Shown piece by piece: positions 1 to 64,000 of a stretch of DNA of 64,000 bases; the stretch's first letter is position 1, and each line of letters begins with the position of its first letter. The stretch covers positions 372,001 through 436,000 of the forward strand of contig NZ_JAYKZX010000001.1 of NCBI RefSeq assembly GCF_035989265.1. The letters run 5' to 3'. Under the pieces are notes generated by a model, which was given only the letters and a program-made list of their open reading frames with translations, ran no database searches and was not told the origin of the DNA. The position numbers and the translations under genes are program-made. The DNA is from Sphingobium sp. HWE2-09. GTDB taxonomy: Bacteria > Pseudomonadota > Alphaproteobacteria > Sphingomonadales > Sphingomonadaceae.

Positions 1-242
1 CGGCGGACGAACCGCCGGAACCACCAGTAGACCGTCTGCCAGGGCGGGAAGTCGTTCGGCAGCATCCGCCACCCGCCACCCGTCCGGGCAAGGTAGCGCA
101 GGGCATCGAGAACATCGCGCAGGTCCGTCGTCGGCTTGCGCCCCCGCTTCGGCAACGACGGCAGAAACGGCTGAATGAACAACCACTCCTCGTCGGTCAG
201 ATCGGTCGGATAGCGCTTCGATCGCTTCTCAAATCCAGCCAT
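1..242 (-). CDS. IS5-family transposase, N-terminal part
   Basis: The minus strand from an ATG at 242 reads MAGFEKRSKRYPTDLTDEEW and continues with an FLP..RGRKPTTDLRDVLDALRYLARTG stretch (given here in broken form). This is the N-terminal DUF4096-like segment of IS5/IS1031-type DDE transposases. About 80 residues are present; the catalytic DDE region would lie beyond position 1. It would act in transposition of its own element. Completeness cannot be judged from this window. Confidence 0.8.
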   Translation of the reverse strand, partial: MAGFEKRSKRYPTDLTDEEWLFIQPFLPSLPKRGRKPTTDLRDVLDALRYLARTGGGWRMLPNDFPPWQTVYWWFRRFVR

Positions 243-324
243 TCGGCCACGGCTCGCTCGGGTCCACATCCCAAGCTTAAATCACATACTCGTCAGCCGT
301 TCAACACATTCTCAAACGGTCTCT
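1..324 (-). mobile_element. IS5-family element, 5' end only (runs off the window)
   Basis: The left window edge cuts an insertion sequence whose transposase starts at 242 and reads leftwards. The outer terminal repeat appears to be at 302-324, ending in GGTCTC when read on the plus strand (GAGACC outward on the minus strand), which is the usual terminus of IS1031/IS5-group elements. It is followed by TAA, which would fit the short target duplication of this group, but the other end lies outside the window so this cannot be confirmed. Confidence 0.7.
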
Positions 325-770
325 AATAGCTGCTGGACAGAGTGCGATTGGGCAATCGTGACAGGAAGCGCAAAGCCCCGGTCATGTCATAAACAAAATG
401 TCATGGCGCCCCGCTGCGCGGCCACGCTCTATCCCGCCTCCGATAGTCGGCGGTACCCAGCCACTGCGCGTCTGGTCCATCCTGTTACGATCGCTGGCGC
501 GGGTTCGGACCGACTGTCCGAAAAATAGTCGCCGCGCTCGACGCGGCGGCGTTGGTGTGAGCCTCTCCCGAAATGCGGGAGTGAGCGGCGCTCCCTCCTA
601 GGCCATTGGCAGTCTTCGGCAACCCGTCTGCGCTGCGCTTGAGGGTGCTTCACTGTCGTTTCGCACTGCGGTGCCGACGCCCGCCGGGGCGGGCCTTTCC
701 AGTCGCGTTTCGCCGCCCACCCCCGCTTTACGGGGAGCCTCATGTTTTTGGGCAGGCAGGAGGACAGGAC
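325..770. other. Leader region upstream of ardC, with a hairpin
   Basis: No gene is supported here. A GC-rich hairpin (GCCCGCC/GGCGGGC, 679-694) followed by CTTT lies about 80 bp before the ardC start and could act as an attenuator or a terminator for upstream reading. The segment just before the start carries a strong GGAGG ribosome-binding site (about 758-763). Reading frames across the stretch have no recognisable protein content. Confidence 0.4.
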
Positions 771-1460
771 ATGGCTCGATATGCCTCACGTCGCGCGCGC
801 GGCCCGCACGGTGCCGATGCGGCGCAGCCCGAACGGATCAACCTCTATGACGAGGTAACCGCCAAGATCATCGCACAATTGGAGGCGGGGCGCATTCCTT
901 GGGTCCAGCCTTGGGCATCCAATGTAGACCTTAGCCTTGGCGGCCTTGCCCCCGGTCTGCCGCGCAATGCGCTCACCGCCCGCAATTATTTCGGTGTGAA
1001 CATGCTTATCCTGTGGGGCGTGGTGATGGAAAAAGACTTTCCGTCGCAGAGCTGGCTGACCTTCAAGCAGGCACGGGATGCAGGCGGATGCGTCCGCAAG
1101 GGCGAACAGGGCACGACTGTCGTCTATGCCGATCGCTTCACTCCCGAAGCGGAGAGGGAAAAAGCGCGCGAAACGGGCGGCAATGCCAAGTCAGTGGCTT
1201 TCCTCAAGCGTTTTACCGTCTTCAATGTCTCGCAATGCGAAGGGCTGCGACCCGGCCTAGCGGCCCAACCTGCGCCTCTGCCCGAACGGGAAATCGTGCC
1301 GGTTGCCGAAGAACTGATAGCGGCCAGCGGCGTCGATTTGCGCATCGGTGGCGACAAAGCCTATTATGTGCCGAGCCAAGACTTGATAGCTGTGCCGCCG
1401 CAACCGGCTTTTTTCGACCAGATCAATTTCTATCGGACCTGCCTGCACGAACTGACCCAT

Positions 1461-1545
1461 AATGCCGCGACCGGATTATGCCGCACGGCGTCGGAATGGC
1501 GCGGTCAGCGGCATGATCACGCGCTTTCAGTTCGGCATAATCTTC
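1461..1545. repeat. Left terminal repeat of the RIT element
   Basis: The left end holds AATGCCGCGACC (1461-1472), TTATGCCGCACGGC (1476-1489) and TTCGGCATAATC (1531-1542). The core TTATGCCG/CGGCATAA therefore recurs in both orientations. The first two blocks match the right end in inverted orientation (4472-4505). They are probably recombinase arm or core binding sites. Confidence 0.7.
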
Positions 1546-1575
1546 CGTGCTCCAGCAACATGGAGCATCACGATT

Positions 1576-2508
1576 ATGACCGACATACTTAATGAGGCGG
1601 GGACCGCGCGAGCGGTGCTGCTCGCAAATTTCGACGACTATCTCGTCAAGCAGCGCGGGCTGAGCGCGCGAACGATCTATCACACGCTGCGGTTCGCCAA
1701 CCGGTTCCTTGATCATCGCTTTGGGGACGGCGCGATCAGTCTCGCGGACCTTCGCCCTGCGGATGTCATCAGCTTTATCGAGCATGTTTTGGCGGCAGCA
1801 CGCCGCGACAAGACGGTTGCGACGCATGTTCGCATCTTCCTCCAATATCTGTTCGGGTGTGGGGCGACGGCCAGCAATCTGGCGCTGAGCCTTCCCAAGA
1901 TGGCCAAGCGTTGGGACGCGAGGCTGCCCCGGCATCTGTCGCCCGATGGGGTCGAGGCAGTGCTCGCTTCGGCGCGCAGTAATCCGCGATATGGCGCGCG
2001 CGACTCCGCGATGCTGCTGATCATGGCACGACTCGGCCTGAGCGCGGTCGAGGTCATCGCGATCCAGCTCGACGACATCGACTGGCGCGCTGGCGAACTG
2101 ACGGTGCGCGGCAAAGGCCAGTTGCACGACCGGATGCCGATCACGCCGGAGGTCGGCGACGCGCTGAGCACCTATCTGCGCGAGGAACGTGGCCCGGCGA
2201 CCTGCCGCACCCTGTTCGTCACGCAGCGCGCACCCTATCGACCGTTCAAGGACTGGCAGATTGTCAACGCGATCCTCAAGGACGCATTGAAGGCGACCGG
2301 ACAGAAGCCGGTGACGCCCTATGTGGGATCGCACCTGCTGCGTCATAGCCTTAAGACCCAGCTGGTGAACGCGAGCGCATCGCTTGACGAGGTCGGCGAC
2401 GTGCTGCGGCACCGTTCGCGCTCATCGACTATGATATATGCCCGGCTCGACATCGACGGGCTGCGATCCATCGCGATGCCCTGGCCGGTGGCGGGAGGCG
2501 CGCAATGA
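1576..2508 (+). CDS. ritA: Tyrosine recombinase RitA of the RIT element
   Basis: About 310 residues when started at ATG 1576, which has GGAG about 10 bp upstream; the frame stays open from 1462, inside the terminal repeat, but that start is less likely. The N-terminal SAM-like core-binding domain (DDYLVKQRGLSARTI) is followed by the catalytic domain, with HxxR as SHLLRHSLKT, a second histidine in VLRHRS and the nucleophile candidate tyrosine in MIYARLD. The first catalytic arginine is missing: the usual GLR is GLS here (Ser156, codon AGC at 2041, one base from CGC). Overlaps ritB by ATGA, implying coupling. It acts on the element's ends in the nucleoid. Confidence 0.85.
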   Translation: MTDILNEAGTARAVLLANFDDYLVKQRGLSARTIYHTLRFANRFLDHRFGDGAISLADLRPADVISFIEHVLAAARRDKTVATHVRIFLQYLFGCGATASNLALSLPKMAKRWDARLPRHLSPDGVEAVLASARSNPRYGARDSAMLLIMARLGLSAVEVIAIQLDDIDWRAGELTVRGKGQLHDRMPITPEVGDALSTYLREERGPATCRTLFVTQRAPYRPFKDWQIVNAILKDALKATGQKPVTPYVGSHLLRHSLKTQLVNASASLDEVGDVLRHRSRSSTMIYARLDIDGLRSIAMPWPVAGGAQ

Positions 2509-3434
2509 GCCTCATGCCCCAGCTTGATCGCTATCTTAGCGTTCGCCGCAGCTTCGGTTACGATCTGCGCACGAGCGAGCGCATCCTGCGCCGCTTCACC
2601 AGCTATGCCGATACCGAAGGTGCGGCCCACATCGGCACGGCGCTGTTCCTGCGCTGGCACGCAACGCTGGCGGACGGGAACGGGTCGACCAGAGCTACGA
2701 GGCTGCGCGTCGTGCGCCTGTTCGCGCAATGGCTGAGCGGCTTCGATCTCGCGCACGAGGTGCCGCCGCGAGGGTTGCTGCCGGACTCTTCCAACCGGCC
2801 TCGTCCGCACATCTATACCACCGTCGAGATCGCGGAGATCGTTGAAGCCGCCCGTGAACTGCCTTCGATCTACGGCCTCCGGGGACTCACCTGCTCGACG
2901 CTGTTCGGGCTGATCGCGGTCACCGGCCTGCGGATCAGCGAAGCGTTGGCGCTCGACCGCGATGAACTTGATCAGGGCGTGCTGCGGGTCCGGCGTGGAA
3001 AGCTTGGCCGCGAGCGACTGCTGCCGCTCGATCCGGGCGTGGTGGCTCACATGGATGCCTATCTTGCCGAGCGGGATCGGCTGATCGGACACGCGGCGAA
3101 ACCGCTGTTCGTCACCGACAAGGCAACGCGGCTGACCGACTGCTCGGCCCGCTACAACTTCGCGCAGGCCTGCCAGCGGATCGGGTTGCGATCCCACCAA
3201 CAGTATCAGCGACATGGCCGGGGACCGCGCATCCACGACCTGCGTCACACCTTCGCGGTGCTCACGATGATCAACTGGTATCGCACCGGCAAAGACCCGG
3301 CGCGCGAGATGATCCGGCTGACGACCTATCTGGGCCATACCGATCCCTCCAACACATACTGGTATCTGGAAGCGGTCCCGGAACTGCTCGATCTGGCGAT
3401 GGCGCGTGCGACCGATGGGGAGGTGGCACGATGA
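2505..3434 (+). CDS. ritB: Tyrosine recombinase RitB of the RIT element
   Basis: 309 residues, starting within the stop of ritA and ending in ATGA overlap with ritC. The catalytic domain carries the first arginine in TGLRISEALAL, the HxxR motif as HDLRHTFA, the second histidine in YLGHTDPS and a C-terminal tyrosine in TYWYLE. All expected active-site positions are thus seen. The N-terminal part (MPQLDRYLSVRRSFGYDL) matches the SAM-like DNA-binding domain of the family. As the middle gene of the trio it should act with RitA and RitC on the element ends. Confidence 0.88.
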   Translation: MSLMPQLDRYLSVRRSFGYDLRTSERILRRFTSYADTEGAAHIGTALFLRWHATLADGNGSTRATRLRVVRLFAQWLSGFDLAHEVPPRGLLPDSSNRPRPHIYTTVEIAEIVEAARELPSIYGLRGLTCSTLFGLIAVTGLRISEALALDRDELDQGVLRVRRGKLGRERLLPLDPGVVAHMDAYLAERDRLIGHAAKPLFVTDKATRLTDCSARYNFAQACQRIGLRSHQQYQRHGRGPRIHDLRHTFAVLTMINWYRTGKDPAREMIRLTTYLGHTDPSNTYWYLEAVPELLDLAMARATDGEVAR

Positions 3435-4486
3435 GCGCCGCCTTGCCCGCGCTGAGCCAGCGCTTCTTCACCGACCGGCTGTGCACGCAGTTGGAGGCGA
3501 GCCGTCACACGGTGGCGGGCTACCGCGACACGTTCCGGCTGCTGCTCCGATATGCGAGCGCGCAGCTTGGCAAGCCGCCGGTCAAGCTGACCGTCGAGGA
3601 CATTGATGTCGATCTGGTCGCCGACTTCCTCGTCCATACCGAGACGGCACGCGGCAACAGCGCGCGCAGCCGCAACACCCGGCTCGCCGCCCTCCGGTCG
3701 TTCTTCCGCTTCGTCGCGATGACCGACCCGACCTGGCTGCTGCACTGCCAGCGCGTGCTCGCGATGCCTAACAAGCGCTACGTGAAGCGCACGGTGACGT
3801 TCCTCGATGCTGACGAGATGGCCGCGTTGGTGGCAGCGCCGGATCGCTCGACATGGGCGGGACGGCGCGACCACGCGTTGCTCCTGCTCGCGGTCCAGAC
3901 CGGCCTTCGGGCATCCGAACTGGTCGGCCTCACGCGAGGCGATGTTGTGCTCGGGAGCGGCGCGCACATCCGCTGCTTGGGCACGGGCCGAAAGGAGCGC
4001 GCCACACCGCTTCGCCGTGATACCGCCAAGCTGCTGGCGACGTGGATCGGCGCCGATAAGGAGGAAAGCAGGCCGCTGTTCCCGTCGATCCGGGGCGAGC
4101 GGCTGAGCCGCGATGCGCTCGAACATCTGGTCCGCAAGCACTGCCTGACGGCTGCGCGGACATGCCCGAGCATTGGCGCGAAGCGGGTCACGCCACATAC
4201 GCTGCGCCACAGCAACGCAATGGACCTGCTGCATCACGGCGTTGATCCAGCGGTGATCGCACTCTGGCTTGGTCACGAGAACGTCGAGACCACCCAGATC
4301 TACATCCACGCCGACATGCGGATGAAGGAAAAGGCGCTCGCCCGCGTCGCTGCTCCGCCCACGCCGTCAGGCCGGTTCCGACCTGACGACCAACTCCTCG
4401 CGTTCCTGGAAGGGCTCCGATTATGCCGAACCGCCGCGCGGTCAAAGGCCAGAAAACTACCCTCAACCAGAGGCCGCGCGGCATAA
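3431..4486 (+). CDS. ritC: Tyrosine recombinase RitC of the RIT element
   Basis: 351 residues, starting in the ATGA overlap with ritB. It is the most XerC/D-like of the three: core-binding domain (SRHTVAGYRDTFRLLL), first arginine in TGLRASELVGL, HxxR as HTLRHSNAM, second histidine in WLGHENVET and tyrosine in QIYIHAD. The C-terminal 30 or so residues (basic, ending SKARKLPSTRGRAA) are encoded within the right terminal repeat, so protein and repeat evolve together there. It is probably required, with RitA and RitB, for movement of the element. Confidence 0.88.
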   Translation: MSAALPALSQRFFTDRLCTQLEASRHTVAGYRDTFRLLLRYASAQLGKPPVKLTVEDIDVDLVADFLVHTETARGNSARSRNTRLAALRSFFRFVAMTDPTWLLHCQRVLAMPNKRYVKRTVTFLDADEMAALVAAPDRSTWAGRRDHALLLLAVQTGLRASELVGLTRGDVVLGSGAHIRCLGTGRKERATPLRRDTAKLLATWIGADKEESRPLFPSIRGERLSRDALEHLVRKHCLTAARTCPSIGAKRVTPHTLRHSNAMDLLHHGVDPAVIALWLGHENVETTQIYIHADMRMKEKALARVAAPPTPSGRFRPDDQLLAFLEGLRLCRTAARSKARKLPSTRGRAA

Positions 4487-4529
4487 CCCGGGTCGCGGCA
4501 TTATGACCCTTATGCCGATATCGGCATAA
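4420..4529. repeat. Right terminal repeat and palindrome of the RIT element
   Basis: The right end carries GATTATGCCG (4419-4428), GGCCGCGCGGCATAACCCGG (4472-4491), CGCGGCATTATGACCC (4494-4509) and a perfect 20-bp palindrome TTATGCCGATATCGGCATAA (4510-4529) directly before the GACCCAT duplication. The palindrome exists only at this end. Its symmetric halves are the same TTATGCCG unit repeated elsewhere in both ends, which makes it a good candidate for the recombinase core site. Confidence 0.7.
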
Positions 4530-4871
4530 GACCCATGCGACAGGTCATGCCTCGCGTCTCGACCGCAATCTGACCAACAGCTTTGGCAGCAAGGACTATG
4601 CCCGCGAGGAACTGATCGCCGAAATGGGATCGGCCTTTCTCTGCGCGTCGCTGGGCATCGTGCCGACCGTGCGTCACGCCGACTATATCAGATCGTGGCT
4701 GGAGGTGTTGCGTGAAGATAATCGCGCCATCTTCCGTGCCGCAGGCGCTGCCAGCAAGGCGGCGGACTGGCTGCTGTCGCGCCTTCCCGCCCCAGGTATC
4801 GCTAACGGAGCCGGGGCCGCCAAATACAGCAATCGGTCCTGCAGTGACCCCGATCTGAATCGGAGGGCCGC

Positions 4872-5537
4872 ATGATCCTCCTGACCCCCGACCTGCGATA
4901 CGCGCTAAGGGCCAACGCCATTTGCGCACAGGCCGTCAACGCGAAGGGCGAACGGTTTGACCCCGCGCCGATCCTGAAATTCTTCAACCCGTTGGGCGCT
5001 AGCACGTGGCTGGCAACTGAACTCTACGCCGACGACAATACACTGTTCGGCCTTGCCGATCTTGGGTTCGGCTGCCCGGAACTTGGCACCTTTTCACTAG
5101 CGGAAATAGCCAGCGTCCGCCTGCCTCTTGGGATGGGTATCGAGCGGGACATCGCCTTTTCAAGCCCGCATCCGCTCTTTCTTTGGGCCGATACTGACCG
5201 CCGTGCCGGATCGGTCCTTTGGGCTGAGCAACTTTTTCGCCGTGCCGCGCCCGGCACCCGCCCCGAACTTCCGAATGATCCCGATTGCGGGATGGCCGCG
5301 ATCTGGGAACCAGCCATGGGCGACTGGCCGGTTAGCTATCGGATCATAACGGTCGATGCTAATCCCGAGATCATCCGCTATCGGTCGCGGCATGGCGCAA
5401 TGGTCGAACGTCGGGATGCGCAAAAGTGGTTGAGCCATACCGTGCCCGAGGAGGAACTGATTGTAACGCCTCCGTTCGGCACGTTCACGGTCGAGGAGAT
5501 ACCGACTTTGCCTATGCAAGCGAGCATTGCGCTCTAG
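4872..5537 (+). CDS. DUF2958 protein with an SRAP-like C-terminal tail
   Basis: 221 residues; ATG overlaps the ardC stop (ATGA), so it was co-translated with ardC. Residues 1-115 resemble DUF2958, a small family common beside ardC on plasmids and integrative elements (LLTPDLRYALRANA, ATWLATELYADD, FGLADLGFGCPELG). Residues from about 140 resemble the C-terminal half of SRAP/YedK proteins (MAAIWEP, SYRIITVDANPEI, QKWL). The SRAP catalytic cysteine at position 2 and its active-site half are absent, and the usual HDRMP segment is degenerate (RSRHGAM). The tail is therefore unlikely to be an active abasic-site shield; it may be a deletion fusion of two adjacent genes. Confidence 0.65.
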   Translation: MILLTPDLRYALRANAICAQAVNAKGERFDPAPILKFFNPLGASTWLATELYADDNTLFGLADLGFGCPELGTFSLAEIASVRLPLGMGIERDIAFSSPHPLFLWADTDRRAGSVLWAEQLFRRAAPGTRPELPNDPDCGMAAIWEPAMGDWPVSYRIITVDANPEIIRYRSRHGAMVERRDAQKWLSHTVPEEELIVTPPFGTFTVEEIPTLPMQASIAL

Positions 5538-5770
5538 TCTCGTCGTATCACGAAGCCATCGTTATAGCCGAACCAATGAATGGGGGCTTCCGGCAAAGTT
5601 AAGACGCTCCCAAAACAAAACTTGAATGTCGGCTCTGGACAAAAGCGGCTAGTTGTCAGGTCGTTCCCGTGCCCCATTGTTGCATTGAACTGACCAAAGA
5701 ATGGCAACCGCGCTCTATCACATTTAACGAACAAGGCCCGCCGTCCCACCTGCCGGTCTGACCAATCCAT
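5534..5770 (-). CDS. Small hypothetical protein
   Basis: A 78-residue frame starting 6 bp after the MFS transporter stop and converging on the DUF2958 gene with a 4-bp overlap. It is rich in aromatic residues (FFGQFNATMGHG, FKFCFGSVLTLPEAP, HWFGYNDGFV) and has no recognised domain or membrane segment. The position right behind the transporter would allow coupled translation. No clear ribosome-binding site is seen, so it may be spurious. Confidence 0.25.
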   Translation of the reverse strand: MDWSDRQVGRRALFVKCDRARLPFFGQFNATMGHGNDLTTSRFCPEPTFKFCFGSVLTLPEAPIHWFGYNDGFVIRRD

Positions 5771-5775
5771 CCTTA

Positions 5776-7134
5776 CTAGCGGTCGAAGGCGTATCGCTCA
5801 ATCTTGCCCACAATTAGCCAATAAGCGGCCACTGCGGCCAACACATGGATGCCGACATAGAGCAGCGCACCATCATAGGAGCCGGTCTGACTGACGATCG
5901 CCCCGATCGCAATCGGCGTGATGATGCCCCCGACACTGCCGGCCGCATTAAATAGCGCACCGGTTACTCCGATTGCTTCCCGCGGCGCCGTGTCGGCGAT
6001 GACCGTCCATCCCAATGCGCCGAAGCCCTTGCCGAAAAAGGCAACGCACATGATCAGCACCACAATGCTGTTCGAAGCCGTGTAATTGCACAAAATGATC
6101 GTTGCACTCAGCCCCAGACCCATGGTGATCGGTAGTTTGCGTGCCCAGGACAGCGCACCGGTTCGCCTCAAAAGCCAATCTGAAAAGAAGCCGGCGGATA
6201 TACCTCCCACACAGCCGCAGATCGCGGGAAGCGCAGCAACGAATCCTGCCTCCAGCACGGACAGATGCCGCGCTTCCACCAGATAGCTGGGAAACCATGA
6301 TATGAAGAAGGTGGATAGCGACGCGACACAATATTGCGCCAGGAAAATGCCCAGCAGCATGCGATTGGACAGCAAACTCCAGATCCGCACTTTGACGGCG
6401 GGTTTTGCTTGCGAGCCATCTGTCTGCTGTCCGGATTCCATCAAGCCAGTGAGTGCGCCCCGCGCCGTAATGTCATCTAGTTCGGCAGGCGACAGCCGTC
6501 GGTCGCGATCAGGCGCTTGATATTGCACAGCCCACAGCACAGCGAACGCCACGCCAAGCGCGCCCATTACCGAAAATATCGCTTCCCACCCCGCAGCGTG
6601 GAAAAGAAAACCCATCAGCGGGGTGAAAACCGCCAACGACAGATATTGCGCGCTGTTGAAGATCGCGCCAGCTACACCTCGCTCGTCGGGCGGGAACCAA
6701 GCAGCGATAATGCGGGCGCAGGCCGGCGTCACCGGCGCTTCCAATATGCCGAGCAATATGCGCAGCAGATAGATGGCGACCACCGGCGCCGCGACATAAC
6801 CCACGCCGCTGATCGCCACGGTGGCAATCGACCAGCTGATCACCGCGACCAATATGGCAATGCGCGCACCGATCCGGTCGACAAGATAGCCCGCAGGCAA
6901 CTGGGCGAGGAAATAGCTCCAGGAAAAGGCGGAGAACAGCCACCCCATCTGCAACGGGCCGATGCCCAGTTCGCGCGACAGGCCCGAGGCCGCTACTGAC
7001 AATGTTGCGCGGTCGCCAGTGCTGAGCGCCAGCACGATGGTGATGAGCGCCAGCACGAAAAAGCGGCGTCCGCCGGTTCGTGTCCGCCCAGCGGGCAAAA
7101 GTGCGATGTCGGCAGAGATGGGAGCGTCTGCCAT
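5776..7134 (-). CDS. MFS transporter, anion:cation symporter type
   Basis: 452 residues with about 12 hydrophobic segments, resembling the ACS family of the major facilitator superfamily (hexuronate, galactonate, glucarate carriers). Visible marks are GDRATLSVAA in the first helix region, the loop motif LVDRIGARIAI, and RILLGILEAPVTPACARIIAAWFPPDERGVA around helices 4-5 (shown as the family's typical block). It is the last large gene of the minus-strand operon with a sugar-acid dehydratase (3 bp upstream) and a DapA-like lyase, so it probably imports the sugar acid across the inner membrane. The exact substrate cannot be read from the sequence. Confidence 0.85.
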   Translation of the reverse strand: MADAPISADIALLPAGRTRTGGRRFFVLALITIVLALSTGDRATLSVAASGLSRELGIGPLQMGWLFSAFSWSYFLAQLPAGYLVDRIGARIAILVAVISWSIATVAISGVGYVAAPVVAIYLLRILLGILEAPVTPACARIIAAWFPPDERGVAGAIFNSAQYLSLAVFTPLMGFLFHAAGWEAIFSVMGALGVAFAVLWAVQYQAPDRDRRLSPAELDDITARGALTGLMESGQQTDGSQAKPAVKVRIWSLLSNRMLLGIFLAQYCVASLSTFFISWFPSYLVEARHLSVLEAGFVAALPAICGCVGGISAGFFSDWLLRRTGALSWARKLPITMGLGLSATIILCNYTASNSIVVLIMCVAFFGKGFGALGWTVIADTAPREAIGVTGALFNAAGSVGGIITPIAIGAIVSQTGSYDGALLYVGIHVLAAVAAYWLIVGKIERYAFDR

Positions 7135-7137
7135 GGG

Positions 7138-8328
7138 TCAGGCGAACCCGGTGGAGCCGTCGGGGCGCACAGGCACCTTGCGTTGCCAACGAACATATTG
7201 ATCGCCCGCCAGGCGGCTTTCGTCAATCTCCACGCCCCAGCCCGCACGGTCAGGACGCAATTCCAGATGGCCGTCGCGGGGCAGATAGGGATCAACGACA
7301 TAATGAGCGTCGCCCATGGTTTCGCCGACCATCTCCGCGCGGCCGGGGTCCAACACATCCTTGTTGGGCAGGCGATATTCCAAGATCTTGAAATTGGGCT
7401 GGGCGGCACAGAAATGCAGGTTCACCGCCGTAGCGAGCGGTCCCATGGGATTATGCGGCGCAATCGTCACATAATAAGCCTCTGCAATGGCCGCGATCTT
7501 GCGCATTTCCAGCAGGCCACCCACGACACAAATGTCGGGCTGAATGATGTCACATCCGCCAACCTGCAACAGCCGCAGAAATTCAAACCGACTATAGAGG
7601 GATTCCCCCGTCGCAAGAACGCAGTCGAGGCTGCGATTAAGTTCACCCCAGGCTTCGTAATTTTCCGGTCGTATCGGTTCTTCGAAAAACATCGGATCAT
7701 AGGGGGCCAGCGCATTGCCTAGCTGAGCGGCAAGGCGTGGTTCGAAAATCTTGGCATGAGCATCGAACGCCATTTCGTAGCGCTGGTCGGCCTTTTCCCG
7801 CAACGCCCGGAAATAGTCCGCACTTGTGCGCAAAACCTCACCCCAGCGATGGGCATGAATGTCTATCCGATAGGGGCTGAGCTTGAAGGCGTTAAAACCC
7901 CAGTCCTGATGCAGCATGTCCATGGTGTCGCTGGCGGCTTGCGGATCGGGCGCGGTGTAAATGCCTGCATAGACACGGACCCTGTCGCGCACATGCCCGC
8001 CCAGCAGCATATAGACCGGAACGTCCAGCGCCTTGGCAGAGATGTCCCACAGACAATGGTCGATGGCGGAAATCGCGGCTAGCCCCAGCGCGCCGGGCGG
8101 GAAACGCGATTGCTGAAGCAAGTACTGGATCAGATATTCGATCCGGCGGGGATCCTGGCCGATCAGAAAATCTGCCAGATAATCCAGTATCGGTGGCAAG
8201 GCGCGGTCGGGGCCATGATTATAGCATTCGCCCCAGCCAGTGAGCCCGGCGTCGGTGTCGATCGCAACGATCACGCGGGGACGATTGCCGTCCCGGGTCA
8301 TGAACGCTCGGACGCGATCTATCTTCAT
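7138..8328 (-). CDS. Sugar-acid dehydratase, enolase superfamily (galactonate-dehydratase-like)
   Basis: 396 residues of the mandelate racemase/muconate lactonizing enzyme fold. Expected acid-sugar dehydratase residues are visible: Asp189 and His191 in FDAHAKI, metal ligands Glu216 (FFEEP) and Glu242 (ATGES), the base His292 in APHNPMGP and Glu317 in ILEY. The paired D-x-H and later APH motif fit the D-galactonate dehydratase subgroup, which removes water to give a 2-keto-3-deoxy sugar acid. It lies between the transporter (3 bp) and the lyase gene (62 bp). The substrate could also be a related aldonate or a uronate-derived acid. Confidence 0.82.
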   Translation of the reverse strand: MKIDRVRAFMTRDGNRPRVIVAIDTDAGLTGWGECYNHGPDRALPPILDYLADFLIGQDPRRIEYLIQYLLQQSRFPPGALGLAAISAIDHCLWDISAKALDVPVYMLLGGHVRDRVRVYAGIYTAPDPQAASDTMDMLHQDWGFNAFKLSPYRIDIHAHRWGEVLRTSADYFRALREKADQRYEMAFDAHAKIFEPRLAAQLGNALAPYDPMFFEEPIRPENYEAWGELNRSLDCVLATGESLYSRFEFLRLLQVGGCDIIQPDICVVGGLLEMRKIAAIAEAYYVTIAPHNPMGPLATAVNLHFCAAQPNFKILEYRLPNKDVLDPGRAEMVGETMGDAHYVVDPYLPRDGHLELRPDRAGWGVEIDESRLAGDQYVRWQRKVPVRPDGSTGFA

Positions 8329-8390
8329 CAGCCCCTATCCTCTTCCATGCTGCGCCGCATTCTGACGCTTATAGGCTATCGTCGCCAAGG

Positions 8391-9311
8391 TCAGGCTGCA
8401 GATGCAACCGACAAATCTTTAAGCAATTCTTTTAGATCCGCCCATGTGCGGTCGGACAGCGGCCATGCCGCAGGCGGCCGGGGGAAACCGCAATCATTGC
8501 CCAGCAGTTGCAACGCGGCCTTTACGACAGACACGTTGGCCCCGTTTCGTTCTTCTGCACGCAAGGCTTCGAACGTTGCGATGCTGTCCACCAATGTACG
8601 CGCAGTGGCATAGTCACCCGCTTCCAATGCCGCGCTGATGGCCACGGAGCGTTCGGGCCAGACGTTGATGAGGCCTGATGTAAAACCCCGCGCGCCCACC
8701 GCATAGAAGATCGGTGCCCAGGTTTCGGCAAGGCCACCGCTCCAGATGAGGTGCGGGTCGTTTGCCTTAATCGCTTCGCCAAGCCGTGTAGGCGTGGGAC
8801 ACGCCCATTTGATGCCGACCACGCCGGGTAGGGCACAGAGCTGATTGATCGCGTCCAGACCGATACCGTCATCACGCAGATACAGGATGACGGGCAGCCC
8901 CTGCCCTGCATCCACGATACGGCTGACATAATCGACGATCCCGCGCGGTGCGACAAAAGGGTCTGGCGGTTGATGTATCATTAGCGCGGAGGCCCCTGCC
9001 TGACGCGAGGCACGGGTCAGGGCCAGTGCATCGCCGATGCCACGCCCCACGCCACCGATCAGCGGCACGCGATCGGCCACGATTTCGGCGGCTGCATGCA
9101 CCATCGCTTCAGCCTCAACAGTGGTCAGCGCATAAAATTCACCGGTATTGCCATTGGCGACCAACAGGCTGACGCCTGCATTAACGGCCCGGTCCACGAC
9201 CGGCGTCAGCCGCGCTGGTTCCAGCTGGTCCTCCGCATTGAACGGCGTGACCAATATGCCCGACACTCCGCTCAAAGCGCGCCTCAAACGATTTTCCGGC
9301 TCGCTCGCCAT
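8391..9311 (-). CDS. DapA-family lyase/aldolase of the sugar-acid operon
   Basis: 306 residues of the dihydrodipicolinate synthase/N-acetylneuraminate lyase family, a class I TIM-barrel enzyme. The Schiff-base lysine is Lys168 in GVVGIKWA and the partner tyrosine Tyr144 in VILYLRDD; the substrate-carboxylate loop GNTGEF is at about 54-59. Because it is first in an operon with a sugar-acid dehydratase, it probably cleaves or dehydrates the 2-keto-3-deoxy acid made by that enzyme, rather than serving lysine synthesis. A 5-keto-4-deoxyglucarate dehydratase role is an alternative. It is divergent from the GntR gene across a 120-bp control region. Confidence 0.8.
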   Translation of the reverse strand: MASEPENRLRRALSGVSGILVTPFNAEDQLEPARLTPVVDRAVNAGVSLLVANGNTGEFYALTTVEAEAMVHAAAEIVADRVPLIGGVGRGIGDALALTRASRQAGASALMIHQPPDPFVAPRGIVDYVSRIVDAGQGLPVILYLRDDGIGLDAINQLCALPGVVGIKWACPTPTRLGEAIKANDPHLIWSGGLAETWAPIFYAVGARGFTSGLINVWPERSVAISAALEAGDYATARTLVDSIATFEALRAEERNGANVSVVKAALQLLGNDCGFPRPPAAWPLSDRTWADLKELLKDLSVASAA

Positions 9312-9339
9312 AATTCAGCATTCCCCTAAACTTCCATCT

Positions 9340-9362
9340 ACCTGTCATATATATTAACACGT
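9340..9362. promoter_or_regulatory. Predicted GntR operator, operon side
   Basis: ACCTGT-N11-ACACGT lies between the divergent lyase and GntR genes. The same 23-bp layout with a perfect palindromic pair (ACCTGT-N11-ACAGGT) occurs at 10168-10190 before the TonB receptor; 16 of 23 positions agree. Position and symmetry fit a FadR-type dimer site controlling both directions. Binding is inferred. Confidence 0.6.
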
Positions 9363-9431
9363 GCGATTGGATGTCAACGGGCTTCTGCCGTGCTACTCCT
9401 GATTTGCCCATCGGGCAGCAAAGAGGATGTG

Positions 9432-10148
9432 ATGACCAACCTGACCCTGTTTCCCGCACGCAAGGAAAAGCTGAGCGACCGGCTGTACGACCAGCTGCTC
9501 GAACAGATCGCGTCGGGGATATTGCGGCAGGGCGACAAGTTGCCTTCCGAAAACGAGCTCTGTCAGCTTTTCAGCGTGTCGCGCCCGGTCGTGCGGCAAG
9601 CACTGGTCCGGCTAAAGGCAGATGGTTTGGTCGCTACGCGTAAGGGACTGGGCACCATCGTCCAAAGCAGTCCGCCCGAGGGGCTGACCCGTTTCTCCCA
9701 GCCCGGCGACGTCGCGCATATGCTGCGATGCCTGGAATTGCGGCTGGCCTTGGAGGGCCAAGCGGCCGGCTTGGCGGCAACCCGCCATTCCACTGCGCAA
9801 TTGCGAGGGATCAGGAAGGCGCTGGACCGGATGGAACAGGAAGCCGACGGTGTGGGCATATCGGCTGCGGCCGATTACGCTTTCCACGCTGCCGTCGCGG
9901 CGGCCAGCGGCAATACACTGATCGAGCAGGTGCTTGAATCGCTGGACCAATCGATTCAACGCGGCATGGTTATCGCCCTTGGCTTGACCAGCGAGCGCAG
10001 TCGGGAACGGTCGCAGCGCGTGCTGGACGAGCATCGGGCCATTTATGAAGCGATCCAGCGCGGCGACGGCCAGGCCGGCGAACTGGCGATGCGCTATCAT
10101 CTCGATCGGGTCCGACAGCGCGTGACCGACAAAAATCGCGATCAATAA
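9432..10148 (+). CDS. GntR/FadR-family transcriptional regulator
   Basis: 238 residues from ATG 9432, which has AAAGAGG in front; the frame also opens upstream at 9390 but without a good ribosome-binding site. Residues 8-75 form the winged helix of the GntR family (LYDQLLEQIASGIL, LPSENELCQLFSVSRPVVRQ); residues about 95-225 form the all-helical FCD ligand domain (LRLALEGQAAGLAA, DYAFHAAVAAASGN, EHRAIYEAIQRGD). Such proteins usually repress sugar-acid genes until the pathway intermediate binds. It is divergent from the lyase-dehydratase-transporter operon and just upstream of a TonB receptor, both with a matching palindrome. Confidence 0.88.
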   Translation: MTNLTLFPARKEKLSDRLYDQLLEQIASGILRQGDKLPSENELCQLFSVSRPVVRQALVRLKADGLVATRKGLGTIVQSSPPEGLTRFSQPGDVAHMLRCLELRLALEGQAAGLAATRHSTAQLRGIRKALDRMEQEADGVGISAAADYAFHAAVAAASGNTLIEQVLESLDQSIQRGMVIALGLTSERSRERSQRVLDEHRAIYEAIQRGDGQAGELAMRYHLDRVRQRVTDKNRDQ

Positions 10149-10167
10149 ACTACGATTGACGACTCGA

Positions 10168-10190
10168 ACCTGTTATGTAATGTTACAGGT
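10168..10190. promoter_or_regulatory. Predicted GntR operator, TonB receptor side
   Basis: A perfect inverted pair ACCTGT-N11-ACAGGT sits 20 bp after the GntR gene and about 190 bp before the receptor start. It matches the site at 9340-9362 in arm sequence and spacing. This suggests that outer-membrane uptake is controlled together with catabolism. Confidence 0.62.
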
Positions 10191-10378
10191 CATCCGAGCC
10201 GATAGGGTGATGGTGAAGGCTCGCCCGTAGCTGTCGCCCGATCGAGTACGTATCCGATTTGCCATGTACGGCTGGTGCCCCAAGGCGCTGGTTGAAGGCT
10301 GCGCCATGACGGCGCGGCGCGGTGAAATATGTCTATTCGGCCGGTCAAAGAAGCCGGCGGCAAAAAGTGGGGAGTTCG

Positions 10379-13270
10379 ATGAAAAAAGGCCTTTTTACGA
10401 TCCTGTTGGCAAGCAGTGCGCTGATCCCGGCGACCATCGCCATGGCGCAGACATCGAGCGCGCCCGGCGCAGATGATTCAATGCAGGCGGCGGGCGATGC
10501 TGCCACATTGCCAGACGAGGCAAATGCTGAGAAATCTTCCGTCGCCGACATCGTCGTCACTGGTTCACGCGTAGCGCGCGCCGGCTATACTGCACCAACG
10601 CCCGTCACGATGCTTCAGACCGAAGCGCTGGCAGCAAGGGCACCCGGCAGCATTTCTGACGGCCTCAACCAAATGCCGGTCTTTACCGGGTCGATCAGCA
10701 ATTCGCAGGATCGCAATTCGAATGCGGGCCGCGTGCGGACCGGCAATTATCTGAATCTGCGTTCGCTCGGCCCTCAGCGCGTCCTCGTCCTTCAGGACGG
10801 GCATCGCCTGCCGCCGACCGGCAATGCGGGCGGCACTGACGCCAACATGATCCCGCAACTGCTGATCGAACGGGTCGATGTCGTGACCGGCGGCGCGTCG
10901 GCGGCCTATGGCTCCGACGCGGTGTCGGGTGTAGTCAATTTTATTCTGGACAAGAAATTCGACGGCTTGAAGATGCTGGCGCAGACGGGCATTTCATCGC
11001 GCGGTGACAATGGGTCAACGCGGATCGGCGCGGCATTCGGCAAAGCCTTTCTCGATGATCGCTTGCGGATCATCGCGAGCGCCGAGCGCTACCATTCAGA
11101 CGGGATCAGGGACAAATCGTCGCGCAAAGGTGTGACAGATAATTGGGCCGTCATCGGATCCGGCACTGTAGCGGACCCCTTCGTCAACGCGTCTAATGTC
11201 CATATCTCCAACGCGACGGATGGCGGCCTCATCACCAGCGGACCGCTGTCGGGACGCCAATTCCTCGCCACTGGGCGGACGGGCGCTTTCAATGCTGGCA
11301 CACCGACGGGCCGCGCGGGCCTTGCCTATGGCGGCGAGGGATCGGTCTTCCCTGCAGACCGCAGCACGTTGAGCGCCGCAGCGACGACCGAACAGTTTCT
11401 GGGTCGCATCTCTTACGACATCAGTGACAATGTCAGCGCCTATGTGCAGGCCAGTTACAATCATGCCGCCAATCACGATCGACCACAGCCCGTCACGCGC
11501 AATGGCGCTTCCGGCAGTACGACCATTTACGCTGACAACGCATTTCTGAATCCGGCGGACCGCGCCGCATTGGGTACGACCCAGAGCTTTACCATCGGAC
11601 GCTTCATGTCGGACTTCCCCTTCTACACGGCGCGACAGGAAACGCGCGCCGTGGTGGTGGATGCCGGACTTGAAGGCCGCTTGGGCGAGAGTTTCAAATG
11701 GGACGTCAACTATACCTATGGACGCACCCGCCTCGATTCCGAAGCACGCGACCTCAATATGGAACGCTATTATGCTGCGACGGACGCGGTTGGTAACAGC
11801 GCAGGGCAGATCGTCTGCCGCATCACCATAACCAATCCCGGCGTTCAGGACGGGTGCGTGCCGCTCAACATCATGGGCGTCGGTAATGCGTCCGCTGAGG
11901 CCCTGGCCTATGTCATGCAGCTGTCCGTATGGCGGGCGGTCAATGTCATGCACGATGTGCAGGGCAGCATTTCAGGCGAGCCATTCTCCACTTGGGCCGG
12001 GCCGGTTTCGATCGTCTTCGGCGGAGAGTATCGACATCAGACCCTCGACCAGACGAGCAACAGCAATCTGGCGACGCGTCCGACCTTTGCCGGCATTCGC
12101 GGCGTGCCAACCAACACGAACCGCTTTTCCTTCACCAATGTCAGCATTGCCAGTGGCGAATATTCGATCAAGGAGGCGTTCGGCGAAATCGTCGTGCCGC
12201 TGGCCAAAGATTCTGCGATCGGCCGATCGCTCGAGCTGAATGGCGCATTCCGATACACCGATTATTCGACATCCGGCTCGGTCAAGACGTGGAAGCTTGG
12301 TGGCACCTATGAACCAACCGGCGGCATTCGCGCACGCGCGACGCTGTCCCGCGATATTCGGGCGCCCACGCTTTACGAACTGTTCGCCGGCCCCACCATT
12401 CGCGTGCAGGGCTATTCCGACAGGCTGACGAACCAGGCGGGCCAATATAGCGAAGTCAATCAGGGCAATCCCAATCTGACGCCCGAAATTGGATCGACCT
12501 TCACCGGCGGGTTTGTATTTCAACCCAGCTTCTTGGCCGGCTTCGCGATTTCAGCCGATTATTATCGCATCCGTATCCGGGACGCGATAGCCAGCCAATA
12601 TGGCAGCCTCCAAGTGCTGGATCTGTGCGCGAACAGCAATTACACTAGCCCGGTCTGCAATCAGGTCATCCGGCCGCTCGGCCCCACCAATCCGTCGGCG
12701 GCGAACTTCCCGTCGCAGGTCAACATCTTCCAGACCAATGTGGCGAGCGTACGGACCGAGGGGTTGGATATAGAGGCATCCTACCGCACCTCGTTGTTCG
12801 GCGGGACTGTGTCGAGCCGACTGCTGGCGACGCGGTTGATCAGCTACACGTTGCAGGGCAGCGCCACTGCGGCGGCGATCGAATATGCAGGTAACGCGGA
12901 TTTCGCTGATGTCGGCAATCAGCCCTTCCCCATGCCAAAATGGCGCGGCACGATGAATCTAAGCTATGCGACGGGTGGCTTCACCATCGGTGCGCAGGCG
13001 CGCTATATCGGTGGCTACAACCGATCGAACCTGTTCATCTATCGCGACAATAAGATCGGTGCGGTTGTCTATACCGACCTCAACATAAGCTATGATCTGA
13101 AATCCTCGCTCGGCGATTTTCAGCTGTTCGCGACGGTCAATAATCTGTTCGACCGGGGCTATCCAATCACCGCCATCGGTTCCAATCCGGGGCTGGCGGT
13201 TTCGACCTTCCGGTCCACCTATGACGTTACTGGCCGATATATGACGGCAGGCATTCGCCTGCGCTTCTGA
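10379..13270 (+). CDS. TonB-dependent outer-membrane receptor
   Basis: 963 residues from ATG 10379 behind GGGGAG. A signal peptide (MKKGLFTILLASSALIPATI, cut near AMAQT) leads to a TonB-box-like segment (ADIVVTGSRVAR) and a plug domain (LRSLGPQRVLVLQDGHRLPP, ERVDVVTGGASAAYGSDAVS), followed by a 22-strand-type barrel ending in an aromatic C-terminus (TAGIRLRF). Receptors of this kind use TonB/ExbBD energy to take up large or scarce ligands. Its closeness to the sugar-acid operon and the shared palindrome suggest an oligosaccharide or sugar-acid ligand rather than a siderophore. The ligand itself is unknown. Confidence 0.88.
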   Translation: MKKGLFTILLASSALIPATIAMAQTSSAPGADDSMQAAGDAATLPDEANAEKSSVADIVVTGSRVARAGYTAPTPVTMLQTEALAARAPGSISDGLNQMPVFTGSISNSQDRNSNAGRVRTGNYLNLRSLGPQRVLVLQDGHRLPPTGNAGGTDANMIPQLLIERVDVVTGGASAAYGSDAVSGVVNFILDKKFDGLKMLAQTGISSRGDNGSTRIGAAFGKAFLDDRLRIIASAERYHSDGIRDKSSRKGVTDNWAVIGSGTVADPFVNASNVHISNATDGGLITSGPLSGRQFLATGRTGAFNAGTPTGRAGLAYGGEGSVFPADRSTLSAAATTEQFLGRISYDISDNVSAYVQASYNHAANHDRPQPVTRNGASGSTTIYADNAFLNPADRAALGTTQSFTIGRFMSDFPFYTARQETRAVVVDAGLEGRLGESFKWDVNYTYGRTRLDSEARDLNMERYYAATDAVGNSAGQIVCRITITNPGVQDGCVPLNIMGVGNASAEALAYVMQLSVWRAVNVMHDVQGSISGEPFSTWAGPVSIVFGGEYRHQTLDQTSNSNLATRPTFAGIRGVPTNTNRFSFTNVSIASGEYSIKEAFGEIVVPLAKDSAIGRSLELNGAFRYTDYSTSGSVKTWKLGGTYEPTGGIRARATLSRDIRAPTLYELFAGPTIRVQGYSDRLTNQAGQYSEVNQGNPNLTPEIGSTFTGGFVFQPSFLAGFAISADYYRIRIRDAIASQYGSLQVLDLCANSNYTSPVCNQVIRPLGPTNPSAANFPSQVNIFQTNVASVRTEGLDIEASYRTSLFGGTVSSRLLATRLISYTLQGSATAAAIEYAGNADFADVGNQPFPMPKWRGTMNLSYATGGFTIGAQARYIGGYNRSNLFIYRDNKIGAVVYTDLNISYDLKSSLGDFQLFATVNNLFDRGYPITAIGSNPGLAVSTFRSTYDVTGRYMTAGIRLRF

Positions 13271-13279
13271 AACGGTGTA

Positions 13280-13311
13280 TCGACAGCGGCAAGACCACGT
13301 GCCGCTGTCGA
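13280..13311 (+). terminator. Strong hairpin after the TonB receptor gene
   Basis: A 12-bp perfect stem (TCGACAGCGGCA / TGCCGCTGTCGA) with an 8-base loop begins 10 bp after the receptor stop codon. There is no long T run, only CCCCTTAG, so it may be Rho-assisted or mainly protect the transcript's 3' end. Confidence 0.65.
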
Positions 13312-13446
13312 CCCCTTAGCGATCAGATCCTGGATCGAGATGCTAGCAGGCTGCTTACAGGGCAGCTGGCGACCAATTATTACCGTTCCGGTCAGGTTGC
13401 GAGAGCGACCGGCAATGCTGAAAGCGGCCATAAGCAGCGCGGATGG

Positions 13447-13624
13447 TTAATCCGGGATTAAGCTAGCGACAGCTTCCCGCACTTCACGACGCGTCGGAAT
13501 GCTAGGCGAATGGAGGAATGGAAGTTCGGGCACCCGGTCCTCTGCGAAGAGGGCCGCGACCTGCTTGCCATCGTGTGTGGCAGCACAAGCAGGTCGAACA
13601 ACAGCGTCTTTGCGTTCCTCATGA
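13447..13624 (-). pseudogene. Truncated, frameshifted copy of the SnoaL-like gene at 14362-14829
   Basis: On the minus strand the segment reads M(R/K)NAKTLLFDLL and, after a one-base frame change, DGKQVAALFAED and ELPFLHSPSIPTRREVREAVA before a stop at 13447. It is clearly the N-terminal third of the neighbouring 155-residue SnoaL-like gene, with the rest lost. It follows the short SnoaL gene 13674-14075 in the same order as in the intact pair, so it marks a duplicated two-gene unit that has decayed. Confidence 0.75.
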
Positions 13625-13673
13625 AATTTGCCCTACGCGGTTGGATGGACGGGCCGCGCGCGGCGCCTTCCGA

Positions 13674-14075
13674 TCAGCTCGGGAAGCTTTCGCCGAACAT
13701 GGGGAGCCCGCTCTTCGAGTTTTCGCGCGTGGCTTCGACCTCGAGCACGTCCCAGTGCTCGGCGAGCACGCCGTTTTCGATGCGCAGGATGTCGACCACG
13801 ACCATGTTCACCGGCTCAGCGAGCCCGGAAAAACGACCATGGAGCATGACATAGTCGCCGGAAGCGACCGCCAACTGGCATTCGTACCGAAACTCGGCGG
13901 GCGCGGCTTTCGCGAGATCGAAAAGACCTTCGCGGCCCGGGGGAACATTGGAGCTGTGCTGGATATAGTCGGGCGACCAGAAGCGTTCGGCGGCTGCATA
14001 GTCGCGCTTGTTAAACAGCGTCTCGAACGCATCCAGTACAAACTGCTTGTTCTGTTCGTCGATATTCATCGCCAT
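13674..14075 (-). CDS. SnoaL/NTF2-like protein (second copy)
   Basis: 133 residues of the NTF2-like alpha+beta barrel fold, SnoaL-like group: FETLFNKRDYAAAERFWSPD, YIQHSSNVPPGREGLF, GDYVMLHGRFSG and an AEHWDV segment. It is very similar to the gene at 14887-15285 and is followed by a truncated copy of the longer SnoaL gene, so it belongs to a duplicated unit. Members of this group are small cytoplasmic isomerases, cyclases or hydrolases, or have no known activity. The reaction is not predictable from sequence alone. Confidence 0.8.
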   Translation of the reverse strand: MAMNIDEQNKQFVLDAFETLFNKRDYAAAERFWSPDYIQHSSNVPPGREGLFDLAKAAPAEFRYECQLAVASGDYVMLHGRFSGLAEPVNMVVVDILRIENGVLAEHWDVLEVEATRENSKSGLPMFGESFPS

Positions 14076-14361
14076 TTCCTTCTCTTTGCTGTCTGCCCGA
14101 CTGTTCGGGCGGCATTGGGATCAGCACTCACTCAGGGGTTTGATCAGGCCCCGACGTTCAGCGTGGTTGTCATATGGTGGTGCGTTCCGGGATTAGATCG
14201 TCATTTCGACTGTCATTGATGCATACAACGCATCGGCATGAGCCGAGAAATGGTCGTAGCGGTCTGCTGCCGCGCCCCCTGATCGCGAGCGCGGCGAAGC
14301 AAGACGCCATCAGGCACCGGCCAGCCCTCCGAAGAGGGCCACGTGTGAAGCCCCGGTATTG

Positions 14362-14829
14362 CTATCGAACATACTCCAAAGGAACCGAGAAGATCTCTTC
14401 AGCGTGGGGTTGCAAATCGGCGACGCCATTCGGGTTGAGTACCTGTGCTGCGGCTACCGTATTAAGCGACTCACGAAGCAGCTTGATCTGGCCGTTCTCA
14501 GCGACCACGCGCCCTGCGAACAAATGATGGATGATCCGCCCAGTCGATGCGGCACGCGCCTGTGTCAGATATTCAGCAAACACCTGATCCTTCGTGTCGA
14601 TCAGTACCGTGATATCCTCAGGCTTGAAGCCAAAACCGGGATACAGGGTCTGCCCGACATAATCGTAGAAGTTGGCAATGGCTTCCCGTCCAACATGGCG
14701 AGTTGGGATTCCAAGCGAATGGAGGAACGGTAGTTCGAGCACCCCGTCCTCGGCAAAAAGAGCGGCGCACTGCCTGCCGTCATGGGTCACGGCAAGCAGT
14801 TCGAACAGAAGCGTCTTTGCGTCTTTCAT
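14362..14829 (-). CDS. SnoaL/NTF2-like protein (long form)
   Basis: 155 residues from ATG 14829 with AGGA 8 bp upstream; a TTG 18 bp further up is also open. The fold marks are RQCAALFAEDGVLELPFLHS, EAIANFYDYV, FAEYLTQAR, HHLFAGRVVAENGQIKLLRE. It resembles ketosteroid-isomerase-like proteins acting on small hydrophobic substrates. It lies 57 bp after the short SnoaL gene and is divergent, through it, from a LysR regulator that may control both. Confidence 0.78.
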   Translation of the reverse strand: MKDAKTLLFELLAVTHDGRQCAALFAEDGVLELPFLHSLGIPTRHVGREAIANFYDYVGQTLYPGFGFKPEDITVLIDTKDQVFAEYLTQARAASTGRIIHHLFAGRVVAENGQIKLLRESLNTVAAAQVLNPNGVADLQPHAEEIFSVPLEYVR

Positions 14830-14886
14830 GAGAATCATCCTACACAATTGTCTGGACAGGGACGGCCGGCAGGCTGCGCCGTTAGG

Positions 14887-15285
14887 TCAGGCCGGGAAAC
14901 TGTCGCCGAACATCGGAAGGCCGCTCTTCGAACCTTCACGCGTAGCTTCGTCCTGGATCACATCCCAATGCTCGGCAAGTTGGCCATTCTCCATGCGGAC
15001 GATATCGACCACGACCCAGTTAGCCGGGGCACCGAATCCTGAAAAACGACCGTGCAGCATGACGTAGTCACCCGAGGCTGTCGTCAGGCTGTTTTCATAG
15101 CGAAACTCGGGGGGCGCTGCCTTGACAAGATTGAACAGACCTTCACGGCCGGGCTCGATGTAAGCGCTGTGTTGGATGTAGTCAGGCGACCAGAAGCGTT
15201 CGGCTGCGGCGTAGTCGCGGTTGTTGAACAGCGCGTCAAACGCGTCCAGAACCAATTTCTTGTTGATCTCTTCGATGCTCATCAT
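14887..15285 (-). CDS. SnoaL/NTF2-like protein (short form)
   Basis: 132 residues, same family as the copy at 13674-14075 (FDALFNNRDYAAAERFWSPD, GREGLFNLVKAAPPEFRYE, GDYVMLHGRFSGFGAP, AEHWDV). It is the first gene of the minus-strand SnoaL cluster and is divergently oriented from the LysR gene at 15594 across about 300 bp. The two short copies keep all conserved motifs, so both are probably functional. Enzyme activity is not known. Confidence 0.82.
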   Translation of the reverse strand: MMSIEEINKKLVLDAFDALFNNRDYAAAERFWSPDYIQHSAYIEPGREGLFNLVKAAPPEFRYENSLTTASGDYVMLHGRFSGFGAPANWVVVDIVRMENGQLAEHWDVIQDEATREGSKSGLPMFGDSFPA

Positions 15286-15593
15286 CTGTCCTTCTCTGTT
15301 TTTTGTTTGTGTTGGTCAGCGACCAAATGATCTCGGCCGCCTGACCTGAGGTCTTTAAAATTTCGTTCAGTGTGACGCCTAGATAGCCCTCTCCACGCCC
15401 CGCAAGTAGATCATCAGATTGACTATCTTTTATGCGGTTCGCGCATAAATGCTGATGTGGATGCCGTCGGCAGGGCCTGCAGGTCCGGATTTAGATGGGA
15501 TCCACAGGGGATGGCGGCACTCGAGCAGCGTCGCTTTTTCCATACGTAAGAATGTAGCTATGACGGTTTCTACAAACGAAGGACTAGCGATTT
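15286..15593. other. Divergent control region between SnoaL and LysR genes
   Basis: No gene is seen in these 308 bp. By position they should hold the promoters of both directions and the LysR binding site. A partial dyad (GCGGTTCGCGC, about 15433-15443) is visible but no clear T-N11-A box could be singled out. Confidence 0.35.
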
Positions 15594-16505
15594 ATGACAC
15601 CATCAGCTGCTAGCCAACTCAAGGATATCTTCGCGCTTCGGCTCTATTCGCGTGTCGCCCGGCTCGGTAGCTTCTCAGCCGCCGCCCGCGAAAGCGGCAT
15701 GTCACAGTCGCAAGTGTCGCGGATCATTGCCGATCTGGAAGTCCATCTTGGCACGCGCCTCCTCACGCGCAGCACGCGCGCCGTGGCTCTCACTGAAACG
15801 GGCAGCGACTTTCTCAACCGCATCGAACCAATCCTGCGGGCGCTGGATGAAGCCGAATACAGCGTGCGCGAAAGCGGAGAACTGCGCGGAACGCTTCGCC
15901 TGAGCATGCCGACCAGCATTGGCATCCGCGAGGTGATCCCGCGATTGACCGCCTTTTCTAACCAGCATGCGATGCTCCATCTTCAACTCAGCCTCGACGA
16001 CCGGCGGCAGGACTTGGTGCGCGATGCGGTCGATGTGGCGATCCGTGTCGGACCGCAGGGCGATTCAAGCGCCACGGCGCGACTGATTGCCATGCTCCCC
16101 CGGTTAGTCCTGGCATCGCCGACCTATCTGGCAGAACACGGGTCGCCTGAAACGCCTGCGGATCTCAGCTCACACCGGATCGTCAGCGGCCCTGCGTCCG
16201 TGACGCCAGACGCCTGGTCGTTCGAACGGAACGGAGAGACTGTGTCCCTCGATCTTAGCCCGATTTTCTCGACCAATGAGAATGAAGGCGCTGTCGCCGC
16301 CGCTATCGCCGGATTAGGCATCACGACAACAACCGCATGGGCATGCCGGCGCGAGGTAGCGGATGGATCGCTCGTTGCGTTGTTCCCCAACTGGACGATG
16401 GCCAAAATTCCCGTCTTTGCTTATTTCCCTATGGGACGGGCCACGCGCCCAGCTGGGCGTGCTTTTGTAGATTATTTCGTCTCGCAACTCACCGAGGCAA
16501 GCTAA
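15594..16505 (+). CDS. LysR-family transcriptional regulator
   Basis: 303 residues. The N-terminal winged helix (LYSRVARLGSFSAAARESGM, SQSQVSRIIADLEVHLGTRL) is followed by the linker helix and a periplasmic-binding-protein-like effector domain (LRGTLRLSMPTSIG, DLVRDAVDVAIRVG, FSTNENEGAVAAAIAGLGI). It resembles the CrgA-like group. Divergent orientation relative to the SnoaL cluster suggests that it regulates those genes, probably in response to a small aromatic or ketone-type metabolite. Confidence 0.88.
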   Translation: MTPSAASQLKDIFALRLYSRVARLGSFSAAARESGMSQSQVSRIIADLEVHLGTRLLTRSTRAVALTETGSDFLNRIEPILRALDEAEYSVRESGELRGTLRLSMPTSIGIREVIPRLTAFSNQHAMLHLQLSLDDRRQDLVRDAVDVAIRVGPQGDSSATARLIAMLPRLVLASPTYLAEHGSPETPADLSSHRIVSGPASVTPDAWSFERNGETVSLDLSPIFSTNENEGAVAAAIAGLGITTTTAWACRREVADGSLVALFPNWTMAKIPVFAYFPMGRATRPAGRAFVDYFVSQLTEAS

Positions 16506-16611
16506 TCCGCCTCATGTCGCCACGCTCACCGGGCCTGTGCCGAGGAACACCGATGCGCAAAATTGACACACATGGTCGTCATACCGATATGTGCATGATC
16601 TCCTACTGGAC

Positions 16612-17078
16612 ATGGCTATGCTACAACTTGATGATGTGAATTACCCCAGTTCCGGGAAACGCATTGTAATGCTACCGCGATCCGCCAAGCGGCGCGGCAC
16701 ATAACGCGTTTTTACGATGCCGCGCTAGCGGGCACCGGCCTGCGTGGCACCCAATATACCACGTTACTTTTTCTGTCACGGCAAGGTCTGATGACGATCG
16801 GCCAGTTGGCCGAGGCCATGGTGATGGACCGCACTACCGTCGGCCACCTTGTCAAACCTCTTGAGCGCGATGGCCTACTGCGCATAACGCCCGATCCGAA
16901 CGATCGCCGATCGCGACAGATCTGCGTCACAACAGACGGCCATAAGCGCCTCCGCGACGGCTTTGCCGCTTGGGAACAGGCGCAACGGGTATTCGAGGCC
17001 GGCTTCGGCACAGAGAATGCCGAGCAAATGCGAAAGACCATGGCTAAGGTCGTGGCGACTGAATTGCCGCTGGACTGA
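16612..17078 (+). pseudogene. MarR-family regulator, frameshifted near its N-terminus
   Basis: The N-terminal part reads MAMLQLDDVNYPSSGKRI from ATG 16612. The family's continuation (NATAIRQAARHITRFYDAAL, LRGTQYTTLLFL, then the winged helix MTIGQLAEAMVMDRTTVGHL and DPNDRRSRQI) lies in another frame from about 16665. A one-base loss in ATT(T)GT near 16664 explains it. The frame has no ATG, GTG or TTG before Met 16791, a start that would drop the first dimerisation helix. Either the gene is dead or this is a sequencing error. Next to it lies a truncated hydrolase gene, possibly its former target. Confidence 0.6.
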
Positions 17079-17290
17079 TCCGCTGCCGTGGCAGCGTAGC
17101 CACGGCGGCAAGCGATCACATCTGATAGGTCGGTGTGCTACCGGTTTGGCTTACTCGCCGCTCGGGGGCTGCCGTGGCGCACGTCGATCGGCGCTAAAAT
17201 TTTACGAACGACCTCGCGCAATTCGTGCAAATCATGTCGGTGCGACCATATACGTGCATAGTACCGTATTTGACATGGGACGCCTGCGAT

Positions 17291-17380
17291 ATGTTTTCGA
17301 AGATCGATGTGACGTTTCCGACTGAAGGCGGTGTCACGCTTGGTGCGTGGCTATTCCGCCCGGATCCGCTGAAGTTGTGA
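17291..17380 (+). pseudogene. N-terminal stub of an alpha/beta hydrolase
   Basis: A 29-residue frame (MFSKIDVTFPTEGGVTLGAW, then LFRPDPLKL and stop) matches the N-terminal beta strands of dienelactone-hydrolase-like proteins. The catalytic core is missing; sequence after 17380 has no continuation. The gene has been cut down, perhaps by rearrangement around the nearby IS66. Confidence 0.5.
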
Positions 17381-17702
17381 TGCCGGGCCCTGCGGCGTAA
17401 GAACTCCCCATCGCAACGTAAATTGACGCTGGCACGATCGGACTGACGTGCGTGGAGCCCGGCGTAGCACGGGCGGCGGTGCTCAACACAATGAGCAAGC
17501 AACCGAAACGCCATTTCAAATCGCGGAAGTCACAGTCCTTCCGATGCCGTGCACCCACTGCTGGGTTCACGAATGGCCTACCAGCGGGCCTGCATCGTTG
17601 AAGATTGAATTTCCGAATGGCCGAAGTGCGATAGTGATCGAACTGGACGAATAGCTGTTATCGGGAACCCAGCTCGTTGGCGCGAGCTTCCGCAAAGGGG
17701 GC
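17381..17702. other. Intergenic stretch before IS66
   Basis: No supported gene. A frame ending at 17654 (with PMPCTHCWVHEW) has no recognised family or ribosome-binding site. The stretch may contain debris of whatever the IS66 and earlier rearrangements interrupted. Confidence 0.3.
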
Positions 17703-17745
17703 TGCCAACCGTAACCATCCGGTGAAAGCCGCGAGGTAGCTTTGA

Positions 17746-19389
17746 TCAGGTGGCGATCGAGCGCCTTGCTGGCAGCCATTTCCAAGGCAGCAGCTCGTCG
17801 AGTTGGCGGGCCGGATGCTCGGCGATGCGGGCGAGCACATCCGCGAGCCAGGCCTGCGGATCGACGTCGTTGAGGCGAGCAGTCTGGATCAGGGTGTAGA
17901 GGATGGCCGCGCGCTGGCCGCCGCGATCGGATCCGCAGAACAGCCAGGCCTTGCGGCCTAGTGGCACGCAGCGCAGCGCACGTTCTGCCGTGTTGTTGGT
18001 CAGACAGACCCTCCCGTCGGTGAGGAAGTGGGCGAAGGCATCCCAACGCCGCAGCATGTAATTGATGGCTTTGGCGAGATCGTGGTTGCGCGACAGCCTG
18101 GCGAGCTGGCTGGTCAGCCAGGCGTGGAGCTCAGCCATCAGGGGCGCGCTCAATCGGCGGCGTACGGCGAGGCGCTCGTCGGCGTCCTGGCCGTTGATGC
18201 CGCGCTCGATATCGAACAGCGCATCGATCCGCTGCACGGCCTCAAGCGCGATCGGGTAGATCATGCCGGTATGATCGCCGCGTCTCTTTTTGCGGGCTGC
18301 GCTGGCGACGTCGGCCAGCTCGAAGAACTTGCGCCGCGCGTGAGCAAAGCAGCCGGCCTCATGCACAGGCGCAGGCAAGCGACCGGGAGCATAGAGCTCG
18401 CCATAACCGCCATAGGCGTCAGCTTGCAGGATGCCTGACCAGGATGCGAGATGCGCCCTTGGATGTTCGCCGCGCCGATCACGCGAGTAGTGGAACAGAG
18501 CCGCGGGCGGATCGGCGCCGGCGAACGGCCGATCATCGCGCACGTAGACCCACAATCGAGCCGTATCGGTCTTCACCTTGGCCATGACCGGCACGGTTGT
18601 ATCGTCGCCATGCAATCGCTCGGCGGCGAGGACGTGTGCCTCGATGAGCCGATAGATCGGCATCAGCGCTAAGGCGGCGGCACCGACCTGGTCGGCAAGC
18701 GTCGAGGTGCTCAGCGGCACGCCCTCGCGGGCGAAGCGCTCGGCCTGGCGGTTGAGGGGCTGGTGCTGTCCATACTTCTCGAACAGCAGCATGGCGAGGA
18801 AGCTGGGACCAGCCCAGCCACGCGGCACAACGTGGAACGGTGCCGGCGGCTGCGTGATCGTCTCGCAGTCCCGGCAGGAGAACTTCTCGCGCACGGTCTG
18901 GATGACCTTCCAGGCGCGTGGGATCACCTCGAGCGTCTCGGTGACGTCCTCGCCGAGCTTCGACAGCCGGCTGCTGCCACAGGCCGGGCAAGAGCACGGA
19001 GCCGGCACGACGACCCGCTCGCGCGGCAGGTGTTCGGGAAACGGCTTCCTGGCCGGCCGCTTGCGTTCGAAGGCGGTGACGGTCGCAGTCTTCTTGGCCG
19101 CGACCTCGGCAGCAAGGTCATCCTCGGCCGCGTCGGCCTCGAGATCTTCGAGCTGCAGCTCCATCTGGTCGAGCAGCCGCCGGGTCCGCTCGGCGCTGGC
19201 GCCGTACTGCTCACGCCTGAGCTTGGCGATCTGCAGCTTGAGGTGCGCGATCACCGCCTCGGTGGCGCTCTCCCGAGCATGGGCATTGGCGAGCTTGGCC
19301 TCGGCCTCATTGGCCCGCTGGGTGGCGCTCGCCAGCAGCGCCTTGAGCGCTTCGATATCGTCAGGAGAGGACGAAACGGCGGCTTCCAT
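17746..19389 (-). CDS. tnpC: IS66 transposase TnpC
   Basis: 547 residues. An N-terminal coiled-coil/leucine-rich part (LKALLASATQRANEAEAKLA, KLRREQYGASAERTRRLLDQ) precedes an acidic linker, a zinc-finger-like segment (CSCPACGSSRLSKLGEDVTE), and the DDE catalytic region (LHGDDTTVPV, LQADAYGGY, NNTAERALR). It ends with the IS66 C-terminal domain (ILYTLIQTARLNDVDPQAWL). It carries out cut and joining of the element together with TnpA/TnpB. Length is normal. Confidence 0.95.
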   Translation of the reverse strand: MEAAVSSSPDDIEALKALLASATQRANEAEAKLANAHARESATEAVIAHLKLQIAKLRREQYGASAERTRRLLDQMELQLEDLEADAAEDDLAAEVAAKKTATVTAFERKRPARKPFPEHLPRERVVVPAPCSCPACGSSRLSKLGEDVTETLEVIPRAWKVIQTVREKFSCRDCETITQPPAPFHVVPRGWAGPSFLAMLLFEKYGQHQPLNRQAERFAREGVPLSTSTLADQVGAAALALMPIYRLIEAHVLAAERLHGDDTTVPVMAKVKTDTARLWVYVRDDRPFAGADPPAALFHYSRDRRGEHPRAHLASWSGILQADAYGGYGELYAPGRLPAPVHEAGCFAHARRKFFELADVASAARKKRRGDHTGMIYPIALEAVQRIDALFDIERGINGQDADERLAVRRRLSAPLMAELHAWLTSQLARLSRNHDLAKAINYMLRRWDAFAHFLTDGRVCLTNNTAERALRCVPLGRKAWLFCGSDRGGQRAAILYTLIQTARLNDVDPQAWLADVLARIAEHPARQLDELLPWKWLPARRSIAT

Positions 19390-19461
19390 GACCGCGATGG
19401 AATCATAGAAACCCGCCCGAATGAAGCGGAAAATGCGAGAAGGACGAAGAAAACAAACGCC

Positions 19462-19803
19462 CTATCCGGCGCTCTGCGGACGCCAGGAATACTGCGGGTT
19501 ACGCCAGTCGATCCCGTCGAGCAGGCAGGCCAGTTGCGAGGCTGTCAGCGACACCATCCCGTCCTTGGCCGACGGCCAGACGAACCGCCCCTTCTCGAGC
19601 CGCTTGGCGTAGAGCGACATGCCGATACCATCGTGCCAAATGAGCTTCACCAAAGAGCCAGCCCGCCCGCGGAACACGAACAGGTCGCCGCCATGGGGAT
19701 CGCGCTTGAGGCCCTGCTGGACCAGCAAGGCCAGCCCTTGCATCCCCTTCCTCATATCCGTGTGCCCCATCGCGATCCACACGCGGGCGCCCGAAGGGAT
19801 CAT
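19462..19803 (-). CDS. tnpB: IS66 accessory protein TnpB
   Basis: 113 residues of the IS66 Orf2 family: WIAMGHTDMRKGMQGLALLV, DLFVFRGRAGSLVKLIWHDG, RFVWPSAKDGMVSLTASQLA, LLDGIDWRNPQ. Its start overlaps the tnpA stop by four bases, so the two are coupled. Its role in transposition is required in studied IS66 elements but mechanistically unclear. Confidence 0.93.
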   Translation of the reverse strand: MIPSGARVWIAMGHTDMRKGMQGLALLVQQGLKRDPHGGDLFVFRGRAGSLVKLIWHDGIGMSLYAKRLEKGRFVWPSAKDGMVSLTASQLACLLDGIDWRNPQYSWRPQSAG

Positions 19804-20168
19804 CGCAACGCCTTCAACGCCGCGGCCACGAGCACCGGCGATGCCGAGGCAAAAATGCTGATCCGCTTGCCGCGTGCCAGGTCGATGACGATCGCCGGCT
19901 GCAGTTCGGAAGGAGCGACGTCCAAATCCTCGATCATCACGGCCGCTGCGAAACCGGGAGCGGCCAAATCGCCTGGTTCGGGCTCGACGACAGCATCGCG
20001 CAGCTTACGCCGCCACGTGTAGACCAGTGCGGTCGACACATCATGCCGCCGTGCCACTTCGGCGACGCAGGCCCCCGGCGCGAAGGCCTCGTTCAGGATC
20101 TCCTGCCGTTCCTCGTCGTTCCAACGGCGACGCCGCTCCGGCCCGGAAAACACCGTGATCTGACCCAT
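19800..20168 (-). CDS. tnpA: IS66 accessory protein TnpA
   Basis: 122 residues with a helix-turn-helix of the transposase_8/IS3-OrfA type (RRRRWNDEERQEILNEAFAP, CVAEVARRHDVSTALVYTWR) followed by a less conserved tail (KRISIFASASPVLVAAALKA). First gene of the element, 85 bp inside its right end. Probably DNA-binding. Confidence 0.92.
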   Translation of the reverse strand: MGQITVFSGPERRRRWNDEERQEILNEAFAPGACVAEVARRHDVSTALVYTWRRKLRDAVVEPEPGDLAAPGFAAAVMIEDLDVAPSELQPAIVIDLARGKRISIFASASPVLVAAALKALR

Positions 20169-20809
20169 CCACCGCTCCTAAGCGCACTCTTAAGAGCGCA
20201 CTTAAGACCGCTCGCTCACCTCATCGGCAAGGCGGGCCTCGCCGGATGGGTACTGCCAACCGGAAGGAAATCTTCTCTGTCGGTCATGCGCTAAACCGTA
20301 AGCGCTGTTTCCCACTTTCAATTACCCACAAATGTTGCGGCTGACGTTAGCACCGATTTTGATGTCCATCAGGCGAGACCATCCTCTCCAGATGACGATG
20401 TTGCCAGGCGGCGGATCATGGGCTCGCGCAAGATAGCCTCCGAGCCGGGCGATTTGGGTTAGATAGTCGGAAAGGGTTCTGCCTGGCGGTTCATTCTTTC
20501 GGGAAGCTGCGAGGCGGTCGATCAGGGTAATTTCGACATCGGTCAGGATCAGCCGAGGCGATGCGTCAGGAGCAGCGCGATTGATCATGGTCATCCAAAA
20601 CAGGCGCCATGACAGAATGCAGAATATGGCGATCAGATTGGCGAGGCGTTCGGCGGTCCGCAGCCGCGCATCTTCGGCTCGGCAGCCAGATTTGAGTATC
20701 TTGTGGAAGAGTTCGATCTTCCAACGCTGAGCATACCAGTCGAGCTTTTCGATGGCTTCGTCAGGCGTCGTGAACCGCGCCGGATTTGCCGGAGGCGTTG
20801 GGTTGTGAG

Positions 20810-21715
20810 TCACGCTGCCATATCGATGTTGTCCGCGGCAGCATAATATTGATCTTCGGCTTCGGCAGGCGGGATGTTGCCGATAGGCTCCAGCAGCCGG
20901 CGATTGTTGAACCAGTCGACCCATTCGAGCGTGGCATACTCGACCGCTTCGAAGCTGCGCCACGGTCCTCGCCGGTGGATCACCTCGGCTTTGTAAAGGC
21001 CGTTGATCGTCTCAGCCAAAGCATTGTCGTAGCTGTCGCCGACGCTGCCGACAGACGGCTCGATCCCGGCTTCGGCGAGGCGCTCGGTGTATTTGATGGA
21101 CACGTATTGCGACCCGCGGTCGCTATGATGGATGAGGCCGCCCCGATGGGCCGGCCGTCGATCATAAAGCGCCTGTTCCAGCGCATCGAGGACGAAGCTT
21201 GCGTGCGCTGTCCTGCTGGCTCGCCAGCCTACAATCCGCCTGGCGTAGGTATCGATGATGAAAGCGACGTAAACGAAGCCGGCCCAGGTCGCGACATAGG
21301 TAAAGTCGGATACCCACAGCATGTTCGGCGCTGGCGCGTAGAACCTGCGGTTAACGTGATCGAGCGGGCAAGCTGCTGCCTTGTCGCTGATGGTCGTGCG
21401 CACTGGCTTGCCCCGGATCACTCCGGCCAAGCCCATCTCGCGCATCAGCCGGGCGACCGTACAGCGGGCGACGGGCACGCCCTCCCGCATCATCTGCCGC
21501 CACACCTTGCGCACGCCGTAGACCGCGAAGTTCTCGGCGAACACGCGCGCGATCTCCGGCTTGAGGGCCGCATCCCGCCGCGCCCGCGCCGACAAGCGTG
21601 TCGGATCCTGTCGCTGCGCGACGCGCTCGTGATAAGTGGATGGGGCGATCGGCAGGACGCGGCAGATCGGCTCGACCCCATAGGCATCGCGGTGATCGTC
21701 AATGAACGCAATCAT
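20810..21715 (-). CDS. IS3-family transposase OrfB
   Basis: 301 residues with the HTH_21 segment ([10 protein letters not shown]) and a complete rve/DDE integrase core: the first Asp in [13 protein letters not shown], the second in [13 protein letters not shown], the Glu in [14 protein letters not shown]. It is normally produced as an OrfAB fusion by -1 frameshifting; orfA ends in overlap with its start at 21712-21715, in the frame relation expected. Confidence 0.93.
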
Positions 21716-22038
21716 CGCCGAAACGGGCGGTCGAGCTCCGCCTGAGCAAAATATGCCGATGCCTTGCGGAGAATCTCATTGGCCTGCCGCAGTTCGCGAA
21801 CCTCGCGCTCCAGCGCCTTCACCCTGTCGGCAATTTCGGCTGGGACACCCGCCCGCTTACCGCTGTCGACCTCAGCCTTCTTCACCCACTCATGCAGCGT
21901 CGGCGGTGAGCAGCCGATCTTCTCGGCAATCGATACCACCGCGGCCCAGCGCGATGGGTAATCCCGCTCGTGATCCAGCACCATCCGGATCGCTCGCTCG
22001 CGTACTTCCGGCGCAAATTTGTTCGTCGTCTTGCTCAT
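21712..22038 (-). CDS. IS3-family transposase OrfA
   Basis: 108 residues: helix-turn-helix ([40 protein letters not shown]) and a leucine-zipper-like C-terminal helix ([20 protein letters not shown]). It binds the element's ends and, through frameshifting near its 3' end, supplies the N-terminus of OrfAB. Confidence 0.92.
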
Positions 22039-23174
22039 ATCGGCTCCATCTACTCAAGAGTTGGAGCCTCCGACAAACCCGGCGCGGTTCATCGTTACCG
22101 GCAGATCGGTGATGAGCCGCCAGTCGATTGGGGGGCGCCCTTCAGGCGTTCCACTCTCACGGGCATGCAAGATGGTCAGGCTGAGGGAAGGATAGCGCTT
22201 TTGCTTTCCGATCGGCGGCAAAACTTGGATGCGCCTATAGCGCAGTTCGATGTCGGCATGATCGTCTTTGCCAATGGTGATCCGATGCGTGCCTTGCACG
22301 GTGGTTTCGCTCATTTCGTCGGCGATCGTATGGCCACCGTCGCCAGCCAGACGATCGACACAGGTGCGGACCAAGAAATGCGTGCCGAGCATCTGTGTTT
22401 CGCAGAAAAACTCGTAAATGTCGTTCTCCCGATCGCCAATATGAACCAGTCGCTCTGGATCGCCCAGCAGGGTGGTCGATTGACGCATATTCTCGAGCCA
22501 GCGGTAGCTCTCCTTCTCCTCGATCGGTACGCGCGTGGGATTGATCCGCCGCTTCAACGCGTTGGCACCCTTGAACTTGGTACGGGTCCAGAATTTCGCC
22601 GCTGTCAGACCCAGTGGCAATCCCTCAGTCGTGATCGCAAGGCTGGAGTGCATGAGCAGGCCGCAGACCGTATGAAGCCGAAGCCGACCATTCTCATCAC
22701 GCCGGCTCGGCGCAAGCCCGATGGCGCCAATCGTTTCAGGATTGCGCCTTTGATAGGAGAATTCGGTGGTGTCCTGTAAAACTAGGATGAACCCCTCAAG
22801 CGCCGTCGCTCGTGCCCGTGTCGCCTGGAAATGCCCGGCAAGTATGTCTCCCTCGTTTACCGAGCCATTAGACAAAAAACGGTAGGCCGCCTTGGTATTG
22901 GCCCAGTCTTGGCACGCCATCGGTATCGGTGCGCCAATCGCTCCTGACATCTGCTTAAGCATCGTTCGAAGCCGTTCGCCCAATCGCTTATCACGAAAGG
23001 CGGCGGGATCGACTTCCCCGTCAGCCCATCCTGCCGCATCGAAAACGGATGTCTCCACGTTGCACCCCGCCAACCGCTTCAGGTGCCAGGGAATGAATCA
23101 TGCTTGATTCCAGGCGAGCAATGCTCATGCGGCCAACGGAATCACGCTCGCGACCACTTGTGGGTAATTGAAAG

Positions 23175-23183
23175 GATTAATCC
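23175..23183. repeat. Split target duplication, inner half
   Basis: GATTAATCC immediately after the terminal repeat of IS copy 1. Its reverse complement is found immediately after copy 2 at 53219-53227; see the inverted block entry. Confidence 0.75.
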
Positions 23184-23210
23184 AGCCACTGAAGGTCTGA
23201 TCGTGGACGG

Positions 23211-23660
23211 CTACGAAGGCCCATGTTCAATCTGCACTTCGCCTTCTTCTTCCCCATCCCAGTAATGCACATTTTTTGCATGCACTTGGATAAGCACCAG
23301 CCCCGGCGTATCCACGCCTTGCTCGAACCAGTGATCCAGATCTTTGGACCAATGCTCGGCAAATGCGCCCTTGTCGCGGATGAGCTCGGCCTGGCCCTCG
23401 ATGGCAATGAAGAAAGGGCGGACACCGAAAATGCCGGCTTTACCCTGGAAACTGAGACCCACTTGCGAGTCTCGTTCGATGTCGGCCACCATCTGCGTGT
23501 CTTGCCTCGTGAAGAACCAGCTATTGCCATCATAATCGACCTCGCGATTATTGCTCATCGGCCGAGCGCCAATCGCTCCGCCTGGGCTGTGCGTGGATAA
23601 CATCGTGAAATCGATGTCCTTCATTTTCTCGGCGAGATCGCTCAAGTTCCTCTTCGACAT
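23211..23660 (-). CDS. Pyridoxamine-5'-phosphate-oxidase-fold protein, general stress type
   Basis: 149 residues of the COG3871 group (split-barrel flavin fold): DLAEKMKDIDFTMLSTHSPG, GARPMSNNREVDYDGNSWFF, MVADIERDSQVGLSFQG, FIAIEGQAELIRDKGAFAEH. Family members bind FMN or F420 in the cytoplasm and are induced by general stress; substrates are mostly unknown. A one-mismatch EcfG promoter (GGACC-N16-CGTT) lies 31 bp upstream, in keeping with stress control. Confidence 0.85.
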   Translation of the reverse strand: MSKRNLSDLAEKMKDIDFTMLSTHSPGGAIGARPMSNNREVDYDGNSWFFTRQDTQMVADIERDSQVGLSFQGKAGIFGVRPFFIAIEGQAELIRDKGAFAEHWSKDLDHWFEQGVDTPGLVLIQVHAKNVHYWDGEEEGEVQIEHGPS

Positions 23661-23690
23661 TCGGGGCTCTCCTGCTTGGCTCGCCCTTTA

Positions 23691-23715
23691 AACGTGTACC
23701 GTTTGTAATCGGTCC
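23691..23715 (-). promoter_or_regulatory. EcfG-type promoter with one mismatch (PPOX gene)
   Basis: On the minus strand GGACC, 16 bases, CGTT, 31 bp before the start at 23660. The sphingomonad/alphaproteobacterial EcfG consensus is GGAAC-N16/17-CGTT, so one of nine positions differs. Confidence 0.5.
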
Positions 23716-24028
23716 CGGAGACTCTTTGTTAAATTGCTTTCCCCCTTCGCCATTGGAATGCCTAGCGTAGGGTCGCGCGACAACGGGTAAAATATAGTGA
23801 AGGCTAGGTGTCATCGCGTTCGACCGTTGCTTGCCAGCAACGGTTGTCACGTCCGTCGCCTATGGCTGACGGCGGTTACTAACGACGCAAATTTCGGCAC
23901 TGAAAGATTGGATGGCGCGACATCGGTGCCGTGAAGCACCGCATAATTGATCCCGATCAAGACGTTTTTCTGGGAACGACACCACCCCTTCCGGTCTTTT
24001 AATGCCAAGCAAATCGGAAGGTAATCTC

Positions 24029-24916
24029 GTGGCTACTCAGCTCGAACATAGCGGTTCGCAATTTCTGCGCCAGGAATTTCAGGAAGAACTTAGTAGGTGG
24101 AACAAGCAGCGGCTCGCGCCGGCATTCCCCACGGAGGCGACAGCCGCGCAATTCATTAATGACCGTAATATGCTCCGGCTGGAGCATGCATTTGTCGAGG
24201 AGTTGCGCGCGCTTGTCGTAGAGGAGGCTTCTGAAGCACCCACCACGCCTGATGCGTTTGTCGCCTGGTTCGAGGATCTGAAAGCGACCGGACCTGGGCA
24301 ACATGATCGCCTTTTCCCATGGCTGGCGGACCAGGCCGACAGAGACGAACTACGTTGGTTCCTGTCGCAGGAAGCCGCGGGTGAGGCAGGGTTCGATGAT
24401 CTTGTAGCACTGACGCAGGTCAAACTGCCCGCTCGGGCGAAGCTTGAGCTTGCCCGCAACTATTGGGACGAGATGGGACGCGGAAATCCTAAGGGGATGC
24501 ATGGTCCTATGCTCAATCAGCTAGTCGACATTCTCGACCTCGATACGCAGATTGAACACACGGTTTGGGAAAGCCTCGCGCTTGCCAACGCCATGACGGC
24601 CATGGCCACATCGCGAAGCTATGCCTGGCATAGCGTCGGCGCTCTTGGCGTCATTGAGCTGACCGCGCCTGATCGCTCGGCGCATACGGCGAAAGCCTTG
24701 CGACGGATCGGATTGAGTGAATCCGAGCGGCGTTACTTCGATCTGCACGCCGTTCTTGACATCAAGCATAGCCGGGACTGGAACGATGAAGCGATCCGAC
24801 CGCTCGTCGAGGAAGACCCGCGTCGTGCGACAGCAATGGCAGAAGGTGCGCTTATCCGGCTTCATTGTGGGGCCCGATGTTTTGAGAGATATCGCGCGCA
24901 TCTGGGGCTGGAGTGA
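24029..24916 (+). CDS. Iron-containing redox enzyme family protein (haem-oxygenase-like fold)
   Basis: About 295 residues from GTG 24029, which has GGAAGG 8 bp before it; ATG 24002 is also in frame but lacks a ribosome-binding site. It resembles the haem-oxygenase-like di-iron proteins (PF14518 type): FRQEFQEELSRWN-like start, LRLEHAFVEELRALVVEEA, EAAGEAGFDDLVALTQ, YWDEMGRGNPKGMHGPMLNQ, LDIKHSRDWNDEAIRPL. The Glu and His residues in those helices are likely metal ligands. Such enzymes oxidise small or fatty-acid-like substrates; the substrate here is unknown. A response regulator gene follows after 4 bp, suggesting a joint role in stress signalling. Confidence 0.78.
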   Translation: MATQLEHSGSQFLRQEFQEELSRWNKQRLAPAFPTEATAAQFINDRNMLRLEHAFVEELRALVVEEASEAPTTPDAFVAWFEDLKATGPGQHDRLFPWLADQADRDELRWFLSQEAAGEAGFDDLVALTQVKLPARAKLELARNYWDEMGRGNPKGMHGPMLNQLVDILDLDTQIEHTVWESLALANAMTAMATSRSYAWHSVGALGVIELTAPDRSAHTAKALRRIGLSESERRYFDLHAVLDIKHSRDWNDEAIRPLVEEDPRRATAMAEGALIRLHCGARCFERYRAHLGLE

Positions 24917-24920
24917 GACG

Positions 24921-25268
24921 ATGGTACGCCCCATATTGCTAGTTGAAGACGACCCGGACGTTGCCGCTTTGATCTCCGACATGCTGGAGAGGGCTGACTA
25001 TGTCGTCGATGGCCCTTATGCCACGTTGTCCGATGGTATGGAGGCACTTGCCAAATCGATGCCAGCGGCAGCCGTACTGGACATTCGCCTCAGGCGTGGG
25101 GACATTGACCTGCTGGCCGATGATCTGGACCTGTATGATATTCCCTACCTGTTTTGCTCGGGCGCATTTGATCATCCGGTTGTCAAGCGGCATCCCGACG
25201 CCCCGCTGGTCCTTAAACCCGCGCTGGGACGACGCCTGATATCAACTCTTCAGTCGATGTTGCACTGA
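24921..25268 (+). CDS. Stand-alone response regulator receiver protein
   Basis: 115 residues, one REC domain and nothing else. The acidic pair is Asp10/Asp11 (LLVEDDPDV), the phosphoacceptor Asp54 (AVLDIRLRRGD), the Ser in FCSGAF and the Lys in LVLKPALG complete the set. Start ATG 24921 follows GGAGTGAG, 4 bp after the upstream stop. Lacking an output domain, it probably works as a phosphate sink or by protein contact, possibly with the PAS kinase at 33297 in the same island. Confidence 0.85.
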   Translation: MVRPILLVEDDPDVAALISDMLERADYVVDGPYATLSDGMEALAKSMPAAAVLDIRLRRGDIDLLADDLDLYDIPYLFCSGAFDHPVVKRHPDAPLVLKPALGRRLISTLQSMLH

Positions 25269-25471
25269 AGCTCGCGGAAGGTAGGGCTCATTGGAAGCGC
25301 AATGTTATGGGCATCTGACAGAATTCTCCGCATTTGCGCTTCATCGAGCACCGCTTGTTGAAAGTCTGACAGGTGCTGATCGGCAGTAATTCCGTTCAGT
25401 ATGTCGATGAGTTCCTTATCCGTCATGAAGCCTACGCGCGCGGCGCTCACGATAGGATCTGCAAACGACAT
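25250..25471 (-). CDS. Small hypothetical protein
   Basis: 73 residues from ATG 25471 (AAGGTAGG in front); the frame opens 28 codons earlier. Not recognised. It looks mainly helical and acidic (MTDKELIDILNGITADQHLS, FQQAVLDEAQMRRILSDAHN), like an effector or adaptor. Its end overlaps the response regulator gene tail to tail by 19 bp. Confidence 0.5.
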   Translation of the reverse strand: MSFADPIVSAARVGFMTDKELIDILNGITADQHLSDFQQAVLDEAQMRRILSDAHNIALPMSPTFRELQCNID

Positions 25472-25689
25472 GGGGGCACCTACCTTCTCGCTTGAGCCGT
25501 AGCTTCGACTTACGCCGAAATGTCCCGTCGGATTTAATATGTCGGTAGAGATCAATTTTCACCCTAACGATCGACAATATACCCTTGATCCAGGCCGAGC
25601 AGTTGGGTTGGACCTGCGGACCACCAGGTACCAGTGGCAGGGGTTCCGCTCCATTTAAACGCAGGTCGCAGACCGGCTCTTAACCTCTG

Positions 25690-26901
25690 TCAGGCGACGG
25701 CGCGACCGCCTCCGGCGTCGATGATCTCGCAGAAATGCACATGCGCCTTTCCCTTGGCCTTGGATTGATAAAGGGCGCCGTCAGCACATTGCATTAGCCT
25801 GTCCAGATCCATTCCATGCACCGGAGCAAGCGCGATGCCGATACTGACGGAGATGCGCATCTCCGTGCCATTAATCTGATAGGGGTCGGAGAGCTGACGA
25901 ATGATGCGCCGGGCGAGAAGCTCCGCCTGGTCTTGATGTTGGACGCCCGGCTGAAGCACAACGAATTTGTCCCCGCCGAGCCTGCCGACCACATCGTCGC
26001 CTCGCACCGTAGCAACAAGGCGCTGTGCGACTTGCCCCAGCATTACATCGCCGACTGGATGTCCAAACTGATCATTGATGGCCTTGAACCCGTCCAGATC
26101 GAGATAATGGAGGGCAATTTGCTGATCGGGTCGACAAGATGTCGCTCGGGTCAGAAAAGATTCACGGACCAGAAGTCTGTTCGCAAGTCCGGTAAGTGGG
26201 TCATATCGTGCCAGCTTTCCCAAGTCATGTTTGGTGGTGAGATGCTCGACGGCCGATCAGTAGAGATGTCGGACGGACTCGATACTCATCACAGCAACTA
26301 CGAACAGTAACATCGCTTCCAGAGCGAAAAATTGCGCGTACAAAGCGCTCGGTCCCACAAGGATTGCGTGTATCAGCATCGCCAGCGAAACCGGTACTAC
26401 GCAGATCGTCTGGCTGACCAGGCATAACCTTGGTCTGCCCGCGTTGCGAGACACTATGCCAGCTCCGAAGGTGAAGGTGAGGCTGACGGTTGCAAGATGG
26501 TTAAGGGGCTGATGGGCTGAAAGCACCGATACATTAAGGGCTGCGATCAATGCTGCGCAACTATAGGTCAGCCAAGCATATCGCCTCTCCCATGTTCTGA
26601 GCGCCCCCAAGTCCTGTGCTATCCCGCCTGCACGATGATAGCCACGGATGATCATGAGGCGAATTACTGTGACCGCGCTTGCACAGCATACCATTGCTAG
26701 AACTTTGTCGTCCTGCCAGCTTAGGAAGACCAGAGTTCCCACCAAAGCGTAAAGGATGCCAAACCCCAGGATCGGTGCGCTCATCGAGAAGAGCGTTGCT
26801 ACCAGATCGCGATAGACCGCCTCCGGCAACAGCAGGTCTGCTCGCCCGCCAAAGATAGCTGGCGCCGACCGCCGGTCCGTCACGGATGCACGTCTCTCCA
26901 T
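25690..26901 (-). pseudogene. Membrane GGDEF protein split by an in-frame stop codon
   Basis: One 403-codon frame interrupted by TGA at 26257-26259. Upstream of the stop lie about six membrane helices (residues 35-210) ending MSIESVRHLY; downstream, in the same frame, the linker SAVEHLTTKHDLGKLARYDP leads into a GGDEF domain (LTGLANR, FKAINDQFGHPVGD, ADGALYQSKAKGK). The signature is GGDKF rather than GGDEF, losing a metal-binding/catalytic glutamate. It was probably a diguanylate cyclase or degenerate relative. The downstream half could be restarted at 26223 as a soluble protein, but activity would be doubtful. Confidence 0.8.
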
Positions 26902-27165
26902 AATTACGTAATGCTATAATAGGGTTAACTATTTAATATTGCCGCCGGCTCGTGAAGGGACAGATCGAACTGACCATCGCGACGGCTTAGAAGGCAAACC
27001 TGTACCTAGTCAGATCCAGCCGCCAGCTTGCCATGCTTTGGAAAGAGGCGAAAGGACCAACCCCTCCTGCCAAAGGCCATCTTCAGGCTGTCAGGATGGG
27101 GCGACTTCGCTTCCAAAGTTGTCCCAGCTTCCAATTCAAATCAATGACGAAGAGCCGATAGCGGG

Positions 27166-27900
27166 CTATTGAAATACGAGACGCCTCTGTCGATCGGGGA
27201 AGGTGTCGGCAACGAGATAGGTGGGGTCGAACTCGCCTGCGTGCATGAGACGTTCCCAGTCATGGATTTTGACCATGCCGCCTCTAACCGTAACCAAGCG
27301 TTCCTGTCTCAGGGTTCTAAGGCTCCGGTTCACATGGACGGACGTCAGGGCCGCTGCGTCGCTCAGTTGCTCCTGGACCATCGGCAGATAAAATTCGAGA
27401 TGCGGATCTCCGCGTCCCCCGCCATACCGAATTGCGAGCTCGCAAAGAATGTGAGCGAGCCGTGACCGTGCGTCCTTTCGACCAAGATTGACCGCCCATT
27501 GCATGAGAATGGCAGCATCCAAGATGCAGTCTCTCCAAAATGCCTCTGCAATGGCCGGAAACTCCCTACCTAAGGTTCGAACGGCGGTGTGGGGTACGCG
27601 CAGGATCAGCGTATCAGTCAATGCGGTCAGACCGCCGATCCCGATAGGTCGAACAGCAGAATGGAGATCTGCCATATCCCCAGGGATATGAAGTGCGGTA
27701 ATTTGCCGCGACCCATTTTTAACCTGACCAACCCGCGCGACAAGGCCAGACGCGATATAACAACAATAATCCGTCTCTTCGCCGAGCGGCACAAAATCCT
27801 GTCTGGCGCGTACCTCGATCTCACGCGCTGGCAGCGCGAGAATAGCGCGCTGTTCTTCGTCGGTCAGGCGCGAACGCGCCAGCAGACGCTGAACGAACAA
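27166..27900 (-). CDS. Crp/Fnr-family transcriptional regulator
   Basis: 244 residues. Residues about 10-125 form the cyclic-nucleotide-binding-like beta barrel (VPLGEETDYCCYIASGLVAR, HIPGDMADLHSAVRPIG); residues about 150-225 the winged helix (MVQEQLSDAAALTSVHVNRS, LRTLRQERLVTVRGGMVKI). No N-terminal cysteine cluster, so not a classic oxygen-sensing Fnr. This subgroup is very frequent in sphingomonads and rhizobia; the ligand is unknown. It is monocistronic by spacing. Confidence 0.87.
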   Translation of the reverse strand: MFVQRLLARSRLTDEEQRAILALPAREIEVRARQDFVPLGEETDYCCYIASGLVARVGQVKNGSRQITALHIPGDMADLHSAVRPIGIGGLTALTDTLILRVPHTAVRTLGREFPAIAEAFWRDCILDAAILMQWAVNLGRKDARSRLAHILCELAIRYGGGRGDPHLEFYLPMVQEQLSDAAALTSVHVNRSLRTLRQERLVTVRGGMVKIHDWERLMHAGEFDPTYLVADTFPDRQRRLVFQ

Positions 27901-28016
27901 ACCAAGATCTGATGGATGTGTGAGCCCGCTGATTTGCGCCTCCTGCTTGTTGCCCTTTCATAGACCGGCAATATGGTAATCTTTCGCTGGGCCCACTAGA
28001 TAGAGGGCCAGGATCG

Positions 28017-28274
28017 CTAGACTGCGGCCGCTTTGCTATCGGTTATCGTAATCAATTCCCGAAAATCGATGGTGGCCAAAACCTTCCCCTCATCATCTGC
28101 AACCTCAATATAATGGCCAAGGTCGATGGGTTCACCGGCTTTAACATGTTCGGCCATCAGATCGCGGGAGCTTCGTATTGCTTCCTCTTTCGCGGCGGCC
28201 AGATCCGTGAAATCACGGCCCTCCTCATCATAGGTGTCGGCGCTGTTGAACAGGTTGAGATGATAGTGCGGCAT
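28017..28274 (-). CDS. DUF6894 family small protein
   Basis: 85 residues beginning MPHYHLNLFNSADTYDEEGR, then DFTDLAAAKEEAIRSSRDLM and an extended C-terminal strand pair (YIEVADDEGKVLATIDFREL). This fits the DUF6894 family, which occurs in many copies in alphaproteobacterial genomes and is often stress-related. No function is known. Confidence 0.75.
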   Translation of the reverse strand: MPHYHLNLFNSADTYDEEGRDFTDLAAAKEEAIRSSRDLMAEHVKAGEPIDLGHYIEVADDEGKVLATIDFRELITITDSKAAAV

Positions 28275-28519
28275 AGCTCCAGAATTCTTGAAATTGTCTC
28301 CTGTTCCAGTGGATCAGAGCCAAATTTGGCTAACTTAAATCAACACATTGCTTCCCGATAGATGCTGTAGTCCAAAGTTTGGTTCTGGCCGGCGCACCCG
28401 GTCAATCGGACAGTCGTTAGTCAAGGTCTTACAATGAAGATGTAGGTACGCGGATCGTGCAATGTTGCTGACAAGCATCGCGTGGAAAACGGCCATCGAC
28501 ATGTTGGAGGAACTGGAAG

Positions 28520-29317
28520 ATGCCCAAGGGCATTGATCTCGCCATGAATGATGATCATCCGCCTTGGCCCTCGCACCTCTGGATTGTTCGTCATGGACAA
28601 AGCGCCGGGAATGTTGCCCGCGACGCTGCCCATGACGCCGCACTTGATCGCATCGCATTGGAAGGCAGGGATGTCGACGTTCCGCTCAGCGACCTGGGCG
28701 AGAAACAGGCGAAGGCGCTTGGTCATTGGTTTGCCCATAGCGGTATAGGGCCGCTTCCCGATGTCATCCTCTCATCACCGTATCGCCGGGCCGTTCAGAC
28801 GGCCAAGCTATTTAAGGGCGCGGGCGGCGCTGCGATGGACGAACCCGTCTGCATCGACGAGCGGCTACGCGAGAAGGAGTTCGGTATCCTTGACGGCCTT
28901 ACCACCGGCGGCGTGGCAAAGCTCGAGCCTCAGCAGGCCGCCTTTCGCCAAACGCTCGGGAAATTCTATCACCGTCCGCCCGGGGGCGAGAGTTGGTGTG
29001 ATGTCATCTTTCGTCTCCGAGCCCTCATGGATACGGTATCTCTTCATTATCCGGGTCAAAGGGTCATCATCTTTGCGCATCAGGTGGTCGTCCTGTGCCT
29101 GCGCTACATTATCGAAAATATGGATGAAGCTCAGATCCTGGACATCGATAGCGCGGGGGACGTCGCTAACTGCTCAGTCACCGAATACCGCTTCGATCCA
29201 CAAGCGGGGCGGCGGGGCAATCTTGTTCTCCAGCGCTATAACATTGTGGCGCCTGAAGATGCGTATGATGTACAGGTGACCGATGCGCCCGACCTGCCAT
29301 CTGTTGCCCGGGGATGA
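28520..29317 (+). CDS. Histidine phosphatase family protein
   Basis: 265 residues of the phosphoglycerate-mutase-like branch 1: catalytic RHG in WIVRHGQSAGN, the arginine in SSPYRRAVQTA, the acid in REKEFGILDG and the second histidine in IIFAHQVVV. ATG 28520 follows a GGAGG/GGAAG segment. It overlaps the next gene (NAD(P)HX dehydratase) by ATGA, so both are likely translated together. A sugar phosphate or nucleotide phosphate is the likely substrate; the pairing suggests cofactor repair or clean-up. Confidence 0.87.
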   Translation: MPKGIDLAMNDDHPPWPSHLWIVRHGQSAGNVARDAAHDAALDRIALEGRDVDVPLSDLGEKQAKALGHWFAHSGIGPLPDVILSSPYRRAVQTAKLFKGAGGAAMDEPVCIDERLREKEFGILDGLTTGGVAKLEPQQAAFRQTLGKFYHRPPGGESWCDVIFRLRALMDTVSLHYPGQRVIIFAHQVVVLCLRYIIENMDEAQILDIDSAGDVANCSVTEYRFDPQAGRRGNLVLQRYNIVAPEDAYDVQVTDAPDLPSVARG

Positions 29318-30192
29318 CTGAAATAGTTGCTCTTGATGGGGACTGGTGTGCCGCCCATCCCCTACCCAAGGTCGAGAGCGGCAGCGACAAAAATAGTAGG
29401 GGTCGCGTCCTTCTGGTCGGCGGGGCGCGCTTCGTTCCCGGGGCACTTGCCCTCACCGGCGAAGCGGTGTTGCGCGCGGGTGCAGGCAAGTTACAGATGG
29501 CTACTGTCGAAGCGGTCGCATTGGCTCTGGGCGTATTGGTCCCGGAAGCTGCCATGGTCGGTCTGCCGATGCGCAAGGACGGCGAGATCGCTCAGGAGGG
29601 CGTCGCTGTGCTGGCTGATCTTGTACCGCAGTGTGATGTGCTGCTGGTCGGGCCCGGTATGAGCGCTACCAGCGAGACGGGCCTGTTTGTTCAAGGCCTT
29701 CTATCTCTGTCGCCACCTGCTCTCCTGCTTGATGCGGCGGCGCTCACCTGCGCAGAACCAAGCGAACTGGCAACAGCTTCGGCCAAGTTGCCCCTCGTTC
29801 TCACACCGCATCATGGTGAGATGGCCCGGCTCATTGGAGGCGATCCGCAAGACATCATTGACAATCCTGCAGCTATGCTAGCCGATCTTGTACAAAGGAC
29901 GGGCGCTTTTGTGGCGCTCAAGGGGCCGGAAACCTGGATCGCCGGCCCTGGAACCCCGATACTGCATTTCACCGGTGGCTGTCCCGGGCTCGGCATTGGT
30001 GGATCGGGCGATGTGCTTGCCGGCATCATCGGCGGCCTGATCGCCCGGGGGGCCTCCCCCTTTGTCGCCATAGCCTGGGGCGTTGCGCTACATGGAGCCG
30101 CTGGGCAACTTGCGTCGAGCGAGATCGGTGCCATTGGCTTTCTCGCCCGCGAATTATTGCCACGAATTCCGCGCATGCTCGAGATCCTTTGA
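29314..30192 (+). CDS. nnrD: ADP-dependent (S)-NAD(P)H-hydrate dehydratase
   Basis: 292 residues of the YjeF C-terminal/ribokinase-like family. Marks are GRVLLVGGARFVPGALALTG near the N-terminus, LLVGPGM, LTPHHGEMARLIGG (the substrate-contact region), VALKGPETWI and the ATP/ADP loop GIGGSGDVLAGIIGG. The enzyme repairs NADHX/NADPHX that form under heat or acid stress. The epimerase half (NnrE) is not fused and is not seen in the window. Its place in a stress island and coupling to the histidine phosphatase fit a metabolite-repair role. Confidence 0.85.
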   Translation: MTEIVALDGDWCAAHPLPKVESGSDKNSRGRVLLVGGARFVPGALALTGEAVLRAGAGKLQMATVEAVALALGVLVPEAAMVGLPMRKDGEIAQEGVAVLADLVPQCDVLLVGPGMSATSETGLFVQGLLSLSPPALLLDAAALTCAEPSELATASAKLPLVLTPHHGEMARLIGGDPQDIIDNPAAMLADLVQRTGAFVALKGPETWIAGPGTPILHFTGGCPGLGIGGSGDVLAGIIGGLIARGASPFVAIAWGVALHGAAGQLASSEIGAIGFLARELLPRIPRMLEIL

Positions 30193-30272
30193 GAGCTGCT
30201 GACTAGGCAGAAGGCAGTTTCATCGTTTTTTGCATCTAAAGGGAGATGTCGAGTTATGCAGTCGCATCAATA

Positions 30273-30300
30273 TGAACCGCGCCGGGTTTTGCGGAGGGTT
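30273..30300. repeat. Solo sequence resembling the IS3-element terminus
   Basis: TGAACCGCGCCGGGTTTTGC and the following GGAGG closely match the terminal repeat of the IS3-family element at 20771-22091 (TGAACCGCGCCGGGTTTGTC, GGAGG). No transposase or second end is adjacent. It sits in the 474-bp gap between nnrD and the FAD protein, in which no gene is supported. It may be the scar of a lost element. Confidence 0.5.
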
Positions 30301-30666
30301 ATGTACGGTAAGCTGACTGTCCGGTCCTTAGGGATTGAAAATATTCAGACGAACGCCGGGATGGGTCGGTTTTGCCACGCGCCGGACGCTGCGTAGTGGC
30401 TAGGCCGGCATTCATCGGTGCTGCTGCGTACGACAACTCTCGACAAAAACAGATGTAAAAAAGGCCTTGAAGATTTTGCGCTTACAAGACAATTGCGAAA
30501 AAACTCATTCTTCATCGGCCTCAAGGTCTGGCGGTGTTCTCGATTTGCAGTGGCCAACGGTATCTCAAGGGTTTGTAGGACAACTACTTCACCGCCGGCG
30601 AGATGATTTTTTGATGTGCCGTGCTTTGAGATGGCACCACTCTGGCATCTACGCATTCATAGCCGA

Positions 30667-32313
30667 ATGACCGCCTCCATTGCCTTTGTCGGTGCCGGAC
30701 CGACCACCCTTTATACGCTCAAGGCGTTTGTTGAGCATGCAGCCCGCCCCATGAGGATCACCGTCTTCGAGCAACAGGCGCGCGCCGGTCTCGGTACGCC
30801 GTATCGGCCGGGGTGGAACGATCCGGCCATGCTCTCGAACATTGCGAGCGTTGAAATCCCGCCGCTGAGCGAGACGCTTCTATCCTGGCTCAAGCGTCAA
30901 AGCCGCAAGCGTCTCATAGGCTTGGGTATCGATCCCCGAGACGTAGACGATCGCGCATTCTACCCGCGTGTTGCCCTGGGGCGATACTTCCTCGACCAGT
31001 TCGACATGCTTGTGGGCGAGGCGCGTGATAAAGGGTTCATCGTCGATATTCGAACCGGTCGACGTGTCCTGGACATGTCTGTCCAGGACAACTTCGTTCA
31101 ACTGGAGATTGAAGGGGAGGACGAGGATATAGCTGACAATCGTTTCGACTTCGTCGTCATGGCGACTGGCCATCAGTGGCCGGAAGAGCCTGAGGCGCGG
31201 CCCGGCTATTTTCTCAGCCCATGGCCAGCTTCGGCCCTTAAGCGCATCAACGCTGTCAAAGTTGGCATTCGCGGGAGCTCTCTGACGGCGATCGACGCAG
31301 TCGTCGCTCTCGCCACCGCGCATGGCGCATTCACTGAAGGCCCGGATGGCAGCGTTGAATATCGGATCGGGGCGGGATCGGAAGGACTTGCGTTGACGAT
31401 GATGTCGCGCAAGGGGCTGCTGCCCGAAGCAGATTTCTACCATCCGATACCCTACGAACCGCTAGCCTTTTGTACGCCTGAAGCGATCGCAACGCTGATC
31501 GAGGCTCAGCCTGAGGATCTTCTTGAGCAGGCTTATGCGCTTTTCAAGCAGGAACTGGCGCACAGCGATCCCGCTTATGCCGACCATGTCGGACTGGCTG
31601 ATCTGACTTTGCAAGATTTCGCGGAGCGCTTCTTCGCCGACCGTGCGGGCGCTGATCCGTTTGAATGGGCCGCGGCCAATCTGCGGGAGGCGCAAGCCAA
31701 TTTCGACCAAGAAATCACGGTGCCTTGGCGCTACGCGATCCTGCGAATGCACGAGGTGCTGGCGCTGATCATCCCGCATCTTAACGAAGAGGCGCTGGAA
31801 TCGTTCGGCAAGCATTTGAAGCCTGCCTTCGTCGACGAATATGCGAGCGTTCCCCATCTCTCCATCCAGCGACTCCTTGCTTTGCATCGTGCGGGCCATC
31901 TTGACGTGCTCGCGCTTGGGAACAACTACCGCGTGGAAACGCACGGCGCAGAACCCGGCGTCAATGTCGTCATTAATGGAAAGCGGCGCCACTATAACGT
32001 GTTCATCGATGCGACGGGCCAAAGCCCGCTCGAAGCCGACGATTTTCCATTCCCTACGCTTCTTGAACAAGGCATCGTTCTGGACGCGCAAGATGCAGGC
32101 GCGGGTGCCACCAAGGGTATCTCGGTGGATGAGACATTTCACCCGGCATCTCCCGATCCGCGCGCGCAACGGCTATTCTGTCTCAGCCTTCCCTTCATCC
32201 TGGGACGTCATCCCTTTGTACAGGGGATCACCAGTTCGCATGAGATGGGCGGTATCGTGGGCGAGGAACTTGCTCGCATCAGTGCTGCGCCTATTCGGGC
32301 TGACGCGGCATGA
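30667..32313 (+). CDS. FAD/NAD(P)-binding protein (HK_NADH-binding-like, PF13454 type)
   Basis: About 548 residues from ATG 30667 (upstream codons are open to 30616 without a good site). The dinucleotide-binding loop is IAFVGAGPTTLYTLKAFVEH; further marks are RAGLGTPYRPGWNDPAMLSN, FDFVVMATGHQWPEE and the C-terminal FIDATGQSPLEADDFPFPTL. It resembles large FAD-NAD(P)-binding proteins found in stress or secondary-metabolite settings, whose substrates are unknown. It overlaps the DUF1543 gene by ATGA and is probably co-translated with it. Confidence 0.8.
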   Translation: MTASIAFVGAGPTTLYTLKAFVEHAARPMRITVFEQQARAGLGTPYRPGWNDPAMLSNIASVEIPPLSETLLSWLKRQSRKRLIGLGIDPRDVDDRAFYPRVALGRYFLDQFDMLVGEARDKGFIVDIRTGRRVLDMSVQDNFVQLEIEGEDEDIADNRFDFVVMATGHQWPEEPEARPGYFLSPWPASALKRINAVKVGIRGSSLTAIDAVVALATAHGAFTEGPDGSVEYRIGAGSEGLALTMMSRKGLLPEADFYHPIPYEPLAFCTPEAIATLIEAQPEDLLEQAYALFKQELAHSDPAYADHVGLADLTLQDFAERFFADRAGADPFEWAAANLREAQANFDQEITVPWRYAILRMHEVLALIIPHLNEEALESFGKHLKPAFVDEYASVPHLSIQRLLALHRAGHLDVLALGNNYRVETHGAEPGVNVVINGKRRHYNVFIDATGQSPLEADDFPFPTLLEQGIVLDAQDAGAGATKGISVDETFHPASPDPRAQRLFCLSLPFILGRHPFVQGITSSHEMGGIVGEELARISAAPIRADAA

Positions 32314-32810
32314 AGCTGTTCGCAATCTACATTGGCGGCGAACACCCTGCCGCGCACATAGAAATTCATGATGTACGGTTCATAGTGGCACCGTCCTTGA
32401 AGGCGACCCATGATGCGCTTCGACGCCAGTGGTGGGGCACGCCTAGCACGCTACATATCGACTGCTGGGCCGAGATCGACCATGCGGACGGTTACGACGT
32501 TCAGCTACGGTCGGAGCCATATAAGGGGCGCGAACGATTGTTTTTCGTAAATCTGGGTGGTTACGATCCGGCTGACTTCGCTGAACAGCATCGCAACATG
32601 TTCGTTGTCGCTGAGAATGTGACCCAAGCCAAGGCACGCGCGATGGCTACCATTCCTGCGTGGAAGGAAGGCCATCGCGACGATCTATACGAGGCTGAGA
32701 AGGCGTTTGCTCTCAATGAGGTCATTGGCGAGAAGCTTCACATCCACTTGGTAGCCACCGAAACAGCGCGACCACCGAAATTTGCCTGCCGTTACACCCC
32801 GCTAAAGTAA
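32310..32810 (+). CDS. DUF1543 domain protein
   Basis: 166 residues: MKLFAIYIGGEHPAAHIEIH, FIVAPSLKATHDALRRQWWG, LHIDCWAEIDHADGYDV, FFVNLGGYDPADFAEQHRNM. This fits DUF1543, a small alpha/beta domain of unknown function, here as a tandem-like form with a second half resembling the first. Coupled to the FAD protein upstream; a bidirectional hairpin follows 14 bp after the stop. Confidence 0.78.
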   Translation: MKLFAIYIGGEHPAAHIEIHDVRFIVAPSLKATHDALRRQWWGTPSTLHIDCWAEIDHADGYDVQLRSEPYKGRERLFFVNLGGYDPADFAEQHRNMFVVAENVTQAKARAMATIPAWKEGHRDDLYEAEKAFALNEVIGEKLHIHLVATETARPPKFACRYTPLK

Positions 32811-32823
32811 GAGGATATGAAAA

Positions 32824-32845
32824 CGCCGCCCTGTGGAGGGCGGCG
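32824..32845 (-). terminator. Hairpin terminator between convergent genes
   Basis: CGCCGCCCT-GTGG-AGGGCGGCG forms a 9-bp perfect stem. Read on the minus strand it is followed by TTTT, so it is an intrinsic terminator for the small stress gene at 32869; for the plus strand it lacks a T run but may still end the DUF1543 transcript. Confidence 0.7.
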
Positions 32846-32868
32846 TATCGTTCGGCAGAAATCAAAAA

Positions 32869-33048
32869 TTACTTCTCGCCGGTGCCTGGTTCAGAAGTCT
32901 TTGGCGCCTTGCCATCTTCTACGCGGCCCTCATTGCGCAAATCGCGGCCTTCTTGTGCTTTCTGCTGGCTTTCGGCGGACTTGCCGTGCTCGAACGCCTC
33001 TTCCTTGACATATCCGGCTGCTTCTTTCGCTTTTCCTTCGATGCTCAC
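32869..33048 (-). CDS. Small CsbD-like stress protein
   Basis: A 59-residue protein from GTG 33048 with AGGAGA in front: VSIEGKAKEAAGYVKEEAFE, then HGKSAESQQKAQEGRDLRNE and a hydrophilic tail ending TGEK. It is charged, lysine/glutamate-rich and without hydrophobic core, resembling CsbD-type or LEA-like stress proteins. An exact EcfG promoter lies 30 bp upstream and a terminator follows, making it a clear single-gene stress transcript. Confidence 0.75.
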   Translation of the reverse strand: MSIEGKAKEAAGYVKEEAFEHGKSAESQQKAQEGRDLRNEGRVEDGKAPKTSEPGTGEK

Positions 33049-33077
33049 CAGTCTCTCCTACATGACACTGCTTTTAT

Positions 33078-33102
33078 AACGAGCCGAGTTAGTCAGTGTT
33101 CC
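33078..33102 (-). promoter_or_regulatory. EcfG-type promoter, exact match
   Basis: On the minus strand GGAAC, 16 bases, CGTT, then ATAA; the -10 element ends 30 bp before the GTG start at 33048. All nine consensus bases match the alphaproteobacterial general-stress sigma factor site. Confidence 0.78.
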
Positions 33103-33248
33103 CTTGATTGATTGGAACGTGACACGCAGGAATTTTAGATTAAATTTTCGCCGATGATTTGGAGAAAGACCGCTGTTTTGCCCAAGCCTGTCCTCACCGC
33201 CCTGTGTCGCAGCGCGAACGCCGCAACGGAACCGAGGGATGTTAAAAT

Positions 33249-33269
33249 CATTACGGCTTCGCCGTAATG
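33249..33269 (+). promoter_or_regulatory. Hairpin in the leader of the PAS hybrid kinase
   Basis: CATTACGGC-TTC-GCCGTAATG, a 9-bp perfect stem with a 3-base loop, 27 bp before the GTG start. There is no T run, so a terminator is unlikely; it could be an operator or a structure affecting translation. Confidence 0.5.
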
Positions 33270-33296
33270 CTGGCCAAACAATTTTGAGGGGGGGAT

Positions 33297-36131
33297 GTGA
33301 CAAACGACTGGCCTGACGTTTTCCCTGGCGATTCCCAAATGAGTGCAATCATGCGAGCGCATGATTGGAACGCATCGAACTTAGGTCCGCCTGATCGATG
33401 GCCCGAAGAACTCAAGGGGTCGCTACGGCTTATGCTCCTGTCTCGGTTTGAGATGTGGCTTGGTTGGGGAGAAAACCTCAACTTCTTCTACAATGACGCC
33501 TATATTCCTACGTTGGGCTCCAAACATCCCACAGCGCTGGGTCGGCCCATGTCGCAGGTATGGAAGGAGGTCTTTGAGGACGTCAAGGATCGCATCGTCT
33601 CGGTCATGCGAGATGGCGTTGCGACCTGGGACGAACAGTTGCTTCTGCTCCTTGAGCGCAACGGCTATCCCGAAGAGACGTATCATACATTCTCTTACAG
33701 TCCTCTGATGGGTCGCGGGGGTGCTGTCGAAGGCCTGATGTGCGTCGTTCGCGAGGAAACGGATAGGGTCATCAGTGAACGGCGCATCAAGCAATTGAAT
33801 GATCTGGCCGCCGCGTTGCTCCGATCGAAAAGTCGGTCTGACGTGATCGAAGCGGTGCAAGGCCATTTTGGCAGAGAGAGCCGGGACTTTCCGTTCGCGA
33901 ACCTACAGCTGTTCGACTTGCCTGAAAGCCTTGATCCCGGCACTGGAGACGCTGCGGATTGGCCAGTCGTCGCGATTCAAAGAGGCGAAAAACAGGCCGT
34001 GCAACCGCTGGGGGGCGCTTTTTCGAAGTTACCGACCGGACCGTGGGAGATACCGCCGCGCGATGCGTTGATCGTAGCTATCGAGCAGCCCGGCGAAGCG
34101 CAAGCCGTCGGTGCACTTGTTCTGGGATTGAATCCCTACCGCCTGCTCGACGAAGCAACTCGTGATTTCGCCAACCTTATTGCCGCGCAGATAGCGGGGG
34201 CGCTTGCCACCATCGATGCCGTGTCTGCCCAGCGACGCGACCGCGATCGGCTGTGGTCGCTTAGTCAGGACCTGATGCTGGTTTGCGACTTTGATGGCGT
34301 CATTCGCTTGGTGAACCCATCTGCGACCCGCCTTCTGGGGTGGCGAGAGGATGAGATGGTTGGACAGGTCCTGGCCGATTTCGTCCATCCCGACGATTTA
34401 TCTGCCACAGCCAAGGAAGTCGAAAAGCTGGCTCAGGGCGTTACGACCCTTTTGTTCGAGAACCGCTATCGCTGCCAGGACGGCAGCTATCGATTGCTCG
34501 ACTGGAACGCTGTGCCGGACGCGGGCCGCATCCATGCCGTGGCGCGCGATATAACCCGGGAGCGCCAACTCGCCCGCGACCGGGAGCGGATTTGGGCGCT
34601 CTCTCCGATCGTCAAGGTGGTGGCGACGACCAAAGGCATTATCAATGCCGTCAATCCATCCTGGACGAAGACGCTGGGGTGGAGCGAAGCTGATACGGTC
34701 GGCCGCAATATTTTGGAGTTTGTAGCGCAGGAGCAAGAAGCCGCGCAGCAGCGGTTGGCGAAACTCTCCGAATTCAACGCTGCTGTCGTCGAGTCACAAA
34801 GCGTCTTTCGCGCAAAGGATGGTAGCCACCGACGCTTCGCTTGGACTACCGTTCCAGAAGCCGGGATCCTCTATCTATTCGGCCGCGATATCACCGTAGA
34901 GACTGAAGCGGCCGAAGCCCTTATCGCGACAGAAGAAGCTTTGCGCCAAAGCCAGAAGATGGAGGCGGTAGGGCAGTTGACCGGTGGCATCGCCCATGAT
35001 TTCAACAATCTTCTGGCGGGGGTTCTCGGCAATCTGGAATTGCTGGAACTACGTATTTCCCAAGGTCGTATGGAGGCTATCGGTCGCCATCTCGAAACCG
35101 CGCAGGGCGCGGCAAAGCGAGCTGCCGCGTTGACGCAGCGACTGCTTGCCTTTTCCCGGCGACAGACACTGGATCCCACAGCCGTCAATATAAACCGGCT
35201 AATTTCTGGCTTGGAAGACCTCATACGCCGGACCGTCGGGCCCTCCATAGAGATCGAAGTGGTTGGATCGGGCGGTTTGTGGATGACGTTGGTCGATCGC
35301 TACCAGCTTGAAAATGCGCTTTTGAACCTTTGCATCAATGCGCGAGACGCGATGCCGGATGGCGGACGCTTGACGATCGAAACAGCCAATAAGTGGCTAG
35401 ACAACCGCATGGCGCGCGAACGCGAGCTACCTCCTGGTCAATATGTGTCACTATGCGTGAGCGACACCGGAACGGGCATGACGCCCGACGTGATCGCCCG
35501 CGCTTTTGATCCGTTCTTCACGACCAAGCCGCTGGGCGAAGGCACGGGCCTTGGCCTCTCAATGATCTATGGCTTTGTGCGGCAATCAGGCGGGCAAGTA
35601 CGGATTTATTCGGAAGTCGGCGAAGGCACGACCATGTGCCTCTACCTTCCAAGGCATATGGGACCGGTAACTGAGATCGAACAGGAGTTGCGGCCGACGC
35701 AGCTTGATGCTGGGGGGCACGGGGAGACCGTGCTGGTCATCGATGACGAGGCCTCCGTTCGCTCGCTCATCGTCGATGTCCTCACCGACGGGGGATATCA
35801 CGTCATTGAAGCTGCGGATGGTCCCAGCGGTCTCAAGGTGCTTGAGTTTGATCTACGCATCGACCTTCTCATCACGGATGTGGGCTTGCCCGGCGGAATG
35901 AATGGCCGTCAGGTCGCAGACGCCGGCCGAGTGGGACGTCCCAAACTAAAGATTTTGTTCATCACTGGCTATGCGGAGAATGCCATCATCGGCAACGGAT
36001 TGCTGGAGCATGATATGCACGTGATCACCAAACCCTTCGGAATCGAGGCCATCGTCAGCAAGGTTCGTGAGATGATCGACGAAGGTGACAAACTAGGCAG
36101 CCGATCAGCGACCGGCCAATCTGATCCTTAA
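33297..36131 (+). CDS. PAS-domain hybrid sensor histidine kinase/response regulator
   Basis: 944 residues from GTG 33297, preceded by GAGGGGGG. No membrane segment. Order: PAS-like input (about 15-150, [20 protein letters not shown]), GAF-like part (155-305), PAS (317-425), PAS (429-545), HisKA with His567 ([20 protein letters not shown]), HATPase (N box [34 protein letters not shown]) and a C-terminal REC domain with Asp861 ([14 protein letters not shown]). It is a cytoplasmic phosphorelay sensor, perhaps redox or light responsive; no LOV cysteine motif was identified. The stand-alone receiver at 24921 is a possible partner. Confidence 0.9.
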
Positions 36132-36192
36132 GCAGCCGCCTTAGCGCGCGTTTTCCGGCTTTTCATTTTGAACCGGACTTTTTGCCGTTGGC

Positions 36193-36217
36193 GGAACCCA
36201 CGACATCGTCACGCCGT
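36193..36217 (+). promoter_or_regulatory. EcfG-type promoter, exact match
   Basis: GGAAC (36193-36197), 16 bases, CGTT (36214-36217). It lies 27 bp before the GTG start of the small gene at 36245 and so would also drive the Mfd-like helicase gene behind it. Confidence 0.72.
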
Positions 36218-36244
36218 TAGCTGCCCACCTGTAGGAGAGGCACG

Positions 36245-36457
36245 GTGGAAGAAAAGAGAAAGGGCCAGGAACCGGAAGCGGATCAACGGCCGGCAGCGAC
36301 GGGCGGCCTCTATGAGCAGGCCGCGCCGACATCCAACGATCCCCCATCCAAGAAAGAACGAACGAAGATCACGACCGCGCGTGCGCGCGCAGATCGCGAC
36401 CGGGCGGAATTGCGCGCGACAGGCCATGGCGATCATCAGGGCGAAGAAGGCTTTTGA
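36245..36457 (+). CDS. Small hydrophilic hypothetical protein
   Basis: 70 residues from GTG 36245 with AGGAGAGG in front and an exact EcfG promoter upstream. Highly charged (MEEKRKGQEPEADQRPAATG, PPSKKERTKITTARARADRD), no membrane segment or known domain. Such small polar proteins are common under EcfG control. Its 3' end overlaps the region upstream of the Mfd-like gene, which may start at 36426 or 36510. Confidence 0.5.
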   Translation: MEEKRKGQEPEADQRPAATGGLYEQAAPTSNDPPSKKERTKITTARARADRDRAELRATGHGDHQGEEGF

Positions 36458-36509
36458 GCTGTTTTATTGTCAGGCCTGCCCAGGTCGATCTTCGCGTCCT
36501 GGTGGGCAA

Positions 36510-39500
36510 ATGAGCGTTTCCCAGGGGATTGGTGAGACCGCACTCATGCTGCTCGACGCCCTGGGCGCGGGCGATCTTCTCTATCTGGCCGATGACGAGC
36601 AGGACGCCGAAGCGATAGCCAGCGCGCTCATGTCCCTGGCGCCTGACGATCACGTCGTCCTCCTGCCGTCGAGCGACACCTTGCCCGGCGACAGCGCGCC
36701 TGCATCGCCCTCGAACATCGGGAAACGGGTCGCCGCATTGCGGCACCTTCGGCGTCTTGCGGAGGAACCCAAGCGCCGTCCTCTTGCCACCATCATGAGC
36801 GGTGAAGGGGCTGCGCGGCTCTATGCAGACCCCGCCGCTTTCGCCGCTGCGCCCCCCAGCCTGCGGGTTGGCGAACCGATCGATCCGACGAATTTCGCCG
36901 CTGACATGGAGAATATTGGTTATGTCGCCGACGATCGCGTCGATGAACCAGGCGAGGTAGCGGTCCGCGGGGAGGTGATCGACATCTTTCCGGCAGATGC
37001 CGGGCTGCCGGCGCGTATCGATGTCGCCGATGGTCGCGTCATCGGCATCAGGCGCTATGATCCAGTCACGCAGCGCACGCAGAAGTCGTGCGAAGGGCTG
37101 GAGATTGGCCGCGCGGCCGAACCGGAGCCAGCGCGGAATGGCACCATCCTCGCCCATCTGCGGCCTGGGCGGCTGTACGTTTCGGCAAAGGCCGAGCAGC
37201 GTCGCGCACGTTTCATTCGCCTGGCCACCCAGGCCGCTGGCAATTCGGGTTCGGCGATCGATGCCGCATCCCAGTCGCTGTGGGCAAAAGATCTTGCGGC
37301 CTGGCGTTCAGGCGATTCGGCGGATTTCGCCATATCGCCCATCCCTCGCTTTGCGGAGCAGCGCTCGCCCCTATCGGCGCTGAAGCGCTTTGCGGCACCG
37401 CATGTGCAGGCGGGTAAGCGTCTGCTGCTGGTTGGCAGCGAGCGAGATGTCCGTTTCCTCCGGACGAAGATTGCCAAGACGTTCAAGGCTAAGGTCGAGG
37501 CCATCGACGCGATCGCGGCCGTCGATACGCTTGCGCCGGGCGCGATAGCTGCGCTGGTTGCGCCGATCGACCGGGGCGCTGTCGGCAAGAAGCTCGTGAT
37601 GATCGCTGCCGCCGATCTTCTGGGTAGCCGGGCGCTTATAGGCCCAGCGCAGGACAGCGTTGCTGCAGGGCTTGCCCAGGCGGGCGGCGACATTCGTGCG
37701 GGCGATCTGGTCGTGCATGAGGATCATGGCGTCGCGCGCGTGCTGGGCCTTGAGCCGGCTCCCGGCGATGGCGACGCAGAACTGATTGCGCTTGAATATG
37801 CCAATGGCGCCCGGCGGCTCGTTCCGTGCCAGGAGGCCGGCTTGCTATGGCGTTATGGCGCCGATGGCGATGCGGTGCGGCTCGACAAGCTGGACGGATC
37901 AACCTGGGAAAAGCGGCGCGGGGCGATTGACGAGGCGGTGGCTCAAAGCGCGCACGATCTTCTTCGATTGGCGCGGGAAAGGGCCAAGGTCAAAGCCGCC
38001 GTGATAGAACCTGATAGCGCCGCTTATGAACGATTTGTGGCCAGCTTCCCATTCAACGAAACGGCCGATCAGGCGCGGGCGATCGAGGCGGTACGGGACG
38101 ACCTGGCCAGCGGACGACCGATGGATCGCCTGGTTATCGGCGATGTCGGCTATGGCAAGACGGAGGTCGCCCTGCGTGCCGCCGCGCTTGCCGCCCTTGC
38201 AGGCTATCAAGTCATACTGGCCGCGCCCACGACGGTTCTCGTTCGGCAACATATCGAGACGTTCCAGCGCCGCTTTGCCGATACGGGCGTGGTCGTCGCT
38301 GGCCTGTCGCGCCTGTCGAGTGCGGCGGAGAAGAAGGCGGCAAAGGCCGGGCTGGCCGACGGGTCCATCGGCATTGTCATCGGCACGGCTGCGGTGATGG
38401 CTAAGGATATACGCTATGCCCAATTGGGGCTTGTCATCATCGACGAAGAACAGCGCTTCGGCGCGGCCGACAAGGCAAGGCTGCGGGGACGCACCGACCT
38501 TCATCTGCTGGCGATGAGCGCGACGCCCATCCCCCGGACGTTGCACCGCGCGATGATCGGCCTGCAACAGATGTCGGTGATCGCAACGCCGCCCGCCCGT
38601 CGCCAGCCGATCCGGACGAGCCTTGCCAGCCCCGACGATGCGATGATCAGGACGGCGCTTCTGCGTGAGCGGTCGCGGGGCGGACAGAGCTTTGTCGTCG
38701 TGCCCCGTATCGAGGATCTCGCGCCCCTGGCCGAACGGCTGGCGCGGATCGTGCCGGACCTCGCGCTGATCGAAGCGCATGGCAAGATGCCGGTGGCCGC
38801 CATCGACGACGCCATGGTCCGCTTTGGCGGTGGCGAAGGCGATGTCCTGCTCGCGACCAACATCATCGAGGCGGGGCTGGACGTGCCGCGCGCCAACACG
38901 ATGATCGTCTGGCGCGCCGACCGCTTTGGCCTCGCCCAACTTCATCAGTTGCGCGGGCGGGTGGGCCGCGGCAATCGCCGGGGTCAGGTCATTCTGCTGA
39001 CCGAAGCGGGAGAGATTGCGGAACGCACGATGAAGCGGCTGCGCACTCTGGCGACCTACGACCGGCTGGGTGCGGGCTTTGCGATCAGTGCAGCCGATCT
39101 CGATCAACGGGGCGCTGGCGATCCGCTGGCCGATACGCAGGCCGGGCATATGAAGCTGATCGGGATCGACCTCTATCAACATCTGTTCGAAGCGGCTTTG
39201 AAAGAGGCGCGGGGGAGGACGCCGGACTGTGGACGCCTGAACTCAATCTGGGCAGCACGGGCGGCTTGCCATCGGACTCGATACCCGACCCCGACATCCG
39301 CCTGGGCCTCTATGTCAGGCTTTCGCGACTTGTCGATGAGGCTGGGCTCAGCGCTTTGGAGGAGGAGCTGGCGGATAGATTTGGTCCGCTGCCCCCCGCC
39401 GCCGAACGTCTGATCGATGCCAACAGAATTGCTATTCTCGCGCGGGCGGCCGGGATCGCACGCGTCGATGCAGGCCCGGCCGCGATAGCGCTGACGCCGC

Positions 39501-39634
39501 GCGAAACGGATCGCGACATAAGCCAATGTGCAGGGCTGTCCGAAAAAGACGGCCGCAGGCTTTTGAAGGCGCAGACGGACGAGGCTGATCGGCTCGCACG
39601 GGTGACCGACCTGCTCGAAAGCATTGGCGCTTAG
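36510..39634 (+). pseudogene. Mfd-like transcription-repair helicase, frameshifted near its 3' end
   Basis: From ATG 36510 (an earlier in-frame ATG is 36426) the frame encodes an Mfd-like protein: shortened N-terminal UvrB-like part, RNA-polymerase-interaction/CarD-like domain (IRAGDLVVHEDHGVARVLGL), translocase with Walker A Lys550 (GDVGYGKTEVAL), DEEQ box at 645, and helicase motif VI region (QLHQLRGRVGRGNRRGQVIL). The TRCF C-terminal domain continues in another frame from about 39212 (WTPELNLGSTGG, LADRFGPLPPAAERLID) to 39634. One G lost from the run at 39211-39215 accounts for it. It is about 1040 residues against about 1150 for housekeeping Mfd, so it is probably a stress-induced second copy. 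A sequencing error is possible. Confidence 0.75.
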
Positions 39635-39714
39635 CGGAACTAGCCCCGACATTGCGTCGATCAATCTGATCTGCGGCACCGGGATTGTCGTGCCATCAAG
39701 AGGGCGTGCACCAC

Positions 39715-40485
39715 ATGAAGATAGCGGTCGTTACAGGCGGTGCGCAGGGCATCGGCAAAGGTATCACACAGGCCCTGTTGACGCAGGGCTGGCGAGTGGC
39801 GGTGCTGGACCAGGATGCCGAAGCGGTTCGCGACCTTTCCGACGAAATGCCGACCGACAAGCTTATGGCGATCCGGGCTGATGTCGCCAGCGAACGTGAC
39901 GTCGAAAAAGCGTTCGACAAGATTACAGCCTGGAATAAGGCGGCGGAAGAGGCCGAGGGTATCGATCTGCTCGTCTCCAATGCGGGCCTTGCCAATTCGG
40001 TCAGCGGTCCGATCGAAAGCCTGGAACTTAAAAAATGGCAGGCATGGCAGGACAGCCATGTGACCGGCGCTTTTCTGATGGTGCGCGCCGCCGTGCCGCT
40101 CCTGCGCCAGCGTAAAAGGGCGATCGTCATCATGGCATCGACCCGCGCGATCCAGTCGGAACCGGATACGGAGGCCTATGCGGCGGCCAAGGGTGCGCTC
40201 TGCGCTCTGACCCATGCGCTGGCGATCAGTCTTGGCCCAGACATCCGCGTAAACGCCGTCTTGCCCGGCTGGATTGAAACCCGCCCTTGGGCGAAGTCAC
40301 AGGCGCGCGAAGCGGTGGAGCATCGCGCGATCGACCGGGATCAGCATCCGGTGGGCCGCGTCGGCGAACCGTCCGACATCGCGGCTACCGTCCTGTTTCT
40401 GGCGTCGGAGGGCGCAGCTTTCATCACTGGCCAGCAGATCGCCGTCGATGGCGGCATGACCCGCAAGATGATCTACGCGCATTGA
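39715..40485 (+). CDS. SDR-family oxidoreductase
   Basis: 256 residues from ATG 39715. Rossmann loop TGGAQGIGKG, structural motif NAG (LLVSNAGLAN), catalytic Tyr and Lys in YAAAKGALCALTHA with a Ser in MASTRAIQS, and the C-terminal TGQQIAVDGGM. A classical NAD(P)-dependent short-chain dehydrogenase; substrate unknown. It lies 80 bp behind the Mfd-like gene. Confidence 0.87.
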   Translation: MKIAVVTGGAQGIGKGITQALLTQGWRVAVLDQDAEAVRDLSDEMPTDKLMAIRADVASERDVEKAFDKITAWNKAAEEAEGIDLLVSNAGLANSVSGPIESLELKKWQAWQDSHVTGAFLMVRAAVPLLRQRKRAIVIMASTRAIQSEPDTEAYAAAKGALCALTHALAISLGPDIRVNAVLPGWIETRPWAKSQAREAVEHRAIDRDQHPVGRVGEPSDIAATVLFLASEGAAFITGQQIAVDGGMTRKMIYAH

Positions 40486-40606
40486 CGGCTCGCTATATCC
40501 GACAGCCTCACCGTGTGTCGGTAAGCCGGGTGGCCGGACTATGTGCCAGCAGCGCCTTCGCACTGATATTTGCCGATTGACCCATATCGCGCCATCGGCT
40601 CGCGCG

Positions 40607-40897
40607 TCATAATTGCGCCCCGAATTCCTCTAGCGCGGCCGTGACGACCTCGACCTTCGCTTCATCCTGCAAATCGACCGACACCGTGATGCCGCCAGCG
40701 AGGGGCGCATCGTCCCTTTCGGCCTGATCGATCGTCCCGCTATCCGCGCCTCCTATCAGACTGCCTGCACTATTTTCATCCCCGGATGCCGCCACGAAAA
40801 TGTCGGTCCGGTCGATACCGATTTCCTGGACAAGCCGTTCCACCGCCATGTCGGCCTGCTCACGGCTGTCGAATGTGCCTGTCAATGTCGTACTCAT
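40607..40897 (-). CDS. Hypothetical protein, paralogue of 41846-42136
   Basis: 96 residues from ATG 40897. N-terminal half MSTTLTGTFDSREQADMAVE, RLVQEIGIDRTDIFVAASGD resembles the YflT/general stress protein 17M type of ferredoxin-like domain; the C-terminal half ends in a strand-helix unit (ITVSVDLQDEAKVEVVTAAL). The paralogue downstream is about 60% identical by eye. Function unknown; probably soluble and stress-related. Confidence 0.7.
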   Translation of the reverse strand: MSTTLTGTFDSREQADMAVERLVQEIGIDRTDIFVAASGDENSAGSLIGGADSGTIDQAERDDAPLAGGITVSVDLQDEAKVEVVTAALEEFGAQL

Positions 40898-41054
40898 GAT
40901 GATCCTTTCATCGGGGCCTGGAATCGGCATGTGCGGGGATGGCGGTCATCTTCATCGATGCCCGGTGTATATATGAAGCGCCGATCGCGCGATCGGTTGC
41001 ATGTCTTCTCCCGCCTTTATTGCAGGAACCACAGGCAGCCTGGGCTGTTCTGGG

Positions 41055-41432
41055 AACGTCATGCCGACCGAACGCGATGTCTACAAACCCGAGCGCTGGC
41101 TGGACGATGCCCTGTTCGCCCCCGAGGTGCGTGACGCCTTTTTCCGGCTGACGGGGCAAGGCTGGACCGATGCCCTACGGACGATCCATCCCGACGAGAC
41201 GATCTATACCTTCTGGGATTATTTCCGGAATGCCTATGGGCGCAATGCAGGTCTGCGCATCGACCACCTCCTACTTAGCCCCGCTCTCGCCTCCAGGCTT
41301 GTCAACGCGCAGGTCGATGCGCATGTGCGCGGGTGGGATAAGACGAGCGATCATGCGCCGGTCTGGATCTCTTTGGCCGATGGCACCGTGCGCAAACGCC
41401 GTCACGCGAGGGCCGCGAACCAGCCCGCATAG
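41055..41432 (+). pseudogene. xthA: 3' fragment of an exonuclease III gene
   Basis: From NVMPTERDVYKPERW onward the frame matches the C-terminal half of exonuclease III: QGWTDALRTIHPDETIYTFW, DYFRNAYGRNAGLRIDHLLL, VRGWDKTSDHAPVWI. The last segment keeps the catalytic Asp-His. The N-terminal half, with the first metal-binding glutamate, is absent; upstream sequence is unrelated. It cannot be an active AP endonuclease. It lies between two paralogous small genes, suggesting a deletion when they were brought together. Confidence 0.8.
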
Positions 41433-41728
41433 GGCGTGTCGTGCACCATGTGTCGGTTATAGTCTGGGTCGCCATCCTCCCACCAGACCGGACCGCGCTC
41501 GCCGAGCGCTCGCTTGGCGACATCGACATCTTCTCGAGCGGCCCCTTCCGCTTGTGGATCGGCCTGCTCCCGGGCGGCCCGGACCTCGCGTCGTGCCTTC
41601 ATGAGTTCCGATACGAGCATGAGGCGCGCATGCTCCGCCAACGAGGGGTTGCTCATTCGCCAGAGCCGGCCGCGGACAACGAAATAGCGGCCATCCGGAG
41701 TTATCGGATGCCTGGATGCTGGCTCCAT
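41402..41728 (-). CDS. Conserved hypothetical protein
   Basis: 108 residues: RHPITPDGRYFVVRGRLWRM, SNPSLAEHARLMLVSELMKA, RALGERGPVWWEDGDPDYNR, TPYAGWFAAL. I recall such proteins as conserved in sphingomonads and rhizobia, but no function is known. Its 3' end overlaps the exonuclease III fragment tail to tail. Confidence 0.7.
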   Translation of the reverse strand: MEPASRHPITPDGRYFVVRGRLWRMSNPSLAEHARLMLVSELMKARREVRAAREQADPQAEGAAREDVDVAKRALGERGPVWWEDGDPDYNRHMVHDTPYAGWFAALA

Positions 41729-41845
41729 CGCTTCCTCATGCTGTCAGTCAAAGAACATAAAATATCGGAGCATAGCCGGACTTGCGCTCGCATCTATCGC
41801 ATCCGCTGGGCACTAAAACGCCTTCCTGCAGATGACGGCGCGAGG

Positions 41846-42136
41846 TCACATAGCCGCCGCGAACTCGCGCATGGCGGCGGTCACCGCCTCGACATGGGCC
41901 TCGTCCTGCAGATCGACGGACACGATGATCCGTCCCGCAAGTGCGGCATCGTCTCTTGCGGCCTGACCAACCGTTTCGCCGTCCGAACCGGCGATCATGC
42001 TACCGGCGCTGTTCTGGTCGCCTTCGGTCGAAATGAAGATATCCGTCCGCTCAATCCCGATCTCTTGCACCAGCCGCTCGATCGCCAGGTCCGCCTCGGT
42101 CCTGCTGGCGAATTTACCTTCCAAAGTCGTGCTCAT
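41846..42136 (-). CDS. Hypothetical protein, paralogue of 40607-40897
   Basis: 96 residues from ATG 42136: MSTTLEGKFASRTEADLAIE, RLVQEIGIERTDIFISTEGD, GRIIVSVDLQDEAHVEAVTA. Same layout as the gene at 40607, including the insert with NSAGSMI(A/G)G. Two copies 1.2 kb apart in one direction point to an old tandem duplication. Function unknown. Confidence 0.7.
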   Translation of the reverse strand: MSTTLEGKFASRTEADLAIERLVQEIGIERTDIFISTEGDQNSAGSMIAGSDGETVGQAARDDAALAGRIIVSVDLQDEAHVEAVTAAMREFAAAM

Positions 42137-42153
42137 TGCAATTCCTTCGATCA

Positions 42154-42369
42154 TCAGGGACGGGAGTCGGCGCGGTCGGCCTCGGGATAATCCTCCGGCG
42201 ACACGGTGCCGACCAAGGGCCGGTCCTCTACGTCTTCTTACGGGTTGCCGCCGCGCGTGCGCGGGTCGAGGTCATCCGCATTGGGCTGAACGTCGCCAGC
42301 GGGTCCGCAATGGGGAAGCTCTTCGGACTGGCCGTTTTTGGGATCCAGGCCATTCTCGTTACCAGGCAT
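42154..42369 (-). pseudogene. Small acidic protein gene with an internal stop
   Basis: From ATG 42369 the frame reads MPGNENGLDPKNGQSEELPH and DPRTRGGNP, then TAA (42238-42240), then in the same frame EDVEDRPLVGTVSPEDYPEA and a stop at 42154. The part after TAA looks like a natural continuation of a short acidic protein. So a 71-residue gene has probably acquired a nonsense codon; a 43-residue product could still be made. Confidence 0.45.
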
Positions 42370-42442
42370 ATTATCGACCTTTCTGCGCGTGCAGGCCCTT
42401 TGGGCCTCTCAGCTCTATCAAGCTCCGTGCGGAGATCGAGTT

Positions 42443-42778
42443 TCATGCCAATCGTCGAAGTTGATCCAAGTCATGATGAAAATACCCCGCACGAGAGAGA
42501 GTGCGGAGAAGGGCATCTTCCTCGGTCACATCGATGAGTTGACCGGCAAATAGCGTCAGCCGCCTGGACCCATCCGCGACCAATAGTTCAGTCTCGTTTT
42601 GCGATACGACTGCCCCGGCCTCGATCTGCCGTCTCACTTTTGACGGTTCGGCAAGCTGTCTAAGTAGGTCGAGACCAAAGAAATTCCTGCCGATAAAGTC
42701 AGCCAATCCATTATTGTCCGTGCGGGACACGTCCGAAAGACATGGCCTTGCCCACTTTCTTGCCTGCTTTTCCAGCAC
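42443..42778 (-). CDS. Hypothetical protein
   Basis: Up to 111 residues, no recognised domain. The C-terminal half looks protein-like (VVSQNETELLVADGSRRLTL, FAGQLIDVTEEDALLRTLSR). It starts 28 bp after the alpha/beta hydrolase stop on the same strand and may be the last gene of that operon. Confidence 0.4.
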   Translation of the reverse strand: MLEKQARKWARPCLSDVSRTDNNGLADFIGRNFFGLDLLRQLAEPSKVRRQIEAGAVVSQNETELLVADGSRRLTLFAGQLIDVTEEDALLRTLSRAGYFHHDLDQLRRLA

Positions 42779-42806
42779 AACAGTAAGTGGAGATGATGGG
42801 GGATAA

Positions 42807-43562
42807 TTAAATCGTTAGTCGAACCGCCCGAACCATTTCTTCAATCCAGCCGGTCAAAAGGGTCGCATAGGTCCGCTGGTGGTTTGCGTCTCGCATGGCG
42901 TGGGTAGCGCCGTGGATGATGCGATGGCTAAGTGAGTTTGCCTGGCGGAAAGCCGCCTGCATCGAGATGATAGCCTCACGTGGAATTCGCTCGTCTTTCT
43001 CGGACTCAACGATCAGCACGTCACCGAAGAAATTAGCGCAAGCTGACAGGGCGCGGTCCGCACCTGCTTCATGTGGCTGTTCACGATAGGCTCGCACGAT
43101 CTCCTTATTAAGTTTTGACTTGGGCATGTCCCAATCATTGTCAGGGTAAAGGGCAGGCACCCTCATGGCCAGCCATCGCACTGGGCGATGTGCTGTAAGC
43201 AACATAGCCAAATAGGCGCCGTAACTTGTGCCTATGACGCCGATAGCGTTCGTATCGACAAGTGGGTTCGCTGCGAGGTAGTCATAAGCGGCGAGCACAT
43301 CATCAAGTCCGTCCTGTCGTGTCACCCATTCTTTATCTGCGTCGCTATCGGCATGCCCGCGAAGATCGAAAGTGAAACATACGCATCCGAGCCGCGCAAG
43401 CGCCTCGGCATGTCCCAGATCCTCGGCCTGGTCGCCACCCCAGCCATGAATGAATAGAAAGCCGGGGACAGGCACTTCAGGTTGCAGCAGAGTGCCGACA
43501 ACCTTCTGTTCGTCAACCCTGAGGGCAACCCCATCTTCGTCAATCTTGCTTGGGTCGCTCAT
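42807..43562 (-). CDS. Alpha/beta hydrolase
   Basis: 251 residues. Oxyanion region FLFIHGWGGDQAEDLGHAEA, nucleophile elbow GTSYGAYLA (Ser), acid in VESEKDERIP and His in GATHAMRD complete a dipeptidyl-peptidase/dienelactone-hydrolase-like triad. It overlaps the DUF3182 gene stop by ATGA, so the two are made together. The substrate is unknown; it may process the product of the ATP-grasp-like partner. Confidence 0.87.
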   Translation of the reverse strand: MSDPSKIDEDGVALRVDEQKVVGTLLQPEVPVPGFLFIHGWGGDQAEDLGHAEALARLGCVCFTFDLRGHADSDADKEWVTRQDGLDDVLAAYDYLAANPLVDTNAIGVIGTSYGAYLAMLLTAHRPVRWLAMRVPALYPDNDWDMPKSKLNKEIVRAYREQPHEAGADRALSACANFFGDVLIVESEKDERIPREAIISMQAAFRQANSLSHRIIHGATHAMRDANHQRTYATLLTGWIEEMVRAVRLTI

Positions 43563-44725
43563 GCGTACCGCACTGCGTATTTGGTCATTGCACCGACCAC
43601 CGGGTCGACGCCCTGAAAGTAGAGCGTCGCACCAGCAGGGAGCGTTACGATATCATAGACCTCAACCGTAGAGCACCGGACATGCGTCGTATCAGGTTCT
43701 GCGCGGAAGGCTTCGAACGCCGCAATCTCCGCACCGCTCGCGCCACCCACCCGCCAGGATTGCTCAAGCACGCCGATGCGCCGATGACCGTGTATATCGG
43801 TGCCTTCAATCACATCGTAATTGCGCCGGGTCAGGATGATATCGGGATAGGCGGCATGCGCCGCCCTATCGAATATGGCCGCGCAGCGCACAGCTTGGGT
43901 GATGTGTTCAGGCAGGTCTAACTTCGCCAAACCGGCAAGGCCTCCCCGCACGACGAACAGATCGGAACCGCCATATACCTCACGACCCTGATGATCGGTG
44001 GTCAGGTTCTGACTTCCCCAGTAGCTGATGGTTTCACCACCAAGTTCGACAACACCGACGCTGTAGGTCACTACGTCACAAAGGTTTTCCTCCAGCACAA
44101 TGCCGTAGCAGGCGAGATCCTCGGCATCTTCAAGGGCTAGGGCAGCATCAAGCTCGGCTTCACTGTGTATCACGGCTTGGCCGAGGCCAGCTTTACCGCA
44201 TACGTCTTTGATCCGCACTGGCCCCTGAGCAAGAAGGAGGCGGCCGGCTTTGGCAGCATCTGCATGGCTAAAAGCAGTATAGCCTGGCAGCGCGGCATCG
44301 CCCAAGAGCCTGGCCATTTCAAATGACCACTCTTGGGGGCGCTGAGCATTGTCATCGACAAGACCATGCGCAATGCCCTTCGTGCCGATAAAGAACGCCG
44401 GCACGACCCCTCCCAGAATGTCACTACGGTCGAAGATGCCAGCCTGGGTAGCCGCATCTTCCTCGAGCGCGTCGCCGGGCACGAGCAAAGCATTCGTCTT
44501 CGCCGCCTCATCGGCGCCCATTGGCGCTAGTAAGGGTTGCTCGAGCAGCGACGCGATGTGGTCAAGCAGCACCGCGCGTGATGCCTGATCATGAACGTTT
44601 CCTTCTGACGCAGTGTGGTTGACCAGCGCGGCGACTCCGCTTGGTTGCCATGGGAGGATGCGGGTCGCGAAGGAAGCAGGTGGCACCAGTGGGCGAGAAT
44701 TGAAAGCATTCAGCATGCCGTTCAT
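43559..44725 (-). CDS. DUF3182 family protein (ATP-grasp-like)
   Basis: About 388 residues from ATG 44725; the frame is open to 44836 but an EcfG-like promoter at 44747-44771 argues for the shorter form. It matches DUF3182: LVNHTASEGNVHDQASRAVL, ALLVPGDALEEDAATQAGIF, VRIKDVCGKAGLGQAVIHSE, YGIVLEENLCDVVTYSVGVV, YWGSQNLTTDHQGREVYGGS. The KDVCGKAGLGQ and VLEENL segments recall ATP-grasp nucleotide-binding and glutamate motifs, suggesting a carboxylate-amine ligase. Coupled to an alpha/beta hydrolase. Substrates unknown. Confidence 0.78.
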   Translation of the reverse strand: MNGMLNAFNSRPLVPPASFATRILPWQPSGVAALVNHTASEGNVHDQASRAVLLDHIASLLEQPLLAPMGADEAAKTNALLVPGDALEEDAATQAGIFDRSDILGGVVPAFFIGTKGIAHGLVDDNAQRPQEWSFEMARLLGDAALPGYTAFSHADAAKAGRLLLAQGPVRIKDVCGKAGLGQAVIHSEAELDAALALEDAEDLACYGIVLEENLCDVVTYSVGVVELGGETISYWGSQNLTTDHQGREVYGGSDLFVVRGGLAGLAKLDLPEHITQAVRCAAIFDRAAHAAYPDIILTRRNYDVIEGTDIHGHRRIGVLEQSWRVGGASGAEIAAFEAFRAEPDTTHVRCSTVEVYDIVTLPAGATLYFQGVDPVVGAMTKYAVRYA

Positions 44726-44746
44726 CCTGATAAGAGGAGCTACTAC

Positions 44747-44771
44747 AACGAACCGTCGTGACGCCGGTTCA
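44747..44771 (-). promoter_or_regulatory. EcfG-type promoter with one mismatch (DUF3182 operon)
   Basis: On the minus strand TGAAC, 16 bases, CGTT, 22 bp before ATG 44725. One base differs from GGAAC-N16-CGTT. Confidence 0.5.
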
Positions 44772-45200
44772 AAATATGTTTTTATCCTTGTATGACCTTT
44801 GGTGCGGACCAAAAGACGAGGCTGCGGGTTTAGCAAAGCTCTGTTTCCTCTTAACAGGGCGCTTTAACTAACCCGAGGGTGGACGCGATCACATCGCGAC
44901 CGATGGCAGCCGGGGATGCTCGACCGGCGGCTCCTGTCAGATCCGGACGTTCACTTCACCACAGAGGAACGGCGATACCGGGTCGACAGCCGCTGGAATA
45001 GCTGACGGTCTGCACCTGGGGAGCGAAAATTGGTCGCTGGGCGTCTGATTAGGGTCGATTTCACCCGCGGGTAGCCCCGCATCGTGAGACGAAGCCGCCG
45101 TTGTCGGCGTGCCGCTGAAAGGACGGCTTTTGCCAAGAACAGGCACCCGGACCGTGCAGGGAGGCCATCGGCGATGAAGCAAGCATCGAGGCGGATGCCA
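44772..45200. other. Stretch without a supported gene
   Basis: No recognisable gene on either strand between the DUF3182 operon and the end of the TonB pseudogene. Short open frames have no ribosome-binding site and no family resemblance. Confidence 0.35.
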
Positions 45201-47290
45201 TCAAATCGTCTTGCGCAACTCTATGAAGAAGCTGCGTGGCCGTCCCAGGAACGATCCGCGAATCTCGTCCAGCGTGGAGAGGGCATATGTCTTGTCGAAG
45301 ATATTTTCGACGCGCATCATCACGTCGATGAAGCCCAGCCCCTTGGTGACGCTGCCGTCGAAGACAGTGTAACCGCGGACCTGATTGCCGCGGCGATCCG
45401 ATTGCCTTGATACATAACGCCCTCCGAGCGCCACTCCCAGATCCCAGCGTGCGATCTGATATCGCGACCAGAGGCCAGCCTGATGTTGCGGCGCGTTGGG
45501 GAAGCGCGTCCCGAATGAGCTGTCGATGACGACACCAGGAACGCCCTGCGTAATTCGCGCATCGTTATAGGCATAGTTCCCAACGACGACCCAGTTCGGC
45601 GTCACGTCCGCCGCCAGGGTAAACTCCACGCCCTTGCTCGTACCTCGCCGAGCGGGCGAAGCTGATCGAAGCCACCCACTGGCGGTATCGTGGGATCTTC
45701 CTGAAGGATGTTGTTGCGCACGATGCGGTAGAGCGCAACGGTCGGCTGCAACCGGCCGCCCAACAACGAGCCTTTTGCGCCGACCTCAATCTGTCGACTG
45801 GCGATGGGCGCGAAGGGACCGCCGACGCTCGCACTTTGAGAGCCGGGATCCTGCGGTTCGAAGCTCTGCGAATAATTGATATAGAGCGAGATGGGATCGA
45901 TCGGTTTCACGATGCCCCTAACCCGCCAGCTCAGATGATCGCCTGAGGCCTTCGGGTCGCCCAAATCACGATCGTCAAACCAGTCCTGTCGGAGGCCGCC
46001 GACCAGGATGAAGCGACCAAGCGTCGCCTGTTCCTGAACGAACAGGCCATAGCGATGCGATGTCGTGTCGGCAACGTCGCGGCGGCCGGCACTCAGATCA
46101 TAGCCGGACACCGGATTGACGCCATAAACAGGGTTCCAGAACGAAACCGGTGCCACGCCGACACGCGTGCGCTGCCCTAGCGACCACAGGGTCTGCCGAT
46201 ACCAGTCCCCGCCAGCGGTCACACGATGCTCGATGGCGCCGGTCGAAAAACGGGCTGTCACATTGCCCGAGAAGGTCAGCCCCCCGATGTCGCGATGCTG
46301 GCGACGAAACTCGCGCGACACCGCATCCACGACGCCGTCGGCATTCGTGTCGATCCGACCGACCGGATCGTGGAAATCCTGATCCTCCGCATAGCGAAAC
46401 CAGCGGCCGGCGAGGTTAAACGAAAACGCTTCGCTCAGTTCGCCGTCAAAACGTGACTGGACGACCGTGCCATTGAGTTTGGTGAAGTCGGTCGCTTCAT
46501 TGTGGTTCCAGTCGCGCGGCGCCAGGAAATTGCCGCTGGAGGTCGTTGGGATGCCGCGAATGCGGTTGCCCGGCAGGTTTTGGCGGAAGTGAGTGACCTG
46601 CGTGATCAGCTTGGCATCCGGCGCGACATGCAGCGTGATGCCGCCATCCAGCATCGTCGCTTCCTTTTTCGTGAATCGCTGGATGGTGTCGTACGTTTCG
46701 TAGAAGGCGCCCATTCGCGCGGCGATTACGCCGTTGCGATCAATCGGGCCAGTGATCTCGCCTGACGCGCCGAGCCTGTCATAATTGCCGGCGATCGCGC
46801 GCACCGATGCCTGGAAGCGGTCCGACGGCTTTTTCGTGACATAGTTGATCATGCCACCCGGCGCGCTCGCGCCATATAGCATGCCGGCAGGCCCTTTCAG
46901 AAACTTCACGCGCTCGACGCCGAACAGGCTCGGCACGGAGAAGCTCTGGAAAGGGTCGCCACGCAGGCCATCGTAAAATATGCCGTCTTGTCGGAAGCCT
47001 CGATAAGTAACGGTAGCATATTGGTTTTCGCTGACGCCGGCGACATTGCGATACAGATCGGTAATGTCTCGCGCGCCCTGATCCTGGATCAGATCGGCCG
47101 TGATGACCTGCAATGATTGCGGGACATCCATCGGGTCGGCATCCACCCGCCCGATCTCGGTATCTGTCACCCGGTACAATTTCTGGGCCCGCCCGGTAAC
47201 GACGATATCGCTGCCTACGTCGCCCAGCGTTTGTGCCTGAACCTGACCCGCGAGAACGCACGATACGACAAAAAATGGAATGAATACGAT
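45201..47290 (-). pseudogene. TonB-dependent siderophore-type receptor, start lost and frameshifted
   Basis: A FhuE/FpvA-like receptor reading leftwards. Upstream of the TTG at 47179 the frame still encodes a signal-peptide-like run (IVFIPFFVVSCVLAGQVQAQ) and a TonB-box-like DIVVTGRAQKLYRV, but no start codon exists before an IS630 remnant intrudes. The plug (VPQSLQVITADLIQDQGARD, ERVKFLKGPAGMLYGASAPG) and most barrel strands are intact. Near 45640 the frame shifts by one base, after LRPLGEVR, and the last 140 residues (GVEFTLAADVTPNWVV to RSFFIELRKTI) continue in another frame. Two independent lesions indicate a dead gene. Confidence 0.85.
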
Positions 47291-47348
47291 CGGCCAAGAA
47301 GCGGCAACGCCATTTGCCTACTGTGTATTCGTGAACGCCAAGCTCCAT

Positions 47349-48771
47349 GGTCGCGTCCGTCAATGTGGTGTAAAATCGGGTGTGGCCACTGGGCTGCATT
47401 TTCAGGCGGCCTTGGGTGTAATCTGTAGCGGCTGTGCCTCCTCGATCATTGGTGTGGCAAGGGCGGCCATGCCCTCGATCTGCATGTAGCGGTGCTGGAG
47501 CTGGTATTCGTCATTCTGCTCGAGCAGGACGGCGCCGACGAGGCGGATGATGCTGTCCTCGTTCGGGAAGATGCCGACCACATCGGCGCGGCGCTTCACT
47601 TCCTTGTTCAGGCGTTCCAGCGGATTGGTGCTGTGGAGCTTGACCCGGTGCTGCTCGGGGAAGGTCATGTAGGCGAGCACGTCGTGCTCGGCATCGTCCA
47701 TGCAAGCGCCGAGCTTTGGCCAGCGGGCGCGCAACTGATCAGCGACCTGCCGCCAGACCTGCGTCGCAGCGGCATGGTCGGGTTGAAGGAAGACCTGACG
47801 GATGGCAGCGGCAACGACGGTATTCTGGCCCTTGGGCACATAGGCCAGGGCGTTGCGCATGAAGTGGACGCGGCAGCGCTGCCAGGTCGCGCCCATGACG
47901 CGGGTAATCGCCGCCTTGAGCCCCTCGTGGGCATCGGAGATGACCAGCTTCACGCCGGTCAGGCCGCGCCGGGCGAGGTCCTTGAGGAAGCTCGACCAGA
48001 ACGGCTCGGCTTCGGAAGGACCGATGTGCAGGCCGACGATCTCGCGCTTGCCCTCGGTGTTGACGGCCACAGCGATTATCGCGGCGACACTGACGATCCG
48101 CCCGCCCTCGTGCACCTTGAGATAGGTAGCATCGAGCCAGAGGTAGGGCCAGTCGCCGGCAAGCGGCCGCTTGAGGAAGGCGTGGACCCGCTCGTCGATG
48201 TCTTTGCACAGCTTGGATACCGAGGACTTGGAGATGCCAGTCATGCCCATCGCCTGCACCAGTTCATCGACGCGCCGGGTGCTGACGCCGGCGATCCATG
48301 CTTCCTGGATCACCGCGAACAGCGCCTTCTCGACGGTCTTCCTTGGCTCCAGAAAGCCGGGAAAGTAGGCGCCGGTCCGCAGTTTGGGGATCTTGAGATT
48401 GAGCGTGCCAAGCCGGGTGTCGAGACTGCGGTCGCGGTAGCCATTGCGCCAGGTCGTGCGATCGCCGGAGCGCTCGTGCCGGCCGGCGCCGACCAGGCCA
48501 TCGACGTCGGCCTCCATGATGATCTGTAATACGTTCTCGGCGATCGTGCGCAGGAAATCTCCATCTCCGGTCTTCGCCATCAGCTCGGCAAGCGGTAATC
48601 TATCGTCGGTCATCGGGATCAACTCCTCGGTGGGCGTGTGAAGTGTGGTAACTCCACCTTACCGATGAGCCCGGTGGCCACCGAGATCGAATTCGCATGG
48701 GTGGGGCATGCCCCACCCATGCGATCGCCTCAATCTACACCGGAAATTACACCACGAGCGCGGACGCTAAC
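47349..48771 (-). mobile_element. IS256-family element with 8-bp target duplication
   Basis: 1423 bp. Ends read inward GGTCGCGTCCG-N5-GTGGTGTAA (from 47349) and, on the other strand, GTTAGCGTCCG-N5-GTGGTGTAA (from 48771), followed by a shared CGGTGT-type block. AGCTCCAT flanks at 47341-47348 and 48772-48779. Excision joins the two halves of the IS630 transposase at MEL in frame. Confidence 0.9.
47402..48622 (-). CDS. IS256-family (Mutator) transposase
   Basis: 406 residues with the family's marks: N-terminal EADVDGLVGAGRHERSGDRT, the first Asp in YLWLDATYLKVHEGGRI, the second in LVISDAHEGLKAAI, CRVHFMRNALAYVP, and the Glu in STNPLERLNKEVKRRADVVG. Full length and intact, so probably active. 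Confidence 0.94.
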   Translation of the reverse strand: MIPMTDDRLPLAELMAKTGDGDFLRTIAENVLQIIMEADVDGLVGAGRHERSGDRTTWRNGYRDRSLDTRLGTLNLKIPKLRTGAYFPGFLEPRKTVEKALFAVIQEAWIAGVSTRRVDELVQAMGMTGISKSSVSKLCKDIDERVHAFLKRPLAGDWPYLWLDATYLKVHEGGRIVSVAAIIAVAVNTEGKREIVGLHIGPSEAEPFWSSFLKDLARRGLTGVKLVISDAHEGLKAAITRVMGATWQRCRVHFMRNALAYVPKGQNTVVAAAIRQVFLQPDHAAATQVWRQVADQLRARWPKLGACMDDAEHDVLAYMTFPEQHRVKLHSTNPLERLNKEVKRRADVVGIFPNEDSIIRLVGAVLLEQNDEYQLQHRYMQIEGMAALATPMIEEAQPLQITPKAA

Positions 48772-48983
48772 AGCTCCATTGCCACGATCTTGCTTTGCAG
48801 ACCGTCGGCGCAGCGCAATATAATCCTGCATCGTTCTGACAGCGACCGCGATACCCAGTGCCGCCGCACCTTGCGTTCAAGATATGCGCGCTCTTCCACC
48901 GCCACCAACAATGGCTCAATCGGCCGCCCCTTTGCAAACGCGTTCGCCATCAACGCCTCCCTCTCAGCAAGCGCCTTATACAA

Positions 48984-49422
48984 TGTATCTTACTTCAGTT
49001 ACAGATAACTAGGATGTAGAGCAGCTTCACTATCCTGAAGGGAGAATTTTTGTGATTGTGACGCACTTGCACCTGTCCGGCGATTGACCAGCTAGGGCGA
49101 CCTTCTTTTATACAGGGGCACTGCTATGTCTGCGGGCAGACTGACGCGCTTGAAGCGATTGCGGAACGTGTTGGGCCTTGGATGCCCGGTGCGTCTCCCA
49201 ACGAATGATCGATCGGCTGACGAGGGCAGTTCAAAAAAGCCAGTTCGCGCCCATCAGGGCGTGCGCGGTGAGCATAGCAAGTTGGCGAGACTTCGAGATC
49301 GCCACTGATCATTTGCGACAATGTTGGAGATCATTCCCCAGACCGATCAGTTTTGATCGAAAATTCCGGTTGCTCTGGAATTACCGAACCCCTCCATGGA
49401 CTACTGATAATATTTCTCAAGC
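48984..49422. other. Stretch between the IS630 remnant and the small membrane protein gene
   Basis: No supported gene. It begins with sequence that should be the IS630 element's non-coding end. Downstream frames lack ribosome-binding sites and family resemblance. Confidence 0.35.
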
Positions 49423-49447
49423 GGAACAGATTGTGTCGCGTTTCGTT
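49423..49447 (+). promoter_or_regulatory. EcfG-type promoter, exact match
   Basis: GGAAC (49423-49427), 16 bases, CGTT (49444-49447), 30 bp before ATG 49478. All nine consensus bases match. Confidence 0.78.
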
Positions 49448-49477
49448 CCAGCTCTTATCAATACATAGGAGGATGGG

Positions 49478-49756
49478 ATGGTTGACAATAGGTACGAAGA
49501 TCGCGTGATCGTCGAACGAAGAGGCCCAGGCAGGACCATTGCCATGCTTGCCATAGTCGCCTTGGCAATAGTCGGTGTGCTCTTCGCAACTGGCTTCTGG
49601 TCGGCTGATGTGAAGGAGGGCGATATGCCCGAAGTCAGCGTCAAGGGCGGGGCTCTTCCGAAGGTCGACGTCGATTCGAAAGAAGTGGTCGTCGGCACTA
49701 AAAAGGAAGAGATCGAAGTCCCCACGGTCGGCGTGAAGGACAATGGCGAAAAGTGA
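49478..49756 (+). CDS. Small single-span membrane protein, stress type
   Basis: 92 residues with AGGAGG before ATG 49478. One membrane helix (TIAMLAIVALAIVGVLFATG, about residues 20-40) with a short basic N-terminus inside and a periplasmic tail of valine/lysine-rich repeats (VSVKGGALPKVDVDSKEVVV, PTVGVKDNGEK). Not recognised as a named family. Exact EcfG promoter upstream and a hairpin terminator downstream make it a single-gene stress transcript. Confidence 0.75.
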   Translation: MVDNRYEDRVIVERRGPGRTIAMLAIVALAIVGVLFATGFWSADVKEGDMPEVSVKGGALPKVDVDSKEVVVGTKKEEIEVPTVGVKDNGEK

Positions 49757-49851
49757 TATAGCCTTCTACGAAGGTTGGAACCAGAGCCACAACGGAAAGT
49801 TAGCCACTTTGCGGATTACGCGATTGGCCCCCAACTAAATCCGCTACGTCC

Positions 49852-49877
49852 AAGCCCCGCCAGCGATGGCGGGGCTT
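49852..49877 (+). terminator. Hairpin downstream of the small membrane protein gene
   Basis: AAGCCCCGCC-AGCGAT-GGCGGGGCTT, 10-bp perfect stem, about 95 bp after the stop codon, followed by CTCATAATTT. Symmetric enough to work in both directions. Confidence 0.65.
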
Positions 49878-50088
49878 CTCATAATTTGTGCCGGTTCGAC
49901 CGCCGGCACACCTTTAACTGGCGTATCTCTCGCACAGCGGCTTTGACGCCGAGTTATCGAGCTATTGGCCGCGCTACCGAAGTAAGCTCGAAGAGCGGAC
50001 CGACCGCAATTACTTCTCATCAATCTCGAGGTGAGCGGCCGACAAGGGTCGACATTGTAAGGCAGCGGATGGCACTTGGCCAATCCAT

Positions 50089-50517
50089 TCAGGCTTTAAG
50101 GCGTGCGTGATCTGATTGAGCGAAACGCTTGAGAAGCGAGCGTAGCTCTTCGCTTTCGACCATCTCGGTAATCTGCCCCGCTAGAATCCAACGCCTTTGC
50201 CGAAAATCCATTTCAGGCCAGGTTTGCAGCTCTACCGTCACGCGCATCGGGAACGTATGAACCGGAATCTCGATCGCGGCCCCATATCCGACCTTCTTTC
50301 GCAGATAATATGTCTCGAACGGTGTTTCCGCAATCGAGCCTATTACGCCGGCCTCCTCAAACGCCTCCCGCGCCGCCGAAGCGTGAGGTAACATTCCGCT
50401 GACCGTTCCCTTTGGCAGAACCCAGCGTCCCTTCCTTCGAGAGGTGATGAGCAACAGGGAAAGCCTATTGGCCTCATCTAGACGAAAAGGAATGGCTGCC
50501 GACTGAATCTTCTTCAT
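50089..50517 (-). CDS. NUDIX hydrolase
   Basis: 142 residues from ATG 50517; longer readings upstream overlap the divergent gene and are unlikely. The Nudix box is WVLPKGTVSGMLPHASAARE-AFEEAGV: the REAFEEAG helix is complete, but the first glutamate of the usual G-x5-E is Leu, as in some divergent members. It resembles diphosphoinositol-polyphosphate/diadenosine-polyphosphate phosphohydrolase types, which clear signalling nucleotides. Divergent from the membrane protein gene at 50715. Confidence 0.8.
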   Translation of the reverse strand: MKKIQSAAIPFRLDEANRLSLLLITSRRKGRWVLPKGTVSGMLPHASAAREAFEEAGVIGSIAETPFETYYLRKKVGYGAAIEIPVHTFPMRVTVELQTWPEMDFRQRRWILAGQITEMVESEELRSLLKRFAQSDHARLKA

Positions 50518-50714
50518 GTGGGAGAATGTAGCTAAGCCGTGTGCGTCCGCTATACATATTCGGACGAGAAGCCATCCTTGGGCAATGTCCGCAATCAGGC
50601 GACAGAGCTTGGCTCCGTAAAGACCGAAAGGGTCAGGACCGACCAGCACGTGTGGCGGGCCTACGTTCTTGTAGCTGCGGCGAGATAAGATATGATGCGC
50701 GTGGGGGATCAACA

Positions 50715-51536
50715 ATGCCTTATCGCTACGCATATTGTTGGATGCTATTGCTATTCCCGTTGATCGGGCTGGCCTTCTGGCCCGGTTATTTGGGACAACT
50801 CGGCAAGGCGCCGTTCGCGCTTCACGCCCATGGCATAACTGCTACGGCTTGGTTGGTCCTTCTGACGGCGCAAAGCTGGTCGATCCATGCACGACGACAG
50901 GTCTGGCACCGCACGGCGGGCTTGGCTACGTTCGTGATCCTCCCGCTATTTGCAGCGGCCGGGCCCTTGGCGCTGCAGGAAATGGCAATTCTCTGGCGGG
51001 GCAATGCCGACCCGTTCCATGCGGCCTTTGGCTCGAGGCTGGTAATTGCCGACATGGTGGCAGGCCCGTCCGTCGTAATCATGGTCGTCTACGCCCTTTT
51101 TCATCGACGGCAGGTTCCGATCCATGCCGCAGCCATGTTGGCCACAGCGCTGCTCGTCCTGCCTCCGGTGATCGGCCGGCTGTTACCGGCAATTCCAGGG
51201 TTTCCGCATGGCGGGTGGGCTGGCTTTGCTGGCTTCCGCGCGGCTTTCCAGCTTGCCGAGGCTATCACACTCGTGCTCGCGCTCTGGCTGGCATGCCGCA
51301 GGCCGACCGCGCGGGTCGGATTCGGCTTTGCAGCCGCAGCGACGGCGATGCAGATGATTGGATTCGAGACGATCGGCCAGACGGACTTTTGGAATCATTG
51401 GGTCATCATTCTGACCGATATTCCGGCTGCACCTATGTCATTTGCGGCCGGCACTACCACCCTGCTGCTTTTATGGTGGGCATGGAAGGCGCCCTCGAGG
51501 CTGTCATCAAACCACACCCTGCAACGAACTAGCTAA
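50715..51536 (+). CDS. Multi-span membrane protein, unknown function
   Basis: 273 residues from ATG 50715 with GGGGG just before. About seven hydrophobic segments (MLLLFPLIGLAFWPGYLG, ITATAWLVLLTAQSW, LATFVILPLFAAAGPLAL, MVAGPSVVIMVVYALF, AAMLATALLVLPPVIG, LAEAITLVLALWLACR, AAGTTTLLLLWWAWK). His residues in HAHGITATAW, SIHARRQVWHR and HAAFGS recall haem- or metal-binding b-type membrane proteins. No family assigned. Confidence 0.7.
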   Translation: MPYRYAYCWMLLLFPLIGLAFWPGYLGQLGKAPFALHAHGITATAWLVLLTAQSWSIHARRQVWHRTAGLATFVILPLFAAAGPLALQEMAILWRGNADPFHAAFGSRLVIADMVAGPSVVIMVVYALFHRRQVPIHAAAMLATALLVLPPVIGRLLPAIPGFPHGGWAGFAGFRAAFQLAEAITLVLALWLACRRPTARVGFGFAAAATAMQMIGFETIGQTDFWNHWVIILTDIPAAPMSFAAGTTTLLLLWWAWKAPSRLSSNHTLQRTS

Positions 51537-51682
51537 GCAAGTACGGTCAATTCGCAAACGACGTCGTGCGGCGATCACGCTCGTCGACAAATACGCGGAA
51601 ACAAGACCCAACAGCTTCGCTCGCCACCAGCCACTTTTTGGTAAGTGCATCATTTCAGCTGCTCAGTAAGCGTGGCGAGCAG

Positions 51683-53218
51683 CTTTCAATTACCCACAAG
51701 TGGTCGCGAGCGTGATTCCGTTGGCCGCATGAGCATTGCTCGCCTGGAATCAAGCATGATTCATTCCCTGGCACCTGAAGCGGTTGGCGGGGTGCAACGT
51801 GGAGACATCCGTTTTCGATGCGGCAGGATGGGCTGACGGGGAAGTCGATCCCGCCGCCTTTCGTGATAAGCGATTGGGCGAACGGCTTCGAACGATGCTT
51901 AAGCAGATGTCAGGAGCGATTGGCGCACCGATACCGATGGCGTGCCAAGACTGGGCCAATACCAAGGCGGCCTACCGTTTTTTGTCTAATGGCTCGGTAA
52001 ACGAGGGAGACATACTTGCCGGGCATTTCCAGGCGACACGGGCACGAGCGACGGCGCTTGAGGGGTTCATCCTAGTTTTACAGGACACCACCGAATTCTC
52101 CTATCAAAGGCGCAATCCTGAAACGATTGGCGCCATCGGGCTTGCGCCGAGCCGGCGTGATGAGAATGGTCGGCTTCGGCTTCATACGGTCTGCGGCCTG
52201 CTCATGCACTCCAGCCTTGCGATCACGACTGAGGGATTGCCACTGGGTCTGACAGCGGCGAAATTCTGGACCCGTACCAAGTTCAAGGGTGCCAACGCGT
52301 TGAAGCGGCGGATCAATCCCACGCGCGTACCGATCGAGGAGAAGGAGAGCTACCGCTGGCTCGAGAATATGCGTCAATCGACCACCCTGCTGGGCGATCC
52401 AGAGCGACTGGTTCATATTGGCGATCGGGAGAACGACATTTACGAGTTTTTCTGCGAAACACAGATGCTCGGCACGCATTTCTTGGTCCGCACCTGTGTC
52501 GATCGTCTGGCTGGCGACGGTGGCCATACGATCGCCGACGAAATGAGCGAAACCACCGTGCAAGGCACGCATCGGATCACCATTGGCAAAGACGATCATG
52601 CCGACATCGAACTGCGCTATAGGCGCATCCAAGTTTTGCCGCCGATCGGAAAGCAAAAGCGCTATCCTTCCCTCAGCCTGACCATCTTGCATGCCCGTGA
52701 GAGTGGAACGCCTGAAGGGCGCCCCCCAATCGACTGGCGGCTCATCACCGATCTGCCGGTAACGACGCCTGACGAAGCCATCGAAAAGCTCGACTGGTAT
52801 GCTCAGCGTTGGAAGATCGAACTCTTCCACAAGATACTCAAATCTGGCTGCCGAGCCGAAGATGCGCGGCTGCGGACCGCCGAACGCCTCGCCAATCTGA
52901 TCGCCATATTCTGCATTCTGTCATGGCGCCTGTTTTGGATGACCATGATCAATCGCGCTGCTCCTGACGCATCGCCTCGGCTGATCCTGACCGATGTCGA
53001 AATTACCCTGATCGACCGCCTCGCAGCTTCCCGAAAGAATGAACCGCCAGGCAGAACCCTTTCCGACTATCTAACCCAAATCGCCCGGCTCGGAGGCTAT
53101 CTTGCGCGAGCCCATGATCCGCCGCCTGGCAACATCGTCATCTGGAGAGGATGGTCTCGCCTGATGGACATCAAAATCGGTGCTAACGTCAGCCGCAACA
53201 TTTGTGGGTAATTGAAAG
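51683..53218 (+). mobile_element. IS50/Tn5-like IS4-family element, copy 2, intact
   Basis: 1536 bp, ends CTTTCAATTACCCACAA (51683 on) and its inverse (to 53218). Orientation is opposite to copy 1. The right flank GGATTAATC is matched only at the inner flank of copy 1, not at its own left flank (GCGAGCAG). Confidence 0.93.
51784..53211 (+). CDS. IS50-like IS4-family transposase
   Basis: 475 residues; TTG 51784 or GTG 51799 are possible starts. It resembles Tn5 transposase throughout: N-terminal DPAAFRDKRLGERLRTMLKQ, AYRFLSNGSVNEGDILAGHF, catalytic Asp in VLQDTTEFSYQRR, Asp in VHIGDRENDIYEFF, Glu in RWKIELFHKILKSGCRAEDA (Y-R-K/E signature region), and ARLGGYLARAHDPPPGN. Intact and probably active, able to mobilise copy 1 ends as well. 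Confidence 0.92.
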   Translation: MAGCNVETSVFDAAGWADGEVDPAAFRDKRLGERLRTMLKQMSGAIGAPIPMACQDWANTKAAYRFLSNGSVNEGDILAGHFQATRARATALEGFILVLQDTTEFSYQRRNPETIGAIGLAPSRRDENGRLRLHTVCGLLMHSSLAITTEGLPLGLTAAKFWTRTKFKGANALKRRINPTRVPIEEKESYRWLENMRQSTTLLGDPERLVHIGDRENDIYEFFCETQMLGTHFLVRTCVDRLAGDGGHTIADEMSETTVQGTHRITIGKDDHADIELRYRRIQVLPPIGKQKRYPSLSLTILHARESGTPEGRPPIDWRLITDLPVTTPDEAIEKLDWYAQRWKIELFHKILKSGCRAEDARLRTAERLANLIAIFCILSWRLFWMTMINRAAPDASPRLILTDVEITLIDRLAASRKNEPPGRTLSDYLTQIARLGGYLARAHDPPPGNIVIWRGWSRLMDIKIGANVSRNICG

Positions 53219-53227
53219 GGATTAATC
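53219..53227. repeat. Split target duplication, outer half
   Basis: GGATTAATC directly after copy 2. Its reverse complement lies at 23175-23183 inside copy 1; together they form a direct 9-bp duplication if 23175-51682 is turned round. Confidence 0.75.
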
Positions 53228-53316
53228 ACCTGCCGCCACTCTGACATCTGCTAACATGGCTGATCCAATTTGGCGGCTCTAAGGCGGCTGACCTCGACAA
53301 AAGGGCATGGAATGAA

Positions 53317-54474
53317 ATGAACCCTTTGCCCCTGTCCCCAGATCGGTCGATCATAATCGTCAGCGACCGCATCGAATATTCCGAAGAAAAGCTGGCATCG
53401 ACCATCCATACTAATCTGCAAACCACCGACTATTTGCCTCAGCCTGTTATCGAAGGAGGCTATCTGGAGCGTTTGCCGCTTTCCTGTATCACAGGCGGCA
53501 TAGTGGAACGAGCAGAGGTCTGGCATCATGTGATCGGGGGTGGTCAATCTCTTCAACGGGGCAGCGCACATCTTACTTATCGCGGAGTTCCTGCTGACGG
53601 TCCTGAAAGCCCTGTAAAGTCCAGAGCGATGTTGGAGTTGTTTCAACGTCATGGCGCGCCGCATATATTGGTGGTATTTGGCCTGGGCATCGACGCTACT
53701 CTGCTCGATGCATGCGCCAACGGTGTGCGGATTTATAATTCTATCGATGCGCCGTCGCTGCGCGTACCCGAAGATGTCAGTGCGCGGTTCGATATCGTCC
53801 TGACGGGGGCACAATGGCAGTCCGATGAAGTGGCAGCGCGCCATCCCGGCATGACGACGGCCATCCTGCCAGTCGGCCCCGAATTTGCGGGCGTCGACCA
53901 GTTCCGGCCGCTTGGCATGCCCAAGGACTATGACCTCATCTATGTCGCGGCGGCGCAGCCCTACAAGCGCCACGACCTGCTGTTCGACGCGCTGGAGCAA
54001 TGCCCCCACGACGTCCGCGCCCTGTGCGTGTTCGGCTATGGTGAAATGGCCGACGCCTTGCGTGCCGATGCCGCCGCGCGGGGCCTGTCCGTCGATTTCG
54101 TCGGTCCGCCGGGCGTCGCATTCGTCGAGGTAAACCGTCTTATGAACCGTGCGAAATTCGGCGTCGTCTGCGGGCGAGACGACGGCGCGCCCGCGATCCT
54201 GACCGAATATATGCTGGCGGGTCTTCCAGTGCTCGCCAATGCGGAGTTGGTCTGCGGCCGCCAATATATCCAGCCCGAAACCGGAATGCTTGCCTCCCCC
54301 GATAATTTCGCCGGGGCGATCATGACGATGCGCGAAGAATACGCGGCCTTCGCTCCGCGCGATGCCGTGCTCGCACAATGGACATGGCACCACAGCATCG
54401 CAAAATTGCAGCCCCTGATTGTGCAGGCCCAGCGGCGCAAGCGGCGCTCCCACCAACATGGATCAGTGCGATAA
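53317..54474 (+). CDS. Glycosyltransferase, GT4-like
   Basis: 385 residues. The C-terminal nucleotide-sugar domain is recognisable (DLIYVAAAQPYKRHDLLFDA, LCVFGYGEMADALRADAAAR, FGVVCGRDDGAPAILTEYML, AGLPVLANAELVCGR with the E-x7-E region). The N-terminal acceptor domain is divergent (GGQSLQRGSAHLTYRGVPAD). A cytoplasmic, membrane-associated sugar transferase by family. First gene of the glycan cluster, 72 bp before the mutase fusion. It starts 98 bp after the IS copy, which may have separated it from its native promoter. Confidence 0.8.
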   Translation: MNPLPLSPDRSIIIVSDRIEYSEEKLASTIHTNLQTTDYLPQPVIEGGYLERLPLSCITGGIVERAEVWHHVIGGGQSLQRGSAHLTYRGVPADGPESPVKSRAMLELFQRHGAPHILVVFGLGIDATLLDACANGVRIYNSIDAPSLRVPEDVSARFDIVLTGAQWQSDEVAARHPGMTTAILPVGPEFAGVDQFRPLGMPKDYDLIYVAAAQPYKRHDLLFDALEQCPHDVRALCVFGYGEMADALRADAAARGLSVDFVGPPGVAFVEVNRLMNRAKFGVVCGRDDGAPAILTEYMLAGLPVLANAELVCGRQYIQPETGMLASPDNFAGAIMTMREEYAAFAPRDAVLAQWTWHHSIAKLQPLIVQAQRRKRRSHQHGSVR

Positions 54475-54546
54475 AGCAGCTTGGCTGCGGACATAATATG
54501 CATCCCCGAGCATTTATTGCCAGCTTATGACAAGGGGACGAACACG

Positions 54547-56898
54547 ATGCAGGGTTCCAGTTCAACACATGCCACGACCTTGTCCGAGCTCAGCATCTCA
54601 GTTGATCCCTCCCTTAACCCGCTAATCTGTTTTTCCCACCTGCGATGGGATTTCGTCACGCAGCGGCCCCAGCATCTGATGCGCCGTTTTGCGACTGAAC
54701 GGCGGGTCTTTTTCTGGGAAGAGGCGATCTTGTGCGATCATCCTTTGCCCTATCTGGAATATCATCCCTTTCCGGCCGACAATGTCATCGCCCTGCGCCC
54801 GCGCGTGCCGCATTGGTGGGATGATGAGGCCAGGCAGACGGCTTTGCGCGAGCTGCTCGACACACTGGTCGCGACATCAGTCCCTAGCAAACCCATATTA
54901 TGGTTCTATACGCCAATGATGCTGGGTTTTGCCGGCCATGTGAAGGCGCATGCCATCATCTATGACTGTATGGACGAACTGTCCGCATTCCGCTTCGCCG
55001 ATCCGCAGCTGGTCGCACAGGAAGCCTCATTGATGAAGAGGGCTGATGTCGTCTTCACCGGCGGTTACAGCCTGTATGAAGCGAAACGGGGCAGTCACGC
55101 CGCCATCCATCCCTTCCCGTCGGCCGTCGATACGCTGCATTTTGCCGCTGCGCGCGGAAACGTTATCGAGCCAGCCGATCAGGCGAGCATCGCAGGCCCG
55201 CGCCTGGGCTTCTACGGCGTGATCGACGAACGTATCGACCTGGGACTGATAGGCGCCGTGGCGCGCGCCAGACCGGACTGGCACATCGTCATGATCGGCC
55301 CGGTCGTGAAGATCGATCCTGCCGACCTTCCCCGCCATCCCAATATCCATTGGCTGGGCAGTCGCGACTATGCCGACCTGCCCGCTTATCTGTCGGGCTG
55401 GAACGTTGCGCTAATGCCCTTTGCGATCAATGACGCAACCCGCTTCATCAGTCCGACCAAGACGCCGGAATATCTGGCCGCTGGGCGCCCCGTAGTGTCC
55501 ACGCCCATTGTCGATGTGCAGCGTCACTATGGCGCGGTCCAGGGCGTCGCAATCGCCGACGGAACTGACGCCTTTGTCGCCGCGTGCGAAGCCGCACTCG
55601 CACTCCCAGTTGACGGCGCTTGGCGAGACGAAACGGACGCGCTGCTCGCAACGACATCCTGGGACATGACCTTTGACGGCATGAAGGCGCAAATGGCAGC
55701 AGTCTCGGTCAAGCCCGCTGCGCCGACCCTGGTCGTCGCCAATGACTATGGTACTAGCCCTGCCGTTCACCCCGCCGCACGCCGGCCCGACTACGACGTC
55801 CTCGTCGTCGGTGCGGGCTTTGCAGGCGCGGTGCTGGCCGAGCGTCTTGCTGCCGGTTCGGGCAAGCGCGTGCTGGTGATCGACCGCCGTCCCCATGTCG
55901 CGGGCAATGCCTATGATCATCGAGATGCGGCGGGCATTCTGGTCCACCGCTACGGCCCGCACATCTTCCACACCAACAGCGACGATGTGTTCGCCTATTT
56001 GTCACGCTTTACCCAGTGGCGGCCCTATGAACATCGCGTGCTCGCCAGTGTGGGCGCAAAGCTGGTGCCGATGCCGATCAACCGCACGACGCTCAACAGC
56101 CTCTATAATCTGAACTTGCAGGACGAAGCCGCCGCTGCTGCCTTTCTCGCCGACCGTGCCGAACCGCGCGCATTGCACACGTCCGAAGACGTGGTCGTCG
56201 CCGCCATCGGGCAGGAACTTTATGAAACATTTTTCCGCGGCTACACCCACAAGCAGTGGGGCCTGGACCCATCGCAACTCGACAAGTCGGTAACTGCGCG
56301 CGTGCCGACCCGCACCAGCACCGACGACCGCTATTTCCTCGACAAGCATCAGACGATGCCGCTGCACGGCTATACCGCAATGTTCGAAGCGATGCTCGAC
56401 CATCCCAACATCACCGTCCAGACCGGGACCGATTATCGCGATGTCGATGTACGCGCCGCGCATACCGTCTTTACCGGGCCGGTCGATGAATACTTCAATC
56501 GCCGCTTTGGCCCCTTGCCCTATCGAAGCTTGCATTTCGAGCACCAGACCCGTGATTTTGCGACGTTCCAGCCCGTCGCCACGGTCAACTATCCCGACGA
56601 GCAGACACCCTATACCCGCATCACCGAATATAAGCACCTGACCGGGCAGCAGCATGCCCGCACCAGCATAACCTATGAATATCCACAGGATGAAGGTGAC
56701 CCCTATTATCCTATTCCCCGTGACGAGAACCAGGCTCTATATCGACGTTACAAGGCGCTGGCCGATGCGTTGCCAGACGTCAGCTTCGTCGGCCGCCTTG
56801 CAACCTACAAATATTATAATATGGACCAGGTCGTGGGCCAAGCGCTCGCCACTTATCGCCGGCTGGCTATAAAGCTGGGCCAGGAGTCGGTCGCTTGA
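54547..56898 (+). CDS. glf: Glycosyltransferase fused to UDP-galactopyranose mutase
   Basis: 783 residues from ATG 54547 with AAGGGG upstream. Residues 1-395 are a GT4-type transferase (FSHLRWDFVTQRPQHLMRRF, RLGFYGVIDERIDLGLIGAV, FISPTKTPEYLAAGRPVVST). From about 414 a full-length UDP-galactopyranose mutase follows: FAD loop VLVVGAGFAGAVLAERLA, RPHVAGNAYDHRDAAGILVH, YGPHIFHTN, HKQWGLDPSQL, HLTGQQHARTSITYEYPQDE, and TYKYYNMDQVVGQAL. The mutase makes UDP-galactofuranose, so the attached transferase probably uses it or its direct product. A Pro/Ala-rich linker joins the parts. Overlaps the next gene by TTGA. Confidence 0.9.
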   Translation: MQGSSSTHATTLSELSISVDPSLNPLICFSHLRWDFVTQRPQHLMRRFATERRVFFWEEAILCDHPLPYLEYHPFPADNVIALRPRVPHWWDDEARQTALRELLDTLVATSVPSKPILWFYTPMMLGFAGHVKAHAIIYDCMDELSAFRFADPQLVAQEASLMKRADVVFTGGYSLYEAKRGSHAAIHPFPSAVDTLHFAAARGNVIEPADQASIAGPRLGFYGVIDERIDLGLIGAVARARPDWHIVMIGPVVKIDPADLPRHPNIHWLGSRDYADLPAYLSGWNVALMPFAINDATRFISPTKTPEYLAAGRPVVSTPIVDVQRHYGAVQGVAIADGTDAFVAACEAALALPVDGAWRDETDALLATTSWDMTFDGMKAQMAAVSVKPAAPTLVVANDYGTSPAVHPAARRPDYDVLVVGAGFAGAVLAERLAAGSGKRVLVIDRRPHVAGNAYDHRDAAGILVHRYGPHIFHTNSDDVFAYLSRFTQWRPYEHRVLASVGAKLVPMPINRTTLNSLYNLNLQDEAAAAAFLADRAEPRALHTSEDVVVAAIGQELYETFFRGYTHKQWGLDPSQLDKSVTARVPTRTSTDDRYFLDKHQTMPLHGYTAMFEAMLDHPNITVQTGTDYRDVDVRAAHTVFTGPVDEYFNRRFGPLPYRSLHFEHQTRDFATFQPVATVNYPDEQTPYTRITEYKHLTGQQHARTSITYEYPQDEGDPYYPIPRDENQALYRRYKALADALPDVSFVGRLATYKYYNMDQVVGQALATYRRLAIKLGQESVA

Positions 56899-58982
56899 GC
56901 AGCGGCAGGAGGCGTATCTGCCTGGTGACCGAAAGCCCCGATCCGTCAGGCGTCGGCGAACATATGATGACGCTGGCACAGGGATTGGCCGCCGATAACG
57001 ATGTGACGATCGGGGCGCCGCGCGCCACCCGACTGATCGAGCGCGCCCGGGCGGCGGGTTTTTCGGTGAAAGCGGTTGATGCCTCGAACCCGGCCGATCT
57101 TGACCGCTGGTTCGCGCGCAGTCAGCCCGATATCGTCCATGTCCATGCGGGCATCGGATGGGAAGGACATGTCACGGCGCGCGCGGCGAAGGGCCGGGCC
57201 AGCGGCGTTATCCGTACCGAACATCTGCCCTATCTGCTGACGGATGAAGCCCAGCGCGCCGATCATGGCGAGGGGCTGACTGCCGTCGATCGCGTCATCT
57301 GCGTATCTGGCGCCGTCGCGCAAAGCTATATCGAAGCAGGCGTCGCGCAGCATCTGTTGGCAACGATCGCCAATGGCGTGCGCTATCGCGCGCCGTCGCG
57401 CGATCGGGCCACCCTGCGTGGCGAATGGCGGCTGGATGACGCGTCGGTCCTGCTGATGGCAGCACGGTTCGCGCCGCAGAAGGACCATGCACTGCTGCTC
57501 CAGGCGCTGCCGACCATTCTTGCCGCACATCCGGACTGCATCGTCCTGCTCGCTGGCGAGGGGCCGTTGCTATGGACTGTCGCTAGGCAGATCGCCGCGC
57601 TGGGCCTGGCCGGATCGGTGCGGATGTTGGGCAGCCGCCAGGATATGCCCGATCTGATGGCCGCGGCCGACCTGTTGCTGCTTCCTTCACGCTTCGAAGG
57701 GCTTTCGCTGGTCGCGCTCGAAGCGATGGCGGCGGGGCTGCCCGTCGTCGCCACCGACGCGCCGGGTAACGCCGAACTGCTGGAAGATGGGGTGAGCGGC
57801 TGGCTTGCGCCTGCTGGGGATGCTCTGGCTTATGCTGCACTCGTGATCGATGCCCTGTCCGATCGCGAACGGCTTGGCCAGGTAGCTAGCGCTGCGCGCG
57901 ATCGACAAGCGAACCGCTTCGACGCCGACCGCATGATCGCACAGACTGCCGCCCTTTATGAAAGCCCGTGCGACGCGCGTAGACCGCAAGGAAACCGAAT
58001 GACCCGGATAGGCTTTATCGGCGCGGGCGGCATCGCCCATCGCCATTTCGGCGTACTCGAACAGTTTGACGATGTGTCGATCGTCGCCGTCACCGATGTC
58101 GATGCCGCACGCGCTGGCGATGCGGCCGCACGCTTTGGCGCGCGTGCGTTTACCGACATGGAGGACATGTTACGCACAGTGGAACTGGACGCGCTCTATA
58201 TCTGCGTGCCGCCCTTCGCCCATGGCGCGCCAGAACGTGCGGCGATCGCCCATGGCATCCCCTTTTTCGTCGAAAAGCCTGTCGCGCTCGACATCGATAC
58301 GGCCGACGAGATCGCGGCCCGCGTCGATGCCGCGGGGTTGATCACGGCGGTCGGCTATCATTGGCGCTATCTCGATACCGTGGACGAAGTGCGCGGTCTG
58401 CTCGCGCATAATCCAGCGCGGCTGATGTCGGGCTACTGGCTCGATTCCACGCCGCCGCCGATCTGGTGGTGGCATGAGGACCAGTCGGGCGGGCAGATGG
58501 TCGAACAGACTACCCACTTGCTTGATCTCGCGCGTTATCTTTCGGGGAATGTGGTGCGCGCCTATGGCTTAAACGGACATACGCCACGCGACGCCTTCCC
58601 CGGCCTTGATGTGCCGACGGTCAGCAGCGCCAGCCTGTTGTTCGCCAATGGTGCAGTCGCAAATTTCGCTTCGACCTGCTTGCTCGGATGGAGCCATCGC
58701 GTCGGGCTGCATCTGTTCGGCGACAATCTTGCGATCGAGATCACCGACCGCGACCTGATGGTCGACGTCGGACGCGGTCGTCCGGTGCGCGGCGCGCATG
58801 GCGACCCGGTATGGGCGGAGGATCGCGACTTCATCGACGCGGTGCAGGGCAAGGAAAATCATATTCGTTGCCCCTATGCCGATGCGGTCGAAACGCATCG
58901 GCTGGCGCTCGCCGTCGTAGAATCCGCGCGCTCGGGCGTTGCCGTCTCCATCGCACCTGCACGGGAGCCGGCGCATGTCTGA
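56895..58982 (+). CDS. Glycosyltransferase fused to Gfo/Idh/MocA oxidoreductase
   Basis: 695 residues from TTG 56895 overlapping the mutase stop. Residues 1-360 are a GT4 transferase (LVTESPDPSGVGEHMMTLAQ, IVHVHAGIGWEGHVTARAA, MAARFAPQKDHALLLQALP, LLPSRFEGLSLVALEAMAAG). From Met369 a Gfo/Idh/MocA enzyme starts: MTRIGFIGAGGIAHRHFGVL, ICVPPFAHGAPERAAIAHGI, FFVEKPVALD (Lys of the EKP motif), GGQMVEQTTHLLDLARYL. The second domain is preceded by AAGGAAA and could also be made separately from ATG 57999. It probably oxidises or epimerises a sugar that the cluster transfers. Confidence 0.88.
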   Translation: MSSGRRRICLVTESPDPSGVGEHMMTLAQGLAADNDVTIGAPRATRLIERARAAGFSVKAVDASNPADLDRWFARSQPDIVHVHAGIGWEGHVTARAAKGRASGVIRTEHLPYLLTDEAQRADHGEGLTAVDRVICVSGAVAQSYIEAGVAQHLLATIANGVRYRAPSRDRATLRGEWRLDDASVLLMAARFAPQKDHALLLQALPTILAAHPDCIVLLAGEGPLLWTVARQIAALGLAGSVRMLGSRQDMPDLMAAADLLLLPSRFEGLSLVALEAMAAGLPVVATDAPGNAELLEDGVSGWLAPAGDALAYAALVIDALSDRERLGQVASAARDRQANRFDADRMIAQTAALYESPCDARRPQGNRMTRIGFIGAGGIAHRHFGVLEQFDDVSIVAVTDVDAARAGDAAARFGARAFTDMEDMLRTVELDALYICVPPFAHGAPERAAIAHGIPFFVEKPVALDIDTADEIAARVDAAGLITAVGYHWRYLDTVDEVRGLLAHNPARLMSGYWLDSTPPPIWWWHEDQSGGQMVEQTTHLLDLARYLSGNVVRAYGLNGHTPRDAFPGLDVPTVSSASLLFANGAVANFASTCLLGWSHRVGLHLFGDNLAIEITDRDLMVDVGRGRPVRGAHGDPVWAEDRDFIDAVQGKENHIRCPYADAVETHRLALAVVESARSGVAVSIAPAREPAHV

Positions 58983-60075
58983 ATGGCGCCATATCCGATC
59001 GCTCGGCGTCGAATGTCCCAACCAAGCCTATCTCCATGGCTATGACGAAGGGCCACCGGAGCCGGGGCGCGTTCGTCTCGAAACGCTTTACACCGGTTTT
59101 TCCGCCGGCACCGAGTTGACCTTCGTCAAGAACAGCAATCCCTATCTTCATGCGCGATGGGACGCAGGGCGCGGCGTGTTCGTACAGGGCGAACCGCAGC
59201 AGCATTATCCGGTGCCGTTCCTGGGCTATATGGAAAGTGCCCGCGTCATCGAAAGCGGTGTCGATGACTATATACCGGGCGACGTCGTCGGTACGGTCTA
59301 TGGCCACAAGACCGGCCATACTGCAGACCCGTTCCACGATGTGCTCACCAAGCTGCCTCCCGGTATCGATCCGATCCTGGGCATCTATGTGGGGCAGATG
59401 GGGCCTATCGCCGCCAACGGCATCCTGCATGCCGATTCTGAATTGCTCGGCCCTCATGCGGCCAGGTTCGGTGCGGGCCTAGCCGGGCGGCCGGTGCTAG
59501 TGATGGGCGCAGGGATCGTTGGTTTGTTCGTTGCCCTGTTTGCGCAAGCTGCAGGCGCGAGTGAAGTCTTGATCGCCGATCCCTCCGAATTTCGGCGTCT
59601 GCGCGCCGCTTGCCTTGGCCTGACGCCCATGACCCAGGACCAGGCCTGGAACCACGCCAAGGCGCGCTGGTTGCATGGCGGAGACGATCGTGGTGCCGAT
59701 GTCGTGTTTCAGACCCGCGCCGATAGCGCATCGCTGCACGCGGCGATGCAAGCGCTGCGCCCGCAGGGCACGGTGATCGACCTCGCCTTCTACCAGGGCG
59801 GAGCGGATCGATTACGCTTGGGTGAGGAGTTTCATCATAACGGCCTCAACCTGCGCTGTGCGCAGATCGGCCGCGTGCCGCGCGGCATGGCCTTTGCCTG
59901 GGACAAGCGGAGGCTGGCGGCCGAGACGATCAAGTTGCTTGCCGCGCGTGGGGATGAGATCAAGGCGCAGCTCATCACCCATGTCGTGCCGATCGAGGAC
60001 GCCCCCGTTTTCCTTCGCCATCTCATCGTGCAACGTCCCGAATTCCTCCAGATCGTCTTCAAAGTGGTCGATTGA
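58975..60075 (+). CDS. Medium-chain dehydrogenase/reductase family protein
   Basis: 366 residues from ATG 58975, overlapping the previous gene by 8 bp. GroES-like N-terminal part (YTGFSAGTELTFVKNSNPYL, VPFLGYMESARVIESGVDDY, PGDVVGTVYGHKTGH) and Rossmann domain (GRPVLVMGAGIVGLFVALFA, VLIADPSEFRRLRAACLGL). The catalytic zinc ligand pattern of alcohol dehydrogenases is not evident. Placed between two glycosyltransferase fusions, it probably acts on a sugar or on an aglycone linked to it. Confidence 0.82.
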   Translation: MSEWRHIRSLGVECPNQAYLHGYDEGPPEPGRVRLETLYTGFSAGTELTFVKNSNPYLHARWDAGRGVFVQGEPQQHYPVPFLGYMESARVIESGVDDYIPGDVVGTVYGHKTGHTADPFHDVLTKLPPGIDPILGIYVGQMGPIAANGILHADSELLGPHAARFGAGLAGRPVLVMGAGIVGLFVALFAQAAGASEVLIADPSEFRRLRAACLGLTPMTQDQAWNHAKARWLHGGDDRGADVVFQTRADSASLHAAMQALRPQGTVIDLAFYQGGADRLRLGEEFHHNGLNLRCAQIGRVPRGMAFAWDKRRLAAETIKLLAARGDEIKAQLITHVVPIEDAPVFLRHLIVQRPEFLQIVFKVVD

Positions 60076-62294
60076 GCGTGGTCATCGACCGACCTGTCCG
60101 CATCCTTTTCGTCTTCGCTTGGCTGGTCGTCGGCGGGGAGGAGACCGAGGTGCGCTTGTTGGCGCAGGCGCTCGATCGGCGGCGCTACGCGATCGACGTC
60201 GTCGCTTGTTTTCGTAAGCCCGGCATGCCAGAACAAACCCATCGCCAGCTCGAAGCGATAGGGGTGCCGGTCGATCGTACGCCCTATCATCTCTCCTTCG
60301 ATGAAACCGTCGCCTATCTTGCCGGCCTGATCCCCGCCTATGACATCGTCATATCATGCCAGAATGTCGCCGACATCTATCCCGCGCTGGAACGGCTACA
60401 CCTGCGCCCGCCGCTGATCGAGCATGGTGGGCTAGTGTCCGAAGCGCTTGCCGGGCCGAAGCATCTGACCACCCGCTATGTCGGCGTATGTACCTCGATC
60501 CGCGACGCTGCCGCGACAAGGATGCCGGGTCGCGAGGCCGATGCGCTCATGATCCCGTCGATGGTCGACACCGCCGCCTTCGATCTTGCGTTACGCACGC
60601 CGACCCGCGCTGCGCTAGGCATTGCCGACGGAGCGCCGTTGATCGGCTGGCTCGGCCGGCTCGACCCCAAGAAGCGGGTCGAGGATTTCATCGTCGCCGC
60701 CGCAATGGTGCATCGCAAACGACCCGACGCGCGCTTCCTCGTGATTGGCGGGCCTGACGCGTTTCTGCCGAATTACGCCACTTCGCTGGGTGCGCAGGCG
60801 AGCGCTCTCGGACTTGATGGCGTGCTGACGTTTTTAGGCGACCGCGCCGACGTGCCGGCCCTGTTGTCGGCGCTCGACGTCTTCGTCTGGCTCTCGCGGG
60901 GCGAGGGTATGCCCCATGTCATCGCCGAAGCAGGTGCTGCGCGCCTGGCCGTCGTCGCCACCGCCGACAATGGCAGCATGGAGCAGATCGAGCATGGGCA
61001 TAGCGGCATTTTCGTACCGCATGAAGACCCGGTTGCCGTCGCCGCCGCCATCGGCCGATTGATCGGCGATCCGGCGCTCCGCCATCGTCTGGGCGCGGCG
61101 CTCAGGACCAAAGTCGATGCCGATTATGCGGTGGAAGTGGTAGCGCTGCAATGGACCGCTCTGTTCGACACGCTGGCGGTGCGCGAACCGCTGCCAGCGC
61201 CCGCGCTGTTTCACAGCTTCCTTATGGGCGGATTTGAATGCTCCACCCATCGCCGCGCCCATGACCGCAAACGCATTGATGTCATCGCCGCCACGCGCCA
61301 CGATGCGCTGGCGGAACAGGATTACCGGCTCCTTCAGGACTGTGGGATCAAGACCGTCCGCGATGGCCTGCGCTGGCATCTGATCGAGGCTGAGCCTGGT
61401 ATTTTCGACTGGTCGAGCCTGTCTTTGCAACTGACGGCTGCGCAGGCGAGCGGAACACAGGTCATCTGGGATTTACTCCATTATGGCTGGCCTGACGATA
61501 TTGATGTATGGACGCCCGCCTTCGTCACGCGCTTCGCCGCCTTCGCCGCCGCAGCCGCGCGTGTCGTGATGGCTTCGACGGTCGGCCAGCGTTTCTACAC
61601 ACCGGTGAACGAAATCTCGTTCTTGTCTTGGGGCGGCGGCGATGCGGCTTATCTCAATCCATTCGCCACAGCGCGGGGATACGAGCTTAAGGTCCAACTT
61701 GCGCGGGCATCCATCGCGGCAATGGATGCGATCCGCGCGGTTGATAGGACCGCGCGCTTCGTCCATCCCGAACCTGTGATCAATGTCGTCACCGATCCCG
61801 CCCGTCCTACCGATGCATCCCATGCGCAGGGTCATCGGCAGGCCCAGTTCCAGGCTTGGGATCTGATCGCTGGGCGGCTATGGCCGCAGATCGGTGGTAG
61901 ACCAGATCTCCTGGATATCATCGGCGTCAATTTCTATCACAATAATCAATGGATCCATGGTGGCCCGCCGATCGATGGCGCGCATGCGCTCTACAAGCCG
62001 TTCCACCGGATTCTGGCAGAAACATACGCTCGTTACGGCCGCCCGATCTTCATCGCCGAGACCGGCATAGAGGGCGATCCGCGCCCGACTTGGTTCGCAC
62101 ATATAATGGATGAAGTCCGCCTCGCTCGATCGCTTGGTATTCCGGTGGAGGGTATCTGCTTGTACCCGATCCTTGACCACCCGGGCTGGGACGATGACCG
62201 CCCATGTCCTAACGGCTTGATAGCCGATGACAGACGTCTTTATGCTCCTCTCGCCCTGGCGATGCGTGCCTTGGGGACCACCATCACCAAATAA
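60072..62294 (+). CDS. Glycosyltransferase fused to a clan GH-A glycosidase-like domain
   Basis: 740 residues from TTG 60072 overlapping the previous stop (GTG 60078 is an alternative). Residues 1-370 are a GT4 transferase (FAWLVVGGEETEVRLLAQAL, LIGWLGRLDPKKRVEDFIVA, FVWLSRGEGMPHVIAEAGAA). From about 376 a TIM-barrel glycosidase-like domain follows (FLMGGFECSTHRRAHDRKRI, DGLRWHLIEAEPGIFDWSSL, IWDLLHYGWPDDIDVWTP). The acid/base candidate is Glu514 (YTPVNEISF) and the nucleophile candidate Glu663 (FIAETGIEGD), as in GH1-like enzymes. Without a signal peptide it would be cytoplasmic, so trimming or transglycosylation of the product is possible. Confidence 0.85.
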   Translation: MSVVIDRPVRILFVFAWLVVGGEETEVRLLAQALDRRRYAIDVVACFRKPGMPEQTHRQLEAIGVPVDRTPYHLSFDETVAYLAGLIPAYDIVISCQNVADIYPALERLHLRPPLIEHGGLVSEALAGPKHLTTRYVGVCTSIRDAAATRMPGREADALMIPSMVDTAAFDLALRTPTRAALGIADGAPLIGWLGRLDPKKRVEDFIVAAAMVHRKRPDARFLVIGGPDAFLPNYATSLGAQASALGLDGVLTFLGDRADVPALLSALDVFVWLSRGEGMPHVIAEAGAARLAVVATADNGSMEQIEHGHSGIFVPHEDPVAVAAAIGRLIGDPALRHRLGAALRTKVDADYAVEVVALQWTALFDTLAVREPLPAPALFHSFLMGGFECSTHRRAHDRKRIDVIAATRHDALAEQDYRLLQDCGIKTVRDGLRWHLIEAEPGIFDWSSLSLQLTAAQASGTQVIWDLLHYGWPDDIDVWTPAFVTRFAAFAAAAARVVMASTVGQRFYTPVNEISFLSWGGGDAAYLNPFATARGYELKVQLARASIAAMDAIRAVDRTARFVHPEPVINVVTDPARPTDASHAQGHRQAQFQAWDLIAGRLWPQIGGRPDLLDIIGVNFYHNNQWIHGGPPIDGAHALYKPFHRILAETYARYGRPIFIAETGIEGDPRPTWFAHIMDEVRLARSLGIPVEGICLYPILDHPGWDDDRPCPNGLIADDRRLYAPLALAMRALGTTITK

Positions 62295-62630
62295 TGACTG
62301 TAGGATTGTGCAGAATGTGGGGCTGAGCAAAGTGCAGCCAGCCTCTCAGATCGACCTTTCGGTGTCAGGATCACGACGGCAACTGCGTAGGTACAACGTT
62401 CGCGGCCAATCCCAAGGGAGGCTTGGCATCCGCGGGGCGTTTCTCCTTTGCATGCCCGCAGCTGTCCAATGCGAGTGAGCCCCATCCATTTACATGGCGA
62501 ATAGCCCCTAGATTTCTGGATGCTTTGGGTCCTAATTTTTAGGACGGCGCATTGTTGAAGTCACATCTTTTATATTAAGGTGCCGTAGCTTACATCCACG
62601 CCTTGACCGGCCGCGACAGCGACCATTCAA
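62295..62630. other. Intergenic stretch after the glycan cluster
   Basis: No supported gene and no clear hairpin terminator in these 336 bp. Transcripts converge here (cluster from the left, TIGR02588 gene from the right). Confidence 0.35.
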
Positions 62631-63032
62631 TTATGGATCCTGAAATCCGGTCGCACGGGCCGACAGCGCATAGCGTCGGGGATCATGGCTGAATAACAGG
62701 GCACCGCCTGCACCGCCATGTCCCGGCACATAGTCGATCGTCGCCTGGCTACGCTCTATAATCTTCTCTCCGCGTGCCACGGTGCCTTCGACAGTCAGAG
62801 CGGCTGCCGTGCCATCGGCGCGGTTGATTGCCTCGAATGCCACCATGTACCCCGATGCCGATTGCCGGATCGCGCCGAGCTTGATTTCTATCGATGGAGG
62901 CTCAGACTCCCGCTCGCGTAAAGCCTCGCGACCGATAACGAAGACAAGTGCAACTATCAAGGCAAGGCCGATCGCCGCTGCCACCCATTCGAGCATAGGC
63001 GTCTCGCTTTGTTCGACCTTGCGCGTCATCAT
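62631..63032 (-). CDS. TIGR02588 family protein
   Basis: 133 residues. One N-terminal membrane helix (MLEWVAAAIGLALIVALVFV) followed by a periplasmic beta-rich domain (GYMVAFEAINRADGTAAALT, IDYVPGHGGAGGALLFSHDP). The TIGR02587/TIGR02588 families are known as neighbouring pairs of unknown function, and the partner lies 6 bp upstream here. Confidence 0.8.
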   Translation of the reverse strand: MMTRKVEQSETPMLEWVAAAIGLALIVALVFVIGREALRERESEPPSIEIKLGAIRQSASGYMVAFEAINRADGTAAALTVEGTVARGEKIIERSQATIDYVPGHGGAGGALLFSHDPRRYALSARATGFQDP

Positions 63033-63038
63033 GTCCTC

Positions 63039-63887
63039 CTAGACGACAAGCCGGGCGATGGCGGCGCCGACCGCCGCTGGGAAGCCAAGCACGACCATGC
63101 TTCCTGCCATCGCTTCCAGGCTTGCGCCATCGATGCTGCCGAATGTCCAGAGTATATAGAGGCTGACTATCGCAGCAATACCGTATCCGGGGACGGTGAA
63201 GGCGAGAAACAGCCGTCCGCTGCGATAGCCCTCTGGCTGTTCCTTCTGTCCAGCGAGTCCGACCGCGTAAACGAGCGCATGCAGCACCAAAATCGACGCT
63301 GCCAGCAAGACCAGGCTGTGCCACGGACTCATCTTGAAACCGATTAACCTGATCTCTTCGGTCGGCGCCATGTTGAACGCCAGGAAAAGCGCGCCAGCAA
63401 GCATCAGGAACAACTGCCCGCCATAGCCGTCGGCGCGAGCTTCCTGATCTTCGTCATCCTCGTTTTGGCCAGTGCTCAGTTGCTTGCGCGCCAAAATCGC
63501 ACCGAAGCTCGCCGGTACAGACTGGACGGCAACCATCCCTGCCAGTTCGTTGATCGGCGTGTCCAGCCCAACCAGTCCGAACAGGCCAAGCACGGCGGCA
63601 GCGGCGATGATGCCAACCGCATATGCGGCCAAAGCATCGAGCAAGTCCTCGGGCAAGCTATGGGTGCGCTCAAACCCGCCAAAGCGCGAGAGGGCGATCA
63701 GAATGCAGAAATTAAGCAGCAGAAACAACAGAAGACGCAGAGGATGGGTCGTGACGCCAAGCGACCACATTTCCATTGTCATGAGCAGAGGAAGGCCAAA
63801 GATGACCGCACCGCCAAACGCACGCGCGATGCCGACAGCATATGCTCTATTGCCCGAATCCGCCCACATATGTCCCTGTTCTTTCAT
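63039..63887 (-). CDS. TIGR02587 family membrane protein
   Basis: 282 residues with seven or eight hydrophobic segments (AFGGAVIFGLPLLMTMEMWS, LLLFLLLNFCILIALSRFGG, AYAVGIIAAAAVLGLFGLVG, LFLMLAGALFLAFNMAPTEE, LVLLAASILVLHALVYAVGL). The APTEEIRLIG motif between helices is characteristic. Paired with TIGR02588; function unknown. Its ATG overlaps the stop of an upstream frame (ATGA). Confidence 0.82.
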   Translation of the reverse strand: MKEQGHMWADSGNRAYAVGIARAFGGAVIFGLPLLMTMEMWSLGVTTHPLRLLLFLLLNFCILIALSRFGGFERTHSLPEDLLDALAAYAVGIIAAAAVLGLFGLVGLDTPINELAGMVAVQSVPASFGAILARKQLSTGQNEDDEDQEARADGYGGQLFLMLAGALFLAFNMAPTEEIRLIGFKMSPWHSLVLLAASILVLHALVYAVGLAGQKEQPEGYRSGRLFLAFTVPGYGIAAIVSLYILWTFGSIDGASLEAMAGSMVVLGFPAAVGAAIARLVV

Positions 63888-64000
63888 GGCGAAGCTGGTG
63901 GTGCAAGCACGCCTGCCGCCTCGCCGAGCACAAAGCGAAAAGCCCGCAAATGCCGCGATATTCCTACAACCCGTTTCACGGTGGCCGTTCGTTCGGATCT
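63884..64000 (-). CDS. C-terminal end of an upstream gene (cut by the window)
   Basis: An open minus-strand frame runs in from the window edge (ending RHLRAFRFVLGEAAGVLAPP, then ASP) and stops in ATGA overlap with the TIGR02587 start. The overlap suggests a coupled upstream gene. Too short to assign. Confidence 0.35.
   Translation of the reverse strand, partial: RSERTATVKRVVGISRHLRAFRFVLGEAAGVLAPPASP

Follow-up and report, generated by a model that had tools for sequence, protein, structure and literature searches.

What is known of galactofuranose (Galf) pathways comes mainly from mycobacteria, O-antigens, fungi and protozoa. UDP-galactopyranose mutase (UGM) makes UDP-galactofuranose and, like GT4 glycosyltransferase domains and sugar oxidoreductases, is usual in O-antigen and exopolysaccharide loci. 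SFR2, which acts in freezing stress, and other plant GH1 transglycosidases have the GH1 fold and transfer sugars rather than hydrolyse them. Among the matches listed for the open-access literature we found no description of a module joining a glycosyltransferase (GT), a UGM and a GH1-like protein; the available main texts of PMC3892343, PMC3188799 and PMC6180224 contain neither the term galactopyranose nor the term glycosyltransferase, and PMC12369401 deals with a GH1 enzyme from Streptomyces griseus. Here we describe a gene cluster of Sphingobium sp. HWE2-09 which, in our judgement, is somewhat more probably than otherwise the elaborated alphaproteobacterial form of a small Galf glycoconjugate module.

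Gene content of the cluster

The window, that is, the whole 64-kb stretch of DNA that we analysed, contains five linked genes on the plus strand at 53317-62294, three of which encode chains of two enzymes (Table 1). Profile and ORF analysis gave the gene order GTa; GTb+UGM; GTc+Gfo/Idh; ZDH; GTd+GHA, where GTb is the TuaH-like GT, ZDH a dehydrogenase-like protein and GHA the GH-A barrel protein. A GT4 profile (PF00534 or PF13692) scored above its cut-off in g1, g2, g3 and g5. Profiles and frames thus confirm the five coupled genes with three GT fusions that the initial annotation had proposed. The listed frame of g2 opens at a TTG codon at 54481. The GTd half of g5 carries an E-x7-E motif (residues 278 and 286) that is conserved in the alignment, and the predicted structure of full-length g5 had a pTM of 0.87. 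The pyridoxamine-oxidase-like gene of the window is found immediately upstream of the cluster in Sphingobium sp. AS12.

Table 1. Positions of the cluster genes, their domains and neighbouring features in the window.
Feature	Positions	Strand	Evidence or remark
g1, lone GT4-type transferase (GTa), 385 aa	53317..54474	+	PF00534 46 bits, PF13692 40 bits
g2, TuaH-like GT (GTb) fused to UGM	54547..56898	+	profile matches
UGM domain of g2	55780..56895	+	TIGR00031 365 bits; 519.8 bits to chain 3hdq
g3, GT4 (GTc) fused to Gfo/Idh/MocA oxidoreductase	56895..58982	+	PF00534 124 bits, PF01408 86 bits
g4, medium-chain dehydrogenase-like protein (ZDH)	58975..60075	+	PF00107 41 bits, no PF08240
g5, first half, GT4 (GTd)	60072..61181	+	PF00534 100 bits
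g5, second half, divergent GH1-like barrel (GHA), to the stop codon	61182..62294	+	
Codon of E514, candidate acid/base	61611..61613	+	105/105 rows; aligned to GH1 N-E
Codon of E663, candidate nucleophile	62058..62060	+	105/105 rows; aligned to E of GH1 'TENG'
Insertion sequence outside the cluster, 98 bases before g1	51683..53218	+	next to likely promoter region
Pyridoxamine-oxidase-like gene	23211..23660	-	PF16242

The mutase domain, also named initially, exceeds the TIGR00031 equivalog cut-off (365.2 against 303.75 bits) and can be aligned with solved UGMs over its full length. It resembles the TIGR00031/PF03275 family and matches chain 3hdq, which we take to be the Deinococcus radiodurans enzyme, over the whole domain (the next chain, 1wam, scores 280 bits), but unlike the standard prokaryotic UGM it is fused behind a TuaH-like transferase. 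For this first domain of g2 the best named transferase family is TuaH (NF047676, teichuronic acid biosynthesis), whose 84.8 bits are far below the equivalog cut-off of 550. The g3 protein is like inositol 2-dehydrogenase (TIGR04380, 103 bits; nearest solved chain 3cea, 64.7 bits) and keeps the EKP motif, but it differs from inositol dehydrogenases in falling below the cut-off of 355 bits and in being joined to a GT. The GroES-like zinc-binding half (PF08240) was not found in g4, where PF00107 alone matched at E 1e-3 and the best solved match spans residues 102-269. In 16/80 loci a single chain holds GT, Gfo/Idh and dehydrogenase, with ZDH as the C-terminal part of g3; judged from sequence, the lone dehydrogenase g4 therefore belongs with the GT + Gfo/Idh fusion g3.

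Conservation of the fusions and of the core

The fusions are not specific to this strain. GTd and GHA are fused in 48 of the 80 GHA loci that were fetched, and so are GTb and UGM, with a broken frame in two cases (L018 and L033). The fused frames examined had no internal stop, and the cluster is 93.9% identical over its full length to that of Sphingobium sp. AS12. We also considered that the fusions might be sequencing, assembly or lost-stop-codon accidents of one strain; the split frames of L018 and L033 show that single records do hold errors, but the recurrence of the same fusions refutes this explanation, to which we give practically no credence.

GHA is also found fused to GTb (L067, L107), to GTb and a flavoprotein (L099, L104) and to GTc (L071), and all these rows fall outside the GTd+GHA group in the tree. 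In the most extreme fusion, from Pantoea and Acinetobacter, the GH1-like enzyme, a transferase and a mutase-like flavoprotein make up one chain of some 1,240 residues. In 14/80 loci the three core genes are unfused and in order. The initial annotation had paired the barrel with its own fused GT; because the GTd-GHA fusions are essentially one tree group, and the constant partners are a TuaH-like GT and a UGM, the comparison points elsewhere. At the level of gene content it shows a core made of a TuaH-like GT4, a UGM and a divergent GH1-like protein, which travel together and are fused in several ways. Several phyla have this core, either unfused or in alternative fusions, and the module is present in Pseudomonas, Sphingomonas, rhizobia, Azospirillum, Chryseobacterium and Deinococcus, often plasmid-borne.

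A TuaH-like GT was present in the same locus in 72, and a UGM in 68, of the 80 GHA loci. As a less biased sample we used 349 evenly drawn Pseudomonadota genomes, of which 12 had GHA, 41 had UGM and 11 had both (one-sided Fisher p 1.7e-10), so that UGM occurred in 11/12 genomes with GHA versus 30/337 without it. In 10 of these 12 genomes a UGM lay no more than about 5.5 kb from GHA, and in 11 a TuaH-like GT adjoined it or was fused to it; G321 (L149) had GHA with neither TuaH-like GT nor UGM. The UGMs beside GHA in this evenly drawn sample scored 519-588 bits against the window domain, except those of L151 (263) and L153 (261). Among 22 fetched UGMs, out of 30, from genomes without GHA, 18 scored 239-309 bits and four, which are of the module type, 461-562 bits. 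No UGM was seen in 12/80 GHA loci, some of them explained by contig ends; L048, L055, L057 and L076 have a TuaH-like GT and no UGM, as does the plasmid locus L097, a long cluster. In the plasmid loci L099, L104 and L106 the flavoprotein is PF01593/PRK07208-like instead of PF03275, and for this reason Galf is doubtful there. A stronger statement, that UGM is always the partner, was softened in view of the 12 loci without UGM and the three plasmid loci with a PF01593 flavoprotein.

The GH1-like protein

Structural alignments of GHA with solved GH1 chains gave 13-21% identity and assign it a divergent GH1 fold, a (beta/alpha)8 barrel. The GH1 profile PF00232 had no match to the window GHA at E 0.01 and matched 16 of 44 relatives. 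The barrel does carry both candidate glutamates of the initial annotation: their loss was looked for, and E514 (in the pair N513-E514) and E663, both aligned to solved GH1 chains, are kept in 105/105 rows. R430, H470, N513, Y622 and W706 are invariant in the same rows. The GH1 sequence 'WSL..DNFEW', whose Trp and Glu presumably form the sugar-binding site, aligns with 'YPI..DHPGW' in GHA, so that these two residues are replaced by Y and G (Y698 in 104/105 rows, G705 in at least 90% of 44). GHA further differs from GH1 beta-glycosidases in being linked to or fused with transferases, and from the SFR2-type plant transglycosidases, a likeness that we draw from general knowledge, in being bacterial.

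Upstream motifs and exporter genes

We scanned for the EcfG motif GGAAC-N-GTT just upstream of the clusters. Of 25 alphaproteobacterial clusters that belong neither to Sphingomonadales nor to Aureimonas, 14 had it upstream, against a background of 305 in 10,000 random 300-mers from the same loci. This set has three Azospirillum brasilense rows and L051, labelled planctomycete; after removal of two of the former and of L051 the count is 11/22. These counts are from the stricter scan; a looser one gave 18/79. In a second set of 22 loci the motif stood before one of the two L146 operons, before the two divergent operons of L011, a Sphingomonadaceae locus, and before both operons of L150, which is very like L103 and hardly independent; it was absent in L147, L148, L149, L143-L145, L151-L153, L005, L007-L010, L012 and L013, and for L003, L004 and L006 no upstream stretch could be used. 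For some of the alphaproteobacteria, control of the module by EcfG, the general stress sigma factor, is probable. In the stricter scan the motif was found in 0/21 Sphingomonadales and 0/11 Aureimonas loci, the kind to which the window cluster belongs, so that these counts do not support a stress link for that cluster. A stress promoter for this window was considered and rejected, as none of the nine matches in the window, one of them inside g4, lies close upstream of g1. An EcfG-dependent glycosyltransferase operon (#3505-3509) has been described in Sphingomonas melonis Fr1 (PMC6599016); no mutase is among the products named for it.

An MsbA-like ABC exporter gene directly follows GHA in 14/108 loci (641-1,294 bits to the L075 exporter). 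The evenly drawn genomes show the same arrangement in 5 of the 12 with GHA, the gene being split over two frames in L148. In all three exporters tested PF00664 and PF00005 are in one chain, as in the MsbA type. The exporter scored 383 bits with TIGR02204 (MsbA-related), 361 with the MsbA model TIGR02203 and 331 with the glucan exporter model, all far below their cut-offs, and, unlike both types, it stays under every cut-off among the best 25 of 188 families. In the window itself no exporter is visible, but relatives carry one beside GHA. The genome of the window strain has no close copy, its best ABC protein giving 284 bits and 34%. The initial annotation saw no flippase, polymerase or Wzx/Wzy gene in the window, and no Wzx/Wzy-type gene is named in the neighbourhoods of 12 annotated relatives, whose gene tables are incomplete.

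Proposed pathway and alternative explanations

We take the most likely product to be a small glycoconjugate of Galf, GHA serving as a transglycosidase or an editing hydrolase; the galT and galK genes next to GHA in L106 are in keeping with this reading. The UGM would make UDP-Galf, and the TuaH-like domain joined to it would pass Galf, or else the sugar that follows, on to a small acceptor, presumably in the cytoplasm and possibly with the channelling between joined domains that the initial annotation proposed. This glycoside would then be the substrate of the GH1-like protein, which, as a retaining enzyme with two catalytic glutamates, would either move a glycosyl unit or cut back product that is faulty or in excess. 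In the extended form found here, the three further GT4 domains may add sugars and the Gfo/Idh and dehydrogenase proteins may oxidise, reduce or epimerise further ones, perhaps yielding a tri- to pentasaccharide. In many relatives the MsbA-like ABC exporter, whose gene is not in the window cluster, would move the product out.

The GH1-like protein could instead be a recycling or editing hydrolase acting on a surplus or wrong intracellular Galf glycoside and dispensable for building the product. Its full retaining catalytic set, the hydrolysis of beta-glycosides by relatives of the fold and the galT and galK genes that adjoin GHA in L106, which could return free galactose to UDP-Gal, are compatible with this, but its steady association, and recurrent fusion, with transferases suit a building step at least equally, and the Trp and Glu that bind sugar in GH1 have given way to other residues; we regard a purely hydrolytic role as possible, at clearly less than even chance. 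The same replacements, and the joining of the domain to other enzymes in several orders, might suggest an inactive scaffold whose role is to bind the nascent glycan or to keep the transferases assembled. This is improbable, as invariance of both glutamates and of five further residues goes beyond what a scaffold needs.

On the side of the product, the cluster might simply be part of a common O-antigen or exopolysaccharide locus in which some genes are by chance fused, its GT4, UGM and oxidoreductase content being usual for such loci and the genome having three initiating sugar transferases, one on the same contig. That gene, however, is about 390 kb away (C1:34784-35329), no gene for flippase, polymerase, chain length or export appears by name in the 12 annotated neighbourhoods, subject to their incomplete tables, and the core recurs on many replicons without other polysaccharide genes, so we consider this origin rather unlikely, if a little less so than a scaffold. 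A soluble oligosaccharide, such as an osmoprotectant of the periplasm that leaves the cell in the manner of cyclic glucans, would differ from the lipid-linked glycan of our main reading in the product only. The score of the exporter with the glucan model beside that with the MsbA-related one, all far below the cut-offs, and the stress-type promoters in part of the family would fit it, but the data fit a glycolipid equally, and we hold a soluble product to be the lesser possibility.

More tentatively, the small Galf glycoconjugate module may represent a widespread, horizontally scattered, hitherto undescribed and partly stress-controlled pathway for a Galf oligosaccharide or glycolipid, in which the GH1 fold would work as a dedicated biosynthetic transglycosidase with GT4s in one assembly line and, in some phyla, an acyl-CoA-dehydrogenase-like protein, a PIG-L deacetylase and a NodS-like methyltransferase would modify the product. 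Such a set recalls the deacetylation and N-methylation of Nod factors. The variety of fusions, and the replacement of one mutase type by another, point to the enzymes that have to come together, and on this module one can test cleanly whether a GH1 fold can serve as a dedicated bacterial glycan builder. A compact set of one mutase, one transferase and one GH1-like protein would mean that common bacteria of plants and soil have a glycoconjugate so far overlooked.

Composition and conservation of the cluster

The cluster comprises five genes, g1 to g5, which overlap or nearly touch (window 53317-62294, + strand). The initial annotation had described a five-gene set in which three chains join a glycosyltransferase (GT) to a UDP-galactopyranose mutase (UGM), a Gfo/Idh/MocA oxidoreductase or a GH-A barrel, and domain matches confirm this composition (see Table), although no Pfam model matches the divergent GH1-like barrel in g5 (GHA). 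The mutase domain is the only UGM match in the whole genome, whose cluster-bearing contig measures 1,156,749 bases and the remaining two 42,414 and 3,238,357 bases.

A GHA query against contigs of one genome per species matched 214 places; the best 80 were taken as loci, and their architectures were determined by searches with eight window domains. The fusions proved genuine and common to many relatives. The exact window order (GTa, GTb+UGM, GTc+Gfo, dehydrogenase, GTd+GHA) recurs in 21 of these 80, including Sphingomonas, Sphingobium, Qipengyuania, Kaistia, Lichenifustis and Phyllobacterium. Fifteen others (Aureimonas, Rhizobium and further Rhizobiales) differ from it by carrying GTc, Gfo and dehydrogenase as a single chain, which is also found on Sinorhizobium meliloti pSymA and, without UGM, in locus L048. 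Separate genes for GTb, UGM and GHA, in that order, occupy 14 of the 80 loci (Pseudomonas, Stutzerimonas, Skermanella, Rhizobium wenxiniae, Chryseobacterium, another Weeksellaceae and Sphingobacterium), and GTb+UGM followed by GHA is present in five (Azospirillum, Geminicoccus and L051, titled Kuenenia). Overall, UGM shares the locus with GHA in 68/80 and GTb in 72/80, some of the misses being cut by contig ends.

Two irregularities were seen among the relatives. The TuaH-like transferase part is broken over two frames in L018, L033 and L093, reflecting either a pseudogene or a sequencing error, and three Aureimonas loci carry an extra open frame right after GTd+GHA, weakly similar to the GH1-like domain (20-46 bits).

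Table. Genes and features of the window and of related loci
Feature	Location	Coordinates	Strand	Remarks
g1	window		+	GT4-type transferase (GTa)
g2	window		+	TuaH-like transferase (GTb) + UGM; PF03275 258 bits; TIGR00031 365, cut-off 304
g3	window		+	GT4 (GTc) + Gfo/Idh/MocA oxidoreductase
g4	window		+	medium-chain dehydrogenase-like; nucleotide-binding half alone recognised
g5	window		+	GT4 (GTd) + GHA barrel
Insertion sequence	window	51683-53218		ends 98 bases before g1
Second copy	window	20315-23174		inverted, interrupted by other DNA
Putative former cluster neighbour	window	23211-23660	-	pyridoxamine-oxidase-like, PF16242
Putative former cluster neighbour	window	24002-24916	+	haem-oxygenase-like, PF14518
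Putative former cluster neighbour	window	24717-25268	+	response-regulator match under its cut-off, PF00072
GHA+GTb+flavoprotein	L099	9992-13702		plasmid; PRK07208-like flavoprotein
GHA+GTb+flavoprotein	L104	9992-13720		plasmid; PRK07208-like flavoprotein
Extra frame	L032	11126-12013
Extra frame	L038	11083-12006
Extra frame	L047	10237-12021
Companion trio	L094	11240-13735
Companion trio	L080	10965-13529
Companion trio	L084	2067-4595
Companion trio	L105	9833-15063
Companion trio	L095	2801-5376

Partners of the GH1-like protein

As a less biased sample we used 349 Pseudomonadota genomes drawn evenly over the phylum, with a GHA threshold of E up to 1e-30. GHA was found in 12 and UGM in 41; UGM was present in 11/12 GHA genomes versus 30/337 others (one-sided Fisher p 1.7e-10, relatedness ignored). 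The two lie within about 5.5 kb in 10/12; G264 has them on different contigs and G321 has GHA but no UGM. In 11/12, the TuaH-like GT adjoins GHA or forms one chain with it. Since the constant partners of GHA are thus the TuaH-like GT and the mutase, and not the GTd joined to it here, the earlier idea that each fusion channels a sugar to its own transferase is unsupported as stated. Module-type UGMs (461-562 bits) also occur at four loci of genomes with no GHA match at E 1e-30 (L123, L131, L136 and L139, from G050, G470, G260 and G356), fused to a TuaH-like transferase in G050 and adjoining one in G470.

GHA enters other fusions as well: with GTb in L067 (Acidobacteriota) and L107 (Comamonas), with GTc in L071 (Chloroflexota), and with GTb and a flavoprotein in one chain of 1,236 residues in L099 (Pantoea) and 1,242 in L104 (Acinetobacter). 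A tree built from 88 GHA rows sets the GTd+GHA proteins apart as one group from the remaining labelled rows (41 rows, support 100/99). L051, L055 and L057, three unlabelled rows that lack this fusion, nest with that group, and fission or loss is therefore likely there. L067, L071 and a group of L107, L099, L104 and L106 fall outside it, their exact places being unsure because of long branches. The flavoprotein of L099, L104 and L106 is PF01593/PRK07208-like and not PF03275, and L151 and L153, where GHA is fused to GTb, have a different type of UGM, which scores 263 and 261 bits against the UGM domain of the window, compared with 519-588 for the remaining UGMs beside GHA in the evenly drawn sample. 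Thus, the mutase partner appears to have been replaced without loss of the association.

In 14 loci, GHA is immediately followed by the start of an ABC protein that combines membrane and ATPase parts in a single chain (641-1,294 bits against the L075 protein); the same holds for 5/12 evenly drawn GHA genomes, the L148 copy being split over two frames. Among the NCBIfam models listed, the L075 protein comes closest to MsbA-related exporters, but it reaches none of the cut-offs. A search of the window genome for a close copy returned distant relatives only (284 bits, 34%). A companion trio of acyl-CoA-dehydrogenase-like enzyme, PIG-L deacetylase and NodS-like methyltransferase lies close to GHA in five loci from Bacteroidota, Acidobacteriota and Deinococcota, the first being fused to GHA in L105 (Deinococcus wulumuqiensis); in L106, a GH2-type enzyme, galT and galK lie between the GT+flavoprotein gene and GHA.

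Distribution, probable rearrangement and regulation

The module is patchy: GHA matches above 200 bits occur in 12/149 genomes of the window's family, and the two genomes of the window's genus in that set lack one. Plasmid records matching GHA at E 1e-5 number 123, the weakest (near 25% identity) probably being ordinary GH1 enzymes. The module has likely been transferred between lineages.

Across 9,205 bases of cluster sequence, Sphingobium sp. AS12 is 93.9% identical, and it lacks the insertion sequence before the cluster; the DNA directly upstream of its cluster corresponds to window 23175-25147, there inverted. Both insertion-sequence copies are adjoined by the nine bases GGATTAATC. The simplest reading of this comparison is that the element inserted upstream of g1 and that the ~28.5 kb lying between its two copies became inverted. 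One putative former neighbour, the PF16242 protein, is of a kind often named general stress protein 26.

We scanned the 300-base stretch ahead of each cluster's first gene for the promoter motif of the general stress sigma factor EcfG (GGAAC-N-GTT, 16-20 allowed), with 10,000 random 300-mers of the same loci and the opposite strand as controls. The motif is present in 14/25 loci that we assigned to alphaproteobacteria other than Sphingomonadales and Aureimonas, versus 305/10,000 random 300-mers, and on the opposite strand in 1/25. The 14 include Azospirillum brasilense three times and L051, which is titled planctomycete; without the repeats and L051 the count is 11/22. The motif was present upstream in 0/21 Sphingomonadales, 0/11 Aureimonas and 0/27 other loci, and a later locus set gave mixed results. 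Stress control is likely in part of the family; the motif evidence does not extend to the window's cluster.

Each enzyme of the cluster is in or near a known family. Their combination, with a GH1-like protein constantly beside UGM, was not found among the open-access papers that our searches listed. The cluster is most economically accounted for as a galactofuranose-glycoconjugate module. The analysis shows its parts, how these are conserved and linked and, for some lineages, a regulatory motif, and from this we infer the sugar, acceptor, activities and role. The mutase would make the donor, the TuaH-like transferase would use it, and the GH1-like protein may transfer or edit; in the long form, extra transferases and oxidoreductases would join in, and many relatives also have an exporter.
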